This document shows positions 1-64,000 of a stretch of DNA of 64,000 nt, piece by piece (position 1 is the first letter of the stretch; each line of letters begins with the position of its first letter). Under the pieces are notes generated by a model that did no database searches, was not told where the DNA came from, and saw nothing but the letters and a program-made list of their open reading frames with translations. A program made the translations under genes and the position numbers. Source of the stretch: Dyadobacter luticola (GTDB lineage: Bacteria > Bacteroidota > Bacteroidia > Cytophagales > Spirosomataceae); assembly GCF_005860805.1 (NCBI RefSeq), contig NZ_VCEJ01000004.1, positions 434,001-498,000 of the forward strand, read 5' to 3'.

Positions 1-129
1 TATAAAAGCGGGGGTAACTCACGAAAAAGGTTCTTTCCAGGCGGTAGAGGTGAAATAACCGTTGAACTTGGCGATAAATTAAACCAGCTAGCAAGCCGAA
101 CATTGGAGTCGGGCAAAGACAATAGTTAA
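1..129 (+). CDS. 3' end of an unidentified gene (partial)
   Basis: An open frame runs in from the window edge and ends at TAA (127-129), giving a C-terminal tail of 42 residues that ends LASRTLESGKDNS. It contains a basic, glycine-rich stretch (SGGNSRKRFFPGGRG). The start and most of the protein lie outside the window, so no function can be assigned. A second frame, stopping at base 58, is also open from the edge, so the frame choice is not certain. Confidence 0.3.
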   Translation, partial: YKSGGNSRKRFFPGGRGEITVELGDKLNQLASRTLESGKDNS

Positions 130-221
130 TCAAGTCCTAATAAAAATGTGACTAGCAAAGTTGTAACGGAAATGCCCGGTCAATGACTTGATTTCTGAGA
201 CTTAAAAAATTCAAAAAGTAC

Positions 222-1511
222 ATGAGAGCACTTTTCCATGAACATTTTCGCAAGCCAGAACAGCACTACAAAGACCTTTGGAGAGACGCGGTCTTCTGTC
301 TGGATACCAACATACTCCTTAATTTGTATCGCTACTCCGATGGAACTCGCGAACAACTCATAGATATTTTAACAAAAATGCAAGGTCGATTATGGGTGCC
401 TTATTGGGTTGGAAAGGAGTTTTTTAAAAATCGTCTCCCAATAATCAGCGAGCAAATTTCTTCCTATAAAGAGCCACTGAACAATTTGAGTAGCGTCCAG
501 AAGGCCTTTGAAAATGATCGGAAGCACCCTTTTCTTAGCGTAGAACTTTTGAAAGACCTCGGAGAGCTTATCAAAAAAATCAACGCTGAAATTGAATCTG
601 CCAAAGACAGCCTTGCGGCGCGAATTTCCCATGACCAAATATTAGACCAAATTGCTGAAATAGTCGGAGATAGCATGGGTACTCCGCCTACCGATATTGA
701 ATTGAAAAACTATCTAGAATTGGGTGAAAAACGCCTCAGTGCAAATGTTCCACCAGGTTTTAAAGATTGGGTAGATAAAAAAAATGATCGGCCAAAAGAT
801 CCTTTTGCTGGCTTCGGAGACTTCATTATCTGGCAAGAATTGATTAAAAAGGCCAAGGAAGACCAAACTCCTATCATATTTATAAGCGACGATCAGAAAG
901 AAGATTGGATTCTAATACAGTCTGGATTAAAACAAGGTCCTCTCCCCGCTTTGCACAAAGAATTTTACGAAAAAACAGGCCAGTATTTTCATATGTATAC
1001 GGCTCAGCAGTTTGTAAAACTCTTTCAATCAACCTCGGGCGAGAAAGTATCAGAAACTGTTTATCAGGAGCTTAAGATTTTTGAAATTACCCCCACGTAC
1101 ACCGATGAAGCGATTGATTATTTGCACCTACGTAGTCCCGACCTCAGTCCGGCCGAGCAGCGTTCTCTCAATTCTCAACCACGCTTTGAAGTGCTTACAA
1201 GAACTGGATCAGAAACCTGTCATTGGCAATTTGTGATTCCAGAAGATCAGGTCTTGTTTCGCTCACTTAAAATTTTTGATAATCTTGACAAGTGTCTGGC
1301 GGGCATCAACGGTATTAAGGAATTTATCAAAAGCCCCAACAGGATGCAACTTGTGTCTCCTTTCACTGGAAAATTTACCCTTACGATTCGCGCAGAAGAT
1401 CAATCCGTCCTTTGTGAAACCTTTCTCTCCTGGGAAGATCCAACTTTCGTTCGAGAACTCATCCCGAAGATTATTTATTGGATGATTAATGCAAAGGTTT
1501 TGCTGCCTTAA
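222..1511 (+). CDS. PIN-like domain protein (PIN_8 type)
   Basis: A protein of 429 aa. Residues about 24-35 read AVFCLDTNILLNLY, the first acidic motif of PIN-fold nucleases, and about residues 225-232 read ISDDQKEDW, the distal acidic motif typical of the PIN_8 group. The middle (about 80-150) is charged and probably helical. PIN-fold proteins are usually metal-dependent RNases; stand-alone PIN_8 proteins of about 400 aa occur in accessory and defence regions, but their targets are mostly unknown. The C-terminal 150 residues are not recognised. No antitoxin-like partner is adjacent, so a classical VapBC pair is unlikely. The last 26 bases overlap a doubtful convergent ORF. Confidence 0.75.
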   Translation: MRALFHEHFRKPEQHYKDLWRDAVFCLDTNILLNLYRYSDGTREQLIDILTKMQGRLWVPYWVGKEFFKNRLPIISEQISSYKEPLNNLSSVQKAFENDRKHPFLSVELLKDLGELIKKINAEIESAKDSLAARISHDQILDQIAEIVGDSMGTPPTDIELKNYLELGEKRLSANVPPGFKDWVDKKNDRPKDPFAGFGDFIIWQELIKKAKEDQTPIIFISDDQKEDWILIQSGLKQGPLPALHKEFYEKTGQYFHMYTAQQFVKLFQSTSGEKVSETVYQELKIFEITPTYTDEAIDYLHLRSPDLSPAEQRSLNSQPRFEVLTRTGSETCHWQFVIPEDQVLFRSLKIFDNLDKCLAGINGIKEFIKSPNRMQLVSPFTGKFTLTIRAEDQSVLCETFLSWEDPTFVRELIPKIIYWMINAKVLLP

Positions 1512-1686
1512 TAACTGCGCTGGCATTGCTCCTGAAATCGTCAGCCCGATTTTTATAGTACTCCAAAGCCAAATCGTCGGAGCTTTCAGATTGCTTTTTA
1601 GTCAATATTACTAGCAGCCGATCGGTTTCATCACTATTTGGATCAAAAGGCCAACATCCAATTACAGTTGAATTAGAGGGTATCAC
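1486..1686 (-). CDS. Doubtful 66-aa ORF
   Basis: A GTG-started frame convergent with, and overlapping, the PIN-like gene. The predicted peptide is hydrophilic and has an ordinary composition (for example DETDRLLVILTKKQ), but no family is recognised. The terminator between it and the upstream tRNA argues against read-through from the tRNA promoter, and no clear promoter or ribosome binding site is seen. It may be a remnant or chance ORF. Confidence 0.2.
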   Translation of the reverse strand: MIPSNSTVIGCWPFDPNSDETDRLLVILTKKQSESSDDLALEYYKNRADDFRSNASAVIKAAKPLH

Positions 1687-1707
1687 TGCAGTTTATACAC
1701 ACAAAAC

Positions 1708-1741
1708 AAAAAAGCGCCAATCTCACGAAGGGCGCTTTTTA
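1708..1741 (-). terminator. Rho-independent terminator after tRNA-Arg
   Basis: The arms AAAAAGCGCC and GGCGCTTTTT flank a 12-nt loop. This gives a strong stem ending in a T-run on the minus strand, directly 3' of the tRNA-Arg gene. Because the stem is A/T-flanked on both sides it could also stop transcription arriving from the plus strand. Confidence 0.75.
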
Positions 1742-1743
1742 AG

Positions 1744-1817
1744 TGGTCACGTAGGGATTCGAACCCCAAACCTCCTGATCCGTAGTCAGGTGCTCTATCC
1801 AATTGAGCTACGCAACC
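1744..1817 (-). tRNA. tRNA-Arg (ACG)
   Basis: On the minus strand the sequence folds into a full cloverleaf. The acceptor stem GGTTGCG pairs with CGTGACC (two G-U pairs), the anticodon stem is CCTGA/TCAGG with loop CTACGGA (anticodon ACG), and the T-arm loop is TTCGAAT. The discriminator base is A and the CCA end is not encoded. It is followed at once by a terminator. The ORF that crosses it (VAQLDRAPDYGSGG) is a typical tRNA shadow. Confidence 0.95.
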
Positions 1818-1895
1818 AATTCCCAAACGGGACTGCAAAGATAGGAAAAGAGGTCTTTTTAACAAATGTGAGGCGCTAAAAAATATTTTTCTAGA

Positions 1896-2675
1896 TCATT
1901 CCCCCTGAAAATCAGGCTTTCTTTTTTGTAAAAAGGCTGAAATACCTTCCTGTGCATCCCGCGTTTTAAACAACATTTCCTGGTTTTCACGCTCAAAGTC
2001 CTGGATTTGAGACAGGTTTGACTGATAGGATTCGTTCAAAACTTTTTTCATGGCGGCGATGGCGAGGGTAGGAGCCGATCGGTAGTAGTTCGATAGTTGT
2101 TCGATTTCTCTGTCCAGTTCTTCGGCCGGAACCGATTTATTGATTAGCCCGATTTGCTCGGCTTCCGGTGCGTAGACTTTGCGGCCGGTCGAAGAAAGTT
2201 CAAATGCTTTGGCTATTCCAACGCGGCGCGGGAGGGAGAAAGTAGCACCCGCGTCGGGCATGAGGCCGATTTGAACAAATAATAAACTCAAATAAGCATC
2301 TTCTCTGGCGATGATTATGTCACAGGCCAGGGCCAGGGAGCAGCCGGCGCCGACGGCCAGGCCGTTGAGCTTGGCGACGACCGGCTTGGGAATGTTGCGG
2401 ATCGAGCGGATCATGGGGTCGTAAAATTCCTGCAAAATTTCACAGGCACTTTTGGGTGAGCTGAGCGCATCTTTCAGGTCAGCGCCGGAGCAGAAGGCTT
2501 TTTCGCCTGAGCCTGTGAGTATTACCACTCTTATTGTCGCATCGTTTTCGGCTTCCTGCATGGCCTGCGTGATTTCGGCGATCATGACAGGATTCAGCGC
2601 ATTGTAAACTTCCGGGCGGTTTAGCGTGATGGTCGCAATGCCGTTTTTGCTTTCGTAAATGATGTTTTGATACAT
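1896..2675 (-). CDS. Enoyl-CoA hydratase/isomerase (crotonase fold, PaaG-like)
   Basis: A full-length crotonase of 259 aa acting on acyl-CoA thioesters in the cytoplasm. The first oxyanion-hole segment is seen as CSGADLKDAL (about residues 62-71), the second as NGLAVGAGCSLALACD (about 104-119), and the sequence LMPDAGATFSLPRRVG follows. The Asp in PDAG matches the catalytic Asp of PaaG-type isomerases, which convert ring-epoxyphenylacetyl-CoA to its oxepin in phenylacetate breakdown. No other paa genes are nearby, so the substrate is open; a general enoyl-CoA hydratase is the alternative. It lies 22 bp downstream of the PAP2-like gene on the same strand and may be co-transcribed with it. Confidence 0.85.
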   Translation of the reverse strand: MYQNIIYESKNGIATITLNRPEVYNALNPVMIAEITQAMQEAENDATIRVVILTGSGEKAFCSGADLKDALSSPKSACEILQEFYDPMIRSIRNIPKPVVAKLNGLAVGAGCSLALACDIIIAREDAYLSLLFVQIGLMPDAGATFSLPRRVGIAKAFELSSTGRKVYAPEAEQIGLINKSVPAEELDREIEQLSNYYRSAPTLAIAAMKKVLNESYQSNLSQIQDFERENQEMLFKTRDAQEGISAFLQKRKPDFQGE

Positions 2676-2697
2676 ATTAATGCGCGAAGTGTTTGTA

Positions 2698-3336
2698 TCA
2701 AAAGAAAAAATAGACCGTCATACTACTGACCAGCACGCCGCAAAGCACGCCGACAAGAATTTGCAAAGGATTATGTGCATTGAGTTGTAGGCGGGCACTG
2801 AGCAGCCAGCCGCCGATCAGGATCGTGATGAGCAGCGGGATAAGTAATGTGCCTTCATCGAACCGGATCAAAAGTCCGGACAATATGCCAATCGACCCGC
2901 CGATACCAACCGCGTGCGCGCTGATTTTCCAGAAATAGCTGACCATCGTGACGATCACCAGCGAAAGTGTGGCGCTGCCGAGGATCACGGAAATCTGCGG
3001 CGCGAGTTCGTCGATGGGCTGTAACTGCCAGCCGAAAAGGTAGGTGGCAATGCCGTAAATGATCACGCAGGCCAGAAAAGGCAGCCTCCGCTCTTCCAGA
3101 TTGTCCACGTGCAGGCTGCTGATCATACCCATCTTTTTGAAATAATAAATAATGATCGTCGGCGCCAGAAAGGTGTTCAGGAAAAGTAGCATCAGCAGGC
3201 TTCCAAGGGCAGGCAGCTCAAATGCACTGACCCCGACCAGATCCGGCGAGACAAAAAACAGCAGGGCAAAAAGGTAGGTCGTGAGGATCAGCGGGTGGAA
3301 AATGACTGATAATATGAGCGCAAGTCGGTTATTCAA
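2698..3336 (-). CDS. Membrane protein, PAP2-like fold without a clear active site
   Basis: A protein of 212 aa with about six hydrophobic segments. The segments KISAHAVGIGG and NAHNPLQILVGVLCG occupy the places where PAP2 phosphatases have their SGH and SRxxxGxH motifs, and a His is kept in both, but the full motifs are absent. It may therefore be a divergent or inactive PAP2-family member. It is transcribed divergently from asnS and lies just upstream of the crotonase gene. Confidence 0.6.
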   Translation of the reverse strand: MNNRLALILSVIFHPLILTTYLFALLFFVSPDLVGVSAFELPALGSLLMLLFLNTFLAPTIIIYYFKKMGMISSLHVDNLEERRLPFLACVIIYGIATYLFGWQLQPIDELAPQISVILGSATLSLVIVTMVSYFWKISAHAVGIGGSIGILSGLLIRFDEGTLLIPLLITILIGGWLLSARLQLNAHNPLQILVGVLCGVLVSSMTVYFFF

Positions 3337-3522
3337 TGTGGTGTTTTTTAGCAGTACAGGGCGGCAAAATTAAGCGAATTCCAGCGTCTACAAGGTTGGT
3401 AACCACCAGAAAAGTTAGTTGTAGCGCGTCGATAGGTTTTAAAACGGGTTTTTGTAATTTTGCGCCTCATTCGGGAAACCGGGCGACATTTATAATTGAC
3501 ATTAACATTGAATTGACAAAAA

Positions 3523-4959
3523 ATGGGACCGTTGCAAATCAAGGAAATTTTACAAACTGCTCCTGAAAGCCAGGCTGTTACCGTCAAAGGTTGGGTCAGG
3601 ACAAAAAGGGAAAGCAAGAATGCAATTTTCATCGCGCTGAATGACGGTTCTACCATACATAATATCCAGGCCGTGGCTGAGCCGGGCCAATTTTCGGCGG
3701 AGTTGTTGCTGACTGTTACGACCGGTGCGTGTTTGAAAATCGAGGGCCAACTGGTTGCTTCTCAGGGTTCTGGCCAGGCGGTTGAGGTCAAAATCAATGA
3801 CATTCTGGTGTATGGCGCGGCGGATGTGGACGCTTATCCTTTGCAGCCTAAGAAACATTCGCTGGAATTTTTGCGTGAAATCGCGCATTTGCGTCCGCGG
3901 ACCAACACTTTCAGCGCGATCCTGCGCATTCGCCACGCGCTGGCTTTTGCGGTGCACCAATATTATAATGATAACGGATTTTTCTACCTGCACACGCCGG
4001 TGATCACCGCTTCGGATGCGGAAGGTGCGGGCGAAATGTTCCGGGTTACCACATTGGACCTGAATAACTTACCGCGGACTGAGGAAGGTGCGATCAACTT
4101 TAAAGAAGACTTTTTTGGAAGAGAAGCAAACCTGACGGTTTCCGGTCAGCTGGAAGGCGAACTGGGTGCGATGGCGCTTTCCAAGATTTATACATTCGGC
4201 CCCACATTCCGCGCTGAAAACTCAAATACGACCCGACATTTGGCTGAATTCTGGATGATCGAGCCGGAAATGGCGTTTTTCGAGCTGGAAGATAACATGA
4301 ACCTCGCCGAGGATTTTGTGAAAAAAGTGATCACTTATGCGCTGGAAAACTGCAAGGATGATCTCAACTTTTTGCAAAACCGTTTGGCGGAAGAAGAAAA
4401 GAACAAGCCTCAGAATGAGCGCTCTATCCCGCTTTTGGAAAAGCTGAGCTTTGTGGTAGACAATCCTTTCGAGCGACTGACTTACACTGAGGCGATTGAT
4501 ATTTTATTAAAATCAAAACCGCATAAAGAAAAGAAATTCCAGTATCCTGTGGGCTGGGGAATCGACCTTTCGAGCGAGCACGAGCGGTATCTGGTAGAGA
4601 AACATTTCAAAAGACCGGTGATTCTGACCAACTATCCGCGCGAGATCAAATCGTTTTATATGAAGCTCGACGAAGATGGAAAAACAGTCCGCGCGATGGA
4701 CGTACTTTTCCCTGGAATCGGTGAAATTATCGGTGGAAGTCAGCGGGAAGATAACTACGAAAAACTGCTGGAACGTGTCAATGAGGTAGGTATCGACCCG
4801 CAAACCATCTGGTGGTACCTCGAAACCCGCAAGTTCGGCACCGCGCCACATTCCGGCTTCGGGCTTGGTTTTGAGCGACTTGTACAGTTCGTGACCGGCA
4901 TGGGCAACATTCGCGATGTAATTCCTTTCCCGAGGTATCCGAAGAGCGCGGAGTTTTAA
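3523..4959 (+). CDS. asnS: Asparagine--tRNA ligase
   Basis: A class IIb aminoacyl-tRNA synthetase of 478 aa, charging tRNA-Asn with asparagine in the cytoplasm. The N-terminal OB-fold anticodon-binding domain starts near residue 16 ([19 protein letters not shown]). Motif 2 is [20 protein letters not shown] and motif 3 is [15 protein letters not shown]. The length matches bacterial AsnRS, and [10 protein letters not shown] is typical of AsnRS rather than AspRS. The start ATG lies after an A-rich leader. A possible Bacteroidota -7 element (TAATTTTG) is at 3455-3462, and a strong terminator follows at 5014. Confidence 0.95.
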
Positions 4960-5013
4960 CCTTTAAATAAACGCTTTGCCTTTTTACGGCTGAGAGCGTT
5001 ACTTTTTTAAGAA

Positions 5014-5067
5014 GCTACGTCTAAATGGAAAACAGAAATTTTCTTCCATTTGGACGTAGCTTTTTTT
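5014..5067 (+). terminator. Rho-independent terminator of asnS
   Basis: A 17-bp stem: GCTACGTCTAAATGGAA (5014-5030) pairs with TTCCATTTGGACGTAGC (5044-5060) with one G-U pair, followed by seven T. It isolates asnS from the toxin-antitoxin-like pair. Confidence 0.9.
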
Positions 5068-5073
5068 GTGGTT

Positions 5074-5108
5074 TTTGATTATAAATATTTACCTATAGAT
5101 TAATTTTG
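5074..5108 (+). promoter_or_regulatory. Probable Bacteroidota promoter of the toxin-antitoxin-like pair
   Basis: TTTG at 5074-5077 and TAATTTTG at 5101-5108 match the -33 (TTTG) and -7 (TAnnTTTG) elements known for Bacteroidota. The spacer of 23 nt is a little long. The GTG at 5108 lies in the -7 box, which argues that translation starts further downstream, at 5153. Confidence 0.4.
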
Positions 5109-5152
5109 TGGAACTAAGAGCATGTGAAAAGATCGTAATTTCCGAAGATCGT

Positions 5153-5512
5153 ATGAGGGCAATATTCGTCGATTCTCGAAACAAAGCTGAAATAATGGAA
5201 TATCTGACGCGCTCAGATAAGCATAAAAGCAAATTTAGATATATCTCGAACCTCATTCTGAACAAGATAAGAATGCCGGACTCTTATGACAAAGAGGATA
5301 TTAATCAAAAGTGCAAGGATGTAACTGCTATGAAATTTTTCAAGGGAGGGAGTAATGACAGGATCTATTGCAAGGAAATCAGATCTGAAAAGGGATGCTT
5401 CGTAGTTATCATGGCTATTCTGCACGAAAAGAAGAAATCACAAAAGAACAAAGCCAAAGAAATATCGAAAATAACAGCCATTGCGAATTATGCATACACG
5501 CCCCAATTATAA
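5153..5512 (+). CDS. RelE/HigB-like toxin candidate
   Basis: A small basic protein of 119 aa from the ATG at 5153 (134 aa from GTG at 5108, which I reject because it overlaps the promoter). The C-terminal part, CFVVIMAILHEKKKSQKNKAKEISKITAIANYA, has the pattern of RelE/HigB-type mRNA interferases: a beta strand, a cluster of lysines after a hydrophobic-His segment, then a terminal helix. It is followed after 24 bp by an XRE-type repressor, and toxin-first order is typical of HigBA. Function is inferred from this layout and a weak motif match. Confidence 0.5.
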   Translation: MRAIFVDSRNKAEIMEYLTRSDKHKSKFRYISNLILNKIRMPDSYDKEDINQKCKDVTAMKFFKGGSNDRIYCKEIRSEKGCFVVIMAILHEKKKSQKNKAKEISKITAIANYAYTPQL

Positions 5513-5536
5513 CTCATCTTTAACTTCCGCAAATTT

Positions 5537-5935
5537 ATGTCTGGTAATAACCACGAAGTTTCAGCCGACTACGCTCACCTTTTTGCGTCTTCGCCGTCAG
5601 AAGATAATAAAATAGATGCGTTAGTATTGGCTGCCCGATTCTTGGAAATAATAAATGACGCGATGGAGGAAAAGAAGATGACCCGGAAAAGTCTGGCCCA
5701 GGCCATAGGTACATCTCCAAGCTGGATAACCCAGCTATTTCGAGGAGACAGGATGCCTAACCTGGAAATTTTGTCCTTAATGGCCAGAGCGCTTGACATT
5801 ACTTTCGAGGTTCGTTTTTCAAGGAATTCTCATCCACTTGAACATTTCGAATCCAAATCACTAGTAAGCACTTTTCGAAGATTAGAGGAAAAAAAGAGAA
5901 AGGTGGGCGATACTAGCAAACAGGTAGAGGTGTAA
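5537..5935 (+). CDS. XRE-family helix-turn-helix protein, antitoxin candidate
   Basis: A protein of 132 aa with a clear XRE helix-turn-helix at about residues 48-85: KKMTRKSLAQAIGTSPSWIT followed by QLFRGDRMPNLEILSLMARAL. The remaining C-terminal tail is charged. Being 24 bp behind the toxin-like gene, it probably neutralises that toxin and represses the shared promoter. Confidence 0.7.
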   Translation: MSGNNHEVSADYAHLFASSPSEDNKIDALVLAARFLEIINDAMEEKKMTRKSLAQAIGTSPSWITQLFRGDRMPNLEILSLMARALDITFEVRFSRNSHPLEHFESKSLVSTFRRLEEKKRKVGDTSKQVEV

Positions 5936-5998
5936 AATAAATGCCCAGGTAGTATTTCTGACACCTGGGCATTCTTTTCTAATAGCAAAGCTTCATTC

Positions 5999-6244
5999 CT
6001 ACGCCGCTTTCATCGCCGCCACATTCTGGCAGAAGTGCACGAGATCGCGAAAAGTGTAGAAAATGTCCACCTTGCGCGGATTGTGACCGGCTTGGTGATC
6101 ATACAATTGAAAACCGCTGTAAATCTCCCACAGATGCTCGGCCATCTCAGCGGGGGTGTTGAGTTCAAATAATTGTTGCACTTGCTGGCCATAAGCCAAG
6201 CACATCGAGTCCGGAGACTCGGCAGAGTGTGTTTGATTGTTCAT
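5999..6244 (-). CDS. Small hypothetical protein (family member 1 of 3 in this window)
   Basis: A protein of 81 aa with no recognised domain. Its second half (PAEMAEHLWEIYSGFQLYD to the end, NVAAMKAA) follows the same residue pattern as the C-terminal part of the gene at 59595 (KELAHSLKMIHDLALYHSD to MGAKA), so the two are probably distant paralogues. The ATG is preceded by an A/T-rich leader. Its function is unknown. Confidence 0.55.
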   Translation of the reverse strand: MNNQTHSAESPDSMCLAYGQQVQQLFELNTPAEMAEHLWEIYSGFQLYDHQAGHNPRKVDIFYTFRDLVHFCQNVAAMKAA

Positions 6245-6515
6245 TGTACTATATTTTAGGATAAATGTGGGCGCCCTGTTTTAGGTGTCCTAATGCTACA
6301 GTACGTGCATCCGGGGGCTTTCGCCGGCCCGCACCATGACAGGGCAGATCGTGTAAGTTTTTCATTTGTGCTGTATTAATAGGAATGCGAATATGCAGAT
6401 TTTGTGGGGAAAAAAGCAAATCGGGGGTAGGAGGGGGATTTGGAAGCTGGTTACCGTTAATTCATCCATTTGCCAACTCGAAACGTCTTTGTGACTATTT
6501 CTCTACCTTTACAAC

Positions 6516-7400
6516 ATGTTTTACAGACGAAAAATCATACTGGCCTTATTACAAGCCTTTGAGGGAAATTTGCCCAAAATATCCTTACAAAAGCTGCTTT
6601 TTCTTTTTACCGAGAGGCAATCAAAGCGTGACTACGACTTTGTTCCGTATAAATACGGTTGCTATTCCTTTTCAGCCAATGCGGACCTCGTGGCGATGGT
6701 TGGACATGGACAATTATCAGAAGATCAGGCAAGCTATACTAAAACTGGGACGGAGAATTACATTAAGCTGCTGAATGAGCGGGACAAGAAAATCTTAGTT
6801 GATGTTAAAAACTCTTACAGCAATCTATCGACAAATTCACTGATTAGATTGACCTATGTGAATTATCAATATTATTCAATCAACAGTGTCAAGGCAAAGG
6901 AGATCCTTACTGATGAAGAGTACCAGGATGTTTTAAAGGCAAAGCCTGTTAATGATAAGACGATCCTATATACTATTGGCTATGAGGGAATTTCTTTGGA
7001 AGAATATCTCAATCGACTTATTAAAAATGATGTGAAAGTTTTGGTTGATGTTAGGAATAATTCACTGAGCATGAAGTTTGGTTTTTCTAAAAAGCAATTG
7101 AAAACTTTTTGCGAGAATTTAGGCATTGATTACCTGCATATTCCCGAGGTTGGAATCAAATCTGACCAAAGACAAGAACTTAACACTCAGAAAGATTACG
7201 ATTATCTTTTTGAAATATATAAAGAGCAAAATTTAAAAAAGACGGTAAGTCAGCAGGGGCAAATCCTGAACTTGTTAAAAGAAAAGAAGCGAATTGCATT
7301 GACTTGTTTCGAAGCAAACATTTGCCAGTGCCACAGAAAACATTTAGCGGAAGCAATCATTAATTTACCCGAATGGAACTTTGAATTAAAACATATCTGA
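6516..7400 (+). CDS. DUF488 family protein with extra N-terminal domain
   Basis: A protein of 294 aa. Residues about 1-115 form an N-terminal domain (SLQKLLFLFTERQ, YGCYSFSANADL) found fused to some DUF488 proteins. Residues about 145-290 are the DUF488 domain, beginning TIGYEGISLEEYLNRL and containing VLVDVRNNSLS and CFEANICQCHRKHLAEAI. The Cys/His cluster in CFEANICQCHRKH is conserved in DUF488 and suggests metal or substrate binding. The biochemical role is unknown. A partner gene starts 2 bp downstream. The pair is more AT-rich than its neighbours, suggesting horizontal acquisition. Confidence 0.8.
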   Translation: MFYRRKIILALLQAFEGNLPKISLQKLLFLFTERQSKRDYDFVPYKYGCYSFSANADLVAMVGHGQLSEDQASYTKTGTENYIKLLNERDKKILVDVKNSYSNLSTNSLIRLTYVNYQYYSINSVKAKEILTDEEYQDVLKAKPVNDKTILYTIGYEGISLEEYLNRLIKNDVKVLVDVRNNSLSMKFGFSKKQLKTFCENLGIDYLHIPEVGIKSDQRQELNTQKDYDYLFEIYKEQNLKKTVSQQGQILNLLKEKKRIALTCFEANICQCHRKHLAEAIINLPEWNFELKHI

Positions 7401-7401
7401 A

Positions 7402-8225
7402 ATGGCACTAACAAGGGTTTTGATCGCGGTCAAAACTTATCCCACACTATCAAATAAGTATGATGAACTGGTCTGTACCGCAGGTTTCCTCGAAGACGGA
7501 AGCTGGATCAGGATTTATCCAATTCCGTTTCGAAAGCTTGAATATGACAAGCAATACAGTAAATATAATTGGATTGAAATTGATCTAGAAAAGAATAAAT
7601 CTGATTTTCGTTCGGAAAGTTACAAGCCGAAATCAATTGATGCGACATTCAAAATTGTCGGAAGTATCGGCTCAGAGAACGGTACCTGGCGGCTTAGAAA
7701 GGACATTGTACTAAGGAATGTTCATACGAACATGACGACACTGATTGCCAATGCGAAAGACAGTAAATTGTACACTTCTTTGGCTGTTTTCAAACCCAAG
7801 TCAACTCTGGACTTCAAAATTGAAAAAGTGGAAAGGGATTGGATAAGAAGAAGCTCGACATGTTAAAAGCTAATGCGAGCCAATTAAATCTCTTCAAGAA
7901 TTCAGACAATCCATTCGAGGTTGTTCCAAAGCTTCCATATAAATTTTCATACAAATTCACCAGCGACGATGGTATTGAAAGGACAATGATGATCGAGGAT
8001 TGGGAAATCGGAATGTTGTATTGGAATTGTTTGAAACGTCATGAGGGTGACGAAGCAAAAGCGTGTGATGACGTTAGGAAGAAATATTTTGATGATTTCG
8101 CCAAGACGAAAGACCTATATCTGTTTTTGGGCACCACCCGGGAGTTTCACATGATGGCACTTAATCCATTTGTCATCATTGGGACATTTCACCCGATAAA
8201 AATGACACAGTTTACTTTGTTCTAA
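7402..8225 (+). pseudogene. DUF488 partner protein, split by a -1 frameshift
   Basis: Two overlapping frames look like one gene of about 273 codons. The first frame (7402-7866) reads sensibly up to EKVERDW near 7842, then turns to IRRSSTC and stops. The other frame reads DKKKLDMLKANASQLNLFKN from about 7842 and continues to 8225. Re-reading one base, or restoring one G in TTGGATAAG, gives a continuous KVERDWDKKKLDML. No classical slippery heptamer is present, so a 1-base deletion (real, or a sequencing error) is more likely than programmed frameshifting. The start is 2 bp after the DUF488 stop, so the two are probably translationally coupled. The function is unknown. Confidence 0.65.
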
Positions 8226-8318
8226 ATTCTTCGGTCAAAAAATCCACTTCTACAAGCCTGTTACCTTTTCGTCGGCTTATCGTATTGCATAAAGCAAATA
8301 CTGTAAACCGACACAAAC

Positions 8319-9449
8319 ATGAAAAGGAACCACAATCAATTTTTGAGCAGCATTGCGATGGTCGCGATGCTGTTTTTTGTTTTTAATGTTCAGGCGCAGA
8401 CCAATTTTCAGGTGAAATGGGCGATGGATCTTAACCTGATCGGTGTGTCGAGCCACGCGAATTTTTCTCCCTCCAATGCCGCGCTCTTCGGCGGGGCGAA
8501 TACGTATGCTTTGAATGGTGGCTACGGATTTGGCGATGCGATTGTGGCGGGATATGTCGCGCGGCCGTGGCCTGCCAGCTTTTCAGCGGGTCGTTATGTA
8601 GAATTCAAATTCACTGCCAATTCATTCAAATACAACATTACCTCCATTTCTTTCCGGCTCCGGCGCTCTGCCGACGGGCCGCCGCAGATCAAGGTGCGGA
8701 CGAGCATGGATAATTTTTCGGCTGACCTCGGGGCGTACACATTATCCGATGTGGCGAAGTTTAATTCTTATAGCATTCCCGTCAGTTTCAACAATTTGAC
8801 GGCCAATACCTTTGCGCTGCGGATTTACGGTTATGGTTCAAACACGATTTACGGCACATTGTGGTTTGATGAAATCATCATCAATGGTCAGGTGCTGGCG
8901 ATTATTCTGCCTGTCGATCTGACTTATTTTAAAGCAGAAAAGCGTGAGCGTAACATTGGTCTAAGCTGGGAGACAACCTGGGAGAAGAATAGTAAAGCAT
9001 TTGAAATTGAGCGTAGTACGGATTTGCAAATATTCGAAACCATTGGAACATTAAACGCAGCGGGAGAAACTGCGGGGCGGACGCAGTACAATTTTACAGA
9101 CGAAAATCCGCTTGCGTCAACGAGTTATTACCGCTTAAAAATGATTGATCAGGACGACAGCTTTTCATTTTCGAATGTGATCGATGTTGTGAATGTTCGT
9201 CAGGAAACCACATTGATTGTCGCCCCGAATCCTGCATCTCCTGAAAAAATTACATTTACCGGCCTGGCGGTTGATCCTTCTCAAATCAACCTGACCAGCA
9301 TTACTGGAATTCCGATTTCCTTTCATTTTGAATCCGCAGGCACAAATCGGATGCATTTGTATCCTGACAAGCCTCTGAAATCCGGTTTGTATTTATTAAC
9401 TTATCAAAAAAATGGACGCAAAGAACATGTTAAAATACTAGTTCCATAA
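8319..9449 (+). CDS. Secreted protein with T9SS type A sorting domain
   Basis: A protein of 376 aa. An N-terminal signal peptide (SSIAMVAMLFFVFNVQAQ) is followed by a beta-rich region of about 180 residues with no named domain, then a fibronectin-like segment (PVDLTYFKAEKRERNIGLSWET), then the C-terminal sorting domain (APNPASPEKITFTG to GLYLLTYQKNGRKEHVKIL). Such domains direct proteins through the Bacteroidota type IX secretion system to the cell surface or medium. Its substrate or role cannot be told. It lies 33 bp upstream of the serine hydrolase gene. Confidence 0.8.
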   Translation: MKRNHNQFLSSIAMVAMLFFVFNVQAQTNFQVKWAMDLNLIGVSSHANFSPSNAALFGGANTYALNGGYGFGDAIVAGYVARPWPASFSAGRYVEFKFTANSFKYNITSISFRLRRSADGPPQIKVRTSMDNFSADLGAYTLSDVAKFNSYSIPVSFNNLTANTFALRIYGYGSNTIYGTLWFDEIIINGQVLAIILPVDLTYFKAEKRERNIGLSWETTWEKNSKAFEIERSTDLQIFETIGTLNAAGETAGRTQYNFTDENPLASTSYYRLKMIDQDDSFSFSNVIDVVNVRQETTLIVAPNPASPEKITFTGLAVDPSQINLTSITGIPISFHFESAGTNRMHLYPDKPLKSGLYLLTYQKNGRKEHVKILVP

Positions 9450-9481
9450 ACCATTCTGCGTTTAATTTGTAGAATCTAAAT

Positions 9482-10759
9482 ATGAAGTTCTTCGACATTC
9501 AATCGTTTAGATTACAACGTTCCGAAAAAATTAAAGGCCACAAGCCTATGTTGAGAAAAGTGCAGCCGAAAGTGTGGTGGATGGCGTTGTCTATCCTGGT
9601 TATTCTGGTGGTTTCCTGGGGGTTAGTCAGGAAAGGCAAATCGGAAAACGAACCGAAAATGGTGAACGGCAAGATGGTGTCCAACCTGGACCCCGCTCCG
9701 CTGGAAAAGCCGGATGCTGAAACTGCGCTCAAAATTGCCAAGATCGAAGAGATATTCCAGCGGAAAAGACGGGCTGGTTTTAATGGCAATGTGCTGGTTG
9801 TCCAGAAAGGTAAGTTGCTGTACCAGAATTCTTTCGGTTTTGCCCACATGAAGGAAAAAGACAGTCTGACGAGCGAGTCACGGTTTCAGCTGGCGTCACT
9901 TTCCAAACCTTTTACGGCGGTTGCGGTTTTAAAATTAATACAGGAAGGCAGGGTTAACCTTGACGATTCTGTTCAAAGGTTCTTTCCAGATTTTCCTTAT
10001 CACGGCGTGAAAGTCGATATGTTGCTGAGTCATCGCAGCGGGCTTCCCAACTACATTTATTCTTTCGATGACAGCGTCCGTCACGGCAAGAAATATCCTG
10101 ATAACCTGGACATTCTCGACTGGTACGCCAAAGTAAAACCTACGCCAACTCCTTACAACCGGCCCGGAAGGTCATTCAATTATTGTAACACCAATTATTG
10201 CGTGCTGGCGGCAATCGTCGAAAAAGTGACCGGCGAGCCTTTTGGTACCTTTTTAAACACAGAAATTCTGACACCGCTCGGCATGACCAATACATTCCTG
10301 GTCACCGATACCACCGCCAAAGCCATCGTCGGCCGCACAGCCGGCCATCAGTACGGACGCAGGCTGGAAAAAGATTATTATGATGATGTAGTCGGGGATA
10401 AAGGCTTGTATTCCACCACGGGCGACATTTACCGTTTTTATAATGGTCTGACACAAGGTTTGGTGATCGATAAAAAGCTGCTCGACGAGGCATTTAAGCC
10501 CCGCAGTTTCGAACGCGCAGGTATCCGGAATTACGGTTACGGGTTCAGGATGCACACCAAGGAGGACAATACGCCGCGCTTCATTTACCATGGCGGCTGG
10601 TGGAAAGGCTACAACACCATGCTTTGGATAGCGCCCGAGGACGATGCGGTGATTATTGTTTTGGGGAATACTTACAACCGCTCGACATACGATTTGAAAG
10701 AGCTTTTGCAGGTAATGCACGGTTCGGGCGCCATCGCGGATATCGAGAAAGAGATCTAG
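9482..10759 (+). CDS. Beta-lactamase-related serine hydrolase (class C/PBP fold)
   Basis: A protein of 425 aa with an N-terminal membrane anchor (WWMALSILVILVVSWGLV). The catalytic motifs are visible: SLSK within LASLSKPFTAVAVL (about residues 138-151), YCN within FNYCNTNYCVLAA, and HGG in IYHGGWWKGYNTM. This is the penicillin-binding-protein/class C beta-lactamase fold, but such single-domain proteins are mostly esterases or peptidases acting in the periplasm, and antibiotic resistance should not be assumed. An in-frame ATG at 9548 (MLRKVQPKVWWMAL) is an alternative start that fits the anchor better. Confidence 0.85.
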   Translation: MKFFDIQSFRLQRSEKIKGHKPMLRKVQPKVWWMALSILVILVVSWGLVRKGKSENEPKMVNGKMVSNLDPAPLEKPDAETALKIAKIEEIFQRKRRAGFNGNVLVVQKGKLLYQNSFGFAHMKEKDSLTSESRFQLASLSKPFTAVAVLKLIQEGRVNLDDSVQRFFPDFPYHGVKVDMLLSHRSGLPNYIYSFDDSVRHGKKYPDNLDILDWYAKVKPTPTPYNRPGRSFNYCNTNYCVLAAIVEKVTGEPFGTFLNTEILTPLGMTNTFLVTDTTAKAIVGRTAGHQYGRRLEKDYYDDVVGDKGLYSTTGDIYRFYNGLTQGLVIDKKLLDEAFKPRSFERAGIRNYGYGFRMHTKEDNTPRFIYHGGWWKGYNTMLWIAPEDDAVIIVLGNTYNRSTYDLKELLQVMHGSGAIADIEKEI

Positions 10760-10820
10760 CATTGTTTGAATTCGGCTGTGAAATCAGGATATTTGCCGAA
10801 CCATCGTTTTCCAGCACCTT

Positions 10821-12779
10821 ATGCCCAATTCCGCATACTTTTTACCTGCCTGCCTGCTGCTGGGACTGCCATTTCTAAGTTTTCTGGTGCTTTGGCTTGG
10901 CGGAAAAAGTCTGAATAAAATGGCAGGCTGGGTAAGTGCAGGCGTCACAACACTGGGACTAATTATCGCCCTCCAATACGCTGATACAGAAGCAATCAAC
11001 ATTGTCCGTTTCGACTGGCTGAGCACCGGCGATACCAACATTACCTTATCTTTTCGCTTTGATATTCTGACCTGCGTGATGCTGGTGGTCGTGCATTTCG
11101 TGGCCGCGCTGGTGCAGCTATATTCCACGGCTTATATGCATGGCGATGCCAATTTGCACCGCTATTTCGCATTTATCCAGCTTTTCCTTTTCTCGATGAT
11201 CGGCATTGTGCTGGCTGAAAGCTTGCTGGTGATGTACATTTTCTGGGAGCTGGTGGGATTATCGTCTTATCTGCTGATCGGTTTCTGGTATTTCAAACCC
11301 AGGGCAGTTTGGGCTGCGCAAAAGGCTTTTGTGCTCAACCGTATCGGTGATGCCGCATTTCTGACGGGTATATTAATGTTGTTTTACTATACAGGTTCTA
11401 CCGACTTTGAGGTACTAACATTAAGAATTGCCGACATTAATCCCGGAATTTTGACCGCAATCGGTCTGTGTCTTTTCGGTGGCTGCGTCGGAAAATCGGC
11501 TCAATTCCCACTCTCCGGCTGGCTGCCCGACGCCATGGAAGGCCCCACGCCGGTTTCCGCATTGATCCACGCCGCTACGATGGTGGCGGCTGGTATTTTT
11601 CTTTTGGCAAGAATTTCCTTCCTCCTCACCTTCGATGCCCGGTTGGTCGTCACCATCATCGGTACCATTACCATGCTCACCGGCGCATTCAAAGCTCTGA
11701 ATGCCTGGGATATCAAGCGCGTGCTGGCTTATTCTACCATGTCGCAACTGGGCCTGATGGTGATCGCCGTCGGTTTTGGAAGCTGGCAAACGGCATTGTT
11801 TCATTTGGTGACGCACGCATTTTTCAAAGCCGGACTTTTTCTCTCGGCAGGTTCGGTAATCCACGCAGTAACACCCTCAAATTCAGACGAAAATTTCGAC
11901 CCGCAGGATATGCGGACGATGGGCGGATTGCGGGAAAAACTGCCGGTTACCTTCATTTGCTTTGCGGTTTGCGGCGCAGCATTGGCAGGGTTGCCCTTGT
12001 TTTCAGGGTTTCTTTCCAAAGATGCCATCATTACCGAAGGATTTTTGTGGGCTTCGGAATTTGGGATGATAGGCTACATTTTTCCGATTATCGTGATCTT
12101 CTCGGCAGGCTTGACAGCTTACTATATGACCCGGCAAATCTGGCTGGTGTTTTTTGGTGAAAAGCGGTTTGAAGCTTTTCCTTCGATACATCCGCACGAA
12201 TCTCCTGCGGTAATGTGGCTGCCGATGGCGCTGCTGTCCGCATTATCGCTTTTCTTTTGGTTTTCAATCAATCCGTTCAATGCCGAGGGGTGGTTCCTGC
12301 ATTTCATCGGCGGTGAAGAATCGGGACATTTATTCTGGGTACCGATCGTGGCGACAGCAACTACTTTGATCGCTATTTTTCTGGCTTACAGGCAGTTTCA
12401 AAAGGACGATCCGTTTTCAATAAAAGCTTCAACCCGGGAATCAGAAGTGGCAAATGTAAAAATCGGCTGGCTGCAGGATTATTCTCAGGAACATTACTTT
12501 ATCAGGCCTTTTGCCTTCATTACCCGATATCTGCAAATATTTGAAAAGCGGATTGTTGATGGATTTATTGACATTGTTGCCAGGTGGAGCGTGATAGGCG
12601 CACATTTGATCGCCTGGATCGACCGGATTTTTGTCGATGGCGGGGTTAACCTGACTGTTTTTTCAATTCGTGCCGCCGGCCAAGCCGTCCGCAACGTACA
12701 GAATGGGAAAATCCAGTCTTACTACGTCGCTACCGCAGCGGGCGTATTTTTATTGATTTTGTGGCTGATGATGTTCTGA
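10821..12779 (+). CDS. nuoL: NADH-quinone oxidoreductase subunit L
   Basis: A protein of 652 aa, the full length for NuoL, an antiporter-like membrane subunit of respiratory complex I. About 15 hydrophobic helices are present. The core motif GKSAQFPLSGWLPDAMEGPTPVSALIHAATMV contains the conserved Lys, and LVTHAFFKAGLFLSAGSVIHA follows. The C-terminal part (from about 560) contains the lateral-helix region. It is followed after 31 bp by nuoM, but no other nuo gene is in the window; upstream is the unrelated serine hydrolase. Confidence 0.93.
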   Translation: MPNSAYFLPACLLLGLPFLSFLVLWLGGKSLNKMAGWVSAGVTTLGLIIALQYADTEAINIVRFDWLSTGDTNITLSFRFDILTCVMLVVVHFVAALVQLYSTAYMHGDANLHRYFAFIQLFLFSMIGIVLAESLLVMYIFWELVGLSSYLLIGFWYFKPRAVWAAQKAFVLNRIGDAAFLTGILMLFYYTGSTDFEVLTLRIADINPGILTAIGLCLFGGCVGKSAQFPLSGWLPDAMEGPTPVSALIHAATMVAAGIFLLARISFLLTFDARLVVTIIGTITMLTGAFKALNAWDIKRVLAYSTMSQLGLMVIAVGFGSWQTALFHLVTHAFFKAGLFLSAGSVIHAVTPSNSDENFDPQDMRTMGGLREKLPVTFICFAVCGAALAGLPLFSGFLSKDAIITEGFLWASEFGMIGYIFPIIVIFSAGLTAYYMTRQIWLVFFGEKRFEAFPSIHPHESPAVMWLPMALLSALSLFFWFSINPFNAEGWFLHFIGGEESGHLFWVPIVATATTLIAIFLAYRQFQKDDPFSIKASTRESEVANVKIGWLQDYSQEHYFIRPFAFITRYLQIFEKRIVDGFIDIVARWSVIGAHLIAWIDRIFVDGGVNLTVFSIRAAGQAVRNVQNGKIQSYYVATAAGVFLLILWLMMF

Positions 12780-12810
12780 AAACAGGGCCTGGCCGCATTT
12801 AAATACCTAT

Positions 12811-14481
12811 TTGATGATCGATCATATACTTTCCCTCTTAGTTGCCATACCCTTGCTGGGCGCGTTGGCCGTCGCCGCCTGGCCTTCCCCGAAAACCGAA
12901 AATTTCCGCATTATCGCCCTCGCAGCATTGGTTTTGGATCTGCTGGTGGCGATTCTTTTATATGCATCATTTCAAAATCAAAATCCGGGACATCAGTTTA
13001 GTGAGGTAACCGACTGGATTACATTGCCTATCGGCTCGCTGGGCGTCGTTTCGATCGATTATGCCATGGCCGTGGATGGTATTAGTATGCCACTGGTGCT
13101 GCTGGCGGTGGTCGTTTTGCTGGTAGGGGTAGTCAGTTCCTGGAATATTGTTCAAAAAACGAGGGCTTATTTTGCATTGTACCTGCTGCTGACGGGTAGT
13201 GTGATCGGTTGTTTTCTGGCGCAGGATTTCTTCCTTTTCTATCTTTTCTTCGAATTCATGCTGCTGCCGATGTATTTCCTGATCGGACTTTGGGGCGGGC
13301 CAAGAAGAGAATATGCAGCACTAAAATTCTTTATTTATACATTTTTTGGCTCATTGCTGATCCTGATCGTCATGATCGGCCTGTACCTTTCGGTCATCGA
13401 TCCGCTGGAAACCGCGCGCGCAGTCGGCATTTTGGGCATGGACGATGCGGCGCATCCTGACATTATTCCGCAAATCCAGCAGTGGCTCATCGACGGGAAA
13501 ATCGCGCCGGAGCAGCTGATACATACATTCCGTTTCGCCTACCTGGCCGATCCCGGCAATTACATTCCCGGCTCGTTGCTCAGTCTTACTTCGCAATATT
13601 CCATCGCCGACATTCCTTTGCGCCTGCTGGCATTCTGGTTTTTGTTCATCGGTTTCGCCGTCAAACTTCCTGTCGTGCCGGTACATACCTGGCTGCCCGA
13701 CGCCCACGTAGAGGCACCTACACCCATTTCCGTAGTTCTGGCTGGTATTTTGTTAAAAATAGGAGGTTACGGTTTTATCCGGATCGTCGATGGATTTTTC
13801 CCGCTCGAAGCTCAGTACAGCATGATCCCGCTGGCAATTTTCGGAATGATTTCGATTGTCTACGGAGGTTTCAATGCATTGGGGCAGACCGATTTAAAGA
13901 AGATGATCGCCTACTCTTCCGTCTCGCACATGGGTTTCGTACTGCTGGGCATCGCCGCATTCACCGCCGAAGGTATCAACGGAGCAATCTACCAAATGGT
14001 CAGCCATGGCGTACTTTCCGCCATGCTTTTCCTCCTCACCGGCGTCCTCTACGACCGTACCCACGACCGCCGCATCGACCATTACCGCGGCCTGATCGGC
14101 GTCATGCCACATTACACCATCATCACCGGCATTGCCTTTTTTGCATCCCTGGGCTTACCCGGATTTTCCGGTTTCGTAGGCGAATTGTTCACATTGATGG
14201 GCGCATTCCAATCCAACTCCCTGCCCGTCTGGATCCCTGCCGTATCAACATTAGGCATCGTCCTCGCCGCCGCCTACTTCCTCTGGACCTACCAGCGCAT
14301 GTTCTTCGGCGCCTTCTGGTATAAAAACCACCAGTCGCAAGTGCTCACTGACTTGACGATCAGGGAAAAAGGAATGTTATTCCCACTGGTTTTACTGACG
14401 ATTCTGCTGGGAATTTTGCCGGGAATTTTGTTCAATATCAGTGGACCTACCGTGCAGGGGTGGCTTGAAGGATTGAGGTAA
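12811..14481 (+). CDS. nuoM: NADH-quinone oxidoreductase subunit M
   Basis: A protein of 556 aa, an antiporter-like proton-pumping subunit of complex I. The signature KLPVVPVHTWLPDAHVEAPT and PISVVLAGILLKIGGYGF is complete, with the conserved Glu near residue 148 in LFFEFMLLPMYFLIG. C-terminal helices follow to the end. It overlaps nothing; a convergent DUF4143 ATPase gene stops 3 bp after it. nuoN, which normally follows nuoM, is absent here. Confidence 0.93.
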   Translation: MMIDHILSLLVAIPLLGALAVAAWPSPKTENFRIIALAALVLDLLVAILLYASFQNQNPGHQFSEVTDWITLPIGSLGVVSIDYAMAVDGISMPLVLLAVVVLLVGVVSSWNIVQKTRAYFALYLLLTGSVIGCFLAQDFFLFYLFFEFMLLPMYFLIGLWGGPRREYAALKFFIYTFFGSLLILIVMIGLYLSVIDPLETARAVGILGMDDAAHPDIIPQIQQWLIDGKIAPEQLIHTFRFAYLADPGNYIPGSLLSLTSQYSIADIPLRLLAFWFLFIGFAVKLPVVPVHTWLPDAHVEAPTPISVVLAGILLKIGGYGFIRIVDGFFPLEAQYSMIPLAIFGMISIVYGGFNALGQTDLKKMIAYSSVSHMGFVLLGIAAFTAEGINGAIYQMVSHGVLSAMLFLLTGVLYDRTHDRRIDHYRGLIGVMPHYTIITGIAFFASLGLPGFSGFVGELFTLMGAFQSNSLPVWIPAVSTLGIVLAAAYFLWTYQRMFFGAFWYKNHQSQVLTDLTIREKGMLFPLVLLTILLGILPGILFNISGPTVQGWLEGLR

Positions 14482-14484
14482 GAG

Positions 14485-15612
14485 TTATTTTGTCAGAAAA
14501 TCGTCCCTGTTTTCAGGAGTGATAATCTCGGTCTTTGCGTGTGGATATGCTTCCAGAAATGTGGATGGAAATCTTTTTTTAGCAGCTGCGCTCCATTTAA
14601 ATTCAATGGCTCTGAGCTGGTTTCCGGTTTGTTCGATATAGTCAATTTCCTGCTGCTGCGTGGTACGCCAGAAATAAATCTTCGCATCCATCTCCTTCTC
14701 ATTTAAAAGCTTTTTACGCTCACTGATGAGATAATTTTCCCACAATGCACCTGTGTCGGTTCTGCTGCTCAATGCATTAAAGTTGTTATTAACTGCATTA
14801 ATGATCCCATTATCATAAAAGTAGATTTTCCGGCCTTTCTTAATTTCATTTCGCACATTGCCTGCAAATGCCGGCACCGTAAAAATCACAAATGCTTTTT
14901 CGAGCAAGTCGATATATTTTTCAACAGTCTTATTGTCGGCCTGCACGAGCCTGCCTATTTCCGTCACATTCACTTCACTGCCGACTTGCAGGGCGATCGC
15001 CTTCACGATTTTTTCCAATAACACCGGTTTTTTAATCTGTTCCAAGATCAAAAGGTCTTTGTATAAATAGCTGTTTGCAATCAGTTTAAGATGTTTTTCA
15101 GCATTATTCGGGTCTACGATAATTTCGGGGTAAGATCCATAGATGAGCCTTTGTTCCAAAAGCCTTTGTTCGGTTAGAAAATCTGTGTGCTTAATCAGTT
15201 CGCCATAAGATAGGGGCAGAAGCCGCATTTCATATCGCCTGCCGGTCAGGGGCTCGTTAATGCTACCTGCTAATTCAAAAGAAGAAGAGCCTGTCGCGAT
15301 TACCTGAACTGACTTGAATTGATCGACGATAATTTTGATAACAATTCCAATTTCCGCGATTCGCTGAGCTTCGTCAATGAAGACGATTTCATTGTCACCT
15401 ATAATTCTTTCCAGTAAAGTGGCATTTGGTTTCAGAAAAAGGCCTCGGATATCAGCATCGTCACCATTTAGTCGGAGTACCTTTTTGCCCAAATTTTCAA
15501 GAAGCTGCTCGGAGAAGGTAGTTTTGCCCGCCTGCCTGGGTCCGTAAATGATGAAGGCTTTCCTTTTGAAAAGGTGTTCTAGGGCGAAGTTGAGCTGGTT
15601 TCTGGCTATCAT
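14485..15612 (-). CDS. AAA ATPase with DUF4143
   Basis: A protein of 375 aa from ATG 15612 (a TTG seven codons upstream is possible). The Walker A is IIYGPRQAGKTTFSEQLL and Walker B EIVFIDEAQRI; the C-terminal DUF4143 region includes YFYDNGIINAV and IDYIEQTGNQLRAIEFKWS, which resembles a PD-(D/E)XK-like strand pair. Such ATPases are common in multiple copies in Bacteroidota and archaea, and their role is unknown. Its promoter region holds three evenly spaced palindromes, suggesting a dedicated regulator or autoregulation. Confidence 0.85.
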   Translation of the reverse strand: MIARNQLNFALEHLFKRKAFIIYGPRQAGKTTFSEQLLENLGKKVLRLNGDDADIRGLFLKPNATLLERIIGDNEIVFIDEAQRIAEIGIVIKIIVDQFKSVQVIATGSSSFELAGSINEPLTGRRYEMRLLPLSYGELIKHTDFLTEQRLLEQRLIYGSYPEIIVDPNNAEKHLKLIANSYLYKDLLILEQIKKPVLLEKIVKAIALQVGSEVNVTEIGRLVQADNKTVEKYIDLLEKAFVIFTVPAFAGNVRNEIKKGRKIYFYDNGIINAVNNNFNALSSRTDTGALWENYLISERKKLLNEKEMDAKIYFWRTTQQQEIDYIEQTGNQLRAIEFKWSAAAKKRFPSTFLEAYPHAKTEIITPENRDDFLTK

Positions 15613-15648
15613 ATCAATAAGCGGTTCCAACAAAACTATAATATTTTT

Positions 15649-15724
15649 GGATTCAAATCCATTTTAATCATAATATTTAAGGATTTAAATCCATTTATAT
15701 TATGATTATTTTGGATTTGAATCC
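15649..15724. repeat. Three palindromic boxes at a 32-bp period within a 76-bp near-palindrome
   Basis: GGATTCAAATCC (15649-15660), GGATTTAAATCC (15681-15692) and GGATTTGAATCC (15713-15724) start exactly 32 bp apart. The first and third are reverse complements of each other and the middle one is self-complementary. The 20-bp spacers share AATCATAATAT in opposite orientation, so the whole 76 bp is nearly its own reverse complement, centred at 15686/15687. It lies directly upstream of the DUF4143 ATPase and probably acts as a multi-site operator; a small palindromic insertion is the alternative. Confidence 0.85.
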
Positions 15725-15747
15725 ATTTTCATCATGTTTTTGACCCT

Positions 15748-16158
15748 CTATCTTCCAAAAATCTGATCCAGGCTAAACCGGTTCTTTTTAGCCAAAGCTT
15801 CCAATCTCTGCTGCTGATCCGCAGTCAAAACTCCGATCATTTCAATTCTTTTTTCTTCGGCCAACTGTTTTTTATCACGCCGTTTTGAATCGCTTTTGCG
15901 GGAAATTTTTCTTTCCAGGCGGGCGTAGCGGCGGTCGATTTTTTTGAATTGTTTCAGTTGGCGTTTGCTTAGGTCCAGTTCTGCGGAGAACTTATCGAGG
16001 TTCTTTTCGAGGCGGCGGTTGTTGAGCTTGCTGTTGGAGATTTGTTCTTCGGTCTGGAAATCGTCGTCGTGGTTGGACGTGCTGGCAGTCTTGGAAGTTG
16101 CGCAGCCGGTAAACCACAAGGCGGTTACTACAAAACAGAGCATCAGGAATTTTTTCAT
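15748..16158 (-). CDS. Small lipoprotein, Spy/CpxP-like
   Basis: A protein of 136 aa with a lipoprotein signal peptide (FVVTALWFTGCATSK, lipobox FTGC). The mature part is charged and helical (LEKNLDKFSAELDLSKRQLK, then YARLERKISRKSDSKRRDKK) and ends with LTADQQQRLEALAKK. The latter resembles the LTxxQ repeat of Spy/CpxP-type periplasmic chaperone or stress proteins. The assignment is by composition and motif only. Confidence 0.7.
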   Translation of the reverse strand: MKKFLMLCFVVTALWFTGCATSKTASTSNHDDDFQTEEQISNSKLNNRRLEKNLDKFSAELDLSKRQLKQFKKIDRRYARLERKISRKSDSKRRDKKQLAEEKRIEMIGVLTADQQQRLEALAKKNRFSLDQIFGR

Positions 16159-16346
16159 GGGGCGAGATTAACTATGGATTAAAATGTGATGCTTATAACG
16201 TAAAGCGGCTGCAGAAAAATATAAAATGTGTATTATTAACCTTCGTAAGTAGTATTTTTTAGCATCTTTGCAGTAGGTATGGTATATTTTATTTCAATGT
16301 CCGGCTGTTTTTCCAAATTTTATTTCCTTTTACCCTTTTTTATCAA

Positions 16347-17462
16347 ATGAAAGAAAGTACCCCTCCGCAAAGGTTGTTGTCGCTGGATACATTGCGTGGT
16401 TTTGATATGTTCTGGATTTCGGGTGGCGAAGAAATTTTCGCTGTGCTCGCCAAAGTGACCGGTTGGTCGTGGGCGATTTTCCTGGCGCACCAGTTTACCC
16501 ACCCCGATTGGAACGGTTTCCGGGCGTACGATCTGATCTTCCCGACATTCCTTTTTATGGCCGGTGTTTCGGTACCATTTTCCCTGGGAAGCCGGCTTGA
16601 AAAAGGCGTCCCACCGTCTGATCTGATCCGCAAAGTAATTCAGCGGGGATTGATCCTGGTACTTCTGGGCATCATTTACAATAACGGAATTTTCGAAACC
16701 GAGTGGCATAACATGCGGTATCCCAGCGTTTTGGCGCGGATAGGTCTCGCGGGAATGTTTGCCCAGATCATTTATTTATACACAGGAAAAAAAGCGCGCT
16801 GGATCTGGTTCGCGGGTTTGCTGATCGGTTACTACTTATTTATGCAGTTTTACCCGGTCCCGGGATGTGGCGCCGGACTCATGACGATTGAATGTAACCC
16901 AGCCAGTTATTTTGATAAAATGCTGATTCCCGGACGTTTGCATCTTGGGATTCATGATCCGGAAGGTTTGGTTTCGACCATTCCGGCGATTGCGACAGCA
17001 TTGATGGGTATTTTTGCAGGTGAACTTTTGAGAACGAGCGAGGAGATTATTTCTAAAAACATGAAAGTGATTTACCTGCTCTTCGCGGGTATCGTAAGTT
17101 TGCTGGTTTGCCTGGTCTGGGATTATTTCTTCCCGATCAATAAGAATCTCTGGACGAGTTCGTTCGTGCTTTGCGCAGGCGGGTTCAGCACATTGCTGCT
17201 GGCTCTGTTTTACTGGATCGTCGACGTGCTGAATTACCGCAGATGGACGCTGTTTTTTGTTGTGATCGGGATGAATTCCATCGTGATTTATATGATCGGC
17301 CGGTTCATTTCATTCAGTTATACAGCCGAGGCACTTTTTGGAGGGATACTCAGTTACTTCCCTCACCCGGTTGAGGCGATGGGTGAAGTTTTCGCCTTTC
17401 TGGCCGTCCAGTGGGCATTTATGTATTTGTTATACAGAAACAAACTGTTCCTGAAAGTCTAG
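16347..17462 (+). CDS. DUF5009 / heparan-glucosaminide acetyltransferase-like membrane protein
   Basis: A protein of 371 aa with about ten membrane helices. It begins RLLSLDTLRGFDMFWISGGE, the signature of the DUF5009/DUF1624 acyltransferase group related to eukaryotic HGSNAT, and contains FPTFLFMAGVSVPFSLG. Members are thought to move acetyl groups across the membrane to sugars. No sugar-utilisation operon is adjacent, though a GH3 enzyme gene lies about 1 kb downstream. The ABC ATPase gene starts 60 bp after the stop. Confidence 0.8.
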   Translation: MKESTPPQRLLSLDTLRGFDMFWISGGEEIFAVLAKVTGWSWAIFLAHQFTHPDWNGFRAYDLIFPTFLFMAGVSVPFSLGSRLEKGVPPSDLIRKVIQRGLILVLLGIIYNNGIFETEWHNMRYPSVLARIGLAGMFAQIIYLYTGKKARWIWFAGLLIGYYLFMQFYPVPGCGAGLMTIECNPASYFDKMLIPGRLHLGIHDPEGLVSTIPAIATALMGIFAGELLRTSEEIISKNMKVIYLLFAGIVSLLVCLVWDYFFPINKNLWTSSFVLCAGGFSTLLLALFYWIVDVLNYRRWTLFFVVIGMNSIVIYMIGRFISFSYTAEALFGGILSYFPHPVEAMGEVFAFLAVQWAFMYLLYRNKLFLKV

Positions 17463-17522
17463 CATTAACCAATAACCCTTCACCTTTTCATCCTTTATTC
17501 TTTCCTTTTCAAAACCGACTAA

Positions 17523-18236
17523 ATGTCAATCGAAGTAACCAATCTCACAAAAGTTTACGGGGCGCAGCGGGCGATAGATGGGATTTCATTTACATTGAAA
17601 AAAGGGGAAATCGTAGGTTTTCTTGGGCCAAATGGTGCGGGTAAGTCTACGACCATGAAGATATTAACGGGTTATCTTAAACCGACCGAGGGTTTGGCGA
17701 AAGTTTCGGACTTTAATGTGGTTGAACAGCCGATGCCCGCCAGAAAATCCATCGGTTACCTGCCTGAGCATAATCCGCTCTACCTGGATATGTTCGTGAC
17801 GGAATTCCTGCTTTTTTCGGGGAAATTGTACGGAATGTCAGGTGCAACATTGAAAACGCGGGTGGAAGAAGTGATCGCCATGTGCGGGCTTGAACCGGAG
17901 AAAAAGAAGAAGATCGGTCAGCTTTCCAAAGGTTACCGCCAGCGGGTAGGATTGGCGCAATCGTTTTTGCACGATCCGCAGGTTTTGATCCTGGACGAAC
18001 CTACTACCGGCCTCGATCCCAACCAGATACAGGAAATCCGGGAGGTGATCCGCACGGCTGGGAAGGATAAAACGGTACTTTTTTCGACCCATATTATGCA
18101 GGAAGTGGAAGCTTTGTGCGACCGGGTTATTATCATTAATAAAGGAAAGGTGGTGAGCGACAGTTCGCTGGATGAACTGCGTTCGACGGGGAATTCGCTG
18201 GAAGAAATTTTTAAAAACCTTACCCGGAGCGAGTAG
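17523..18236 (+). CDS. gldA: ABC transporter ATP-binding protein, GldA-like (short form)
   Basis: An ABC ATPase of 237 aa. Walker A is GFLGPNGAGKSTTMKIL, the signature is QLSKGYRQRVGLAQ, Walker B is VLILDEPTTGLDPNQ, and the switch His is in VLFSTHIMQEVEALC. SIEVTNLTKVYGAQRA and IGYLPEHNPLYLDMFV resemble GldA, the ATPase of the GldAFG gliding-motility exporter. GldA is usually about 300 aa; here the region after KGKVVSDSSLDELRS runs directly into the usual ending (SLEEIFKNLT), so about 60 residues of the C-terminal domain are missing. No permease gene (gldF or gldG) is adjacent. Confidence 0.7.
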   Translation: MSIEVTNLTKVYGAQRAIDGISFTLKKGEIVGFLGPNGAGKSTTMKILTGYLKPTEGLAKVSDFNVVEQPMPARKSIGYLPEHNPLYLDMFVTEFLLFSGKLYGMSGATLKTRVEEVIAMCGLEPEKKKKIGQLSKGYRQRVGLAQSFLHDPQVLILDEPTTGLDPNQIQEIREVIRTAGKDKTVLFSTHIMQEVEALCDRVIIINKGKVVSDSSLDELRSTGNSLEEIFKNLTRSE

Positions 18237-18418
18237 CAGCTAACTTTATTGTGAAGAAAGTAGTTGCTCAGACAATTATTAGAATTGCCTTAAAACTTCA
18301 TTTTTTTGGATTAAAACGGAAATGAAAATTGTTATCCATGTAACTGTTGATAAACTCTGAGAATCAATGTTAAATTCGAATAACCTAACATTCCCTCGTT
18401 AAAGTCAGTGATCCAGAT

Positions 18419-21400
18419 ATGAAAAATTGGTTTTTCGGCCGGTTTCGTGTTCTTGCAAGTGTCATTTTATTGGTTGTTCTGACATCGGTCGCTTCCGTAG
18501 CCTGGAAGCATTTGAGTGTTGGGATGCCGGTTATTGGGGAGGCAAAGGTTGTTAAAAAGCAATTGAAAAAAGCCCCAAAAAAACGTGCTGATCCGGTGCT
18601 TGTCCTGCCTGAAAATGAGTGGGTCGACAGCACACTGAATTCCATGAGCACTGAGGAGAAGATCGGGCAGCTTTTCATGGTGGCTACATTTTCAAACCGT
18701 GACGATGCACATTATAAATACATTGATCGCCTGATCAATGACTTTCATATCGGCGGACTTATCTTCTTCCAGGGCGGTCCGGTAGGGCAGGCGCAGCTCA
18801 CAAACCGCTACCAAGCGCAATCAAAAGTTCCTCTTTTTATTGGCATCGACGGCGAGTGGGGCCTGGGTATGCGTCTAGACAGCACGATTTCTTTTCCGAA
18901 ACAAATGGTGCTCGGCTCCATCCAGGACAACCAGCTCATTTACCGCATGGGCAGCGACATTGCCAGACAATGCAGCCGCCTCGGAATCCAGATCAACTTC
19001 GCGCCGGTGGCCGACATTAACAGTAATCCCGCTAATCCGGTGATTGGTATACGTTCGTTCGGCGAAGACCGCGAGAATGTGACCCGCAAGGCTGTGGCTT
19101 ATATGAAAGGTTTGCAGCATAATAAAGTGATCGCGACTGCCAAACATTTCCCCGGCCACGGCGATACAGATGCAGATTCTCATTTTACACTGCCGGTACT
19201 GACACATTCGTTGGAGCAGCTGACTGAAACTGACCTGTATCCTTACCGCGAAATGATTGCCGATAGTTTGATGGGTGTTTTGAATGCACATTTGAATGTT
19301 CCGGCGCTGGATAGCACGCCAAACCAGGCCAGCTCGCTTTCTGATAAAGTGGTGAATGGTTTGCTGCGTAAAGACTTAGGATTCCGCGGATTGGTTTTCA
19401 CCGACGCGATGAATATGAAAGGTGTTTTGAAAAATGGTAAAGCTGCTGACGTGAACCTGAAAGCGGTTGTAGCTGGAAATGATGTGCTGCTTTACCCTGA
19501 AAGTATCGCCGAAACTGTCGCCAAGATCAAGGAAGCGATTGATAAAAAGATCATTAGCGAGAAAATCATTGATGATAAGGTAAAAAGGATTTTGCAGGCT
19601 AAATACTGGGCCGGACTGAGCAAGTACACACCGATTGACATTAACAATCTTTATACCGACCTGAACCAGGAAAGCAGCAAGGAACTGTACCGCGAACTTT
19701 GCGAGGCTTCCGTCACTGTCGTCAAAAATGATAATAACCTGCTGCCGATCGGCTCGGTGATGGACCAGAATATGGCGTCGGTGAGCATCGGGGAGGGGAG
19801 CAGTGTCGCGTTTCAAAAAATGCTTTCGACTTACAAGCCAATGCGGTCTTACGCATTTTATGAAGGGCCGTCGTCGCAGGAGCAGATTTCTCAGATGCTG
19901 ACTTATTTGCAACCTTACAATACGGTTATTGTTGACATTCACGGCATTGCGTCCAACCCAAAAAGAAATTACGGGGTGACTTCCGGCATGGCGGATTTTG
20001 TCAGCCAGTTGAAACAACAAAATAAAAAAGTGATCCTGTGCCTTTTCGGGTCGCCTTACAGCATTCAGTTTTTTCCTGAAACCGATGTTTTAATTTGTGC
20101 CAATCAGGATGGTCAGGATCCGCAGGAAATTGTGCCGCAGGTGATTTTTGGCGCGCTGAGCTCGAAAGGCAAGCTGCCAGTTTCGGTGCTTTCTTTTAAA
20201 TCTGGCACTGGGGTGAATACGACTTCGATCAACCGCATCGCATTTGGAACACCCGAAAGTGTGGGCATGAATGGTACCTTTTTAAAACGCATCGATGACA
20301 TCGCCAATGCGTCCGTCGCGGATCATGTTTTTCCTGGCTGCGAAGTTCTTGTGGCGCGCAGGGGTAAAGTCATTTATGATAAACAATTTGGCGGACTGAG
20401 TTATAAAACGGCAGAAAAGGTGACGCCTGAAACGATTTATGACCTGGCTTCTGTCACCAAAGTCTCCGCCACCTTGCAGGCGATCATGTTGCTTTATGAC
20501 CGCAAGCTAATTGATCTTGATACGAAAGCATCAACCTATCTGCCTGAACTGGTAGGTACTAATAAGCAGAATTTCACCATTCGTGACCTCTTATTGCATC
20601 GCTCGGGTCTGGTATCATTTTATCCCCCGCTTTGGGACCGTACCAAAACCAGCGCGGGCGGGCTGCTTCCGGAATATTACAGTTCACGGGCCGATACGTC
20701 CTATTATTTGCAGGTGGCTCCGAAGCTTTTTGCCAAAGGAGCATTGCGTGATTCGGTGTGGAATTGGGTGATCGAGTCGCCGATGAACAACCGGAAAGAG
20801 CGCAGTGGCAGCTACGGTTTTCTGTACAGCGACCTCGGGTTTTTGACCTTACAAAAAGTGGTAGAAAGGATTACCGGACAATCGCTGGACATTTTTGTGG
20901 CGGCCAACATTTACGATCCGCTGGGTTTGGCATACCTGGGATTCAATCCGCTGAGACGTTTTCCCGAGAAACAAATTGCACCGACAGAGAATGATTACCG
21001 GTTCCGCGGGCAACTTTTGCAAGGTACCGTGCACGATCAAATGGCCGCAATTGTGGGCGGCGTTTCGGGACATGCGGGGCTTTTTGGTACGGCGCGTGAC
21101 CTGGCGATTTTGTTTCAAATGAACCTTTGGAAAGGGAATTATGCCGGAAAACGGTATTTCGAGCAAGCCACGGTCCCTTTCTTTTCGCGGGTGTATGATG
21201 AGTCGCATCACAGAGGTTTGGGTTGGGATAAAGCGCCCGGCGATGGCGGCAGTTCGTACGTTTCGCCCCAGGCTTCGGTCAATTCCTTCGGACATACAGG
21301 GTTTACCGGTACCATGGTTTGGATGGACCCGGAAGAGGACTTATTGTTTATATTTTTGTCCAATCGCGTGAATCCCGATCCTGAAAATACGAAGATTACA

Positions 21401-21475
21401 ACCCAGTGGACACGCCGAAAAATCCAGGACATTGTGTACAGTTCGCTCCTGGAAAGGAAAAGCCAGCTTCCGTAA
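18419..21475 (+). CDS. GH3 beta-N-acetylglucosaminidase fused to a serine hydrolase
   Basis: A two-domain envelope enzyme of 1018 aa. After an N-terminal membrane/signal segment (LASVILLVVLTSVASVAW), residues about 75-410 form a GH3 domain of NagZ type: KHFPGHGDTDADSHFTLP, with the nucleophile Asp in GLVFTDAMNMKGV. A linker/GH3 C domain (about 410-600) follows. Residues about 620-1010 are a class C beta-lactamase/PBP-type hydrolase with SVTK in YDLASVTKVSATLQ, YSD in FLYSDLGFLTL and GHTGFTGT. The fusion suggests linked hydrolysis of peptidoglycan fragments in the periplasm. This architecture recurs in Bacteroidota. Confidence 0.88.
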   Translation: MKNWFFGRFRVLASVILLVVLTSVASVAWKHLSVGMPVIGEAKVVKKQLKKAPKKRADPVLVLPENEWVDSTLNSMSTEEKIGQLFMVATFSNRDDAHYKYIDRLINDFHIGGLIFFQGGPVGQAQLTNRYQAQSKVPLFIGIDGEWGLGMRLDSTISFPKQMVLGSIQDNQLIYRMGSDIARQCSRLGIQINFAPVADINSNPANPVIGIRSFGEDRENVTRKAVAYMKGLQHNKVIATAKHFPGHGDTDADSHFTLPVLTHSLEQLTETDLYPYREMIADSLMGVLNAHLNVPALDSTPNQASSLSDKVVNGLLRKDLGFRGLVFTDAMNMKGVLKNGKAADVNLKAVVAGNDVLLYPESIAETVAKIKEAIDKKIISEKIIDDKVKRILQAKYWAGLSKYTPIDINNLYTDLNQESSKELYRELCEASVTVVKNDNNLLPIGSVMDQNMASVSIGEGSSVAFQKMLSTYKPMRSYAFYEGPSSQEQISQMLTYLQPYNTVIVDIHGIASNPKRNYGVTSGMADFVSQLKQQNKKVILCLFGSPYSIQFFPETDVLICANQDGQDPQEIVPQVIFGALSSKGKLPVSVLSFKSGTGVNTTSINRIAFGTPESVGMNGTFLKRIDDIANASVADHVFPGCEVLVARRGKVIYDKQFGGLSYKTAEKVTPETIYDLASVTKVSATLQAIMLLYDRKLIDLDTKASTYLPELVGTNKQNFTIRDLLLHRSGLVSFYPPLWDRTKTSAGGLLPEYYSSRADTSYYLQVAPKLFAKGALRDSVWNWVIESPMNNRKERSGSYGFLYSDLGFLTLQKVVERITGQSLDIFVAANIYDPLGLAYLGFNPLRRFPEKQIAPTENDYRFRGQLLQGTVHDQMAAIVGGVSGHAGLFGTARDLAILFQMNLWKGNYAGKRYFEQATVPFFSRVYDESHHRGLGWDKAPGDGGSSYVSPQASVNSFGHTGFTGTMVWMDPEEDLLFIFLSNRVNPDPENTKITTQWTRRKIQDIVYSSLLERKSQLP

Positions 21476-21552
21476 TGTGGTTTAAGTGTATTTGAAAAAT
21501 ATCTCTAACTTTACCAATCAAACTGGTAGAGGAAAGATATTTAGACGATTAC

Positions 21553-24500
21553 ATGAAACAAACATTTACCTGCAAAGCCCTTTTTTTAACATTTCTCGCC
21601 ACGCTTTTCTCAGTGGCAATTTCACTAGCGCAAACGATCACCGAGGTTAAGGTCACGCCTGAGTCCGTATGCTCGGGGCGGTCGATATCTGTTGCATTTA
21701 CTGCATCAGGCTTTTCCAGTGGGACAACTTATACAGTGCAACTATCAGATGCGACTGGATCATTTGCTAATCCATTGGAAACTGCTACTGGTACGTCAAG
21801 TCCGATAAATATAGCAGTCCCCCCAAATGCAACTGCTGGCGAGGGTTATAAGGCGAAAGTGCTAGTTATCACTCCGGCAAATGCGGGTTCAGAAAGTACC
21901 GCATTTAGTGTCAAAGCAACCCCAGCTACGCCATATAGCGGAGTCTATCCAGGTTTTTGTGTTGGTGACACAAAAGCCGCTCTTCCAGTTTCGACAACTC
22001 CAGGAACAACCTTTACATGGTATGCTCCAGATGGTACACCGCTTTCTGGAACACCTGTTATAAACACATCGTACTCACATATAGGTGGAAATTATGTTTA
22101 TTCTCAAACGGTAAATGGTTGTGAAAGTGGGAAGGCCACAATAATGGTAAACGTTTACGAAGTCGCTCATCAACCTAGCGTTACTCCACCAGCGCCTATT
22201 TGCCAGAATTCCGCAATAACTTCTGATATTCTTAAAAACGCGGTTTTTGCCAGTGCACCTGGTGGATCTAGCGCTCAATTAACTTGGTATGAAAGTGAGA
22301 CAGGTGGAGGTACCCAAACAACCCCTACTCCTTCCACATCCACAGTGGGAACAAAGGATTATTTTGTTACTGCTGATTATGCACTTGCTTGTGAAAGCCC
22401 AAAAGTAAAAGTTACTGTTACAATTAAGGAAGCTCCTGTAAAACCTGTTCCGCTTTCTTCATCAATTTCATATACGCTTAATGCATCTACGGCAATAATT
22501 CCTGATCCTACAGGAACTAGCGGAGCTACGTTCAAATGGTATGATGTGGAGACAGCGGGAAGCCCACTTCCAGCAGCTCCAAAACCATCAAGTGCCGTGG
22601 CTGGTACAAAAAGCTATTGGGTAAGCCAAATCGTAAATGGTTGTGAAAGCGAACGCTCAGAGATAGTCGTAACTATAAGTGCGTGCACCCCCCCTGCCGC
22701 ACCGGCAGTTTCCGACGTGAACAAGAAAATCGGCGATCCAGAGTTCACTTTGAATGCAACTGGTGAAAATTTAAAATGGTATACTTCTGCAACCGGAGGA
22801 GATGGTACAACCGTTAAGCCTAAACCGTCCACTGCCACTGCTGGAACTACCAGCTACTTTGTGACTCAGACGGTAGGTGGATGTGAAAGCCCTAGGGCGG
22901 AAATTAAGGTAATCGTAGCGGCCTGCACACCTCCTGATCCACCCAAAGTTGCGAATGTTAGTTATACTTTAAATGCTCCAACGAAAGCACTTGAGGCCGA
23001 TGGAATTAATCTGAAATGGTATACTTCTTCAAGTGATGTAACTGGATCGGCAACATCACCTAAACCATCCAGCGGAACAATTGGAGTTACAAGTTATTTC
23101 GTGACGCAATCATCGGCTTCTGGTTGCGAAAGTGCCAGGGCAGAAATCAAAGTTACTGTAACCGCATGTACGCCGCCGGATGCGCCAACAGTAGCTGACG
23201 TTTCGTATTGTTTTGGTAAAACGGTGACACCGCTAACAGCAACAGGTATTGGTCTCAAATGGTACAATGCAAATGGAGATCTTCTTGGTTCTGCTCCAAC
23301 ACCTTCGACTAATGCTGCTGGAACAGTTTCCTACTTCGTGACACAAACGGTTGGTGCTTGTACAAGTTCAAAGGCGGAAATCAAGGTAACAGTTAATCAA
23401 ACTTCCCCACCAGCGGTCGACAATATCGATTATTGTTTAAATGCGACTGCTCCAACGCTTACGGCTACCGGCACATCATTGCTTTGGTATACTGCGTCCA
23501 GCGGCGGGACCGGATCTGCTTCGGCGCCCACGCCAACTACTAATAGTTTGGGTACAAAAAGCTATTTTGTAAGCCAGACAGTAAATGGTTGCGAGAGCGC
23601 GAGAAGCGAATTGAAAGTGACTGTCAAAAATTTGTCTGCGCTGCCCACAGTTACCTCGCCTGTTAGTATCTGCCAAAATTCTGACGCAACGGCTCTAACT
23701 GTTACTGCAACGTCACCAAAATGGTATACTACTGCGACAGGGGGGACAGCGCTAGGTGCAGCTCCCATCCCAGTCACTACAACAGCTGGAACGACCAGCT
23801 ATTATGTCAGTCAGACAGCTGCGACACTTTGCGAAGGTCCACGGGCTAAAATTGATGTAGTCGTAAACGCTACTCCCGCGGCACCGACTGTTAAAGCGTT
23901 GGACTATTGCGTTGGCATCAAGGCCGATCCTCTGACGCCCTCTGGGACCACTTATAAATGGTATGCTGCCCTGACAGGTGGTACTGGTACAGGAACGGCT
24001 CCTATTCCATTAACTACAACCGCTGGCGTAACCTCTTTTTATGTTACGCAATTAAGCGCATACGGATCACTATCTTGCGAAAGCCCACGCGCTAAGCTGG
24101 ATGTGACCGTCAATCCAACACCAGCAAACCTGGCGGCACTTTCCGAAGCGTATTGCCAGACAAGAGGAGATTCAACCTACACATTCCCGACAAAAGCGGC
24201 GGACGGAAACACATTGAACTGGTATACCGCAGCATCAGGCGGGACCGGCTCTGCGACTACGCCGACCGTCAATGCTAAAACTGCTGGCGAAGCGACATTC
24301 TATGTCACACAGAAATCAGCGAAAAACTGCGAAAGTCCGGCGCGTGTAGCGCAGAAGGTGCGCATCAAGAAATTACCGAATGTTCCAACAATCGAAAAGC
24401 CTTCAATCGAATATTGCCAATTTATCAAAGTAGATCCTTTGACTGCGACGCCTGTTACCAATGCTACTTTGAACTGGTATGACAGCCAGACTGGCGGAAG

Positions 24501-25941
24501 CGGAAGCAATACTGCGCCAACTCCTTCTACTGCCGAGGGTGGGACAAAGTCTTATTTCGTGGCACAAACATTGGAAGGGTGTACCAGCGACCGTGCGAAA
24601 ATCGATGTCAAAATCAACACAACACCGGTTCCAGACACTAAAACATCCCTTGCATATTGCCAGAATGAAGTGGCACCGAGATTGGAAGCGACTGGTAATG
24701 TTTTAAAATGGTACCGCTCGGCGGATGCTACGGAATTTCAGGGCGTCCCCTTCACGCCATTTACCGAAAAGGTACAGGATTACTCGTTTTTTGTAACCCA
24801 AACCGGTGCTACGAATGGTTGCGAAAGTCCGAAAGAAGAGATCAAAATTCACATTAAGTCGCTGCCATCGGCCACGATTACCGGTAACTCTACCATTGAT
24901 CTGGGCAGCACGGCGAATATCAACATTAAGTTTACCGGCGACGGTCCCTGGATTTATGCGCTTTCAAATGGTTTGACCGACACAACCGACCAATCGAACC
25001 ACCAGGTGGAAGTGAAGCCGAGCACGACGACCACGTATGTCGTGACCGAGGTTTCCAATGCTTGCGGCAAAGGTTTGCCGATCGGAAGCGCGCTGGTGAC
25101 GGTGAAAGTGCCGACGATCAATTCAGGAAATCCATCTGTTGCGGAAGTTTGCGCAGGAAAAACATTCAGCGTTCCTTTCCAGCAGTCTGGCGATTTTCCT
25201 TCTGAAAATACCTTTAAAGTACAGATCGCGGCCAACAACGAAGACGCGCAGTTCCGGACCATCCCATCGACCGCGACCAATAACATCGTAACTGCGACAT
25301 TCCCTGATACAACCAAAGGCGGGAGCTATTTTGTACGGGTGATCAGCTCAGGCGCGAATGCCGAATTTACAGTGAAAGGTAGTGTCAGCGCAATTACGAT
25401 CACCGCAAGTCCGCTCCCGATAGCAACATTGACCGGCACGCAAACGATCCTGGTAGGTGAAAGTGCGAATCTCAAAGCGGAAATCACCGGCAGATCACCC
25501 TGGACACTGACCTTGAACAATGGCACGAAGGATACCTTGATCACAGCTTCCGTTACACCCTATACGTTTAGGGTAACGCCAAAGACAACTTCGACCTATA
25601 CCATCACAAGAGTAACGAATGGCTGCGGTATTGGAAACGGCGTCGGCTCGGCAAGGGTGCAGGTAGATCCGATCCTGGGCGTAGAGCCATCGAAATCTGC
25701 CGACTGGGTGAAAGTGTATCCGACTATGATCCAGGCGAATTGCATTGTGGAGATCACTGGTACCTTGGTGCCAAAACAGGCGTCGGTTGAGGTGGTTGAT
25801 CTGAGCGGCCGGTCGAGAGCGATAAATGTGATCCGCGAAAAAACGACAGAGATCAATTTCAGCAGCTATCCATCCGGTTTGTACCTGCTGCGCATCAAAA
25901 ACGGTGATCAGAGCACGGTGCAGCGGGTGATGAAACCTTAA
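21553..25941 (+). CDS. Large Ig-like repeat surface protein with T9SS sorting domain
   Basis: A protein of 1462 aa. A signal peptide (ALFLTFLATLFSVAISLAQ) is followed by an N-terminal beta domain, then twelve modules of about 75-85 residues. Each has a W-Y core (LKWYTSATGG, LLWYTASSGG, LNWYDSQTGG and others), GTxSYFVTQ and GCES, with a Cys pair per module likely to be disulfide-linked. Two further beta domains (about 1100-1370) precede a C-terminal sorting domain (VKVYPTMIQANCIVEI to GLYLLRIKNG). It is probably an exported adhesin-like or filamentous surface protein. The repeats are diverged at the DNA level. A terminator follows at 25963. Confidence 0.85.
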   Translation: MKQTFTCKALFLTFLATLFSVAISLAQTITEVKVTPESVCSGRSISVAFTASGFSSGTTYTVQLSDATGSFANPLETATGTSSPINIAVPPNATAGEGYKAKVLVITPANAGSESTAFSVKATPATPYSGVYPGFCVGDTKAALPVSTTPGTTFTWYAPDGTPLSGTPVINTSYSHIGGNYVYSQTVNGCESGKATIMVNVYEVAHQPSVTPPAPICQNSAITSDILKNAVFASAPGGSSAQLTWYESETGGGTQTTPTPSTSTVGTKDYFVTADYALACESPKVKVTVTIKEAPVKPVPLSSSISYTLNASTAIIPDPTGTSGATFKWYDVETAGSPLPAAPKPSSAVAGTKSYWVSQIVNGCESERSEIVVTISACTPPAAPAVSDVNKKIGDPEFTLNATGENLKWYTSATGGDGTTVKPKPSTATAGTTSYFVTQTVGGCESPRAEIKVIVAACTPPDPPKVANVSYTLNAPTKALEADGINLKWYTSSSDVTGSATSPKPSSGTIGVTSYFVTQSSASGCESARAEIKVTVTACTPPDAPTVADVSYCFGKTVTPLTATGIGLKWYNANGDLLGSAPTPSTNAAGTVSYFVTQTVGACTSSKAEIKVTVNQTSPPAVDNIDYCLNATAPTLTATGTSLLWYTASSGGTGSASAPTPTTNSLGTKSYFVSQTVNGCESARSELKVTVKNLSALPTVTSPVSICQNSDATALTVTATSPKWYTTATGGTALGAAPIPVTTTAGTTSYYVSQTAATLCEGPRAKIDVVVNATPAAPTVKALDYCVGIKADPLTPSGTTYKWYAALTGGTGTGTAPIPLTTTAGVTSFYVTQLSAYGSLSCESPRAKLDVTVNPTPANLAALSEAYCQTRGDSTYTFPTKAADGNTLNWYTAASGGTGSATTPTVNAKTAGEATFYVTQKSAKNCESPARVAQKVRIKKLPNVPTIEKPSIEYCQFIKVDPLTATPVTNATLNWYDSQTGGSGSNTAPTPSTAEGGTKSYFVAQTLEGCTSDRAKIDVKINTTPVPDTKTSLAYCQNEVAPRLEATGNVLKWYRSADATEFQGVPFTPFTEKVQDYSFFVTQTGATNGCESPKEEIKIHIKSLPSATITGNSTIDLGSTANINIKFTGDGPWIYALSNGLTDTTDQSNHQVEVKPSTTTTYVVTEVSNACGKGLPIGSALVTVKVPTINSGNPSVAEVCAGKTFSVPFQQSGDFPSENTFKVQIAANNEDAQFRTIPSTATNNIVTATFPDTTKGGSYFVRVISSGANAEFTVKGSVSAITITASPLPIATLTGTQTILVGESANLKAEITGRSPWTLTLNNGTKDTLITASVTPYTFRVTPKTTSTYTITRVTNGCGIGNGVGSARVQVDPILGVEPSKSADWVKVYPTMIQANCIVEITGTLVPKQASVEVVDLSGRSRAINVIREKTTEINFSSYPSGLYLLRIKNGDQSTVQRVMKP

Positions 25942-25962
25942 ATATTGAGCATTAAAAAAAAC

Positions 25963-25995
25963 AAAACAGGACGTCATACCGATGTCCTGTTTTTT
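25963..25995 (+). terminator. Rho-independent terminator after the Ig-like gene
   Basis: AAAACAGGAC (25963-25972) pairs with GTCCTGTTTT (25984-25993), followed by more T. The ATG at 25982 lies inside this hairpin, which rules it out as the tadA start. Confidence 0.85.
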
Positions 25996-26008
25996 ATTGA
26001 TAAACCAA

Positions 26009-26461
26009 ATGGATATACAAGCGGACATTCTGGACGGCTACTTTATGGCCGAGGCGCTGCGGCTGGCGCATAAGGCCTACGACGCCGGCGAGGTTCCGGT
26101 GGGGGCACTGGTAGTAAGTGGCGAAAAGGTCCTTGGAAAGGGCTTTAACCAAACTGAATTATTGCGCGATGTAACTGCCCACGCCGAAATGATCGCGATC
26201 ACAGCGGCTTCAGACCATTTGGGTGCCAAGTACCTAACCGATTGCACATTGTACGTCACGCTCGAACCTTGTGTCATGTGTGCGGGTGCTTTATACTGGA
26301 CACAAATGAAGCGGGTGGTGATAGGGGCATCGGACGAAAAGCGCGGTTTCACGCGTCTTGGAAAACCCATTTTACACCCAAAAACCCAGCTCACGAAGGG
26401 CATTTTGGCGGCGGAATCGCAGGAATTGCTGCTCAAATTTTTTAGGCAATTAAGAACATAA
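26009..26461 (+). CDS. tadA: Nucleoside/tRNA adenosine deaminase
   Basis: A zinc deaminase of 150 aa from the ATG at 26009 (MDIQADILDGYFMAEALRLA). Zinc ligands and the catalytic Glu are seen in VTAHAEMIAI (HAE) and EPCVMCAGALYW (PCxxC). It is probably TadA, which converts A34 to inosine in tRNA-Arg(ACG); the tRNA with that anticodon is encoded at 1744. A guanine deaminase is a less likely alternative. The nine-residue longer form would start inside a terminator. Confidence 0.85.
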   Translation: MDIQADILDGYFMAEALRLAHKAYDAGEVPVGALVVSGEKVLGKGFNQTELLRDVTAHAEMIAITAASDHLGAKYLTDCTLYVTLEPCVMCAGALYWTQMKRVVIGASDEKRGFTRLGKPILHPKTQLTKGILAAESQELLLKFFRQLRT

Positions 26462-26523
26462 AGCGTTTTTCTGCTGTTAGCCAACTGATAAAGCAGATTT
26501 ATTAATCTTAAACTACACAGAAA

Positions 26524-27129
26524 ATGGCATTTACACTTGATCCCTTACCTTACGCAAACAATGCATTGGAGCCGCATATCGATGCATTGACTATGGAGAT
26601 ACATCATGACCGTCACCACCAGGCTTATGTTACCAACCTGAATGCAGCAGTAGCAGGAACCGAATTGGAAGGCAAAACAATAGAAGATATTATTGCAAAC
26701 ATCAGCAAGGCGCCTGCGCCAGTTCGGAATAACGGCGGCGGGCACTGGAACCACAGCTTTTTCTGGAAATCACTTTCTGCAAGCGGTGGCGGAGAGCCAA
26801 CCGGCAAACTGGCTGAGGCGATCAATGCGAAATTTGGCTCGTTTGCTGCTTTCAAAGACGAATTCAAAAAAGCAGCCATCGGCCGTTTCGGGTCAGGCTG
26901 GGCATGGCTGATCAAATCCGGCGACGGCGTTGCGATCACTTCTACGCCAAACCAGGACAACCCATTGATGGACATCGCCGAAGTAAAAGGCACACCGATC
27001 ATCGGTCTGGACGTTTGGGAACATGCTTACTATCTGAAATACCAAAACAAGCGTCCTGACTACATCGAAGCATATTGGAATGTAGTGGATTGGAAAGCCG
27101 CTGACGCGCTTTTCACTTCGGCGAAGTAA
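26524..27129 (+). CDS. sodA: Superoxide dismutase (Mn type)
   Basis: A full-length Mn/Fe superoxide dismutase of 201 aa. Metal ligands are His in [13 protein letters not shown], His in [12 protein letters not shown], and Asp and His in [14 protein letters not shown]. The GGGHWNH context and the Gln in TPNQDNPLM are typical of the manganese-specific branch. It lies 62 bp after tadA and is followed by its own terminator at 27151. Confidence 0.92.
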
Positions 27130-27150
27130 TCGTCTGATATATAGGCAAAG

Positions 27151-27205
27151 GGTTTGCAGCTGCTAAATTTTTAGATAAAATCTCTTGCAAGCTGTAAACC
27201 TTTTG
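27151..27205 (+). terminator. Terminator of sodA
   Basis: GGTTTGCAGCT (27151-27161) pairs with AGCTGTAAACC (27190-27200) with one G-U pair around a long A/T-rich loop, followed by TTTTGTT. It overlaps the promoter of tRNA-His. Confidence 0.6.
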
Positions 27206-27214
27206 TTACTTTTG
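27184..27214 (+). promoter_or_regulatory. Probable promoter of tRNA-His
   Basis: TTGC at 27184 and TACTTTTG at 27207-27214 match the Bacteroidota -33 and -7 elements with about 19 nt between them. The tRNA begins about 43 bp further on. Confidence 0.5.
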
Positions 27215-27256
27215 TGTCCTCGAAAACGGGATTATCCGTGTTTGAGAAGAATAAAC

Positions 27257-27331
27257 GGAGGTTGTAGCTCAGTCGGTTAGAGCGCTAGATTGTGGTTCTA
27301 GAGGTCGCGGGTTCGAGACCCGTCTCCCTCC
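27257..27331 (+). tRNA. tRNA-His (GTG), with an imperfect acceptor stem
   Basis: The D-stem is GCTC/GAGC, the anticodon stem CTAGA/TCTAG with loop TTGTGGT (anticodon GTG), and the T-arm GCGGG-TTCGAGA-CCCGT. The extra G-1 (27257) faces C73, as expected for tRNA-His. In the acceptor stem GAGGTTG against CTCCCTC, positions 5:68 (T-C) and 6:67 (T-T) do not pair. The CCA end is not encoded. The 3' end from position 53 on is the attachment-site core of the integrated element. It may be functional or damaged. Confidence 0.85.
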
Positions 27332-27332
27332 C
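27311..27332 (+). repeat. attL core
   Basis: A 22-bp sequence starting GTTCGAGACCCG and ending CCTCCC, overlapping T-arm and acceptor 3' bases of tRNA-His. It is identical to 57071-57092, and the bases on either side differ between the two copies. Confidence 0.88.
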
Positions 27333-27357
27333 TTGAAATAAGTTCAAAGTCAAACAA

Positions 27358-27397
27358 AATGCCTGTAAATCAATGATTTGCGGGCATTTTTGTTTTT
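27358..27397 (+). terminator. Terminator of tRNA-His carried by the element
   Basis: AATGCCTGTAAATC (27358-27371) pairs with GATTTGCGGGCATT (27375-27388) with two G-U pairs and a 3-nt loop, followed by TTTGTTTTTC. Being inside attL, it came in with the element. Confidence 0.8.
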
Positions 27398-27434
27398 CAG
27401 ATCATATCAAAAAATGCAAAAATTCCCATGTTTT

Positions 27435-27482
27435 CAGTGAGTCTTTCGTGTAGTTCACTCACTTTGAGAAAAAGACTCACTG
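27435..27482. repeat. Left inner-end repeat with inverted partner
   Basis: The 22 bp at 27436-27457 (AGTGAGTCTTTCGTGTAGTT plus CA) recur exactly at 57000-57021. In the left copy the first part also has an inverted partner: CAGTGAGTCTTT (27435-27446) pairs with AAAGACTCACTG (27471-27482). The position between att core and integrase suggests arm-type integrase or excisionase binding sites. Confidence 0.75.
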
Positions 27483-27583
27483 GAAACGGCATAACAAATT
27501 GATAGACAACCTGTTCACCGCATGGACATCTTGACTGGCAAGCGTGGTAGCTCGATATTTAACCACTTTTAAACGCTTGTGTT

Positions 27584-28804
27584 ATGTTGGAAAAAACATT
27601 CGGCCTGCTTTTCTATTTAAAGCCCGCCAGAAATCAAAAAGGAACAGTTCGCTACGTTTACCTGCGAATTACCGTCGACGGCAAGGTCGCCGAGCTATCT
27701 ACCAAGAAGCTATGGAATACCGAAAGGTGGAATTCCTCAGTCGGACGCCCCGCCGGAAACAAAGAAGATGCCAAAACGCTCAATGCGTATTTGGACATGC
27801 TTACTGCCAAAGTGTATCAGGCCAAGAAGATTCTTACCGAAGATGATAAAGAAATTTCTGCGGAAGGCTTGAAAAACATTTTGCTTGGCAAAAGCAATGA
27901 GACCCGTACCATTCTTGAAGTCTTTGCGCACCATAATGAGCAGATGGAAGCGCTGGTCGGCCAGGAGTTCGCACCACTCACTTTGAAGCGCTACAAGACC
28001 GCTAAGGAGCATACTGCTTCCTTCATCAAATGGAAGTACAAGAAGGATGATATGGAGATCAAAGATCTAAACTTCGAGTTCATTACGGAATTTAACTTCT
28101 GGCTCCGTAGCGCACGAGGTTGCAACCATAACTCCGCGATTAAGTACATGAGCAATCTGAAAAAGGTTGTACTGATTTGTGTTAATAACAAATGGTTGAA
28201 GAAAGATCCGTTTCAGGGATTTAAGCTGACCAAGAAGGAAGTGGTGAAGAATCCGTTGTCTCGGGATGAACTGAAACGGCTTACTGAGAGAGTTTTCGAA
28301 GTCGAACGGATCAGCCAGGTGCGGGACATTTTTCTTTTCTGCTGCTACACCGGGCTCGCTTATGTCGATGTGAAGCAGTTGAAGACTACAGATATTGTCG
28401 TGGGAATGGATGGTGAGCCATGGATTGACACCACCCGGCAGAAAACGGATGCCCCTACACGTATTCCTCTGCTGCCTACTGCGCTCGATATCGTCGAGAA
28501 GTATAAGGAGCATCCGCAGTGCTGTAATAAGGGCGTCGTGCTGCCGGTGCTGAGTAATCAGAAGATGAATGCTTACTTGAAGGAGATTGCTAACCTTTGC
28601 GGGATTTCGAAGACGCTCACTTTTCATATCGCGAGGCATACTTTCGCTACTACCGTGACGCTGAGTAATAAAGTGCCGATTGAGACGGTTTCCAAGATGC
28701 TCGGGCATCGGTCTTTGAAGCAGACTATGATTTATGCCAAGATCTTGGACGTGAAGATTAGTGAGGATATGAAGGGGTTGCGGGAGCGATTGAAGGGGAT
28801 GTAG
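27584..28804 (+). CDS. Tyrosine recombinase / integrase
   Basis: A protein of 406 aa of the Bacteroidota transposon-type integrase family. An N-terminal arm-binding domain (FGLLFYLKPARNQKGTVRYV), a core-binding SAM-like domain (about 110-215) and a C-terminal catalytic domain are visible. Catalytic residues are seen in HIARHTFATTV (HxxR), LGHRSLKQTMIYAKI (His and the Tyr nucleophile). The first Arg box reads CCYTGLAYVDVKQL, without the usual Arg, as in many members of this family. It should catalyse integration and excision at the tRNA-His site. Confidence 0.9.
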   Translation: MLEKTFGLLFYLKPARNQKGTVRYVYLRITVDGKVAELSTKKLWNTERWNSSVGRPAGNKEDAKTLNAYLDMLTAKVYQAKKILTEDDKEISAEGLKNILLGKSNETRTILEVFAHHNEQMEALVGQEFAPLTLKRYKTAKEHTASFIKWKYKKDDMEIKDLNFEFITEFNFWLRSARGCNHNSAIKYMSNLKKVVLICVNNKWLKKDPFQGFKLTKKEVVKNPLSRDELKRLTERVFEVERISQVRDIFLFCCYTGLAYVDVKQLKTTDIVVGMDGEPWIDTTRQKTDAPTRIPLLPTALDIVEKYKEHPQCCNKGVVLPVLSNQKMNAYLKEIANLCGISKTLTFHIARHTFATTVTLSNKVPIETVSKMLGHRSLKQTMIYAKILDVKISEDMKGLRERLKGM

Positions 28805-28981
28805 GGTTGTAAGAGCGAAGCGTCAATCGCGGAGGCTTGGCGTTTCGCTCATTGCAAACAGATAATACTAAACATATCATTTTGTTATACAATAAAATAT
28901 TATTTGGTTTGGGGTTATTTGAAGTATTCTATCATGTAGCACTGATCCGACGTTTAGTTACAACCATCTAAAAGTAAAACT

Positions 28982-31045
28982 CTACTCAAAATCGTTATTA
29001 ATCAGTGACTTATGCCAATCTTCTAACCCGTATTCTCTTTTTAAAACACTTGTATATCTTTCAAAAAAGTCATTGTCAAGTATATAAGGAATAAATGGCC
29101 GAAGGATTGTTGGTGTAAAGCATGGTCTATCAATTGTGTAAGTCTGACCTGCTAACGACTCGAACCCCAAATAACCATGTTCCATCAATTCAGTGACATG
29201 GGATAAAGTATAGGCTTCGGATAGGTTTAGATTTTTAAACTTTAGTTTCTGTGAGGGCGAAAATTGTTCAATGCTAAATATTCGTTTATCATTAGAATAA
29301 AAATCCCCTTCCAATTGATCATATAGGTAAGCAAAGATCTCTTGGAACTGTTCATTCCCTCTGTGACTGTAACTATCTGATTTTAAAAGAAAACTGCGTT
29401 CACGTTTCAATTTAAAAACCCTTTTACTCATCAGAAAGGTGAATATGTTATCATCTACAACCAAATTTTCATTATGTTCAAGACATACATATAAGCTGTC
29501 GATGCTAACATCATGATAGCCTTCCCTCCCCCAGCTTCCGGCAGACGTACTTATAAATAGAGCAACCTTTCCTAGCTCTTCATCACTTTTTTCCAGATCA
29601 TCCAATGAGATGTTACGATATTTACTAATCTCCACATCTCTAATATAGCCCCGTAACCCATCAATAGTTATACTCTGGAGATTTTCTGGTGACAGTCGAT
29701 ACTTATTGTTCGAATCAGTAGTATCAACTGTCTCAATCGAGGAATTATGAAAGACAAGTTCATTAGTGCCATTTCTAAGAAAGTAAGGCCGTTGGCGTTT
29801 TACCCCCAAATACGCTCCATATGTATTATCAATGACATTGATTGTCTCTAAATTTCTTTTGAATCTTTTAAAATCCGCGGCGTCGCTGGATTTAAATACT
29901 TCAACATCCGCTACCCACTCAATTTCATCATTATAGAAAATGCTCGTCCAATTGACTAAATTCTTATAGTTGATGAGATCTTCATTCAAAAATGGTTTAT
30001 ACCTACAAATATTTTTAAGTTGTGAATCACGGGGATCTGACGTAAGGAAATAGTTAAGGGATCTGCGACTTGACTCAGTGTTCCTAAACAAGTCAGAATA
30101 TGTAACCAAATCTCTATCAATAATATATCTTCGTGCGGAATTTAAAAGTAGTTCAATCTCGTAATCTTGCGCTTTAATATCCGAGAATGTGCAATACCAA
30201 AATATTTTTTCTAGAAAATACGAGTTATTACTGGGAAAAATTGCTTCAATTATTTTTGATACAATTTCTAAATCAGGTATTTGAATTCTATATGTATTGA
30301 AATTATCGTGAAACATTTGGTCACATCTCTCATGTTTCAGAGACGGAAACTTCCTAATTGAATTCAAGAAATATTTCTCTGTATCGGCGGAGACATCAAA
30401 CCAAAGTTCGAATGGTCGCAATTGACGAATGTTTTTGACAAGCTCAGCACATTTGTCAGGTACTAAGGAAAAAAGCTGAATAATAGCGTCTTCCGATCCC
30501 TTGTGTTGAAGAGAAGACCATCGTTTAACAATACTATCACCCAATTCCTTAGAAGCACGACATTTGGTTTTGAACTTCTTATATGCGGCTAACACATCAT
30601 TCGAAAAACGATTGACGTTCAATGAATTATCTTTGTATAGACTGCCTCCCTCAGGAAGTTTTTTCGATATTCCCCAATAAACAGATTTTGGAAAATAGGA
30701 ATGAATTAGCCCATGCCGATAGATTTTCTTCAAGATAGGGAAGTATTTAATATACTGACTATCAAGATAATTAACAAAGAAATGGCGCAGGTTACCATGT
30801 GTATCGTCCTCTCTATTTTTTGATTCTAGATAGCCTAAAAGATCACAAAATGAAAATAGGCATTGAGTTTGAGGTACTGAGCAGTATGTCAATGAATTAC
30901 TTTTCCCTGTTTCAATCTTCGAAAGTGTAATTATATCTCCAACTACATTCCTATCTAAAAAGTCAAAAAGTGATTCAACGTCACTAGACTTTGGCTGTAT
31001 AGTGGTTGTTATCGAACTGGATGAAGTACTTGGCTCGTTTGACAT
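28982..31045 (-). CDS. Unrecognised 687-aa protein
   Basis: No family is recognised. A Ser/Thr-rich start (SNEPSTSSSSITTTI) is followed by a segment at about 105-125, LKKIYRHGLIHSYFPKSVYW, which has an R-x4-H pattern like HEPN-fold RNases. The rest is mixed alpha/beta without membrane segments; about residues 470-620 are rich in charged residues. It is transcribed alone, convergent with the integrase, and is AT-rich. Its place next to the integrase and before a DUF1016 nuclease gene makes a defence role plausible, but this is position-based inference only. Confidence 0.55.
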   Translation of the reverse strand: MSNEPSTSSSSITTTIQPKSSDVESLFDFLDRNVVGDIITLSKIETGKSNSLTYCSVPQTQCLFSFCDLLGYLESKNREDDTHGNLRHFFVNYLDSQYIKYFPILKKIYRHGLIHSYFPKSVYWGISKKLPEGGSLYKDNSLNVNRFSNDVLAAYKKFKTKCRASKELGDSIVKRWSSLQHKGSEDAIIQLFSLVPDKCAELVKNIRQLRPFELWFDVSADTEKYFLNSIRKFPSLKHERCDQMFHDNFNTYRIQIPDLEIVSKIIEAIFPSNNSYFLEKIFWYCTFSDIKAQDYEIELLLNSARRYIIDRDLVTYSDLFRNTESSRRSLNYFLTSDPRDSQLKNICRYKPFLNEDLINYKNLVNWTSIFYNDEIEWVADVEVFKSSDAADFKRFKRNLETINVIDNTYGAYLGVKRQRPYFLRNGTNELVFHNSSIETVDTTDSNNKYRLSPENLQSITIDGLRGYIRDVEISKYRNISLDDLEKSDEELGKVALFISTSAGSWGREGYHDVSIDSLYVCLEHNENLVVDDNIFTFLMSKRVFKLKRERSFLLKSDSYSHRGNEQFQEIFAYLYDQLEGDFYSNDKRIFSIEQFSPSQKLKFKNLNLSEAYTLSHVTELMEHGYLGFESLAGQTYTIDRPCFTPTILRPFIPYILDNDFFERYTSVLKREYGLEDWHKSLINNDFE

Positions 31046-31134
31046 TGTATGAAAATTAAGCGGGATTACATTATCTGAAAGTATTGAAGAGTTATATCTT
31101 TAAAGATTAACAGTTTTTTAGCTCGTGCTTTCAT

Positions 31135-32145
31135 TCACTTGCTTTCCCCCTGCTCTAATCGCTCTTCAATTTCCTCAATTGTCGGTAAAGTACTTTTTAG
31201 GTCATCAGGTAGCGACTCAGAAATCCGGTATTCGGATATACCTATTGGTTTGTTTACATCACGCAGAGCATACTCTGCCATCATTTTATCACGCTTTCGG
31301 CAGATTAGAAGCCCAATAGTCGGATTGTCATGCTCGGTTCGTAGCTGGTCATCAACAGCAGATAAATAGAAATTTAGTTTACCGACGAATTCTGGTTCAA
31401 ATTCAACCGCTTTCAACTCAATGACTAAATAAGCTCTTAGTTTTAGGTGGTAGAATAATAAATCTATCGAAAACTCTCTTTCTGAGACCTCGATCGGATA
31501 TTGTCGACCTACGAATGCGAATCCCTTGCCAAGTTCCAGTAAAAATTTCGTTATGTGCGCAACCAGACCATTTTCCAGATCTCGTTCCTTATAACCGTCA
31601 GCCAACGTCAAAAAATCAAATAGATAAGGGTCTTTGATCGATTGTTGTGCCAGATCAGACAAAGGATCCGGAAGAGCCCGCCCAAAGTTTGATACTGTAT
31701 TAGCATGGCGTTCTGAGTAATTCGATTCAATTTGCATGATCATAACATCGCGGGACCAGCCCTGCTGAGCTGTTTCTGCGATGTAAAATAGGCGCTTGTC
31801 AGGGTCTTTTACTTTACTAAGTAAGGTGATGTGATGGTACCAGGTCAATTTTGCAAGTGTGACTTGCAAAATTGACTCATCAGGATACGCCGCAGCGAAC
31901 GACTTCATATACCGCAGGTTACGCGGCGACAAACTTTTCATATTTGGAAATTCCGCCTTCAAGTCTGTTACCAAACGTAACACAACTTTCTGCCCCCACC
32001 CTTCTTGCTTTTCTTGATCTAATATGATCTTACCAATTCTCCAATAAAGAGACAGCATTTCGACGTTAGCCGAAATCGTCGCTCTTAACCGAGCTTCTCT
32101 AATCTCTTTTTTAAGCTGCTCTAAGAGAGCTATGTAATCTGTCAT
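31135..32145 (-). CDS. DUF1016 family PD-(D/E)XK nuclease (YhcG-like)
   Basis: A protein of 336 aa. The N-terminal DUF1016_N domain begins LLEQLKKEIREARLRATISA and includes YWRIGKIILDQEKQEGWG; the C-terminal nuclease domain contains GKGFAFVGRQYPIEV, FSIDLLFYHLKLRAYLVIEL (D and ExK-type residues) and NPTIGLLICRKRDK. Such proteins are predicted DNA nucleases found in accessory and defence loci. The join between the two domains (residues about 90-100) is encoded by a perfect hairpin at 31844-31876. A paralogue lies at 62647. Confidence 0.85.
   Translation of the reverse strand: MTDYIALLEQLKKEIREARLRATISANVEMLSLYWRIGKIILDQEKQEGWGQKVVLRLVTDLKAEFPNMKSLSPRNLRYMKSFAAAYPDESILQVTLAKLTWYHHITLLSKVKDPDKRLFYIAETAQQGWSRDVMIMQIESNYSERHANTVSNFGRALPDPLSDLAQQSIKDPYLFDFLTLADGYKERDLENGLVAHITKFLLELGKGFAFVGRQYPIEVSEREFSIDLLFYHLKLRAYLVIELKAVEFEPEFVGKLNFYLSAVDDQLRTEHDNPTIGLLICRKRDKMMAEYALRDVNKPIGISEYRISESLPDDLKSTLPTIEEIEERLEQGESK
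31844..31876. repeat. Perfect inverted repeat inside the DUF1016 gene
   Basis: GTCAATTTTGCAAGT and ACTTGCAAAATTGAC are exact reverse complements with a 3-nt loop (GTG). The 33 bp lie in frame at the domain junction and encode part of ILQVTLAKLTW. Confidence 0.95.
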
Positions 32146-32244
32146 AAGGAAATCCTTAATATATTATCCATACAAAATTATATCCAAAATGTTAAGGCTG
32201 ACAATACATCCTACTGCTTATTAGCACCATAATAAAAATAAAAC

Positions 32245-32904
32245 CTAAAATCTTATGCTCTTATAAGCGAGTGCCAATTCATTATAAAGCCACTTTTTAT
32301 CTTTGCGGCAGGATGGATGAAAGAAATTAATGATCTTGATACCTTCCCATGTCCCCATGCTAAAAGTTCCGGACTCCGATTTTTTAATTGGGACTTCAAA
32401 CAACTGAATGGGATAATTGTCATATCGAAAACCGCAAACAATTAGCGTTGGAGCAATTTCACGAATTTGTTGTAGCAGCAGTGAACGGCTCACTCCAATG
32501 TAGCCCCAAATCGTTTTTGGGTGAGCTTTTGCTCTACCGGCGGTCTTTTTTACGTTGATAAAGGCTATTGATTTTAAAGCTTGTTCTCGGTGATTTTTTT
32601 CTATCGCATCATATGGCGTTGAAAAGTTGTTTTCGATACCATGTGCCCACTCACTTATTCTGACCGAAAAACCCAAATGCACATGATCCTCCCACCATAT
32701 CCGGTAGTCTGCTGCATAAGTTTCCTTATTGTAGGTGTTAGGCAAGTTGTGCTCCTTGGCGATAAAAAGGATTTTTTCCCTGCTACTGAGGAATAACTTT
32801 TTGTTGATTATTCCATCTTTGATAAAAACGCCATTATAGTCTGTAAGCTTGGTTTGCGCTTCATACAATGTGCTAAAACTGTCAAAAATCGCATCATCAT
32901 TCAT
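32245..32904 (-). CDS. Uracil-DNA glycosylase-like fold protein
   Basis: A protein of 219 aa whose motifs fit the UDG superfamily. ILFIAKEHN (about residues 45-53) is in the place of the first active-site motif, AFINVKKTAGRAKA resembles the segment after it, TLIVCGF is the central strand, and FFHPSCR near the C-terminus corresponds to the HPS motif carrying the catalytic His. It is transcribed divergently from the cysteine desulfurase gene, across 222 bp. Whether it excises bases, or only binds modified or nicked DNA, cannot be told; sequence similarity is motif level only. Confidence 0.55.
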   Translation of the reverse strand: MNDDAIFDSFSTLYEAQTKLTDYNGVFIKDGIINKKLFLSSREKILFIAKEHNLPNTYNKETYAADYRIWWEDHVHLGFSVRISEWAHGIENNFSTPYDAIEKNHREQALKSIAFINVKKTAGRAKAHPKTIWGYIGVSRSLLLQQIREIAPTLIVCGFRYDNYPIQLFEVPIKKSESGTFSMGTWEGIKIINFFHPSCRKDKKWLYNELALAYKSIRF

Positions 32905-33126
32905 GATTGAGAGTAGATTATAAAATGTTGTCGTCCAATGAAATTTCTTCTACCGACACTTCAAACGTCAGCACCGACAGCGCGTTTACAATATCCACCG
33001 TCTCTACACTGACACATATTACACTTATGGAAAATAACCATCAGAACTATAAAGCGCTACAACGAATGTAGAAAAATACAATTCCATTTTCATTACATTA
33101 GTCCATTAAACTAGCCATCCTCTGCA

Positions 33127-34269
33127 ATGGATCTTATTTATTTAGACTACAACGCCACAACACCAACTGCTCCGGAGGTGATTGATGCGATGTTACCATT
33201 CTACTCCAAAATATACGGTAACGCATCTAGCACGCACAAGTTTGGAAAACAAATTAGCGAGACCGTAAAACAGAACAGAAATCAGATTGCTGAATTCATG
33301 CAATGTGATAGTAGCGAGATAATTTTCACCTCAGGAGCAACAGAGGCAATAAATTTAGCGATTATGGGGGTTGCCAATGCCTATCACCATAAAGGTCAGC
33401 ATATTGTCACTGCTAAAACCGAACATCCTGCTGTACTTGACACATGTCGATTTTTAGAAAAAAGAGGATTTGAAGTAACCTATTTATCTGTTTCTCACGA
33501 TGGAATGCTAAATGAGGAAGACATAAGGGCTGCCGTTCGTCCAGACACGATTTTGGTTGCTTTGATGGCAATAAACAATGAAACAGGAGTTGAACAACCT
33601 TTACAGCAAGCGGCTTCAATTGCTCATGAGGTAGAAGCTGTATTTTTATCGGACACAACCCAGGCTATTGGAAAAATTCCATTTTCTATAAATGATACCG
33701 GTGTGGACATCATAGTATTTTCATCCCATAAATTCTATGGTCCCAACGGCATCGGTGGGTTATTTATTCGGAAGGTATTGCCTGGCGGCATCACCCTTGA
33801 AGCATCAACGCACGGCGGTGGACACGAACGAGGCTTAAGAAGTGGCACATTAAATGTCCCTGGTATCGTTGGAATGGGGAAAGCCTTTGAACTTGCTGAA
33901 GCCCAAATGTCATTTGACGCCTTGAAGATTGTCCAATTACGAGATCATCTGGAAAGGGAATTATTAAAAATTGAAGGCACGTTTGTTAACGGCAATACTA
34001 AAAAACGCTTATATAATGTCACAAATATTTGCTTCCCTGAAATCGATGCTAATGTTTTGATAGGTCAACTTGACAATATCGCCGTATCAAATGGATCCGC
34101 ATGTTCCGCATCCATATCTGAGCCGTCTCATGTTTTGAAGGCTATGGGCCTAAATGATGACAATGCCTTGGGATCTATCAGGTTTTCTCTTGGCCGATAC
34201 ACGACAAAGGATGAAATTGAACAAACAATAGAGTCAATTAAAAATCGCATGTATGCTGTCCGGTATTGA
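33127..34269 (+). CDS. Cysteine desulfurase of the phosphorothioation system (SspA/DndA role)
   Basis: A PLP enzyme of 380 aa, the NifS/IscS class. The PLP Lys is in SSHKFYGPNGIGG, the cofactor His in TAKTEHPAVLDTCRFLE, and the sulfur-carrying Cys in SNGSACSASISEPSH. It would mobilise sulfur from cysteine for the sulfurtransferase encoded at 41544. It begins a plus-strand operon and overlaps the helicase gene by 17 bp, which ties it to the defence locus rather than to Fe-S assembly. Name by role: DndA in Dnd systems, SspA in Ssp systems. Confidence 0.9.
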   Translation: MDLIYLDYNATTPTAPEVIDAMLPFYSKIYGNASSTHKFGKQISETVKQNRNQIAEFMQCDSSEIIFTSGATEAINLAIMGVANAYHHKGQHIVTAKTEHPAVLDTCRFLEKRGFEVTYLSVSHDGMLNEEDIRAAVRPDTILVALMAINNETGVEQPLQQAASIAHEVEAVFLSDTTQAIGKIPFSINDTGVDIIVFSSHKFYGPNGIGGLFIRKVLPGGITLEASTHGGGHERGLRSGTLNVPGIVGMGKAFELAEAQMSFDALKIVQLRDHLERELLKIEGTFVNGNTKKRLYNVTNICFPEIDANVLIGQLDNIAVSNGSACSASISEPSHVLKAMGLNDDNALGSIRFSLGRYTTKDEIEQTIESIKNRMYAVRY

Positions 34270-36478
34270 GTTTCCAAAAAGTGAAGAGTACCGAACAGGA
34301 ACGGAGAACGAGCCATTGACCTTTTACATGGAGTCCTTGATGGAAAGCACTAGGCTTGATCTTCTATTAGGTTATTTTAGTTCATCGGCAATTAGCGTTT
34401 TATCCCTAGGGTTCGCAAAATTTATCAGTAACGGTGGTAGGGTAAGGTTTATTATAAACCATGTTTTATCCACTTTTGATAAAGCTGCTCTTGTACATGG
34501 TACAACAGCAGACATTGATAGCTTTGAGTATTCCGTCCAAGACTTTAAAAGATTAAGGGAATCATTAGATAGTTATGGCATCCACTTCTTCGAATGTATT
34601 GCCTGGTTGATTTCGGCTAATCGAATTCAGATACGGGCAATAAAACCAGTAGGGCGTCGCGGAATAGCTCATTACAAATCTGGAATTTTTTATGATGATT
34701 CGAGCAAGGTTAAATTCAGGGGATCCTGTAACTTCACAGGATCAGGATTACTTGAAAATTTGGAAGAATTGGACATCAAAGTCTCTTGGAAAACGGACGA
34801 GAACATTTTTTCAGAGTACGAATTCGACTATAATCAGATTTTTGACGGTCTTACGGACTATGCTGAAATTATTCCATTTGAACAGATAGAGGAAGTCATA
34901 ATTCGTGAGTATGGTGGGAAAGACTTGGATGAATTACTTGTAAATGAACAAAATTTAGTATTATTAAAAGCCAAAGAAATTAAGAGTAAGAAGCATCAAC
35001 AAGCAGTATTAAAGATTTTGGAAAATATTAAGAAATACCTCATCACACCCCGTTTTCCATATGAAAGTGGCCCGAGGGATTACCAAAAAGAAGCTTATCA
35101 AAACTGGGTCAACAATAATTACCAAGGTATTTTTGCCATGGCTACTGGCACGGGCAAGACAATAACTTCCCTGAACTGCGTTTTGAATGAATCACTTCAG
35201 ACAAACAACTGCTACCAAGCCGTAATTCTAGTGCCGACCACCGTTTTGTTGACACAATGGATCCAAGAAGTTAAGAAATTTAATTTTGGGGAAATAGTTA
35301 CGGTGTCGTCTGAAACCAAGGACTGGCAGGCTCAATTAAGTCGTATAACTTCTCAGCTTAGTTTTGGAGTAAATGTCTCGTTTATAGTTATCGTAACATA
35401 CAAGTCGTTCACGAAGGCGCAGTTTCAAACATATTTTAAAAAGCTTCCGTCTTCAACAATTTTACTAGCGGACGAAGCTCATAATATTGCATCCCCGGCT
35501 GTTTCTCGTTTGCTTGAAAGCATACATCTTAATAAACGTATAGGGCTTTCAGCAACTCCTAAACGCATTTATGATCCTATTGGATCTGAACATATGGAAA
35601 TCTTTTTTAACGATAAAGAACCATATGTATACAACTTCTCAATGGAACGGGCCATTAATGAAGGAATACTTTGCCCTTACTACTATTACCCAAAGGTTGT
35701 AAGTTTGACTTCGGAGGAGATGGAAGTCTATTCAGAAATTTCTAATAAGCTTGCGCGACTCTATGCGAGAAATGCTCATGAAGCCACGTCATCCAAACAA
35801 ATAGAAATGCTTTTAATGCAGCGCAAACGGATAATCCATAAAGCGCAAGGAAAACTAGCAGCTTTTGAATCCATTTTGTCTGAGATTATAAGCGAACGCG
35901 GACAGATAGGTTATACTTTGGTATATGCACCAGAAGGCTATTATGAGGATAGCGAATTTGACAATGATACATTTCCTGAATTTACCGATGAAAACCGAAT
36001 TATTGACTTCTATTCTACAATAATTCGAAGAGTTTCTCCACTGACCACCTTAACCCAATACACCAGTGAATCCGCTGACAAAGATTTAGTTTTGCAGCAA
36101 TTTGAGCAGGGTCAGGTCAATGCACTACTTTCAATGAAATGTTTGGACGAAGGAGTTGATATTCCAAGGACTGAACAAGCGATATTCTGTTCAAGTACGG
36201 GTAATCCAAGGCAATTCATTCAAAGACGCGGTCGCATTTTAAGAAAGCACCGGGACAAAGGATTTGCATACATTTATGATATGGTGGTTATACCAAGAGT
36301 AGATCCAAATAGTCCTAGCTTTCAATTGGAGAGAAAACTCGTTCGAAAAGAACTAGAACGAGTGGTACACTTTGCATTTCTGTCCACTAACAAATACCAA
36401 GCTACACAAACCTTTTGGGAAATATGCCAGCAATATAATCTCAACTTGGACACCATCCACTTAGACCTAACCTCCTGA
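34253..36478 (+). CDS. PLD-nuclease / DEAD-box helicase fusion (candidate SspF-type effector)
   Basis: A protein of 741 aa. Residues about 1-200 form a phospholipase-D-type nuclease domain with one HKD motif (IAHYKSGIFYDDSSKVKF, RGSCNFTGSGL). Residues about 275-740 form a superfamily 2 helicase: Walker A MATGTGKTITSLN, DEAH in ILLADEAHNI, motif III GLSATPKR, motif VI QFIQRRGRILRKH. The start overlaps the desulfurase gene. In a PT defence locus this should be part of the restriction side that attacks unmodified phage DNA, as reported for SspFGH; the match to SspF itself is inference. Confidence 0.85.
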   Translation: MLSGIEFPKSEEYRTGTENEPLTFYMESLMESTRLDLLLGYFSSSAISVLSLGFAKFISNGGRVRFIINHVLSTFDKAALVHGTTADIDSFEYSVQDFKRLRESLDSYGIHFFECIAWLISANRIQIRAIKPVGRRGIAHYKSGIFYDDSSKVKFRGSCNFTGSGLLENLEELDIKVSWKTDENIFSEYEFDYNQIFDGLTDYAEIIPFEQIEEVIIREYGGKDLDELLVNEQNLVLLKAKEIKSKKHQQAVLKILENIKKYLITPRFPYESGPRDYQKEAYQNWVNNNYQGIFAMATGTGKTITSLNCVLNESLQTNNCYQAVILVPTTVLLTQWIQEVKKFNFGEIVTVSSETKDWQAQLSRITSQLSFGVNVSFIVIVTYKSFTKAQFQTYFKKLPSSTILLADEAHNIASPAVSRLLESIHLNKRIGLSATPKRIYDPIGSEHMEIFFNDKEPYVYNFSMERAINEGILCPYYYYPKVVSLTSEEMEVYSEISNKLARLYARNAHEATSSKQIEMLLMQRKRIIHKAQGKLAAFESILSEIISERGQIGYTLVYAPEGYYEDSEFDNDTFPEFTDENRIIDFYSTIIRRVSPLTTLTQYTSESADKDLVLQQFEQGQVNALLSMKCLDEGVDIPRTEQAIFCSSTGNPRQFIQRRGRILRKHRDKGFAYIYDMVVIPRVDPNSPSFQLERKLVRKELERVVHFAFLSTNKYQATQTFWEICQQYNLNLDTIHLDLTS

Positions 36479-36480
36479 AT

Positions 36481-36714
36481 ATGTTACAAATTGAGCTGAT
36501 TAAGTCCTTTTTAAAAGACGATGAAATACAAAAGAAGTACGGTCTCACTCCAACTGACGTTGATCAGATGTCGATGACCAGCAAATTCTCACTAGAAACA
36601 CAAACTTTCGTCAATTTAGTCACACAAATGGTCAAGGAAGTAGAAGATCAAAATACGACAACTAATTCCGCTGCTGCTCGTCTAAATGCTCATCTTGAAA
36701 ATGCCCTTCGATAA
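36481..36714 (+). CDS. Small 77-aa protein in the PT effector operon
   Basis: An acidic, probably helical protein, starting 2 bp after the helicase stop and ending 2 bp before the next start, so it is co-translated with both. No family is recognised; it does not look like DndE (no RHH/ion-channel-like DndE motif). By position it may be the small subunit of a three-gene effector (SspG position), which is inference only. Confidence 0.7.
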   Translation: MLQIELIKSFLKDDEIQKKYGLTPTDVDQMSMTSKFSLETQTFVNLVTQMVKEVEDQNTTTNSAAARLNAHLENALR

Positions 36715-36716
36715 AT

Positions 36717-38933
36717 ATGTTAATCCGGAAAATCAGCATAAGCAATTTTATGTGCTATTACGGCACAGAAAATAACTTCAATTTTGTTGAAGGTCTTAAT
36801 ATCATTCTCGGCGCAAACGGATATGGCAAGTCAAAACTATATGATGCTTTCCAATGGGTTTTTAACAATGGGATAACAGACACTTCTCCTCGTTCCATAC
36901 CAGGAGGCTTGAAGACAACAAATCTGGTCAAAGGAGAACTGATATCAGAAAAGGCAAGAGTAGAATGTGAAATTGGTAAATTCGTTGAAACCAAAGTAGT
37001 GATAGAAGTAGAGAACGTCCGTAATGGATCATTGAAACAATATCAATTAATAAGAACTTACGGCATTCAACGCTTGGATGAAAAAACCTGGATTGAACCG
37101 GGATCAAGCGAATTCCAGATATTAGAATATGACATAATTTCATACAAGCCAATCCCGGACAATTTGCATGATGAAGTCCTAGACAGACTTATTCCCACAG
37201 ATGTTCGTCCGTATTTGTGGTTCCAAGGCGAACGTGGAATAAGTAACCTCATAGACACGTCAAGTAACGCATCTTTAAAAGTTGTAATTAAGCGTCTCTC
37301 AGACATTGATCGTTGGGAAGAATATATTCGTGTAGCAGAAAAGGCTCATGAATCCGCCAGAAGCGCTTTTGACCAAGAATTAAAAAAGTCTCAGAAAGAC
37401 CGGGCAAAGATTATCGAATTACAAACAGAACAGAGGCTATTAGAGCAAGATGTTCGTCAAATAGAGCAACAAATTACCAATGCCTCTCAAAATCAGCAAC
37501 ATGCGCAAGAAAAGAAAGATTCTCTGTTGGCCAGCATTGAGTTTGCTGAAACAATAAATAAACTCATCAAAGAGAGATATAAAGCTGAAACATCCTATAC
37601 AGCGGCAACGAAGCAATCAGACAGCTTTGATGAAATTCTAAGCAAATCCCTGTTTAATGACAACTGGGTATTGATGAACACATCATTTTTAATTGAAAAG
37701 TTTGAAGAAAAACTGACTGCTTATGATGACGTTGTAGCCGATCGTAAGTATCAGGCCAACCTAACAAAGCAAGCAGCTGAAAAACTTCAAGTCCGACTTC
37801 CGGAAAACGTTCCCGAACCCATGTATGTGCGCTCAATGATGGAAAAGGAACATTGTTTAGTTTGCGATCGACCTGCACCACGAGGTACTGATGCATTCAT
37901 TGCGATAAACAGCTTATTAAAATCGGAGCCAGAAATAATTCCAACCGAAAAACAACGTAAAAATTTAAGACCGTTTTTTAGGCACTATTATCAGGCTGGT
38001 TTGGGGATGAAGTATAGTATCGATACTATTCCAGAAAGAGTACAAAAATCGATACTGCAACAAAATTACATTCGAGAGAATGTTAGAACTTTAAAAGACG
38101 AGCTAGATTCCAAAATACGAGAGCTCCAACAACAAGAGCAGCTAAGCGGAATAACAAATGCCCGGGACATTGTAAATTCAATGAATATCGCGGTGGACGA
38201 TATTCAAAAATATGAAGGTGATTTAGTTACCGATATGAACAAAAAAAATCAAAAAGAAAGTCGCTTAAGAGAAATCAATGATATTTTGGCACGGTTATCA
38301 GAAGGACAGGTACCACCTCATTTGACCAAAAAAAAGGCCATTCTTTTTGATCTAGTTGAACTCACTAAAAGAATTAAGAAAACAAAGTATGAGGAGCTAG
38401 TACGGCAACTTGAAGATACGGCAAATCTGCATTATAAAAATATCAACGCTCCAACAGGAGCATTTTATGGCCGTATTCGCTTTATAGACACAACAGATGG
38501 TGGTTACCGACCAGCAATTATTGATAATGATAGCAAAGAGGTCGGAAATCTAAATACATCTCTTGTCAGCTCGTTAAAATTGTCAATTGTTATGGCAATA
38601 GTGTCAGCTAACAAAACCAGAAATTACGCATCATACTATCCATTAATTTCAGATGCACCAGTATCTGACTTTGATGTTGTAAAATCCATGACTTTTTTCA
38701 AAGAAACGGCAAATACTTTTACACAAAGCATTGTTATTGTAAAGGAATTACTGATTGAAGACGATAGTCGGGATGGTCGCTACAAACCGGATATGGACCG
38801 TCTAGTAGAACTGAAAGAACAACTGGAACTAAATAGTAAAGAATTGAACGTTTACCAATTGGATATGCCTGACGGTATCGCTAATTCTTTTAGAAACGAA
38901 ATCGAAGTAACAATTCAAAAAATTAAAATATAA
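36717..38933 (+). CDS. SMC/Rad50-like ATPase of the DndD type
   Basis: A protein of 738 aa. The N-terminal ATP-binding half has Walker A IILGANGYGKSKLYDAFQ, the coiled coil runs from about residue 215 to 600, and a zinc-hook-like CLVCDRPAP lies at about residues 379-387. The C-terminal half has a Walker-B-like region (SYYPLISDAPVSDFD). YLWFQGERGISNLID resembles the GE-containing segment of DndD. Such ATPases detect or process DNA in Dnd/Ssp systems. Because the sspBCD genes are separate here, this protein more likely belongs to the effector side (SspH position) than to modification. Confidence 0.8.
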   Translation: MLIRKISISNFMCYYGTENNFNFVEGLNIILGANGYGKSKLYDAFQWVFNNGITDTSPRSIPGGLKTTNLVKGELISEKARVECEIGKFVETKVVIEVENVRNGSLKQYQLIRTYGIQRLDEKTWIEPGSSEFQILEYDIISYKPIPDNLHDEVLDRLIPTDVRPYLWFQGERGISNLIDTSSNASLKVVIKRLSDIDRWEEYIRVAEKAHESARSAFDQELKKSQKDRAKIIELQTEQRLLEQDVRQIEQQITNASQNQQHAQEKKDSLLASIEFAETINKLIKERYKAETSYTAATKQSDSFDEILSKSLFNDNWVLMNTSFLIEKFEEKLTAYDDVVADRKYQANLTKQAAEKLQVRLPENVPEPMYVRSMMEKEHCLVCDRPAPRGTDAFIAINSLLKSEPEIIPTEKQRKNLRPFFRHYYQAGLGMKYSIDTIPERVQKSILQQNYIRENVRTLKDELDSKIRELQQQEQLSGITNARDIVNSMNIAVDDIQKYEGDLVTDMNKKNQKESRLREINDILARLSEGQVPPHLTKKKAILFDLVELTKRIKKTKYEELVRQLEDTANLHYKNINAPTGAFYGRIRFIDTTDGGYRPAIIDNDSKEVGNLNTSLVSSLKLSIVMAIVSANKTRNYASYYPLISDAPVSDFDVVKSMTFFKETANTFTQSIVIVKELLIEDDSRDGRYKPDMDRLVELKEQLELNSKELNVYQLDMPDGIANSFRNEIEVTIQKIKI

Positions 38934-39431
38934 ATGCAAACTATTTTCGACCGATTCGAAAAAAAAGATCCTCGATATCCAATACGATTTATTGGCTTAA
39001 TCGATCGACTAGCTCGAAAACGGGCATTTGATACGTCGCTAGGCACAGAAGAAGAGAAATATTCACAAGGCAAGATTTTCGCAAACTACTATGAGTGTTT
39101 TATATATGCAACCATTCTTGGTATACGTAAAGAGTATAGAATTCCGTTTAGCCGCGCAACCGAAGGCGCAAAATTTCTAACGATTGAATCTTGGAGACCA
39201 AGGGAACTGGTCGAGTATATATTTATGTCATTGTTGGTGCTCTCAGACATAAATTTTGCTGATTTAGAGGAGCTAGACGAAAAAGAGACTGATGACAAAG
39301 CTCTTGATCTAATTCGTCTTATGGAAGAATATGCTAACGGAGGATTTGATTTGATGCAGTCGAAACTAGCCGATGAGCCTCAACTATTTGAGGATCCATA
39401 TGGGGCCGTAAGTTTCTTAAACACTCTCTAA
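38934..39431 (+). CDS. 165-aa protein closing the PT effector operon
   Basis: It starts directly after the stop of the ATPase gene. The sequence is helical and charged (DPRYPIRFIGLIDRLARKRA, FANYYECFIYATILGIRKEY). No family is recognised. It makes the effector operon four genes beyond the desulfurase, one more than the three of SspFGH. It ends 10 bp from the convergent kinase gene. Confidence 0.65.
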   Translation: MQTIFDRFEKKDPRYPIRFIGLIDRLARKRAFDTSLGTEEEKYSQGKIFANYYECFIYATILGIRKEYRIPFSRATEGAKFLTIESWRPRELVEYIFMSLLVLSDINFADLEELDEKETDDKALDLIRLMEEYANGGFDLMQSKLADEPQLFEDPYGAVSFLNTL

Positions 39432-39441
39432 ATTTCATTAA

Positions 39442-40389
39442 TTAGGCTACAGCGTATCTTTTTGCGATATCACCCATAAACAAATCAATCATTTCTCTGT
39501 CAGCTCGTTTTTCTTTTGAGTATCTGAGCATCTCTTTGATTAATGTGAAAATATCATCCTTATGAACAATTTCACAAATAAAGTCATCTAATTCAAGTTG
39601 ACCAATTGGGGTATTACCTTGAAAGATAAACCAGAATAGCTTGCCTAACTGGAAAATATCCGATTTATCATCTATAACACAATCAAAACCGATATTTGCT
39701 TTCTGAGTCAACAGCTTATTCATTGCTTCGGGAGATAACCAACCGATGGGCCCGATCCGCTCACCGATATCATCGTAATCCTTTTCTCTATGCGCGACTA
39801 TTCCAAGATCACATAATTTCCAAGTAGCAGTTTCACCACCTTTAAATGATAAGAGTACGTTATCCGGCTTAATATCTCGATGATAATATCCTTCATCGTG
39901 CAATTCCTTTATCGAATTATAGATATCTAAACATAATTTAACCTTTTCAGAATCGTCCAAATTGTTATTCCCAAGTATATATTCTTTTAGGTCAGTGTCA
40001 GCCTTTTCCATAACGTAGTAGGGAAAATCTCTATTATCAACATTAATTACACCATCAAATTCTATCTGGATTATGTTTTGTTTACCCTTCTCTTTTAATT
40101 CTCGTAAAACAAAAATCTCGTTCATAAATCGGCCATGACGTCTCTTAACATGAGGGCTAGCGTTCCTTCCAGGACTCGAATAATTGCAAATTTTAATAGC
40201 AAAATCAGCATTCCTTCCACTAGAATCTCTTAATGCATATACATTTGAGTTTCCCCCTTTTGAAAATTTAAATTCAGAAGATAAATATTTAAGATGGTAT
40301 CTAGTGCCATCGTTCACTATTTCATTAAGCTCATCAACAAGCTCCCCGCCAACCTCTGATAAAACTAATGAGCGATCTCGAAATTCCAT
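39442..40389 (-). CDS. Hanks-type Ser/Thr protein kinase
   Basis: A kinase of 315 aa from ATG 40389, which lies one base after the stop of the DUF262 gene (a longer 337-aa form overlapping it is possible). The glycine loop is FSKGGNSNVYAL, the ATP-binding Lys is in FAIKICNY, the catalytic loop is YYHRDIKPDNVLLS, the Mg motif is CDLGIVAH (DLG for DFG), and GPIGWLSPEAMNK fits the activation segment. There is no transmembrane or PASTA region, so it is cytoplasmic. It is last in the sspBCD-DUF262 operon, suggesting phosphorylation of a component of this system or of host targets on infection. Confidence 0.88.
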   Translation of the reverse strand: MEFRDRSLVLSEVGGELVDELNEIVNDGTRYHLKYLSSEFKFSKGGNSNVYALRDSSGRNADFAIKICNYSSPGRNASPHVKRRHGRFMNEIFVLRELKEKGKQNIIQIEFDGVINVDNRDFPYYVMEKADTDLKEYILGNNNLDDSEKVKLCLDIYNSIKELHDEGYYHRDIKPDNVLLSFKGGETATWKLCDLGIVAHREKDYDDIGERIGPIGWLSPEAMNKLLTQKANIGFDCVIDDKSDIFQLGKLFWFIFQGNTPIGQLELDDFICEIVHKDDIFTLIKEMLRYSKEKRADREMIDLFMGDIAKRYAVA

Positions 40390-40390
40390 T

Positions 40391-41524
40391 CTAAAACAAA
40401 GTTCTACCAGTTGAAGATATGAGAGAAGATACTTTGATAGGCCAGTAGCCTTCAATTTCAGTTAAATCATCGTTTGTTAGTTCATAAAAATTTAAAGCAT
40501 CCATTATAACAAGATTTGCGTCTTCATCTTCCTCAGACTTACTTAGCGGTACCGAATCCGAATTTTCTAAAAGCTTTGCAAAAAATTCCGACCTAGCGTC
40601 CCGAGCCTTTTTTGAATTTGACTGGCTCACACAATTGTCCGCATATTCTTTAAATGAATAACACTTTTCATTGGTAGGATAAATATCTGGACCAATTAAA
40701 ATCAATATCTTATAAAAATGATCCAAAGTCTCCCCGGTGAGTACCCTATTGTTGTCTAAAAAACCGAAAAGAGTATAAAAGTCACTTCGCTGCTTATACC
40801 GAGTTTTCTTTATTGGATAAATAGAGTTAAACCTTTGCAAATGCAATAATATGTCAAGAAATCGTTCTTCAAGTTCACGACTCTTTGATTCAGAAAAATC
40901 CTCATCACCATAAAATTGTTTATCTACTTGAATCTTTTTGTCTGTGTTACCTAATAATAGTAAGGTTAACAACTCAGTTACTAAATCTGTGTGGTTTAAT
41001 CTATTCAAAGATGTTTCGCTAAATATTTGCAGAGACTCGAAGTCAGGGTGGTCAGCTAATTTCTCAGCCAATATCTGCTGTGGCGTGGAAGAATATTGCG
41101 CTTTTAAAATTTCTGGCCGATTTAGTTTAATTCCTGAGGAATTTACACGATAATAGAAGTCCTCAATTTCTGATTTACTAGAATTCGAAATAACATAGAC
41201 TGCAATCTTGTAATCTTGATAAAAAAAAGATTTGTCAACTGTCTCAATCGTTTCTTTTCCGTCGTCCGCAAAAAATCCATTATGGTAGCCCAAAATTGTC
41301 CTAGTCCTTTGCTGTCCATCGACAATTTCAAATGTATTATCGTCATTTCTGTAAAAAAAGAATGCTGGTAAAGGATAGGACAACTTAATTGAACCAATTA
41401 ATTTCCTTTTCGCATTAGCAGACCAAATATCGCCTCTTTGATAAGGAGGAGCTAAATTCAGCGAACCAGACTCATATAAGTCAATTAATTGTCTAATGGT
41501 CCAAGATTCGATAACAAAATTCAT
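40391..41524 (-). CDS. DUF262 protein without nuclease domain (SspE-like N-terminal half only)
   Basis: A protein of 377 aa. The DUF262 domain fills the N-terminal half: IRQLIDLYESGSLNLAPPYQ, RGDIWSANAKRKLIGSI and the DGQQRTRTILGY motif (ParB-like nucleotide-binding fold). SspE and GmrSD proteins combine DUF262 with a DUF1524 HNH nuclease, but here no HNH motif is visible in the second half, which is helical. In SspE, DUF262 senses PT marks and hydrolyses nucleotide. It is 19 bp downstream of the sspD-like gene and followed after 1 bp by the kinase gene. Confidence 0.82.
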   Translation of the reverse strand: MNFVIESWTIRQLIDLYESGSLNLAPPYQRGDIWSANAKRKLIGSIKLSYPLPAFFFYRNDDNTFEIVDGQQRTRTILGYHNGFFADDGKETIETVDKSFFYQDYKIAVYVISNSSKSEIEDFYYRVNSSGIKLNRPEILKAQYSSTPQQILAEKLADHPDFESLQIFSETSLNRLNHTDLVTELLTLLLLGNTDKKIQVDKQFYGDEDFSESKSRELEERFLDILLHLQRFNSIYPIKKTRYKQRSDFYTLFGFLDNNRVLTGETLDHFYKILILIGPDIYPTNEKCYSFKEYADNCVSQSNSKKARDARSEFFAKLLENSDSVPLSKSEEDEDANLVIMDALNFYELTNDDLTEIEGYWPIKVSSLISSTGRTLF

Positions 41525-41543
41525 TATATTTAATTTACATCAC

Positions 41544-42650
41544 TTAAATAAAACAGCTAGCACATCCCTCACCCTCAGCCTCATTGAGAATGTCTAATAG
41601 GTACGGTGATTTTGACTTATGAGCAATTCTTGCAGTTCTTTTCAAATATTCTTCTTTTATTGCTTGCATCCGAGCAGGCTTAATTAAATCTTCAAGTCTC
41701 TCGTTGTCGTTCCAAGTATAGCCGTCCTTTTCGTATGCAACTGCTTTCAAAAAGCGATCAGGATGTTGTTCATACAGCCAAATCCATTCTATTTTTTGCT
41801 GATAAAAGCAAAAATAACAACCAGATCTACTTCTTGAATATTGCCCTACTTTACCGTTTAGGTCGAAATCAAGTTTATTATAATAGGCAGGTACGCCAAC
41901 CCCACTTTCTTCTAATAATTTAAAAATATCTTCTCTGATTAAAACGTCCTCATTATCAACCAGGGGAAAGGTATTCTCTTCTGACAAGGGATAACTAGTT
42001 TGCTTTAAAAACGAAAATATCAACTCATTAAAAAGCCTAACATCGACATCTAATAAAATATTTGTTTTCTGGGTTTGAGTAAAATTGAATGAAATTGGTT
42101 TCAGCAGCAATTCTCTAAATCTAACTTTTGACGGTGTATATGATAATCCATCAAACTGTTCAATCAACTTCACGAGGTTGTTATTTGTAAGCGCTTTGCC
42201 AATTACATCCTCGCTCCAAATGTTCTTGCGAAACGGAAAAATAGACTGAATATTTGGCTTTTTAGATATGTAACCTTCCCTATCCTCATCCCCCCGGATG
42301 CCAACATATGAAATTACAGGGTCATTGCCAACGAATTTTTCAAAAGGCTCAAGTTTAAGTTTTTTCGTACACCACCTCGAATTAGCTGAAGGCAAGAAGC
42401 CTCCATACAGGTCCAAATAATGGTCAAACGGATCCTGCGTACTTTGATTTGCTGCTTGAAGAAGCTCTATTGTCTTACCAAGATAAACTTCTAGATTTTT
42501 TATCAATTGATATGTCTCTTCCAATTCTTTCCCCGTATCACAGGTATAATATTCAATGTCGAGCTCGGGATACAAATTGCGCATGTATATTGCCAGAGCA
42601 GCACTGTCCTTTCCGCCTGAAATTCCTAGAAGGTGTCTTACTTTTGTCAT
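41544..42650 (-). CDS. DndC/SspD-like phosphorothioation sulfurtransferase
   Basis: A protein of 368 aa of the PAPS-reductase/N-type ATP pyrophosphatase superfamily. The P-loop is LLGISGGKDSAALAIYM. Cys pairs occur in GCYFCFYQQKIEW and at the very end (GCASCFI), with another Cys in SRWCTKKLKLEPF. DndC-type proteins activate DNA phosphate with ATP and insert sulfur delivered by the desulfurase. The start overlaps the stop of the ATPase gene by 4 bp, so translation is coupled. Cys-rich ends fit Fe-S or sulfur relay; this is known for DndC, inferred here. Confidence 0.88.
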   Translation of the reverse strand: MTKVRHLLGISGGKDSAALAIYMRNLYPELDIEYYTCDTGKELEETYQLIKNLEVYLGKTIELLQAANQSTQDPFDHYLDLYGGFLPSANSRWCTKKLKLEPFEKFVGNDPVISYVGIRGDEDREGYISKKPNIQSIFPFRKNIWSEDVIGKALTNNNLVKLIEQFDGLSYTPSKVRFRELLLKPISFNFTQTQKTNILLDVDVRLFNELIFSFLKQTSYPLSEENTFPLVDNEDVLIREDIFKLLEESGVGVPAYYNKLDFDLNGKVGQYSRSRSGCYFCFYQQKIEWIWLYEQHPDRFLKAVAYEKDGYTWNDNERLEDLIKPARMQAIKEEYLKRTARIAHKSKSPYLLDILNEAEGEGCASCFI

Positions 42651-45600
42651 TTCCTAAGCAATTCTTTTAAAATATTAGTTAGGGCCGCGATGTTAACGAC
42701 GTCATCACCGACCTGCAGTTGTTCCCGAATAAATTTTTCAACTTGTAACACCTGCTTTCTTTTGCTAGCTGGCATTCTTACCAGATCTGTACTTATACCA
42801 TCAACAAAGGAAGAAATTTCAAGACTAAATACTTCTTCCTTTTCACCGTCCCACTCCTTCTCAGAAATAGTAGTCAAATTGTCTAGATCACGAACAGTTC
42901 TCCGCAGCTTGTCGTATAGTTGAAGTTCGTCATTGTCTCGGAAAATATCAAGCGATTTACCGATGACTGCCTGAGCCATTGAATTTAACCAGGCTTTACG
43001 ATCATCTAACTGAGAGTCAAGCCTTTGTATAAAAGCCTTTTGATTAGCTAGAAGCATGTGTCTTTTCAAGTTCTTATACCTCGATTGTAGTCGCAGCTTA
43101 TAATCCTCAAATTCAATTTCTTCTCCTATAAATTCATTAATAATAAATTCTTCAAAACGACTTACAAGATTGTCATAACATGTTCTGATCTCTCTAATCG
43201 CTTCTTGCAAGTGAGAAATATAAGCTTGAAAATGCTCTTTGGTAGTAAGAATTGATCCAAAAGAGTATCCCAATGCCTGTGGGAAATCCTCAAAAAACGT
43301 TTTTTCAGGTTCCTTTGAGTTAATAATCGCCTCGCGTACCGCAATAGCCTCTTTGCTTAGTCTTTTCGTGTTCTTGGCATACTCAGGTAAATCTCGATAA
43401 AATTTTAGAAACGGTTTAACTGTTTCAATGAAAACCTTATTACTAAAATGAAGTTGAGAACCCTGGCTAAGCAAATGGCGATAACTATTGAACAAATCAA
43501 GTTTAACTCCGTCTAAGTCAAACGCCTTGACATCATATTTTTGGGGATTTTTGACGATTAGCTCAAGAATATCGGAACTAATATCAGGAACGTAGGTTCC
43601 TTCTTCAAAAAGTGCAAAATCGTTCCTAGTCAAAAACAAAAACGTAGGAACCCAGAAATCTATCAGACCTTGCTTTAATTTAAATGGCCTCTTCGATAGC
43701 GTTTCTATAAATTCTGCTACTGATTGCTTTGATTGCTTTGATTCAGCCAAAAATTTAATTGAGGAATTCCATAAAGGTTTAAACGAAGAATTTTCTCCTA
43801 TTACAGGAATATTATCTGCGTCTTCCAAATTCAAATTGAGTCCATTCTCCTTGATTAGAGTCAAATAGATGGTTTTCTCAGGAGGGAATCGATCTTTCTC
43901 AAATCCCAAATCCGGTTCATTCCATTGCGATACTAGACGTTGCAAAAACATTTTTTTTGCACTTCCGATAGACGCAGAAATTTTATGCCTATTAACCAAC
44001 TCATTCTTAAACTTTGGAGTATCACTGTAAACGTTGTAGCATACCTGGGACAGCAATTTATTAAGATCCCGTTGACTAAAAACCTCCTTTGACTCTCCCT
44101 TAAAAATCCAAGTAACTTCATTGCGGAAATGCCCGTCCAGAATATAATGGTTCAGAAGATTCTTCTGATGGTCCATTACATTATTAAGCTCTCGTATAGC
44201 TACTTTGTCATCTGGATTTCTATCTATGACTTTTTGTGTTTTTTCGATTTCAAAAAGCTGCTCTCGAATTTGCGCTGTATTTTGATAGTATACGTACACT
44301 ATGGCTTCGTGCTGCGTAGAAGAAAATATTTTAACATCATCGATAGAAAGTGATTTACGGAAGATGAGATTCAAATAACCATCAATTTCTCCCTTTGGCA
44401 CCGTACTAATTGGTTTCTCTGAGATCCAGTACTGGAATGAGCGAGGTGTTCCATTTTGATAAGAGTACATCTTTGCCAAAACAGGTGGAAGTTGATAATG
44501 ACGTTGAAGCAGTGTTGTAACGTCTCTAATTTCATCAACATCATTCCCCGCTTTTCGGAGCGCCAATTGAATGTCTAGATCAGTACCTTCATTCGGCACA
44601 AATCGAGCATTATGTATTCGATATAGGATTATCTTGCGTTGGGTCAGGCTTGCAATCATCGGAGAGACGTCCGCAAGACCTAAACACACCTCTCCATATT
44701 TAACGAGGAAAGATTGATCCAAAACAGCACTTTTTGGCATAACTAGGCTTAAAAGTCCAATAACCTTGATAAGCTTCTCATAACCATCCAAGTTCTCAAC
44801 GAAAGACCGTTCTACATTCTCCAACGCCGATCGCATACCCATCCATGCTAAATAATCAGGATTGTCTTTGGAATTTAGAAAGGAGTAAAAGTTGAACGTT
44901 AAATAGTCGTATATGTTAGCAACATTATAAAATGGGTTGTTTTTCGTAATACGAACTTTACTTAGTCCTGTATGGTCCGTTGATTGAAGGAAAGAGAATA
45001 GTGACCTCTCATTTTGACCATATCTTTGAAGTGCTAATGTTAGAACAGTAGCACTCAACAAATCTAGTGGATACAACCTATCAGCAATTTCAGGAGCTAC
45101 CGCCTTATCTATTTTTAGAGCAGATGTACTTAAAGCAATTCTTTGAGCTTCTCTTATATTACTAATAGCTTTTAATTCAACTGGATTATTATTACCTTCT
45201 AAATGTTCAGCTACAAGTAATAATAACTGTTCAACTGGTTCATTAAATGTTATTTCCCTAAAACGGCCTTTTACTTTCGACCACTCTTTCCGCTGCGAAT
45301 CAGAAAGAGAAAAGGAATATGCATCAAAGTTTTGGTGAACTGTGCTTATTAGACATATATTTTCATCTGAATTATTGACAAATTCAGTTAGTTGCTGAAT
45401 AAAATACAGCTCCTTTTCAGGAGTATTCTGTGCCGCATATTCAAGAAACTTGCCAAATTCATCAACAACAATTATCAATATTGCGTTTCTTGTTCCTAAG
45501 TCATAATAACAATTATAAATCTCTGAAAGAATCTTTTTTGAACTAATGTCTCTAATATCAAAATGATCTGCAAAAGCTTCGATTAGCGACTTATATTCTC

Positions 45601-45871
45601 CAACAAAATTTATTATTTCAACTGTCGGATCGGAAATTAAATTTATGTCGAAAAACCTTTTTTTATTCCTTAGAGTTTGTTCTAACGCCCATAAGAATGA
45701 AGATTTACCAGTACCATAAGATCCTATTATGTTAAAGGAACGATTGCCCTTTTTAAAATCACTCTCTATCTGACGAACAGCCCTTTGAGCATTAGGTGTT
45801 GGATAGTATACCAACTCCCTTTCAGCATCGCGAATAATGTTTACTGACGGAGTGTAGGTATTACTGCTCAT
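42647..45871 (-). CDS. Large P-loop ATPase (SspC-like)
   Basis: A protein of 1074 aa. Walker A is FNIIGSYGTGKSSFLWALEQ (about residues 47-66), Walker B LIIVVDEFGKFLEYA (about 132-146), with a sensor-like NICLISTVHQNFDAYS. The remaining 800 residues are helical with charged coiled-coil stretches near the end (residues about 900-1040). In SspBCD cassettes the middle gene encodes an ATPase that provides energy for PT modification. It overlaps the DUF4007 gene by 11 bp and the sulfurtransferase gene by 4 bp, so all three form one translational unit. Confidence 0.8.
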   Translation of the reverse strand: MSSNTYTPSVNIIRDAERELVYYPTPNAQRAVRQIESDFKKGNRSFNIIGSYGTGKSSFLWALEQTLRNKKRFFDINLISDPTVEIINFVGEYKSLIEAFADHFDIRDISSKKILSEIYNCYYDLGTRNAILIIVVDEFGKFLEYAAQNTPEKELYFIQQLTEFVNNSDENICLISTVHQNFDAYSFSLSDSQRKEWSKVKGRFREITFNEPVEQLLLLVAEHLEGNNNPVELKAISNIREAQRIALSTSALKIDKAVAPEIADRLYPLDLLSATVLTLALQRYGQNERSLFSFLQSTDHTGLSKVRITKNNPFYNVANIYDYLTFNFYSFLNSKDNPDYLAWMGMRSALENVERSFVENLDGYEKLIKVIGLLSLVMPKSAVLDQSFLVKYGEVCLGLADVSPMIASLTQRKIILYRIHNARFVPNEGTDLDIQLALRKAGNDVDEIRDVTTLLQRHYQLPPVLAKMYSYQNGTPRSFQYWISEKPISTVPKGEIDGYLNLIFRKSLSIDDVKIFSSTQHEAIVYVYYQNTAQIREQLFEIEKTQKVIDRNPDDKVAIRELNNVMDHQKNLLNHYILDGHFRNEVTWIFKGESKEVFSQRDLNKLLSQVCYNVYSDTPKFKNELVNRHKISASIGSAKKMFLQRLVSQWNEPDLGFEKDRFPPEKTIYLTLIKENGLNLNLEDADNIPVIGENSSFKPLWNSSIKFLAESKQSKQSVAEFIETLSKRPFKLKQGLIDFWVPTFLFLTRNDFALFEEGTYVPDISSDILELIVKNPQKYDVKAFDLDGVKLDLFNSYRHLLSQGSQLHFSNKVFIETVKPFLKFYRDLPEYAKNTKRLSKEAIAVREAIINSKEPEKTFFEDFPQALGYSFGSILTTKEHFQAYISHLQEAIREIRTCYDNLVSRFEEFIINEFIGEEIEFEDYKLRLQSRYKNLKRHMLLANQKAFIQRLDSQLDDRKAWLNSMAQAVIGKSLDIFRDNDELQLYDKLRRTVRDLDNLTTISEKEWDGEKEEVFSLEISSFVDGISTDLVRMPASKRKQVLQVEKFIREQLQVGDDVVNIAALTNILKELLRK

Positions 45872-46754
45872 AATAATTAGCTAAAATTAAAAGTGGATCA
45901 GGCTTCGATTTAAATGATATTTCTCGGATACCGGCTTGGTCGCTAAAGACAATTTCAGGAAATCTCTGGGCTATACTTTCGAGCTTTGTATAAAGACTCG
46001 TTGCATTCAATGCAAATACACTTCCCACTTGGTTAGGTTCCGTAAGTAAAGTGTTAAAGTTTACAGATTTATTAAAACCTCCGGTTGTCATCATTCCATA
46101 CAATACTATTTCATCCGGTAAATTACGTCTATCAGTATTCTCTATCACGAAAGTATCCTTGTCACGTGGAGATACATTCATTAGGTCCAATTCTGTTAGT
46201 AAACCGGAAAACCCTTCTTCTCTATCTTTGGACTGTGCAATCGATCGGTTATACATCTTTATAAAGACTCCAAAATCGTTCAATACCGTGCCGTCATTAA
46301 TTGTAATTTGAAGTATTTCTGCTTTCCGTTTTACGAATGTTAAAAAATTGTCTTTCGTAAACTCTATCTTATCCCTTCGTAGCTCGTTAAATATCAAGGC
46401 GTATGCCGATGCCTTTCCACTTGTAACAAGCTGAAAATGAAGGAGCCACAATGTCCCAACGTCTTCTAAATAAGGATCCCAACCATTGTCGCTCAACAGA
46501 AAATCTGCCAAGTCAGTAGTTTTATCATCTAAGGTCAACAGATTAAACGCTTTCATCCAATATCGGATAGCGTTAACCATGTTTTTTCCGACACCAAGCT
46601 CTACAACAGCATCTTCGTCGTTGAAAGACTTATTCATTTTTACATAATCAAATCCTTTCTTAAGCCATAAATTTCGGCATTGAAAAGACTCGTGCCCCGC
46701 AAAGGCCATTTTATTAACTTGCGACAAGGAACTAACATCCTTTCTTTCAGCCAC
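45861..46754 (-). CDS. DUF4007 protein (SspB-like)
   Basis: A protein of 297 aa carrying DUF4007 over most of its length: MAFAGHESFQCRNLWLKKGF at the start, then VVELGVGKNMVNAIRYWMKA and VGTLWLLHFQLVTSG. DUF4007 is the family of SspB, reported to be a nickase needed for single-stranded phosphorothioation in SspABCD. It is the first gene of the minus-strand operon sspB-sspC-sspD-DUF262-kinase. No separate promoter is assigned; 186 bp separate it from the recombinase gene upstream. Confidence 0.85.
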   Translation of the reverse strand: MAERKDVSSLSQVNKMAFAGHESFQCRNLWLKKGFDYVKMNKSFNDEDAVVELGVGKNMVNAIRYWMKAFNLLTLDDKTTDLADFLLSDNGWDPYLEDVGTLWLLHFQLVTSGKASAYALIFNELRRDKIEFTKDNFLTFVKRKAEILQITINDGTVLNDFGVFIKMYNRSIAQSKDREEGFSGLLTELDLMNVSPRDKDTFVIENTDRRNLPDEIVLYGMMTTGGFNKSVNFNTLLTEPNQVGSVFALNATSLYTKLESIAQRFPEIVFSDQAGIREISFKSKPDPLLILANYYEQ

Positions 46755-46940
46755 TTTCTACTTCTGTTAAATTATTAGTATTGTTGTTATTACGAAGATA
46801 ACATAACCGAATATGATTCAGCACATTTATTTAGATCAGCGCAGTCTCGTAATTGGAGTATAATCGCAGTGCGGATAATAACTATTTTATCATCAAATTT
46901 TCCGACGCATTGATTAATAAATTATCATTTGAACAACAAT

Positions 46941-47543
46941 CTATTCCCTTTTAACCCGAATCCAGCCCTCAATTTCTATCCCCTCATGCCGCAAATAGTT
47001 ATAAAGCGTTGTCTTGCTACCAATCTTTAACTGCTCACAAATTTGATTTGTAGTATATTTCTTACTTTGATATAAGGTTGCTGCTAAGCCTGCGAGCTCC
47101 TTCGATTTCTTTGTCAGCCCTTTTGGTCTGCCTCCCACCCTACCGCGAGCACGGGCAGCTTCCATTCCTGCCAAGGTACGTTCCATTAAGATCTCTCGTT
47201 CATTTTCCGCGAACACTGAACTGAGCATATACCAAAGGCGACCCATTTTGGTAGAAGTGTCAATACCCTCAGAAATACTCCGGAAGTCTACTCCCATTTC
47301 TTTCCATTCTACCATGAGCTTTATCAGCTCATAAGTTGTCCGGCCTAAGCGATCAATTCTCCAAACAACTATCACATCTCCTTTTCTAAGCTCCGAAATC
47401 ATCCTTATATATTCTGGCTTTTGCATTGAGGCTCCGGAAACCTTTTCATGATAAATTTTCTCGCAACCTGCTTTTTTAAGGGAGTCAAATTGTAGGTCTT
47501 GGTTCTGCTCAGTCTTTGAAACCCGTATGTATCCAATCACCAT
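46941..47543 (-). CDS. Serine recombinase (resolvase/invertase)
   Basis: A small serine recombinase of 200 aa. The catalytic Ser is in GYIRVSKTEQNQDLQ, further residues in VVWRIDRLGRTTYELI and AENEREILMERTLAGM (Arg cluster), and a C-terminal helix-turn-helix in KYTTNQICEQLKIGSKTTLY. It could resolve dimers or invert a segment. As a second recombinase inside the element, it may mark a nested insertion joining the PT module to the RhuM/mob half. No crossover site pair was found by eye. Confidence 0.9.
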   Translation of the reverse strand: MVIGYIRVSKTEQNQDLQFDSLKKAGCEKIYHEKVSGASMQKPEYIRMISELRKGDVIVVWRIDRLGRTTYELIKLMVEWKEMGVDFRSISEGIDTSTKMGRLWYMLSSVFAENEREILMERTLAGMEAARARGRVGGRPKGLTKKSKELAGLAATLYQSKKYTTNQICEQLKIGSKTTLYNYLRHEGIEIEGWIRVKRE

Positions 47544-47979
47544 TCAAATAGTACAATTTAACGTGGTAGTTCGCAATATACAGTAATTTGTTTTGGTGTA
47601 CCACTAATCTGTAATTTGAAAGTGGCGAAAACGGCACTTTTCAGAGCTAAAAGGGAAGAAAAATCGAAAGGTCACAGAGTACATAAAAGCCACCGTTTTC
47701 CTAAAGGTATAAAGCAGCTACTTTTTAGGAGTCCAAATTCTTTAAGGTAGTCGTATCCTTGATTCAAGTCGCGGCAAGCTGCTTTGGGTACCATGCTAAA
47801 AATCCACCTTTCCCGTAGCAAGCGTATGGTTCCTTAAAAAAGGTTTCCCGTGTCTGCCCTCTGTTGTTCTTGGCCATGGGTCGCTGCTGACTAAATCTCG
47901 GCGGTTAATAGTCACAACCCTTCTATACGCATGTTGGTCTTCCCACATTTATTGTACAGATTATTTTTAAATTCGTTTA
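47544..47979. other. Gene-free stretch between recombinase and RhuM-Fic genes
   Basis: 436 bp with no convincing gene. It should hold the divergent promoters of the two genes. A/T-rich tracts (GAAAACGGCACTTTTC-like local symmetry near 47625-47642) are visible, but I see no clear terminator, RNA or crossover site. Confidence 0.5.
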
Positions 47980-48942
47980 ATGGAGAATCAAATAGAAATA
48001 TATCAGAGCAATGACGGCCATACCCAAATAGACGTTATGTTCGGAAACGATACTGTGTGGCTTAATCGTAGTCAATTGGCTGAGCTTTTTGGCCGCGACG
48101 TTAAGACGATTGGTAAGCATGTAAACAATGTTTTTTTTGAAGGTGAATTAGAGAAGTTGGCAGTTGTCGCAAATATTGCGACAACTGCCGCGGATGGTAA
48201 AATATATCAAGTGGATCATTATAATCTTGACGTGATAATCTCAGTTGGTTATCGGGTTAAGTCACAGCAAGGAACACAATTCCGGCAGTGGGCAACACAG
48301 CGCTTGAAAGATTATCTGATCCAGGGTTATGCAATTAACGAGAAACGGCTGAATCAAAAGGAACAGGAGGTACAGGCTTTAAAGGATGGAATCCGGATAC
48401 TAAGCCGGGCAATTGAAACAAAGATGGGCGATGCAAATCAGAACTTGCTTGAACAATTCGCCAAAGGCCTCGAATTACTGGACGACTACGATCATGAAAA
48501 ATTGGATCTGAAAGGTATTACAACCCGCCAGGCGAAGTATCCGGAGCTATCAGATTACCAAAATATCATTGAGAGCATGAGAAGAGATTTCGACTCAGAA
48601 ATTTTTGGAAGGGAAAAAGATGATAGCTTTCAAAGCTCTGTGGCTCAAATCAGTAAAGGGTTTGGAGAGATTGACTTCTATCCCTCAATTGAAGAAAAAG
48701 CCGCCACACTACTCTATCTGATCATTAAGAACCATTCGTTTGTTGACGGGAATAAGCGAATTGCTGCTGCTTGTTTCCTGTTGTTCCTAGAAAATAATGA
48801 TCTATTAAAATCGGTGGCTGGTGTCCCACTTATAAGTAATGAAGCTCTTGCAAGTCTGACACTTTTCGCTGCCGCCAGCAAACCTGAGGAAATGGAAACG
48901 GTTAAAAAGTTGATTATTAGTGTACTTAACAGGAATCAGTAA
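47980..48942 (+). CDS. RhuM-family protein with C-terminal Fic/Doc domain
   Basis: A protein of 320 aa. The N-terminal RhuM (virulence protein) DNA-binding-like domain reads MFGNDTVWLNRSQLAELFGR to YNLDVIISVGYRVKSQQG. From about residue 190 a Fic/Doc domain follows with the motif NHSFVDGNKRIAAACF (HxFxDGNKR), suggesting AMP- or phosphate-transfer to a target protein. This RhuM-Fic pairing is common in Bacteroidota islands and acts as a toxin-like module. Its codons 61-71 or so lie in a perfect hairpin (48159-48189). Confidence 0.88.
   Translation: MENQIEIYQSNDGHTQIDVMFGNDTVWLNRSQLAELFGRDVKTIGKHVNNVFFEGELEKLAVVANIATTAADGKIYQVDHYNLDVIISVGYRVKSQQGTQFRQWATQRLKDYLIQGYAINEKRLNQKEQEVQALKDGIRILSRAIETKMGDANQNLLEQFAKGLELLDDYDHEKLDLKGITTRQAKYPELSDYQNIIESMRRDFDSEIFGREKDDSFQSSVAQISKGFGEIDFYPSIEEKAATLLYLIIKNHSFVDGNKRIAAACFLLFLENNDLLKSVAGVPLISNEALASLTLFAAASKPEEMETVKKLIISVLNRNQ
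48159..48189. repeat. Perfect inverted repeat inside the RhuM-Fic gene
   Basis: GGCAGTTGTCGCAA and TTGCGACAACTGCC are exact reverse complements with the loop ATA. It encodes AVVANIATTA, between the RhuM start domain and the conserved YNLD motif. Confidence 0.95.
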
Positions 48943-49032
48943 ATCTCCTTTTTTTTCCTGGAGATTTAAGAAACCAATAGGCTCTGGCAGCAACGCTGAT
49001 TAGGATAAGTAGTTTTTGCCCATATTACCAAC

Positions 49033-50184
49033 ATGATATTTTCACGTAAGGACTTATATGATTTGGTGTGGTCGGATTCTTTGACGGCCCTTTCGAAGAA
49101 ATATAATATTTCAGACAATGGCCTTCGAAAGGCCTGCATACGTATGAGTATTCCTCTACCTGACCAGGGACACTGGAATAAGGTAAAGGCAGGAAAGAAA
49201 GTGAAGGTTAAGGCGTTTCCCGAGAAAAGTGAAGGCGAGCAGCAGCTGCACCTTTCTCTCAGAGTAGAAGGAGAAAACGCAATTGAGGATGGGCTTTCTC
49301 CTCAGGTAGCCCTGCAAAGATCAATTGAAACGGACTCGGCCATTGATCTTGTAGTGAAAGATTCTTTAATAAACCCGGACCCGCTGGTTGTAAAGGCCAG
49401 ACAGGCTTTTGCGTCGAAAAAGGAATATATTGATCAGGATGGCGTTAGGTTGATTTATTCGGAGAATCTTCGCATAAGCGTGTCCGTAGGTCTTATTGAG
49501 CGTTCCCTGCTTATTATGGATACTTTCATCAAAGCAATGCGAACGAGAGGCCACGACTTTCTTCTCAAAGACGGTAATTATAAGGTTGTGATAGGCGGTG
49601 AAGCCATAGATATGACTTTAAAAGAAGCTCGCAACGTGGTGATCGGCACCGACCGGTGGCAAACCAGAACCTTTAAAGCGAATGGCACTTTAACCTTCCA
49701 GTTCGAACAGGGATACACCACCACCAGTTGTAAGGATGGTAAACTACAAAAGGTCGAGCAACAGCTATCAAAGCTTATTTCCAAACTGGAATTGATGGGT
49801 GAACACCTTAGAAAAGAGCACGAGGAATGGGAGAAGAGGCGCGCCAGAATGGCTGAGGAGGAAAGAATAAAAAACGAACGTGAGCAGAAAAAAAAACTGG
49901 AGATAAAATCCTTTCGGCAGCTTGCCAGGGATGCCAGCCGTTGGAAAGAGAGTCAGGTTCTCCGCGAGTACATTGATCAGAGGGAGCGTGACGCCCTGGC
50001 TGAGAATAACATGAGTGAAGAGATGACTGCCTGGCTTGATTGGGCCAGAAAGAAAGTAGACTGGTATGATCCGACTGTTGGATCGGACGATGAGCGGCTC
50101 GAGGGCATCGCACCAGAAACCATCATGATTCAAAACGATTCCGGCAGAAATACAAGTTCATGGTTCAATCAGGACAGCGATTAA
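49033..50184 (+). CDS. Hypothetical protein with N-terminal HTH-like segment
   Basis: A protein of 383 aa. The start, RKDLYDLVWSDSLTALSKKY then NISDNGLRKACIRMSIPLPD and GHWNKVKAGKK, matches a widespread uncharacterised family (ISDxGLxKACR, IPxPxxGxW) found on plasmids, phages and islands. A long charged coiled coil occupies about residues 235-310. The first segment looks like a helix-turn-helix and may bind DNA. The role is unknown. Confidence 0.7.
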   Translation: MIFSRKDLYDLVWSDSLTALSKKYNISDNGLRKACIRMSIPLPDQGHWNKVKAGKKVKVKAFPEKSEGEQQLHLSLRVEGENAIEDGLSPQVALQRSIETDSAIDLVVKDSLINPDPLVVKARQAFASKKEYIDQDGVRLIYSENLRISVSVGLIERSLLIMDTFIKAMRTRGHDFLLKDGNYKVVIGGEAIDMTLKEARNVVIGTDRWQTRTFKANGTLTFQFEQGYTTTSCKDGKLQKVEQQLSKLISKLELMGEHLRKEHEEWEKRRARMAEEERIKNEREQKKKLEIKSFRQLARDASRWKESQVLREYIDQRERDALAENNMSEEMTAWLDWARKKVDWYDPTVGSDDERLEGIAPETIMIQNDSGRNTSSWFNQDSD

Positions 50185-50795
50185 CATCAACCAGAAAGGG
50201 GGTGGCCACTTAGACCTTAGTATATGAAGTGATTTATCACCGTACTCCTCGACTGACAATCATTAACATCGTCTTTATCAAATTTTCCAGCAAAATCAGA
50301 ATTATAAAAAAAAGATTGCGAAATAATAAAACTGTCTGGCCATGGATAAGAAAGCGTTTTACCAAACCTATAGAAAAGTTCTAGAAAGGTTACCCGCATG
50401 ACTATTCAAGTAATTTAAAATGGCAGTCTCACACAAACTCAAACATTTTCAAAAATTCTCGAACAAACACAAACATTCTCGAAGTTTTTCGACCATTCTC
50501 GAACAAACACAACTTTTTTCGAACAGACAAACGTCAGCCTAAAACGCTTTCGATCCTAAGGCAAATTTACACAGGATAGGTAAATCCCATTTCAATAAAC
50601 TAGATTCACAAATCGGCTCAGCACACGGTTTCAGATACTTTGAAATCCAAATGAGCCGCCTGCTTTGCGCGTCTGGCCAGATGTACGATTGTAATACAAT
50701 CGCCGGTTGCTGCGCACCCGATCTGGCCTTCCCCTCCAAAGTCGGTCCAGGTTTGTGAAGGAGTTTTTAATGTTTGAAGTGTAGATAGGATCGTG
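50185..50795. promoter_or_regulatory. Candidate oriT / control region upstream of the mob genes
   Basis: A 611-bp gene-free stretch. ATTCTCGAACAAACACAA occurs at 50455-50472 and 50495-50512 (40 bp apart), with further TTCTCGAA and TTTTTCGAAC variants between and after. A 17-nt palindrome, CGATTGTA-A-TACAATCG, lies at 50686-50702, about 94 bp before mobC. Iterons plus a palindrome just upstream of mobC are where MobP-type elements carry oriT. No nic site is identified. Confidence 0.45.
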
Positions 50796-51185
50796 ATGAA
50801 AGAAGAAAAATCGAACAAGACAAGGCATGTAATCTTCCGGTTAACACCCAAAGAATACGCCAATCTGGAAGCCAAGCGCAGCCGCACCACCTGCCGAAAA
50901 TTAAGTGAATTTTTAAGGCTCTTGATCTTAAACCGACCGGTGACTGTGATCGAAAGGAACGGTTCGCAAGATCAGATGATCAGTGAACTGTCAGAACTGC
51001 GGGAAGAGCTTAACCGGCTTGGTAACAATTTCAACCAAGCAACCAAACGCCTCAATGCGGTCAACCAAATTTCAGAATTCAGAAACTGGATTGCCAGCTA
51101 CGAAGCTGAAAAGACATTCCTGTTTTCAATCCTGGACAAGATCAAATCGCAAACTGATAAATTGGCAGATCGATGGTTGCAGTGA
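50796..51185 (+). CDS. mobC: MobC-like relaxosome accessory protein
   Basis: A protein of 129 aa from ATG 50796 (a GTG directly before it gives one more residue). The N-terminal half, HVIFRLTPKEYANLEAKRSR to LSEFLRLLILNR, is a ribbon-helix-helix DNA-binding domain; ELSELREELNRLGNNFNQAT is the typical MobC helix with LNRLGNNFNQ. It should bind oriT and recruit the relaxase. It overlaps the relaxase gene by 13 bp. Confidence 0.85.
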   Translation: MKEEKSNKTRHVIFRLTPKEYANLEAKRSRTTCRKLSEFLRLLILNRPVTVIERNGSQDQMISELSELREELNRLGNNFNQATKRLNAVNQISEFRNWIASYEAEKTFLFSILDKIKSQTDKLADRWLQ

Positions 51186-52447
51186 TCCACACCAGCAGTC
51201 GGCTCCGGGCTGTGCTGCTATACAATGAGAACAAACTGGAACAGGGACATGCAGAATGCATTTCGGCGATCAACTATCCAAAGGATGCGGATGCGATGAC
51301 GTTTGATCAAAAGCTAAACCGAATTCAGCGGCAGTTGGCTTTGAACAAAAGGACAAAGGTCAATACGGTTCACGTGTCCTTAAACTTTGATCCATCGGAA
51401 AAGCTGAGTAAAGAACAGCTCGCGGAGATTTCAAAAGCCTATTTAAAAGGTATTGGATTTGAGAAACAACCCGCCCTCGTATACGAGCACCGAGATGCCG
51501 GTCACCCGCATGTGCATATTGTGACGACCAACATCAAAGCTGATGGCAGCCGGATCTCATTGCACAACCTGGGCAAAAATCAATCGGAGAAAACCAGGAA
51601 GGAGATTGAGATCGATTTTGGTTTGGTGAAGGCACAAGATCGAACAGCGCAGGAGTTTAATTTGAAGCCAGTCAGCATCAAAGCAGAGTATGGAAAGTCA
51701 GAAACCAAGAAGGCTATTGCCAATGTGCTCGAAAAGGTTCTGAACGATTACAAGTTCACCACGATGGGTGAATTGAATGCAGCGCTCAACCATTATAATG
51801 TTGCTGCAGACATTGGCTCTGAGGGATCGAGGATCAGAAAGAACAATGGCATTTTATACCGCGTGCTGGATAAAGATGGCAACCGGGTTGGGGTGCCCAT
51901 CAAAGCAAGCGACTTTCATTTCAAACCAACACATAGAAGGCTGAAAGTGCGTTTTCTGTACAATGAGATGAATCCGAACCGTACAAAGGATTCGTTACGT
52001 GTTAAGAATAGTATAGATTTTACTTTGTATGGCAAACAAAACGTTTCATTGCCCAGACTAATCAATATTCTTCAAAAAGACGGGATCGATACGGTGATCC
52101 GAAGAAATGAAGAAGGCAAGCTGTACGGGATCACATATTTAGACCACCGTACTAAATGTGTTTTCAATGGAAGTGCATTGGGCAAGCAATATAGCGCGAA
52201 GGGAATCGCCGAGCGATGTGTCGAGGATCCTTTTTCTCTTCATCAGCGAAAGTCTCAAAGGATCGGAATGGCTGTTGGTCAGCCTGCCAGTGCAGGTAAT
52301 GTTTACTATGCAGGAAATGATAGTTCATTGGAGATTGATAAGTCTTTTGATTCTTTGTTGTCTCCTATCAAGGATGGCGAGTATATACCGAATCCGTTAA
52401 AGAAGCCAAAACGGAAAAAGCAGAAAGGGTTTTCGATGGGATTTTAA
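51173..52447 (+). CDS. MobP-type relaxase (mobilization nuclease)
   Basis: A protein of 424 aa. The relaxase domain shows the histidine triad in VYEHRDAGHPHVHIVTTN (H-x-H) and NTVHVSLNFDPSEKL; an N-terminal Tyr (LLYNEN, about residue 17) is a candidate nicking residue. It would nick oriT and lead the strand in conjugative transfer. No coupling protein or type IV secretion genes are in the element, so transfer depends on a helper. A large inverted repeat follows the gene. Confidence 0.88.
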   Translation: MVAVIHTSSRLRAVLLYNENKLEQGHAECISAINYPKDADAMTFDQKLNRIQRQLALNKRTKVNTVHVSLNFDPSEKLSKEQLAEISKAYLKGIGFEKQPALVYEHRDAGHPHVHIVTTNIKADGSRISLHNLGKNQSEKTRKEIEIDFGLVKAQDRTAQEFNLKPVSIKAEYGKSETKKAIANVLEKVLNDYKFTTMGELNAALNHYNVAADIGSEGSRIRKNNGILYRVLDKDGNRVGVPIKASDFHFKPTHRRLKVRFLYNEMNPNRTKDSLRVKNSIDFTLYGKQNVSLPRLINILQKDGIDTVIRRNEEGKLYGITYLDHRTKCVFNGSALGKQYSAKGIAERCVEDPFSLHQRKSQRIGMAVGQPASAGNVYYAGNDSSLEIDKSFDSLLSPIKDGEYIPNPLKKPKRKKQKGFSMGF

Positions 52448-52470
52448 CTTATTGCATATTTACGCTCGCA

Positions 52471-52631
52471 CCTCAGCGCAACGAAAGGTACAAAGCAAAA
52501 AGTGACGACTGCAAATCCATGCGGCTATTTACCGCGGCTATCGCCGCTCCTTAAACCGCGGCATGGATTTGCAGTCAAGGGGTGAACCCCGTCACTTTTT
52601 GCTTTGTGTGAGAATGGCGATTGCGCTGAGG
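52471..52631. repeat. Large nested inverted repeat after the relaxase
   Basis: Outer arms CCTCAGCGCAA (52471-52481) and TTGCGCTGAGG (52621-52631); middle arms CAAAGCAAAAAGTGAC (52491-52506) and GTCACTTTTTGCTTTG (52591-52606); inner arms GACTGCAAATCCATGC (52507-52522) and GCATGGATTTGCAGTC (52561-52576). The right side has an extra GGGG-TGAA-CCCC hairpin at 52579-52590, and the loop has two ACCGCGG copies. All arms are exact. It could be a termination structure, a transfer or replication origin, or a transposon-like unit. Confidence 0.9.
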
Positions 52632-52752
52632 TGAAAAAATAATAGTTTTAAATCAGGCGACAATCTGAAACAACTAAGGCACTCTTTCCTTTCCCTGGCT
52701 ACGCCCCGGTGACGGTTTGTTTCACAGCTATTTTCCTGAGCTACAACAAAAA

Positions 52753-52773
52753 AGGACTGTCGCCAACAGTCCT
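52753..52773 (-). terminator. Terminator of the decayed gene copy
   Basis: AGGACTGT and ACAGTCCT flank CGCCA, with a T-run on the minus strand. The same hairpin, one loop base different, follows the intact paralogue at 59567-59587. Confidence 0.75.
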
Positions 52774-52779
52774 CCATAT

Positions 52780-52918
52780 CTACGCTTTTGCAACCATTTT
52801 TTCGAGGCCTTCTCAAAGTACTTTCAGGTCGAAAAGAGCTGACCTTTCTCTCTGACCAAATGGGATATCCGAGTAAAAAAGTGCCAGATCGTGGATCATT
52901 TTGAGCGATGAAGCGTCG
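52780..52918 (-). pseudogene. Decayed copy of the small-protein gene at 59595
   Basis: The minus-strand frame reads LKMIHDLALFYSDIPF, then SALFDLKVL, stop, EGLEKMVAKA. The intact paralogue has LKMIHDLALYHSDIPF, SALFDVKLLW, EGLEQMGAKA. The Trp codon TGG has become TGA (52813-52815), and upstream of residue S the similarity is lost, so only the last third survives with its terminator. The open frames over this area on the minus strand are artefacts. Confidence 0.8.
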
Positions 52919-53173
52919 GAACGATACGTGATTTTTTGCTTCGTAATCTTCCTGTATAATCAGGCAGCATTTTGTAGGTGCAGGTCCGAACCATCTTATA
53001 TCACCTTGAGCGTCTGGCCTAACATCGTTTTAAACTGATGTTATAACCAAAACGAAGAAACTCTATTTGTGAGTATTGTTTGGCTCATAGGGCAAACAAT
53101 TCGACATTTGAGAAGTCAAATATTCAATATAAATTTAGCTCACAACCATATCATTACCTCTATACCATATTCT

Positions 53174-54010
53174 ATGAATTACATATCTGAATTGCTTACC
53201 GTCGGGGAATTAATTATAGTAATACTTGTCAGTGCCTCGCTATATATTCTTTTGCAAAAAAGATCCACGAAGAAGAAAAGAAAGAAATACGATCCGAGCA
53301 AATACGATTACTACGACGATGAAAAGGGTGAGGTTTCTGTCAGACGTACTGTTAAGGAGGAAATGCTTGCTAAGGAAAATGCGCGGCTATACGAATTGCT
53401 GATGGGGAACCTAAATATCTATGCGAAGCACCAAGGTGTATTCAACCTTGATAATCGTCAAATTGCGGTGCAGACGATTTACATCTCATATGATAAACTA
53501 AATATGGAAGGTCTGTCGAGATTTTTGCTTGCATATGATTACATCTTTAAGTCAGTGTATCAGCTAGCGGTTGAACACCAGGCGAGATTACCTATTGCGT
53601 TTGATGAATATCCGGAAGACGCCATTCTTGAAATATTGTCCGCACATACCGGTAATTCCATTATAATCAAGGTAAAAACCGGTTGGATGCCGGAAATAGC
53701 TCTGCAAAATGGAAACTTTGAAGTCTCTTTACCGAAGGGTGCAATAGTATTGATTTTCGTTGGTATTTTGATTAAAGGAGCTATCACATGGGGACTGGAA
53801 AATTATAAATCCATACAGGAAATTGAGGCCAATTCTCTCGAGAATGAGAAGTTAAGAATCGAACTGAACGAGTTGCGAGCTAAATACGAGAAAGAACTGG
53901 CAATGGGAAGGGCTGAACATATTAAGGACACCCTATCGGAAATAAAATTATTCGAAAAAAGTAAAGATATTCGATCAGTTCAATTCTTTCCTCCATTACC
54001 GATGAAATAA
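53174..54010 (+). CDS. Membrane-anchored coiled-coil protein, unknown
   Basis: A protein of 278 aa from ATG 53174 (a GTG at 53069 gives 35 more residues, which look like non-coding sequence). One N-terminal membrane helix (TVGELIIVILVSASLYILL) is followed by a basic stretch (KRSTKKKRKKYD), a globular domain, a second hydrophobic segment (GAIVLIFVGILIKGAITWGL) and a coiled coil (NSLENEKLRIELNELRAKYE). No family is recognised. It is 75 bp upstream of the DUF6602 gene on the same strand and may work with it. Confidence 0.65.
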   Translation: MNYISELLTVGELIIVILVSASLYILLQKRSTKKKRKKYDPSKYDYYDDEKGEVSVRRTVKEEMLAKENARLYELLMGNLNIYAKHQGVFNLDNRQIAVQTIYISYDKLNMEGLSRFLLAYDYIFKSVYQLAVEHQARLPIAFDEYPEDAILEILSAHTGNSIIIKVKTGWMPEIALQNGNFEVSLPKGAIVLIFVGILIKGAITWGLENYKSIQEIEANSLENEKLRIELNELRAKYEKELAMGRAEHIKDTLSEIKLFEKSKDIRSVQFFPPLPMK

Positions 54011-54084
54011 GCGATAGACAAATATTTGTCGAAGCGGTATTACATTTTGTCATAGTAACATACTCAAATCACTACTTGTTTGCT

Positions 54085-54969
54085 ATGGAGAAGAAACATC
54101 TTTATGGGGACTATGTCCGAAATCTTCACCAAAGCGTCGTTAGGCGGTTGGAGATAATTGAATCAGAATACAACTTTGAAAAGGGAGCAGAATTTGAGAT
54201 TGCGATTTGTGAAATTTTGCGATCATTTTTGCCTCAAAAATATGGCATCTGTCGAGGATTTGTCATTGACAGAGATGGCAAAACAGCTGGTGATGATATC
54301 ATTATCTTTGATCAGGATAGATTTCCAACGATTCGAAGTATATCTAAGGGAAGCTATGAATTAAAAGAAAAGATTCCAATCGAAGCGGTCTATGCTTACA
54401 TTGAAGCAAAAAACACGCTAAAAATTACTCAAAATCCAAAAACTTGTGTATTGACAAAAGGCATTACTCAGTGTATCAACTTCAAGAAGATTTGTAATAG
54501 GCGACACCCGGTTGTACACCATGAACTTGATCCTTACGTCAAACAGGGAGGTGTTATTTCAACCTTCCCGGACTATCTGCCAAAAAGGAGAAACCCGGCT
54601 TTTGCTGTGCTTATTGGAAGGAACGTTCAAATTGGAAATAAAAAAGAATTGTCAACGCAAGAAATACATGAGGCGCTTAAAAATTTCGAAATGGATGATA
54701 ATGAAAACAATCCGGATTTGATCATTGCGGGTTCTCATAATTTTTGCACTCCACATTTTTATAGCGGAGCAGACCAGGTCAGAAGTTTATTTTACCTAGA
54801 TCATCACCACGAGAGAGGATACTGGGCGGGTCAGCAAAATGACCTCACCTATGGTATTTTTCTATCCCAACTTGCGTTTGTGGTAGATTGGATCAGGTTA
54901 GGACGAATGCCATGGATTGACATCATAACCGAGGCTACTTTCAAGGAATACAGACCACTAGGTTATTGA
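54085..54969 (+). CDS. DUF6602 protein, PD-(D/E)XK-like
   Basis: A protein of 294 aa from ATG 54085 (a TTG start 9 bp upstream is possible). LRSFLPQKYGICRGFVIDRD, GDDIIIFDQDRF and IPIEAVYAYIEAKNTL show the order Asp...ExK expected of PD-(D/E)XK-type nucleases, as in DUF6602. Such proteins sit in defence islands and on plasmids; activity is not established. It may be a two-gene unit with the membrane coiled-coil gene upstream. Confidence 0.75.
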   Translation: MEKKHLYGDYVRNLHQSVVRRLEIIESEYNFEKGAEFEIAICEILRSFLPQKYGICRGFVIDRDGKTAGDDIIIFDQDRFPTIRSISKGSYELKEKIPIEAVYAYIEAKNTLKITQNPKTCVLTKGITQCINFKKICNRRHPVVHHELDPYVKQGGVISTFPDYLPKRRNPAFAVLIGRNVQIGNKKELSTQEIHEALKNFEMDDNENNPDLIIAGSHNFCTPHFYSGADQVRSLFYLDHHHERGYWAGQQNDLTYGIFLSQLAFVVDWIRLGRMPWIDIITEATFKEYRPLGY

Positions 54970-55234
54970 GGATAACTGGTTCAACAAATTGACTAGAGAT
55001 GCGAAGAAATAAACAAAAATTAGGAAAATGTGAAAGTAGTTTAATTTTTTACTCACAGAAATTAAATGGCTGTCGGCCTCCCGCTATTTGACAAAACAAA
55101 ACTCGGACCGCACTAGTAGTCATTTATTAAACCTTTGTATATGGCTATCAGCCAGTTGGTTAAACTGGGAGAAAAGTAATGACCCAGGTATTGCCCCTCG
55201 TCCCTTACGACTCAAAATTTGATCAGAACGCAAA

Positions 55235-56113
55235 ATGCATCCGACATTAAATTTCCTTTCGCAGATAATGTACAATCTCGCATATGTAGATTACGAAATG
55301 ATCTATCAAAGTATCGAGAATCTGGATCATAAGATCATCCCAACAAGTCTGTTGCACAAAGGCCATTTCATCGAACGGGCACGAATTAACTATGGAGGAG
55401 AAATTTTTACCCGCCCTGACCAAGTAAGCTATATAAGCGATCCGGAAGTACTAAGAGATAGAGTCAAATTCGGGCGAGCAAATGTTCCTGAGCAAGGTGT
55501 CTTTTACGGCTCGATCGTGTCTCCGGAGATTGAAATGCCGCGCGCGGTCGCGTATTTTGAAACTAGTTCACGGATTGAAGAACTCAAACTGCCAGGCCAA
55601 TTTGAAGAAATTTTCACTGTCAGTCGTTGGGAAATCTTGGAAACTGTCCAGCTTGCAGAGATAATCTATGCAGATCAATATTCGGGAACAAGCAAATACG
55701 TCCAAATGTCAATACAAAATCAGCGGGCACATGTCGAAGAAGCAATTGAACAGCTCAAGTTGCGAGAAGATGTTGACTACACTGAACACTTCGCGCTACA
55801 ATCGAAAATTATCTGCAACGAGTTTGCCAAGACAGAAATTGATTCACCAGATGACTATAAGATTTCCGCCGCCTACGCGAATTATATTCTTAATCGAACT
55901 CCTGCACAGGGATTAACATACCCGAGTGTTAAGAGTGGTTACAAAGGCCAAAATGTTGTAATGTTGCCAAACGTCGTAGATAAAATTCTGAGCCTGAAGG
56001 AGGTCTATATGTGCTTCTGTCGAAGGCAACACTCTGAAAACCCATTAGTTGCAATCACGCACATAGTCACTAACGTTGGTTCTGGCGAGCCTTTTACCTG
56101 GGCTTCAGCTTAG
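55235..56113 (+). CDS. RES-domain protein (large form)
   Basis: A protein of 292 aa. HFIERARINYGGEIF, DRVKFGRANVPEQGVFYGS and the late SAAYANYIL segment (Arg...Tyr, Ser spacing) follow the RES pattern, in which Arg, Glu and Ser bind NAD+. Characterised RES toxins (MbcT, ParT type) break down NAD+ or ADP-ribosylate a host enzyme, and are paired with an Xre/MbcA antitoxin. No such partner lies directly beside it; the HipB-like gene is 357 bp downstream on the same strand. An alternative is a cargo gene with a diverged activity. Confidence 0.6.
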   Translation: MHPTLNFLSQIMYNLAYVDYEMIYQSIENLDHKIIPTSLLHKGHFIERARINYGGEIFTRPDQVSYISDPEVLRDRVKFGRANVPEQGVFYGSIVSPEIEMPRAVAYFETSSRIEELKLPGQFEEIFTVSRWEILETVQLAEIIYADQYSGTSKYVQMSIQNQRAHVEEAIEQLKLREDVDYTEHFALQSKIICNEFAKTEIDSPDDYKISAAYANYILNRTPAQGLTYPSVKSGYKGQNVVMLPNVVDKILSLKEVYMCFCRRQHSENPLVAITHIVTNVGSGEPFTWASA

Positions 56114-56301
56114 ATTAGGCCATTGTTTACGATCTTCTTCATTTTCGTTAGCATCCCACTTTCCCAAACTTACTCTTGCAATCAGTTCGGCCGTGACCCG
56201 ATAGCGTTTAATGGAAAGGGAATGATAGGCATCTGTGGTGTTGCCATATCAATCCATCAAATCAGGCTGTTATTAATCTATTGACGATTGCTGTGTCAAT
56301 A

Positions 56302-56349
56302 CTATTAGATTATGTTGTGACATTTCTATTAAACCATGTTGTGACAATT
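56302..56349. repeat. Two tandem 24-bp repeats
   Basis: CTATTAGATTATGTTGTGAC plus ATTT (56302-56325), then CTATTAAACCATGTTGTGAC plus AATT (56326-56349). They share ATGTTGTGACA at a 24-bp spacing, upstream of the HipB-like gene. Confidence 0.7.
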
Positions 56350-56408
56350 TACTGGATAATGAAAAATCACAACTACCATAAGGAATAAAATATGTCGAAT
56401 AGCGAAGC

Positions 56409-56466
56409 TATACCTGATCTGGTATAATCCAGCCAAACTAGTTAGCTTTATACCATAATGGGTATA
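56409..56466. promoter_or_regulatory. Two HipB-type operators
   Basis: TATACC-TGATCT-GGTATA (56409-56426) and TATACC-ATAATG-GGTATA (56449-56466) have identical half-sites with a 6-nt spacer, 40 bp apart, the second ending 4 bp before the start codon. This resembles the TATCC-N8-GGATA operators of HipB autoregulation. Confidence 0.8.
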
Positions 56467-56470
56467 TAAC

Positions 56471-56689
56471 ATGTCTACTTTTTCATCATTCCTAAAAGAA
56501 AGGCGTAAGGCAGTTGGGCTTACACAGGAAGAACTTGCTTTTAAAGCAGGTGTCGGTCTGCGCTTTGTTCGTGATTTGGAACAAGGCAAGAAAACACTTC
56601 GACTTGATAAGGTCAATCAATTACTGTGGCTATTCGGAAAGGAAGTTGGTGTAGTTGACGTCAAACAGGAATCAGAAGAAGACAAATAG
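56471..56689 (+). CDS. HipB-like XRE repressor without a HipA gene
   Basis: A protein of 72 aa of the HipB/Y4mF type. The helix-turn-helix is RRKAVGLTQEELAFKAGVGL followed by FVRDLEQGKKTLRLDKV, a near-consensus Y4mF segment. It autoregulates, judging by two palindromic operators directly upstream. HipB normally precedes hipA, the kinase toxin, by a few bases; here the next sequence is a terminator, so the toxin is absent or lost. The gene is the last one inside the element. Confidence 0.85.
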   Translation: MSTFSSFLKERRKAVGLTQEELAFKAGVGLRFVRDLEQGKKTLRLDKVNQLLWLFGKEVGVVDVKQESEEDK

Positions 56690-56719
56690 ATTCCTTCAAT
56701 TAATAGAATTGTCGTTTAG

Positions 56720-56766
56720 CAAACTTTCGGCAACAAATCCTTATCACTGCCGAAAGTTTGATTTTG
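56720..56766 (+). terminator. Terminator after the HipB-like gene
   Basis: CAAACTTTCGGCA (56720-56732) pairs with TGCCGAAAGTTTG (56748-56760), followed by ATTTT. The stretch from here to 57000 has no gene; it is A/C-rich with low complexity (AACCACCCGAAAACTGACTC and similar) and ends at the right repeat. Confidence 0.8.
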
Positions 56767-56999
56767 GATCACGCTTTCTTACTGCAACCAGCAGACAAAC
56801 TCTTACAAAAATTTGTATTTTTACCCCAATAACATCGCAGTTACCACCGCCAAAACCACAGGCATTTTCCAAACTTTGAACACCAAAAACCACCCGAAAA
56901 CTGACTCAAAAACCAGCGAAAACCATCATCAATTCAAGCAATTTTCGCTAAAAGAATTATACATAACAAATATACTGTTGTACTATATGTATAAAAAAT

Positions 57000-57021
57000 A
57001 GTGAGTCTTTCGTGTAGTTCA
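57000..57021 (+). repeat. Right inner-end repeat
   Basis: An exact copy of 27436-27457 (begins AGTGAGTCTTTCGTG), in the same orientation, 49 bp before the attR core. Confidence 0.85.
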
Positions 57022-57070
57022 TCTCAAATAAAGGAGACAAAACCTTGATTACGAGCCAATTAAAGGCAAA

Positions 57071-57092
57071 GTTCGAGACCCGTCTCCCTCCC
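57071..57092 (+). repeat. attR core
   Basis: Identical to the attL core at 27311-27332; the flanking bases differ. To its right, 57093-57329 is chromosomal: GCGGTGGCCGC near-symmetry follows and CCTTTTGTNTACC occurs twice (57172 and 57202 areas), with no gene. Confidence 0.88.
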
Positions 57093-57329
57093 ACAGCGGT
57101 GGCCGCCTTGAAAAAAGGTCAAACCCAAATTCCCGCCGGCAGGCAAATCAATTTCCCCCTACGTTCACCTTTTGTATACCTCCAATTTGAAGGTTGTCGA
57201 CCTTTTGTGTACCCCCTAAAATTGTTGCCGGCATTTATCCGCCCTAGGTTTGCATTGCCTTACGGAACAGACATTTCAGTTTGTGTTCCCGGAGAGCTGT
57301 TCAGCCATTATTTCAATATGCTATTAGTC

Positions 57330-59507
57330 ATGAAAAAAATCATTACCACCAGATCATTTCATTATTTCATTCACACACTGACATTCGTTTTTTTATTACT
57401 AAAATTATTCACTGCGGATGCTCAAACGCAATGGACAGCACTAACCATAAGTCCGGAGCAACAGCTTAATGACGTGGCATTCGGAGCGGGGAAATATGTT
57501 GCAGTGGGAGAAAATAACATTGTCCGCACTTCAACAGACGGCGCAACCTGGAAAACGGTACAGACAGGCCTGGCCTTTGGCGGCACATTATACAGTGTTG
57601 TTTTCGGCAACAACCTGTTTGTTGCAGTCGGCAGTTCGGGCCTGATCGCCACTTCGACGGATGGGATTTCGTGGAGCCAAAAATTGATGGGCACCACACA
57701 GAAATTCAAGGGTATCGCTTACGGTTACGGAATATTCGTAATCGTAGGCACAGCCGGCGCATTACTGACATCACCGGACGGCCAAAACTGGACAAAACGT
57801 CCCAATGGCCTGGATAATCTGAACGATGTTGCCTATGTAAATTACAGCTTTATTGCTGTGGGGCCCAACGGATTGATCAAAACAGCTTCTGCATACGGCA
57901 TAGACTGGTCCGTAAAAAGTTCGGGCACGAATAATGAGTTGCGGGCCGTAGCGGGTCGCCCCAACGGAACTTCTGTGATCGTAGGTGACAAGGGAACTAT
58001 TTTGTATTCAAAGGAAGGTAAATACTGGAATGCCGTTCCAAACCAGGACAAAACGTTGTCGCTGAGCGGCGTCGAATGTAATCCGTCGAATGGTCGGTTT
58101 GTGGCTGTCTGCTCCAACAAAAATGTGGCATTGGTGTCTTCCACCGGCGAGGGCTGGGGTGATGCGCCCAAGCCGACCGGTTCCGCCTGGTATCTCAACC
58201 GCGTCCGCTATTTTCAAAATTCATTTCTGGCCGTTGGAGGTATGGGAACGTTCCGTTCATCGTATAACAATGGCTATGCGTGGTCTTCCACAACCACTAA
58301 TTTCAGGACGATGCAGCTTACTGGCGCGGCCTATGGAAACGGGACTTTTGTAGCAGTAGGAAGTGTGCCTCTGGATAATGGAGCGACGGGGCTGGGACAA
58401 ACCAACCTCGCCATTGCCTCCGCAGATGGAGTTAACTTTACGGTCGGGCAAACGGTAAAGCTGGTTGGTGGCACAAAAGCCATTCATGACGTTGCTTTCG
58501 GAAATGGTTTATTTGTAGCCGTGGGGGAAGATGCTTTGATCCAGACTTCGCAGGATGGGAAAAACTGGACCTATCGCCAGGTAGAGTTTGGACAAAATCT
58601 CCTCGGCGTCACGTTCGGCGGTGGCAGGTTCGTGGCAGTCGGGCTCCATGGCCTTATCATGTGGTCTTTCGATGGAATAGTTTGGAAGAAATCAACGAAT
58701 AAGGTACTTTATTCCATCAAGACCGTGGCTTATGGAAACGGCATGTTCGTGCTCGTCGGCCCGTACGGTCTTATTGGGAATTCGCCGGATGGCAGTGACT
58801 GGTCGTACCATTACAGTGGTACCACAAACCACCTGAATGGTGTGGCGTTTGGCCACAACCAATGGATTGCGGCTGGACAAAACAATACCATCCTCACCTC
58901 TACCAACGGCATAAAGTGGACACCGCTAACCCCCAATGTCGCGATAGGAAAGAGTGACTATACGGATATCATTTATGAAAACCATTTTGTGATCACAGGT
59001 ACAAACGGTAAGATCGTAAGATTTATACCCAACACATGGTGGTCAAATCCATCCTCATCCACCTATAAGCACCTCAATACCGTCACTTACGGCAACGGCC
59101 GGTATATTGCAGCGGGAAATTCCGGAGCTGTGCAAATGTCGATTAACCCCTATTATTATCCTGACACGCCGGGTTCGCCAGCCGAGGAAGCGCTCTTCAG
59201 GGTAGGTGGTACGGACATGGATGAAAATGCGATCGAAGACGAAACCGCGAAATCGGCTTTCAGCGCTACTACTTATCCTAACCCGGTCGATGATCAGTTT
59301 TCCGTTAACATTGAAGGTGCCGGGGGAGAAAAAGTGAGGCTGCAGTTGCTGGACCTCTCTGGCCGCACGATCCTGGATAAAGTGGTGACTGCCGAAACAG
59401 GTACCTACCAGGAAACCATCCCGATGGCTCAGAAACAAACCGGAATGTACCTCCTGCGGGTCAGCACCGCAGCGCAAACGCAAAGTTTGAAGATACTGAA
59501 ACGATAG
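57330..59507 (+). CDS. Secreted beta-propeller protein with T9SS sorting domain
   Basis: A protein of 725 aa from ATG 57330. The frame is open back to 57045, but that part reads through attR and is not credible, while a signal peptide (HTLTFVFLLLKLFTADAQ) begins just after 57330. Fourteen repeats of about 40-45 residues contain F-V-A-V-G and S-x-D-G-x-x-W, as FVAVGSSGLIATSTDGISWS, a kelch/BNR-like beta-propeller. The C-terminal sorting domain reads TYPNPVDDQFSVNIEGAGG to GMYLLRVSTA. It is probably exported and surface-attached; its ligand is unknown. Confidence 0.85.
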   Translation: MKKIITTRSFHYFIHTLTFVFLLLKLFTADAQTQWTALTISPEQQLNDVAFGAGKYVAVGENNIVRTSTDGATWKTVQTGLAFGGTLYSVVFGNNLFVAVGSSGLIATSTDGISWSQKLMGTTQKFKGIAYGYGIFVIVGTAGALLTSPDGQNWTKRPNGLDNLNDVAYVNYSFIAVGPNGLIKTASAYGIDWSVKSSGTNNELRAVAGRPNGTSVIVGDKGTILYSKEGKYWNAVPNQDKTLSLSGVECNPSNGRFVAVCSNKNVALVSSTGEGWGDAPKPTGSAWYLNRVRYFQNSFLAVGGMGTFRSSYNNGYAWSSTTTNFRTMQLTGAAYGNGTFVAVGSVPLDNGATGLGQTNLAIASADGVNFTVGQTVKLVGGTKAIHDVAFGNGLFVAVGEDALIQTSQDGKNWTYRQVEFGQNLLGVTFGGGRFVAVGLHGLIMWSFDGIVWKKSTNKVLYSIKTVAYGNGMFVLVGPYGLIGNSPDGSDWSYHYSGTTNHLNGVAFGHNQWIAAGQNNTILTSTNGIKWTPLTPNVAIGKSDYTDIIYENHFVITGTNGKIVRFIPNTWWSNPSSSTYKHLNTVTYGNGRYIAAGNSGAVQMSINPYYYPDTPGSPAEEALFRVGGTDMDENAIEDETAKSAFSATTYPNPVDDQFSVNIEGAGGEKVRLQLLDLSGRTILDKVVTAETGTYQETIPMAQKQTGMYLLRVSTAAQTQSLKILKR

Positions 59508-59561
59508 ATGCTGCATGTTCGATGCGGGATGGTGTGAAAGTGAAAGCTGACCTGGGAAAAC

Positions 59562-59588
59562 AAAAAAGGACTGTGGCCAACAGTCCTT
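59562..59588 (-). terminator. Terminator between convergent genes
   Basis: AGGACTGT (59567-59574) and ACAGTCCT (59580-59587) flank GGCCA, with a T-run on the minus strand. It ends the small-protein gene at 59595 and may also stop transcripts from the T9SS gene. Confidence 0.8.
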
Positions 59589-59594
59589 TAACCT

Positions 59595-59882
59595 TTAGGC
59601 TTTCGCCCCCATTTGTTCGAGGCCTTCCCAAAGGAGCTTCACGTCAAAAAGCGCCGACTTTTCAGCCATATCAAACGGAATATCCGAATGATAAAGCGCC
59701 AGATCGTGGATCATTTTGAGCGAATGCGCCAGCTCTTTACAGCCCTGACATTCGATGAGATACCAAAACTCGGCTTGTGATTGCGTCAGCGGGTCGCCGA
59801 CATTTGATGCGTGACGTGCATCATTAGTTGCGTTGACTGAATTTGGGTTCGAGTCAATTCCTTTACCATCTGAAGTTTGCAT
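59595..59882 (-). CDS. Small hypothetical protein (family member 2 of 3)
   Basis: A protein of 95 aa from ATG 59882 (MQTSDGKGIDSNPNSVNATN). The longer frame of 141 aa (from 60020) begins in a highly structured leader and is less likely. The conserved C-terminal part is SQAEFWYLIECQGCKELAHS to LLWEGLEQMGAKA. A decayed copy (52780) and a distant relative (5999) are in the window. The function is unknown; a C-x-x-C lies in ECQGCKE. Confidence 0.65.
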   Translation of the reverse strand: MQTSDGKGIDSNPNSVNATNDARHASNVGDPLTQSQAEFWYLIECQGCKELAHSLKMIHDLALYHSDIPFDMAEKSALFDVKLLWEGLEQMGAKA

Positions 59883-59910
59883 TGGCAATGGTTTTTGGGT
59901 GATTAAATAA

Positions 59911-60002
59911 GGAGAGGTCACCGCAAACTTCAACGAAGAAACACTTCGGCCAGGTTTCGGGACTTGCACCCGTATGCCTCTCCAAGGCCATTTTGGCCTG
60001 GC
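59911..60002 (-). ncRNA. Structured leader with pseudoknot-like pairing
   Basis: On the minus strand, in transcript order, GCCAGG (60002-59997) pairs with CCTGGC (59954-59949), and GGAGAGG-type bases (59983-59977) with CCTCTCC (59917-59911). These two helices cross, making a pseudoknot topology. Local hairpins lie inside: GGCCA/TGGCC, CGGG-TGCAAGT-CCCG and CGAAG/CTTCG. The region ends 29 bp before the start of the 59882 gene. It resembles a riboswitch or tRNA-like leader (TGCAAGT loop), but no known class is matched. Confidence 0.5.
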
Positions 60003-60218
60003 TATTCTAATAAAATTCATAAAGTGTTTCTAAAAAGTTTGCAGGGCAAATATAGAATAAAGTTTGAACTTGCAACATGAGTAGTCTGATCAACTTGCAA
60101 ACCCTGCCTTTCTACGTCTAGCAGTAGTTAAATATGCTTTGATTATGTCTTTATTGAAAAAAGGCGCAAACAGATAAAAGACAATATAAAACTTCTACGA
60201 AAGCCATAACGATCAACA

Positions 60219-61478
60219 ATGGACATAATTGATGATTTCATTAGACAGTATAATAAAGAATTCGACTATTATCAAAAACTTTGTCAAATTGTTGCTTCAA
60301 AAATTGAAGACCAGTTATTTAAACGTGGCATCAAAGCTATTGTAACTCATCGAGCTAAAAAGCCAGATAGATTAAAAGATAAGCTTTTAAAAAGGAATGA
60401 AGAGAAAAATTATGGAACTGTTGAAGCAATATATTCGGATATTATCGACTTAGCGGGCATAAGGGTTTCTTTGTATTTTCCTTCCGAACGCGAAATAATC
60501 GATGAAGTAATTAATGATCTTTTTCACGTAGAGAAAACAAAAAAATTCCCTTTGACTCCCCATATACCTAAACATGACAAGCGGTTTTCCGGTTATTGGG
60601 CAACTCACTATCGAGTTCGACTAAAAAAGGAAAATTTGACGTTAAGATATATTGACACAATTGCCGAGATACAAATCGCATCTGTTTTAATGCATGCGTG
60701 GTCCGAGGTTGAACACGACTTGGTTTACAAACCATTTTCTGGAAAGCTTTCTAAGGAAGAATTGGCTATCCTCGATGAGATAAATGGATTAGTTTTGAGC
60801 GGTGAAATTGCCCTTGAAAGACTTCAAGCGGCTATGTCTGAACGAACTAAAAAGCACAACGAAATAAATGACAAGTATGAATTAACCAACTACCTGCTAA
60901 GTAATATTGATAAGGATTACTTGAACAAAATAAAGCTGGGAGACACATATTTATTGAACAATTACCTCAATACAATTAAGACTCTGGATGTTAGTGAACT
61001 TAACAGCTACATCACTATGATAAATACCGACCTTCAAGAATCCGTAACGGACCAGCTGCTTAACATGTTAATGGTTGAGTTTTATGATAATGATAAAATT
61101 GACTTAAAAAACTATTTCAAAAACCTGCATGTTTCTGAAAGAAAAGCGTCGGGATTCGAATCATTTGTAAAGTGCTGGGTTGTTTTAGAAAAAGCTGTTA
61201 GGGATATCTTAAAAGATTCTGACTCAGATGTGCGACGTTATATGATTCCGAATTTTGGACTATTGAAGGATAAGAAAATATTGAACAACAAGGAAGCTAA
61301 CGAACTGCGACAGTTAAGACAAATTCGCAATTACCTATTGCACGGAATTGAGACGCCTGTTGATGAAAACCTGAAAAACAGTTATAAAGAACTAAAATCT
61401 ATAACATATAAGGTAGTTGATCATGTTCCGACCGCCGATATAAAAGAGCAGTTAAAAAGTGAACTTGACTCTTTATAA
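60219..61478 (+). CDS. RelA/SpoT-domain protein with HEPN-like C-terminus
   Basis: A protein of 419 aa. Residues about 40-185 form a (p)ppGpp-synthetase-like RelA/SpoT domain: DIIDLAGIRVSLYFPSE, GYWATHYRVRL and EIQIASVLMHAWSEVEHDLVYK. Short alarmone synthetases have about 200 aa; here about 230 further residues follow, ending with KEANELRQLRQIRNYLLHGI, an R-N-x3-H pattern of HEPN-fold domains. Toxic RelA-like enzymes that make (pp)pApp or pyrophosphorylate tRNA are known in defence loci. Product unknown. It is AT-rich like the element but lies outside its ends. Confidence 0.78.
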   Translation: MDIIDDFIRQYNKEFDYYQKLCQIVASKIEDQLFKRGIKAIVTHRAKKPDRLKDKLLKRNEEKNYGTVEAIYSDIIDLAGIRVSLYFPSEREIIDEVINDLFHVEKTKKFPLTPHIPKHDKRFSGYWATHYRVRLKKENLTLRYIDTIAEIQIASVLMHAWSEVEHDLVYKPFSGKLSKEELAILDEINGLVLSGEIALERLQAAMSERTKKHNEINDKYELTNYLLSNIDKDYLNKIKLGDTYLLNNYLNTIKTLDVSELNSYITMINTDLQESVTDQLLNMLMVEFYDNDKIDLKNYFKNLHVSERKASGFESFVKCWVVLEKAVRDILKDSDSDVRRYMIPNFGLLKDKKILNNKEANELRQLRQIRNYLLHGIETPVDENLKNSYKELKSITYKVVDHVPTADIKEQLKSELDSL

Positions 61479-61553
61479 ATATCCGGAATATGTATTGATA
61501 TATAGAAATTATTTGCCTGATTGAAGGTAATAGCACGATATTAATGAATAAAG

Positions 61554-62462
61554 CTAAATTTTGCGCCTTGTGATGATATCATCAATAATAAATCCTGCAG
61601 GGCCATTGTGAGTCCGAATCATATCAAGTACTGCCTCCTTCATAAAGTTTGTTGATCCCGGGTTATCGCCTCCGCGATCTTCCGGTACTAAAACCCACCT
61701 TCTGCGCCGAATAATGTTAGTTATTGGCATATTAGCTAACAGAATCATTTTAATGTCCTTTTTTGTATTAAACATTTTAGTAGTAATAACCTCGTTCACC
61801 GCTTTTCCATCTTGTTTTTCTACTGTAAAAAAGGACATGGAGTCACTCAGATCGTATTTAACGGCGTTTTGTCCATCAGGATCACTCCAACCGAATTCTT
61901 GGAAAGCATTAAGTACACGTGTGCCATGCTTATATGCATTGTATTCATATCGACGTGAAAATGTTATAGCAGCCTCTTTTAAGAAAAGTTTGATTGCTTC
62001 ATAACTATCTTGTAGCAGCTCTGGAACACCCGGCTCTTTCAAAGGTGGAGCAAAAAAGAAAATGTGCATCCACAATGGATGATTTCCAAACTGAGCAGTC
62101 GCTAGATCTAAAAAGGCAAGTTCGCTTTCATCTGTTGCTATTCGTTCTATTCGCGAATAGTTTTTTTGGAAATTGGAAGTACTAATAGCCTGCAATAAAT
62201 CAAGATCTCTACATTTCCCTTCCTTTGGTTCTAGGCCAAAAATCAGTTCAAAGAGAGTTTCTATCACATGAAAACAGGTTACTCGAATTTCGCCTTTTAA
62301 AAAACGAGCATAATCAGCCTCATTATAGCCTGAGATTTGGGCCGCTAAATAGTCTTCCTGAAAAGCCTCGCATCTATCTAGAATTGAAGACAATGTTGTC
62401 ACCTTATACAGATGGTAGTCGTATGCGTACTGTGTATAAAAAGCTTTGTAGTTGATTTCCAT
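61554..62462 (-). CDS. Unrecognised 302-aa protein
   Basis: Helical N-terminal half and a C-terminal segment RRYEYNAYKHGTRVLNAFQE at about residues 190-210; N-x-x-K-H-G is found in HEPN-like proteins of unknown function. No membrane segment, and no family is recognised. It is convergent with the RelA/SpoT gene (75 bp apart) and lies 184 bp upstream of a DUF1016 gene on the same strand. Cysteines are few, and composition is AT-rich. Confidence 0.6.
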   Translation of the reverse strand: MEINYKAFYTQYAYDYHLYKVTTLSSILDRCEAFQEDYLAAQISGYNEADYARFLKGEIRVTCFHVIETLFELIFGLEPKEGKCRDLDLLQAISTSNFQKNYSRIERIATDESELAFLDLATAQFGNHPLWMHIFFFAPPLKEPGVPELLQDSYEAIKLFLKEAAITFSRRYEYNAYKHGTRVLNAFQEFGWSDPDGQNAVKYDLSDSMSFFTVEKQDGKAVNEVITTKMFNTKKDIKMILLANMPITNIIRRRRWVLVPEDRGGDNPGSTNFMKEAVLDMIRTHNGPAGFIIDDIITRRKI

Positions 62463-62646
62463 GTCACTTCTTTATTTAGATTAACATGTAGTATATGCTT
62501 TGTATGCTACAGGCAAGCATTAGGTTATAAATGCAGGTACCTAGATCTATACTATCATTTGACATACATAAGGCCTACTATTTGCGGCAATAAATTTAGA
62601 ATCGGAAAAAAGAAAAATTTGTAGAAATGACAGCACAACCTAAATA

Positions 62647-63714
62647 TCATTGTTTGTTTTCGTATTCCGCATTCAACTCACTCAACACCAACATCTGCAA
62701 CTCCGCCTGCGGCAGCAAAAGCTGGTACTCAGCCACACCAATCGGTTTATTAATGTCCTGCAAAGCAATCTCAACATCTAAATGATCTTTATCGGCACAA
62801 AGAATAATGCCGATCGAAGGATTTTCGCTCTCGCTTTTTTCCAGAAGGTCGAGTAAGGAGAGGTAGAGATTCATTTTACCTACATATTCCGCTTTGAAAC
62901 TGCCAATTTTCAATTCAATCGCCACCAGTGAACGCAGGCCTCTGTGGAAGAAAAGCATGTCTACGAAATATTCCTTGCCATTGTATTCAAGCCGGTATTG
63001 ATTGCCTATAAATGAAAACCCTTTCCCTAACTCTAATACGAAAGCCCTGATTTTGGCTATAAGCCTATTTTCCAATTCCAGCTCTTTTACGGGTTCCGTA
63101 ATACCCAGAAAACCTAGGTTATAAGAGCTTTTAAATACTTCATTGGCATAATCGGCCCTTATTTCGGGTAAAGTACTGCTAAAATTGTGCGTTTTCGATT
63201 GAGCTATTGAATGGCCATAACGATCCATTTTGATAGCATTAAGCAATAAATCTCTTGACCAACTTTTTTCTATGGTTTGCTGTGCGTAATACAGGCGGGC
63301 GCTTTTGTCTTTTACCTTCTCCATGAGTAAAATATTGTGGCCCCAAGGCAATTTTGCAACAAGTTGCTGCAAAATTACACTCGACTCAGTTTTAATGGAT
63401 TCCAATTTTGCAACGGGCTGTTGCAAAATTAAACTTTCGGGATATTCTTGTGCGAAGCGTAACATATAGCCCAGGTTGCGCTCCGAAAAACCTTTGAGGT
63501 TCGTAAACTCGTTCCGCAAATCTATTGCCAAGCGAGGAATTACCTTTGCCGACCAGCCTTCCTGCTTTTGGCGTTCGGCTATCATCTTACCCGTTTGCCA
63601 ATACAACAATATCAATTCGGTGTTTACGGCAAGTACGGCACGTAACCGAGCTTGCTGTATGGCGGTTTTTATATCGCCTAACAATGATTGGTATTTCTCT
63701 ATTTCTTTGCTCAT
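62647..63714 (-). CDS. DUF1016 family PD-(D/E)XK nuclease (second copy)
   Basis: A protein of 355 aa from ATG 63714 (MSKEIEKYQSLLGDIKTAIQ); the frame extends 36 codons further, but that part does not resemble the family. The same layout as the gene at 31135: DUF1016_N with LLYWQTGKMIAERQKQEGWS, then the nuclease domain GKGFSFIGNQYRLEYNGKEY, FVDMLFFHRGLRSLVAIELK. The junction carries a duplicated hairpin segment (ILQQPVAKLE then ILQQLVAKLP), lengthening the protein by about 17 residues. Confidence 0.85.
   Translation of the reverse strand: MSKEIEKYQSLLGDIKTAIQQARLRAVLAVNTELILLYWQTGKMIAERQKQEGWSAKVIPRLAIDLRNEFTNLKGFSERNLGYMLRFAQEYPESLILQQPVAKLESIKTESSVILQQLVAKLPWGHNILLMEKVKDKSARLYYAQQTIEKSWSRDLLLNAIKMDRYGHSIAQSKTHNFSSTLPEIRADYANEVFKSSYNLGFLGITEPVKELELENRLIAKIRAFVLELGKGFSFIGNQYRLEYNGKEYFVDMLFFHRGLRSLVAIELKIGSFKAEYVGKMNLYLSLLDLLEKSESENPSIGIILCADKDHLDVEIALQDINKPIGVAEYQLLLPQAELQMLVLSELNAEYENKQ
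63350..63430. repeat. Duplicated hairpin segment inside the DUF1016 gene
   Basis: Hairpin 1: AATTTTGCAACAA (63350-63362) and TTGCTGCAAAATT (63364-63376), one mismatch. Hairpin 2: AATTTTGCAAC (63404-63414) and GTTGCAAAATT (63420-63430), exact, loop GGGCT. Both share AATTTTGCAA with the hairpin at 31844-31876. Confidence 0.92.
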
Positions 63715-63892
63715 TAAGATTCCGTTCGCGATCCAGCCAAATTTAGCTTTTTTACCAGTTACAATACAAAAACCTCCCCCCAACCGCCATCTTCGCCATC
63801 TCCCGGCCGAAACCCTAAGCATAATATGTAACCTTTGTTTTATTACATTACGGCTTGAATTGAAGCTTGTTTATTATTAAACATATACGCAA

Positions 63893-64000
63893 ATGGGCAC
63901 GTTGCTGGTGTTTCTGGTCGTTTTTCTTCCCATGGGATGGCTATTGTGGCGAATGCTGCGATACACCCGTGATACCATCGGCACGAATTCCCCTCTGAAA
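63893..64000 (+). CDS. N-terminus of a membrane protein (partial)
   Basis: An open frame from ATG 63893 runs off the window edge after 36 codons. It begins with a membrane helix (LLVFLVVFLPMGWLLWRML) followed by polar residues. The rest is outside the window; no family assigned. Confidence 0.5.
   Translation, partial: MGTLLVFLVVFLPMGWLLWRMLRYTRDTIGTNSPLK

What the first reader, a model, noticed from the sequence alone, without database searches (positions are those of the whole stretch)
33127..46754. Ssp-type phosphorothioation locus with a stand-alone DUF262 protein and a protein kinase
Seen: two convergent, tightly packed operons with desulfurase, PLD-helicase, small protein, DndD-like ATPase and 165-aa protein on the plus strand, and DUF4007, large ATPase, DndC-like protein, DUF262 protein and Hanks kinase on the minus strand. 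Known: SspABCD makes single-stranded PT marks; SspE (DUF262-DUF1524) or SspFGH supply restriction. Here the SspE nuclease half is missing and a kinase takes the next place, with DUF262, one base apart. Inference: a PT-sensing DUF262 protein may signal through the kinase rather than cut DNA. I do not know of this combination having been described.
Basis: partly seen in the sequence, partly recalled or inferred. Interest (0 to 1): 0.85.

Follow-up and report, generated by a model that had tools for sequence, protein, structure and literature searches.

The report
Sulfur-DNA defence with protein-kinase add-on
This stretch holds a bacterial anti-virus system that is predicted to mark its own DNA with sulfur and that carries, besides a known type of DNA-targeting arm, a paired sensor-like protein and protein kinase that recur together in such systems in several bacterial phyla and have no known role yet.

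Summary
In detail: + strand sspA and four genes; - strand sspB, sspC, sspD, a DUF262-only gene and, one base later, an intact Hanks-type kinase gene. The genome has no DUF1524 (GmrSD_C) match. The DUF262-kinase pair is conserved: of 80 DUF262 loci kept from a genome scan, 22 have the kinase directly downstream (one more after two small ORFs); 22 of these 23 have ssp genes in the fetched stretch. It occurs in Bacteroidota, Elusimicrobia, Firmicutes, Proteobacteria and a cyanobacterial plasmid, beside at least four partner modules (PbeABCD, SspFGH, an ~815-aa GHKL ATPase, an Mza-like set) and, in a single-contig genome of the window's genus, beside SspABCD with no PbeA, GHKL or GmrSD_C match. 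Within Bacteroidota the two genes share history with each other, not detectably with sspBCD. I read it as a transferable two-gene signalling cassette of Ssp systems; PT sensing and the kinase's target are inference. No description was found in the passages read. New variant of a known kind.

The parts
33127..34269 (+). sspA, cysteine desulfurase (sulfur donor)
   Evidence: PADLOC SspA 504 bits, DndA 500 bits
34253..36478 (+). pbeA, PLD-like/SF2 helicase
   Evidence: PADLOC PbeA PDLC02706 983.9 bits over 12-728; ResIII/DEAD, PLDc_2 only at E 0.012
36481..36714 (+). small 77-aa protein in the pbeB place
   Evidence: translation; homologue in the same place in L012; family profile not tested
36717..38933 (+). 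pbeC-like SMC/ABC-type ATPase with a C-x-x-C pair in its middle part
   Evidence: PADLOC PbeC 76 bits, AAA_23; C-L-V-C read in the translation
38934..39431 (+). 165-aa protein in the pbeD place
   Evidence: TIGR04062 DNA phosphorothioation-associated protein 4, 43 bits, below cut-off 74.25; no PADLOC hit
39442..40389 (-). Hanks-type protein kinase, 315 aa, catalytic residues intact (K66, E91, HRD 170-172, D194)
   Evidence: Pfam Pkinase 78.7 bits; K66, E91, H170-R171-D172, D194 invariant in 29 of 29 aligned kinases; model pLDDT 91.5, matches solved kinases
40391..41524 (-). DUF262-only protein, 377 aa: ParB/Srx-fold domain 1-132 with DGQQR 69-73, helical part 133-377, no HNH domain seen
41544..42650 (-). 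sspD, PAPS-reductase-like
   Evidence: PADLOC SspD 307.5 bits
42647..45871 (-). sspC, large ATPase
   Evidence: PADLOC SspC 1443 bits
45861..46754 (-). sspB, DUF4007
   Evidence: PADLOC SspB 345 bits; Pfam DUF4007 256 bits
27311..57092 (.). likely integrated island that carries the system: 22-bp direct repeat 27311-27332 (3' end of tRNA-His) and 57071-57092, integrase 27584-28804, relaxase 51173-52447

Best explanation
The locus is an Ssp-type DNA phosphorothioation (PT) defence system with two outputs. Shown by sequence: SspABCD (marking genes), a PbeABCD-type module (an arm known from other PT systems), and a DUF262-kinase cassette. Inferred: the DUF262 protein is a ParB-fold NTPase switch, like the N-terminal half of SspE, that reads an infection or self/non-self state around PT-marked DNA and gates the adjacent kinase, with which it acts as a pair. 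Inferred: since the pair keeps company with at least four different partner modules and sometimes with none that was found, the kinase's substrate is most likely something all these cells share, a host protein (growth arrest or block of phage take-over) or an Ssp protein, rather than one particular restriction module.
For: Pair adjacency in 22 of 80 DUF262 loci with called gaps of -52 to +13 bases. Of 23 pair loci 22 have sspB, C or D in the fetched stretch; of the 56 loci of that scan scored as lacking the kinase, 0 have (one of the 56, L082, is a pair cut by its contig end; L134 was set aside, see full report). Catalytic residues invariant in 29 of 29 kinases. Family-specific C-terminal positions in the DUF262 protein (T241, R242, Q245, P283, A295, C298, N303, R308, R311 in 33 of 33; in at most 12 of 56 others at any of them, 0 of 56 for P283 and C298), as a dedicated partner surface would show, though a family of its own would show them too. 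The pair shares history within Bacteroidota (rho 0.45, n=21, p 0.001), also with SspC held constant (0.46, n=18). Four partner types and eight partner changes on the pair's tree. G281, single-contig genome of the window's genus: SspABCD + pair, no match to PbeA, the GHKL family or GmrSD_C. N-domain fold like that of SspE, whose GTPase drives its switch (PMC9646914, PMC13251355, passages read).
Against: No direct evidence of PT sensing: the SspE motifs are generic for DUF262, and, counting along the sequence, K40 of SspE has no conserved counterpart. No complex was modelled. SspBCD occurs without the pair: 18 of 21 SspC loci looked at lack it, so it is not essential to Ssp. Within Bacteroidota neither gene's distances follow SspB, C or D (rho -0.13 to 0.21), which fits a shuffled cassette but weakens a tight physical link to SspBCD. 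Kinase and PbeA distances do correlate (rho 0.49, n=9, p 0.003), which speaks for an effector target in Pbe loci, though kinase-PbeC (0.17, n=8) and DUF262-PbeA (0.09, n=9) do not. The partner label is not free of the tree: 8 changes against a shuffle mean of 10.4.
Confidence: 0.5

Rival explanations
1. The pair regulates the PT modification itself (how much sulfur is put into DNA), as DndB is thought to do in Dnd systems: the DUF262 (ParB-superfamily) protein senses nucleotide or PT level and the kinase tunes SspBCD.
For: DUF262 and DndB are of one superfamily (PMC10853773, PMC11662687, passages read). Two SspBCD loci without the pair have DndB nearby (L051, L052). Ssp genes are what most pair loci share.
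Against: Asticcacaulis plasmid L146 has both an annotated DndB and the pair. DUF262 and kinase distances do not follow SspB, C or D within Bacteroidota.
Confidence: 0.2
2. The kinase switches the neighbouring restriction module on or off (a safety catch that protects PT-poor self DNA, or a trigger), so the pair is a regulator of PbeABCD here.
For: 24 of 32 pair rows have one of four partner modules in the fetched stretch. Kinase-PbeA distance correlation 0.49, n=9. S/T/Y kinase domains are fused to the restriction protein DndF in a subset of DndFGH systems (PMC10853773, passage), and a phage kinase is reported to disrupt DndFGH by multisite phosphorylation (PMC11662687, passage).
Against: The same cassette sits with four partner modules and, in G281 and Dyadobacter L073, with none that was found. 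No correlation with the GHKL partner (0.06, n=7) or PbeC (0.17, n=8).
Confidence: 0.2
3. Split or decayed SspE: the DUF262 gene is a relic of sspE and the kinase an unrelated passenger of the defence island.
For: DUF262 is the N-terminal half of SspE and its nuclease half is absent.
Against: Pair kept over several phyla, invariant catalytic residues, a conserved helical C-terminal part, near-zero spacing in 22 loci.
Confidence: 0.05

Closest known systems
SspABCD-SspE
   Same: SspBCD and SspA marking genes; DUF262 fold with DGQQR (model matches 6jiv and 7drs)
   Different: No DUF1524/HNH half matched in the protein or genome; helical C-terminal part instead; kinase gene follows
DndCDEA-PbeABCD (Haloterrigena jeotgali)
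   Same: PbeA strongly, PbeC and the PbeD place weakly, order A-B-C-D
   Different: Paired with SspBCD instead of DndCDE; DUF262-kinase cassette added
SspABCD-SspFGH (Vibrio anguillarum FF-93)
   Same: SspBCD; the same DUF262-kinase pair stands beside SspFGH in L081 and L148
   Different: Window genome has no SspF match (without a positive control); the main text on FF-93 holds neither 'kinase' nor 'DUF262' (PMC8092258)
IscS-DndBCDE-DndI
   Different: DndI carries the HNH nuclease in the same chain
Kinases in modification-based defence: PglW (BREX type 2), S/T/Y kinase fused to DndF, MADS Mad6; also the phage-defence kinase PD-T4-6
   Same: Hanks-type kinase in phage defence; best PADLOC hits of the kinase are mad6 92.6 and PD-T4-6 90.8 bits
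   Different: Separate short kinase paired with a DUF262 protein; no methyltransferase, PglZ or DndF domain among the locus proteins scanned. MADS is known to me by recall and by PADLOC/NCBIfam names only
NsnA (Menshen system, name by recall)
   Same: best PADLOC hit of the DUF262 protein, 101.7 bits over residues 7-196
   Different: no Nsn partner proteins among the locus proteins scanned; kinase and ssp genes instead

Membership tests
Ssp PT modification module | sspB (DUF4007), sspC ATPase, sspD PAPS reductase in one operon, plus a cysteine desulfurase | tested here: met
   345, 1443, 308 and 504 bits
Ssp PT modification module | sulfur in the DNA backbone | not testable with these tools
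   needs iodine cleavage or mass spectrometry
SspE | DUF262 N-terminal domain with DGQQR | tested here: met
   D69-R73
SspE | C-terminal DUF1524 HNH nickase | tested here: not met
   no GmrSD_C match in the protein or genome
PbeABCD | PbeA PLD-helicase | tested here: met
   983.9 bits
PbeABCD | PbeB, PbeC and PbeD in that order after PbeA | tested here: inconclusive
   order and sizes fit; PbeC 76 bits; PbeD-like 43 bits under cut-off; PbeB by place only
SspFGH | SspF | tested here: inconclusive
   no match in the own genome, but no control rang
BREX type 4 | PglZ and BrxL beside the PAPS reductase | tested here: not met
   none among the 9 locus proteins scanned; rest of the genome not searched
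MADS | methyltransferase and the other Mad proteins beside the kinase | tested here: not met
   no Mad protein but the kinase similarity among the 9 locus proteins scanned; rest of the genome not searched
Hanks-type protein kinase | fold and catalytic K, E, HRD, DxG | tested here: met

The most novel reading that the evidence does not exclude
The DUF262-kinase cassette is an effector branch of its own: a protein-phosphorylation immune output gated by the state of DNA-backbone sulfur marks, able to work without any nuclease (SspABCD + pair, as in the single-contig genome G281, where no known partner was found), and added as a second line beside nucleases elsewhere. It would be one answer to what accompanies part of the many sspBCD loci that lack SspE and SspFGH.
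Probability: 0.3. Interest if true: 0.87.

Novelty: new variant of a known kind. Interest (0 to 1): 0.72.

Why it matters
A published survey found that 2,211 of 2,678 sspBCD loci have neither SspE nor SspFGH and suggested further counterparts (PMC8092258, passage read). The DUF262-kinase cassette is a concrete, bounded candidate for part of them. If it signals by phosphorylation, it would be a route from a DNA-backbone epigenetic mark to protein phosphorylation in bacteria, and a counterpart to the phage kinase reported to disrupt DndFGH. G281-like loci (five genes plus sspA) make the question directly testable.

Tried and rejected
PT sensing from motif conservation: rejected as evidence, because P26, Q29, R30 and DGQQR are in 56 of 56 other DUF262 proteins too, with Y or F at 28 in 55 of 56 (one search gave 58 others, but two of those, L066 and L068, were kinase-linked duplicates, so I recounted). 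SspE completed by a nuclease elsewhere in the genome: no PF07510 match. + strand genes as SspFGH: they are Pbe-like. Phage-borne copies: no relative confirmed in IMG/VR, 0 of 21 pattern stretches. Independent searches for the kinase family in other classes gave no new members: 46 of 369 and 302 of 391 genomes matched at E<=1e-25, but only the seed genomes at 1.4e-79 and 1.7e-86; the next best were 4.2e-32 and 7.1e-36, most listed ones in long open frames, so other Hanks kinases by my reading. (3 of 395, all beside DUF262-sspBCD) is circular, as all three kinases were in the profile. The global distance correlations are confounded by phylum; the Bacteroidota-only ones replace them. The partner label is only weakly shuffled on the tree: 8 changes against a shuffle mean of 10.4, 18 of 300 shuffles at 8 or fewer. 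A PDB profile search found no SspE at E<=1, and Foldseek no match at E<=0.001; only the second-look aligner showed SspE. In one search the helical part 133-377 has no clear fold match; it was not predicted alone. Promoter and terminator scans gave no more than shuffles. Mza-like partners were not searched for in G281. Paper searches: (two returned nothing); the MADS paper is not held.
Full report
Observation. On the - strand sspB, sspC and sspD are followed by a 377-aa DUF262 gene (40391-41524) and, one base later, a 315-aa kinase gene (39442-40389). On the + strand sspA is followed by a PLD-helicase, a 77-aa gene, an SMC-like ATPase and a 165-aa gene. PADLOC names the PLD-helicase PbeA with 984 bits and the ATPase PbeC with 76 bits, and NCBIfam gives the 165-aa protein 43 bits to DNA phosphorothioation-associated protein 4, under its cut-off of 74.25. 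In order and size this is a PbeABCD-type module. PbeABCD is the arm that stops virus replication with DndCDEA in an archaeon (PMC6459918, abstract and passages); a later survey puts it among the CxC systems and argues that it cuts DNA (PMC10853773, passages). So the locus is not short of a restriction-type arm.

No hidden SspE. The genome (6.4 Mb, 14 contigs) has a single PF03235 match, the window's, and no PF07510 match (6 of 14 control genomes rang).

The kinase. K66, E91, H170-R171-D172, K174, N177, D194 and G196 are invariant in 29 of 29 aligned members; the model (pLDDT 91.5) matches solved protein kinases. It is predicted active.

Is the pair conserved? Order level: 10 of 291 genomes have a DUF262 relative at E<=1e-15. 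All ten were looked at: 7 have a kinase relative next to it, 6 of these 7 directly after sspD; the seventh (L016) has only an sspD fragment near its contig end; the three weakest (30-32% identity) have neither kinase nor ssp. Phylum level: 22 of 395 genomes have an SspC match; 21 of the 22 were looked at (one, G046, was left out for the limit of 20 regions per call), and 3 of 21 have the pair after sspD (window, L047, L053). In 22 of 80 a kinase-family ORF follows directly on the same strand; L070 has it after two small ORFs; L082 ends at a contig edge in what reads by eye as a kinase N-lobe. A looser rule (kinase within three ORFs) gave 24 loci, the extra one being L134, a generic DUF262 whose kinase is not adjacent; I set it aside. 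Of the 23 pair loci 22 have sspB, C or D in the fetched stretch (up to 10 kb each side); the exception L088 has a PbeA match at the very end of what is by number and length the same contig, and no SspD match in its genome. Of the 56 remaining loci (L082 among them) none has an ssp gene. Organisms of pair loci named: Bacteroidota (Runella, Mucilaginibacter, Hymenobacter, Dyadobacter, Winogradskyella and others), Elusimicrobia, Firmicutes (Schaedlerella, Oscillospiraceae, Lachnospiraceae, Clostridiales, Ruminococcus), Proteobacteria (Rhodocyclaceae, Mesorhizobium, a Bathymodiolus symbiont). In the five Firmicutes loci sspD was missing from the fetched stretch, but a match to the SspD profile (E 1.2e-14 to 6.5e-12, open frames 575-588 aa) lies 0.9-2.6 kb beyond its edge, contigs matched by their coordinates. 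Plasmids: 8 records match at E<=1e-20; 4 of the 8 were opened: Asticcacaulis and Pseudanabaena have an annotated protein kinase right after DUF262, Sphingopyxis has DUF262 followed by an IS1380 transposase instead, Glutamicibacter has a 206-aa protein.

Partners differ. Of 32 pair rows 24 were labelled. PbeABCD-type: window, L012, L013, L014, L067, L072, L074, L077-L080, L085. GHKL ATPase of about 815 aa: L015, L047, L053, L064, L065, L070, L071, L075. Mza-like GHKL + helicase: L069, L076 (also; the name rests on 49 bits to MzaB). SspFGH: L081, L148. Unlabelled: L016, L017, L063, L073, L083, L088, L093 (which has a PbeA relative in the stretch), L146. On the tree of the joined DUF262 and kinase alignments the partner changes at least 8 times; 18 of 300 label shuffles need 8 or fewer, mean 10.4. 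Of nine genomes searched, three have the pair with ssp genes but no PbeA (E<=1e-50) and no GHKL relative (E<=1e-20): G281 (single contig, same genus), Dyadobacter CY261 and Runella MFBS21; none of the three has GmrSD_C, and SspF gave no match but had no positive control. Runella has a YhcG-type nuclease gene nearby, so it is the weakest of the three.

Shared history. Within Bacteroidota, distance matrices of SspB-SspC correlate at 0.82 and SspD-SspC at 0.75; DUF262-kinase at 0.45 (n=21, p 0.001; 0.46 with SspC held constant, n=18); DUF262 or kinase against SspB, C, D at -0.13 to 0.21, none significant. Kinase-PbeA 0.49 (n=9, p 0.003), DUF262-PbeA 0.09, kinase-PbeC 0.17 (n=8), kinase-GHKL 0.06 (n=7). 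I read this as a pair that moves as a cassette between Ssp loci.

Mechanism. Shown: composition, conservation, folds, intact catalytic residues, modularity. Inferred: DUF262 as the NTPase switch and input, kinase as the output, target common to the host cells. The rivals (regulator of PT level like DndB; regulator of the restriction arm) remain open and are separable by the tests listed.

Mobility. The system lies in a likely island bounded by a 22-bp repeat of the tRNA-His 3' end (27311-27332 and 57071-57092; tRNA at 27258-27332), with a tyrosine integrase (27584-28804), a serine resolvase (46941-47543) and a relaxase (51173-52447).

Known or not. Kinase domains fused to DndF and in PglW are described (PMC10853773 and PMC12839542, passages), as are the DUF262-HNH effectors SspE and DndI. 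I read passages of eight papers, found by text searches; none of these passages describes a DUF262-only gene with a kinase in Ssp loci. The other papers returned were seen as listings only. Supplements were not searched, and subscription papers and preprints are mostly not held. In PADLOC 2.0.0 the best hits are NsnA for the DUF262 protein (101.7 bits) and mad6 for the kinase (92.6 bits), no model of the pair.

Verdict. A real, recurrent and apparently undescribed accessory cassette of Ssp-type PT defence, most likely for signalling, attached here to an Ssp-Pbe hybrid locus on a likely mobile island: a new variant of a known kind.

Noticed in passing
window 27258-57092: Likely genomic island inserted at tRNA-His with 22-bp direct repeats at 27311-27332 and 57071-57092, integrase 27584-28804 and relaxase 51173-52447; it carries the whole defence locus.
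   Followed up: partly
L015:5896-8364, L047:2675-5098, L053:2723-5176, L052:2053-4506, also L064, L065, L070, L071, L075: A conserved ~815-aa GHKL ATPase family (56-61% identity of three members to the first) beside sspBCD loci; the four members scanned match no PADLOC family. A candidate further PT partner.
   Followed up: partly
L084:9848-11707, L086:9947-11691, L087, L149:12001-13699: Stand-alone DUF262 genes followed by a ~206-230-aa protein with an R-N-x-x-x-H motif like HEPN RNases: another DUF262 gene with a separate effector-like neighbour, no ssp genes in the stretches seen (HEPN reading by eye and recall, Pfam support only E 0.059 in one).
   Followed up: partly
L081:1105-12179: SspF-SspG-SspH followed directly by DUF262-kinase in a Rhodocyclaceae MAG; SspH and, weakly, SspG also score to MADS mad8 and mad7.
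   Followed up: partly
L017:4273-13116 (G281, single-contig genome of the window's genus): Minimal arrangement SspB-C-D-DUF262-kinase with convergent sspA and an integrase nearby, no PbeA or GHKL relative found in the genome.
   Followed up: yes
L051:12328-13581 and L052:5053-6300: DndB beside SspBCD in loci without the DUF262-kinase pair.
   Followed up: no
L014:6867-8348: An Mrr-like nuclease gene between the kinase and sspA.
   Followed up: no
window 31135-32145: YhcG/DUF1016 PDDEXK nuclease next to the locus; a relative also lies near the pair in Runella L063:8003-9040.
   Followed up: no
window 28982-31045: 687-aa protein without a Pfam match at E<=0.001 inside the island.
   Followed up: no
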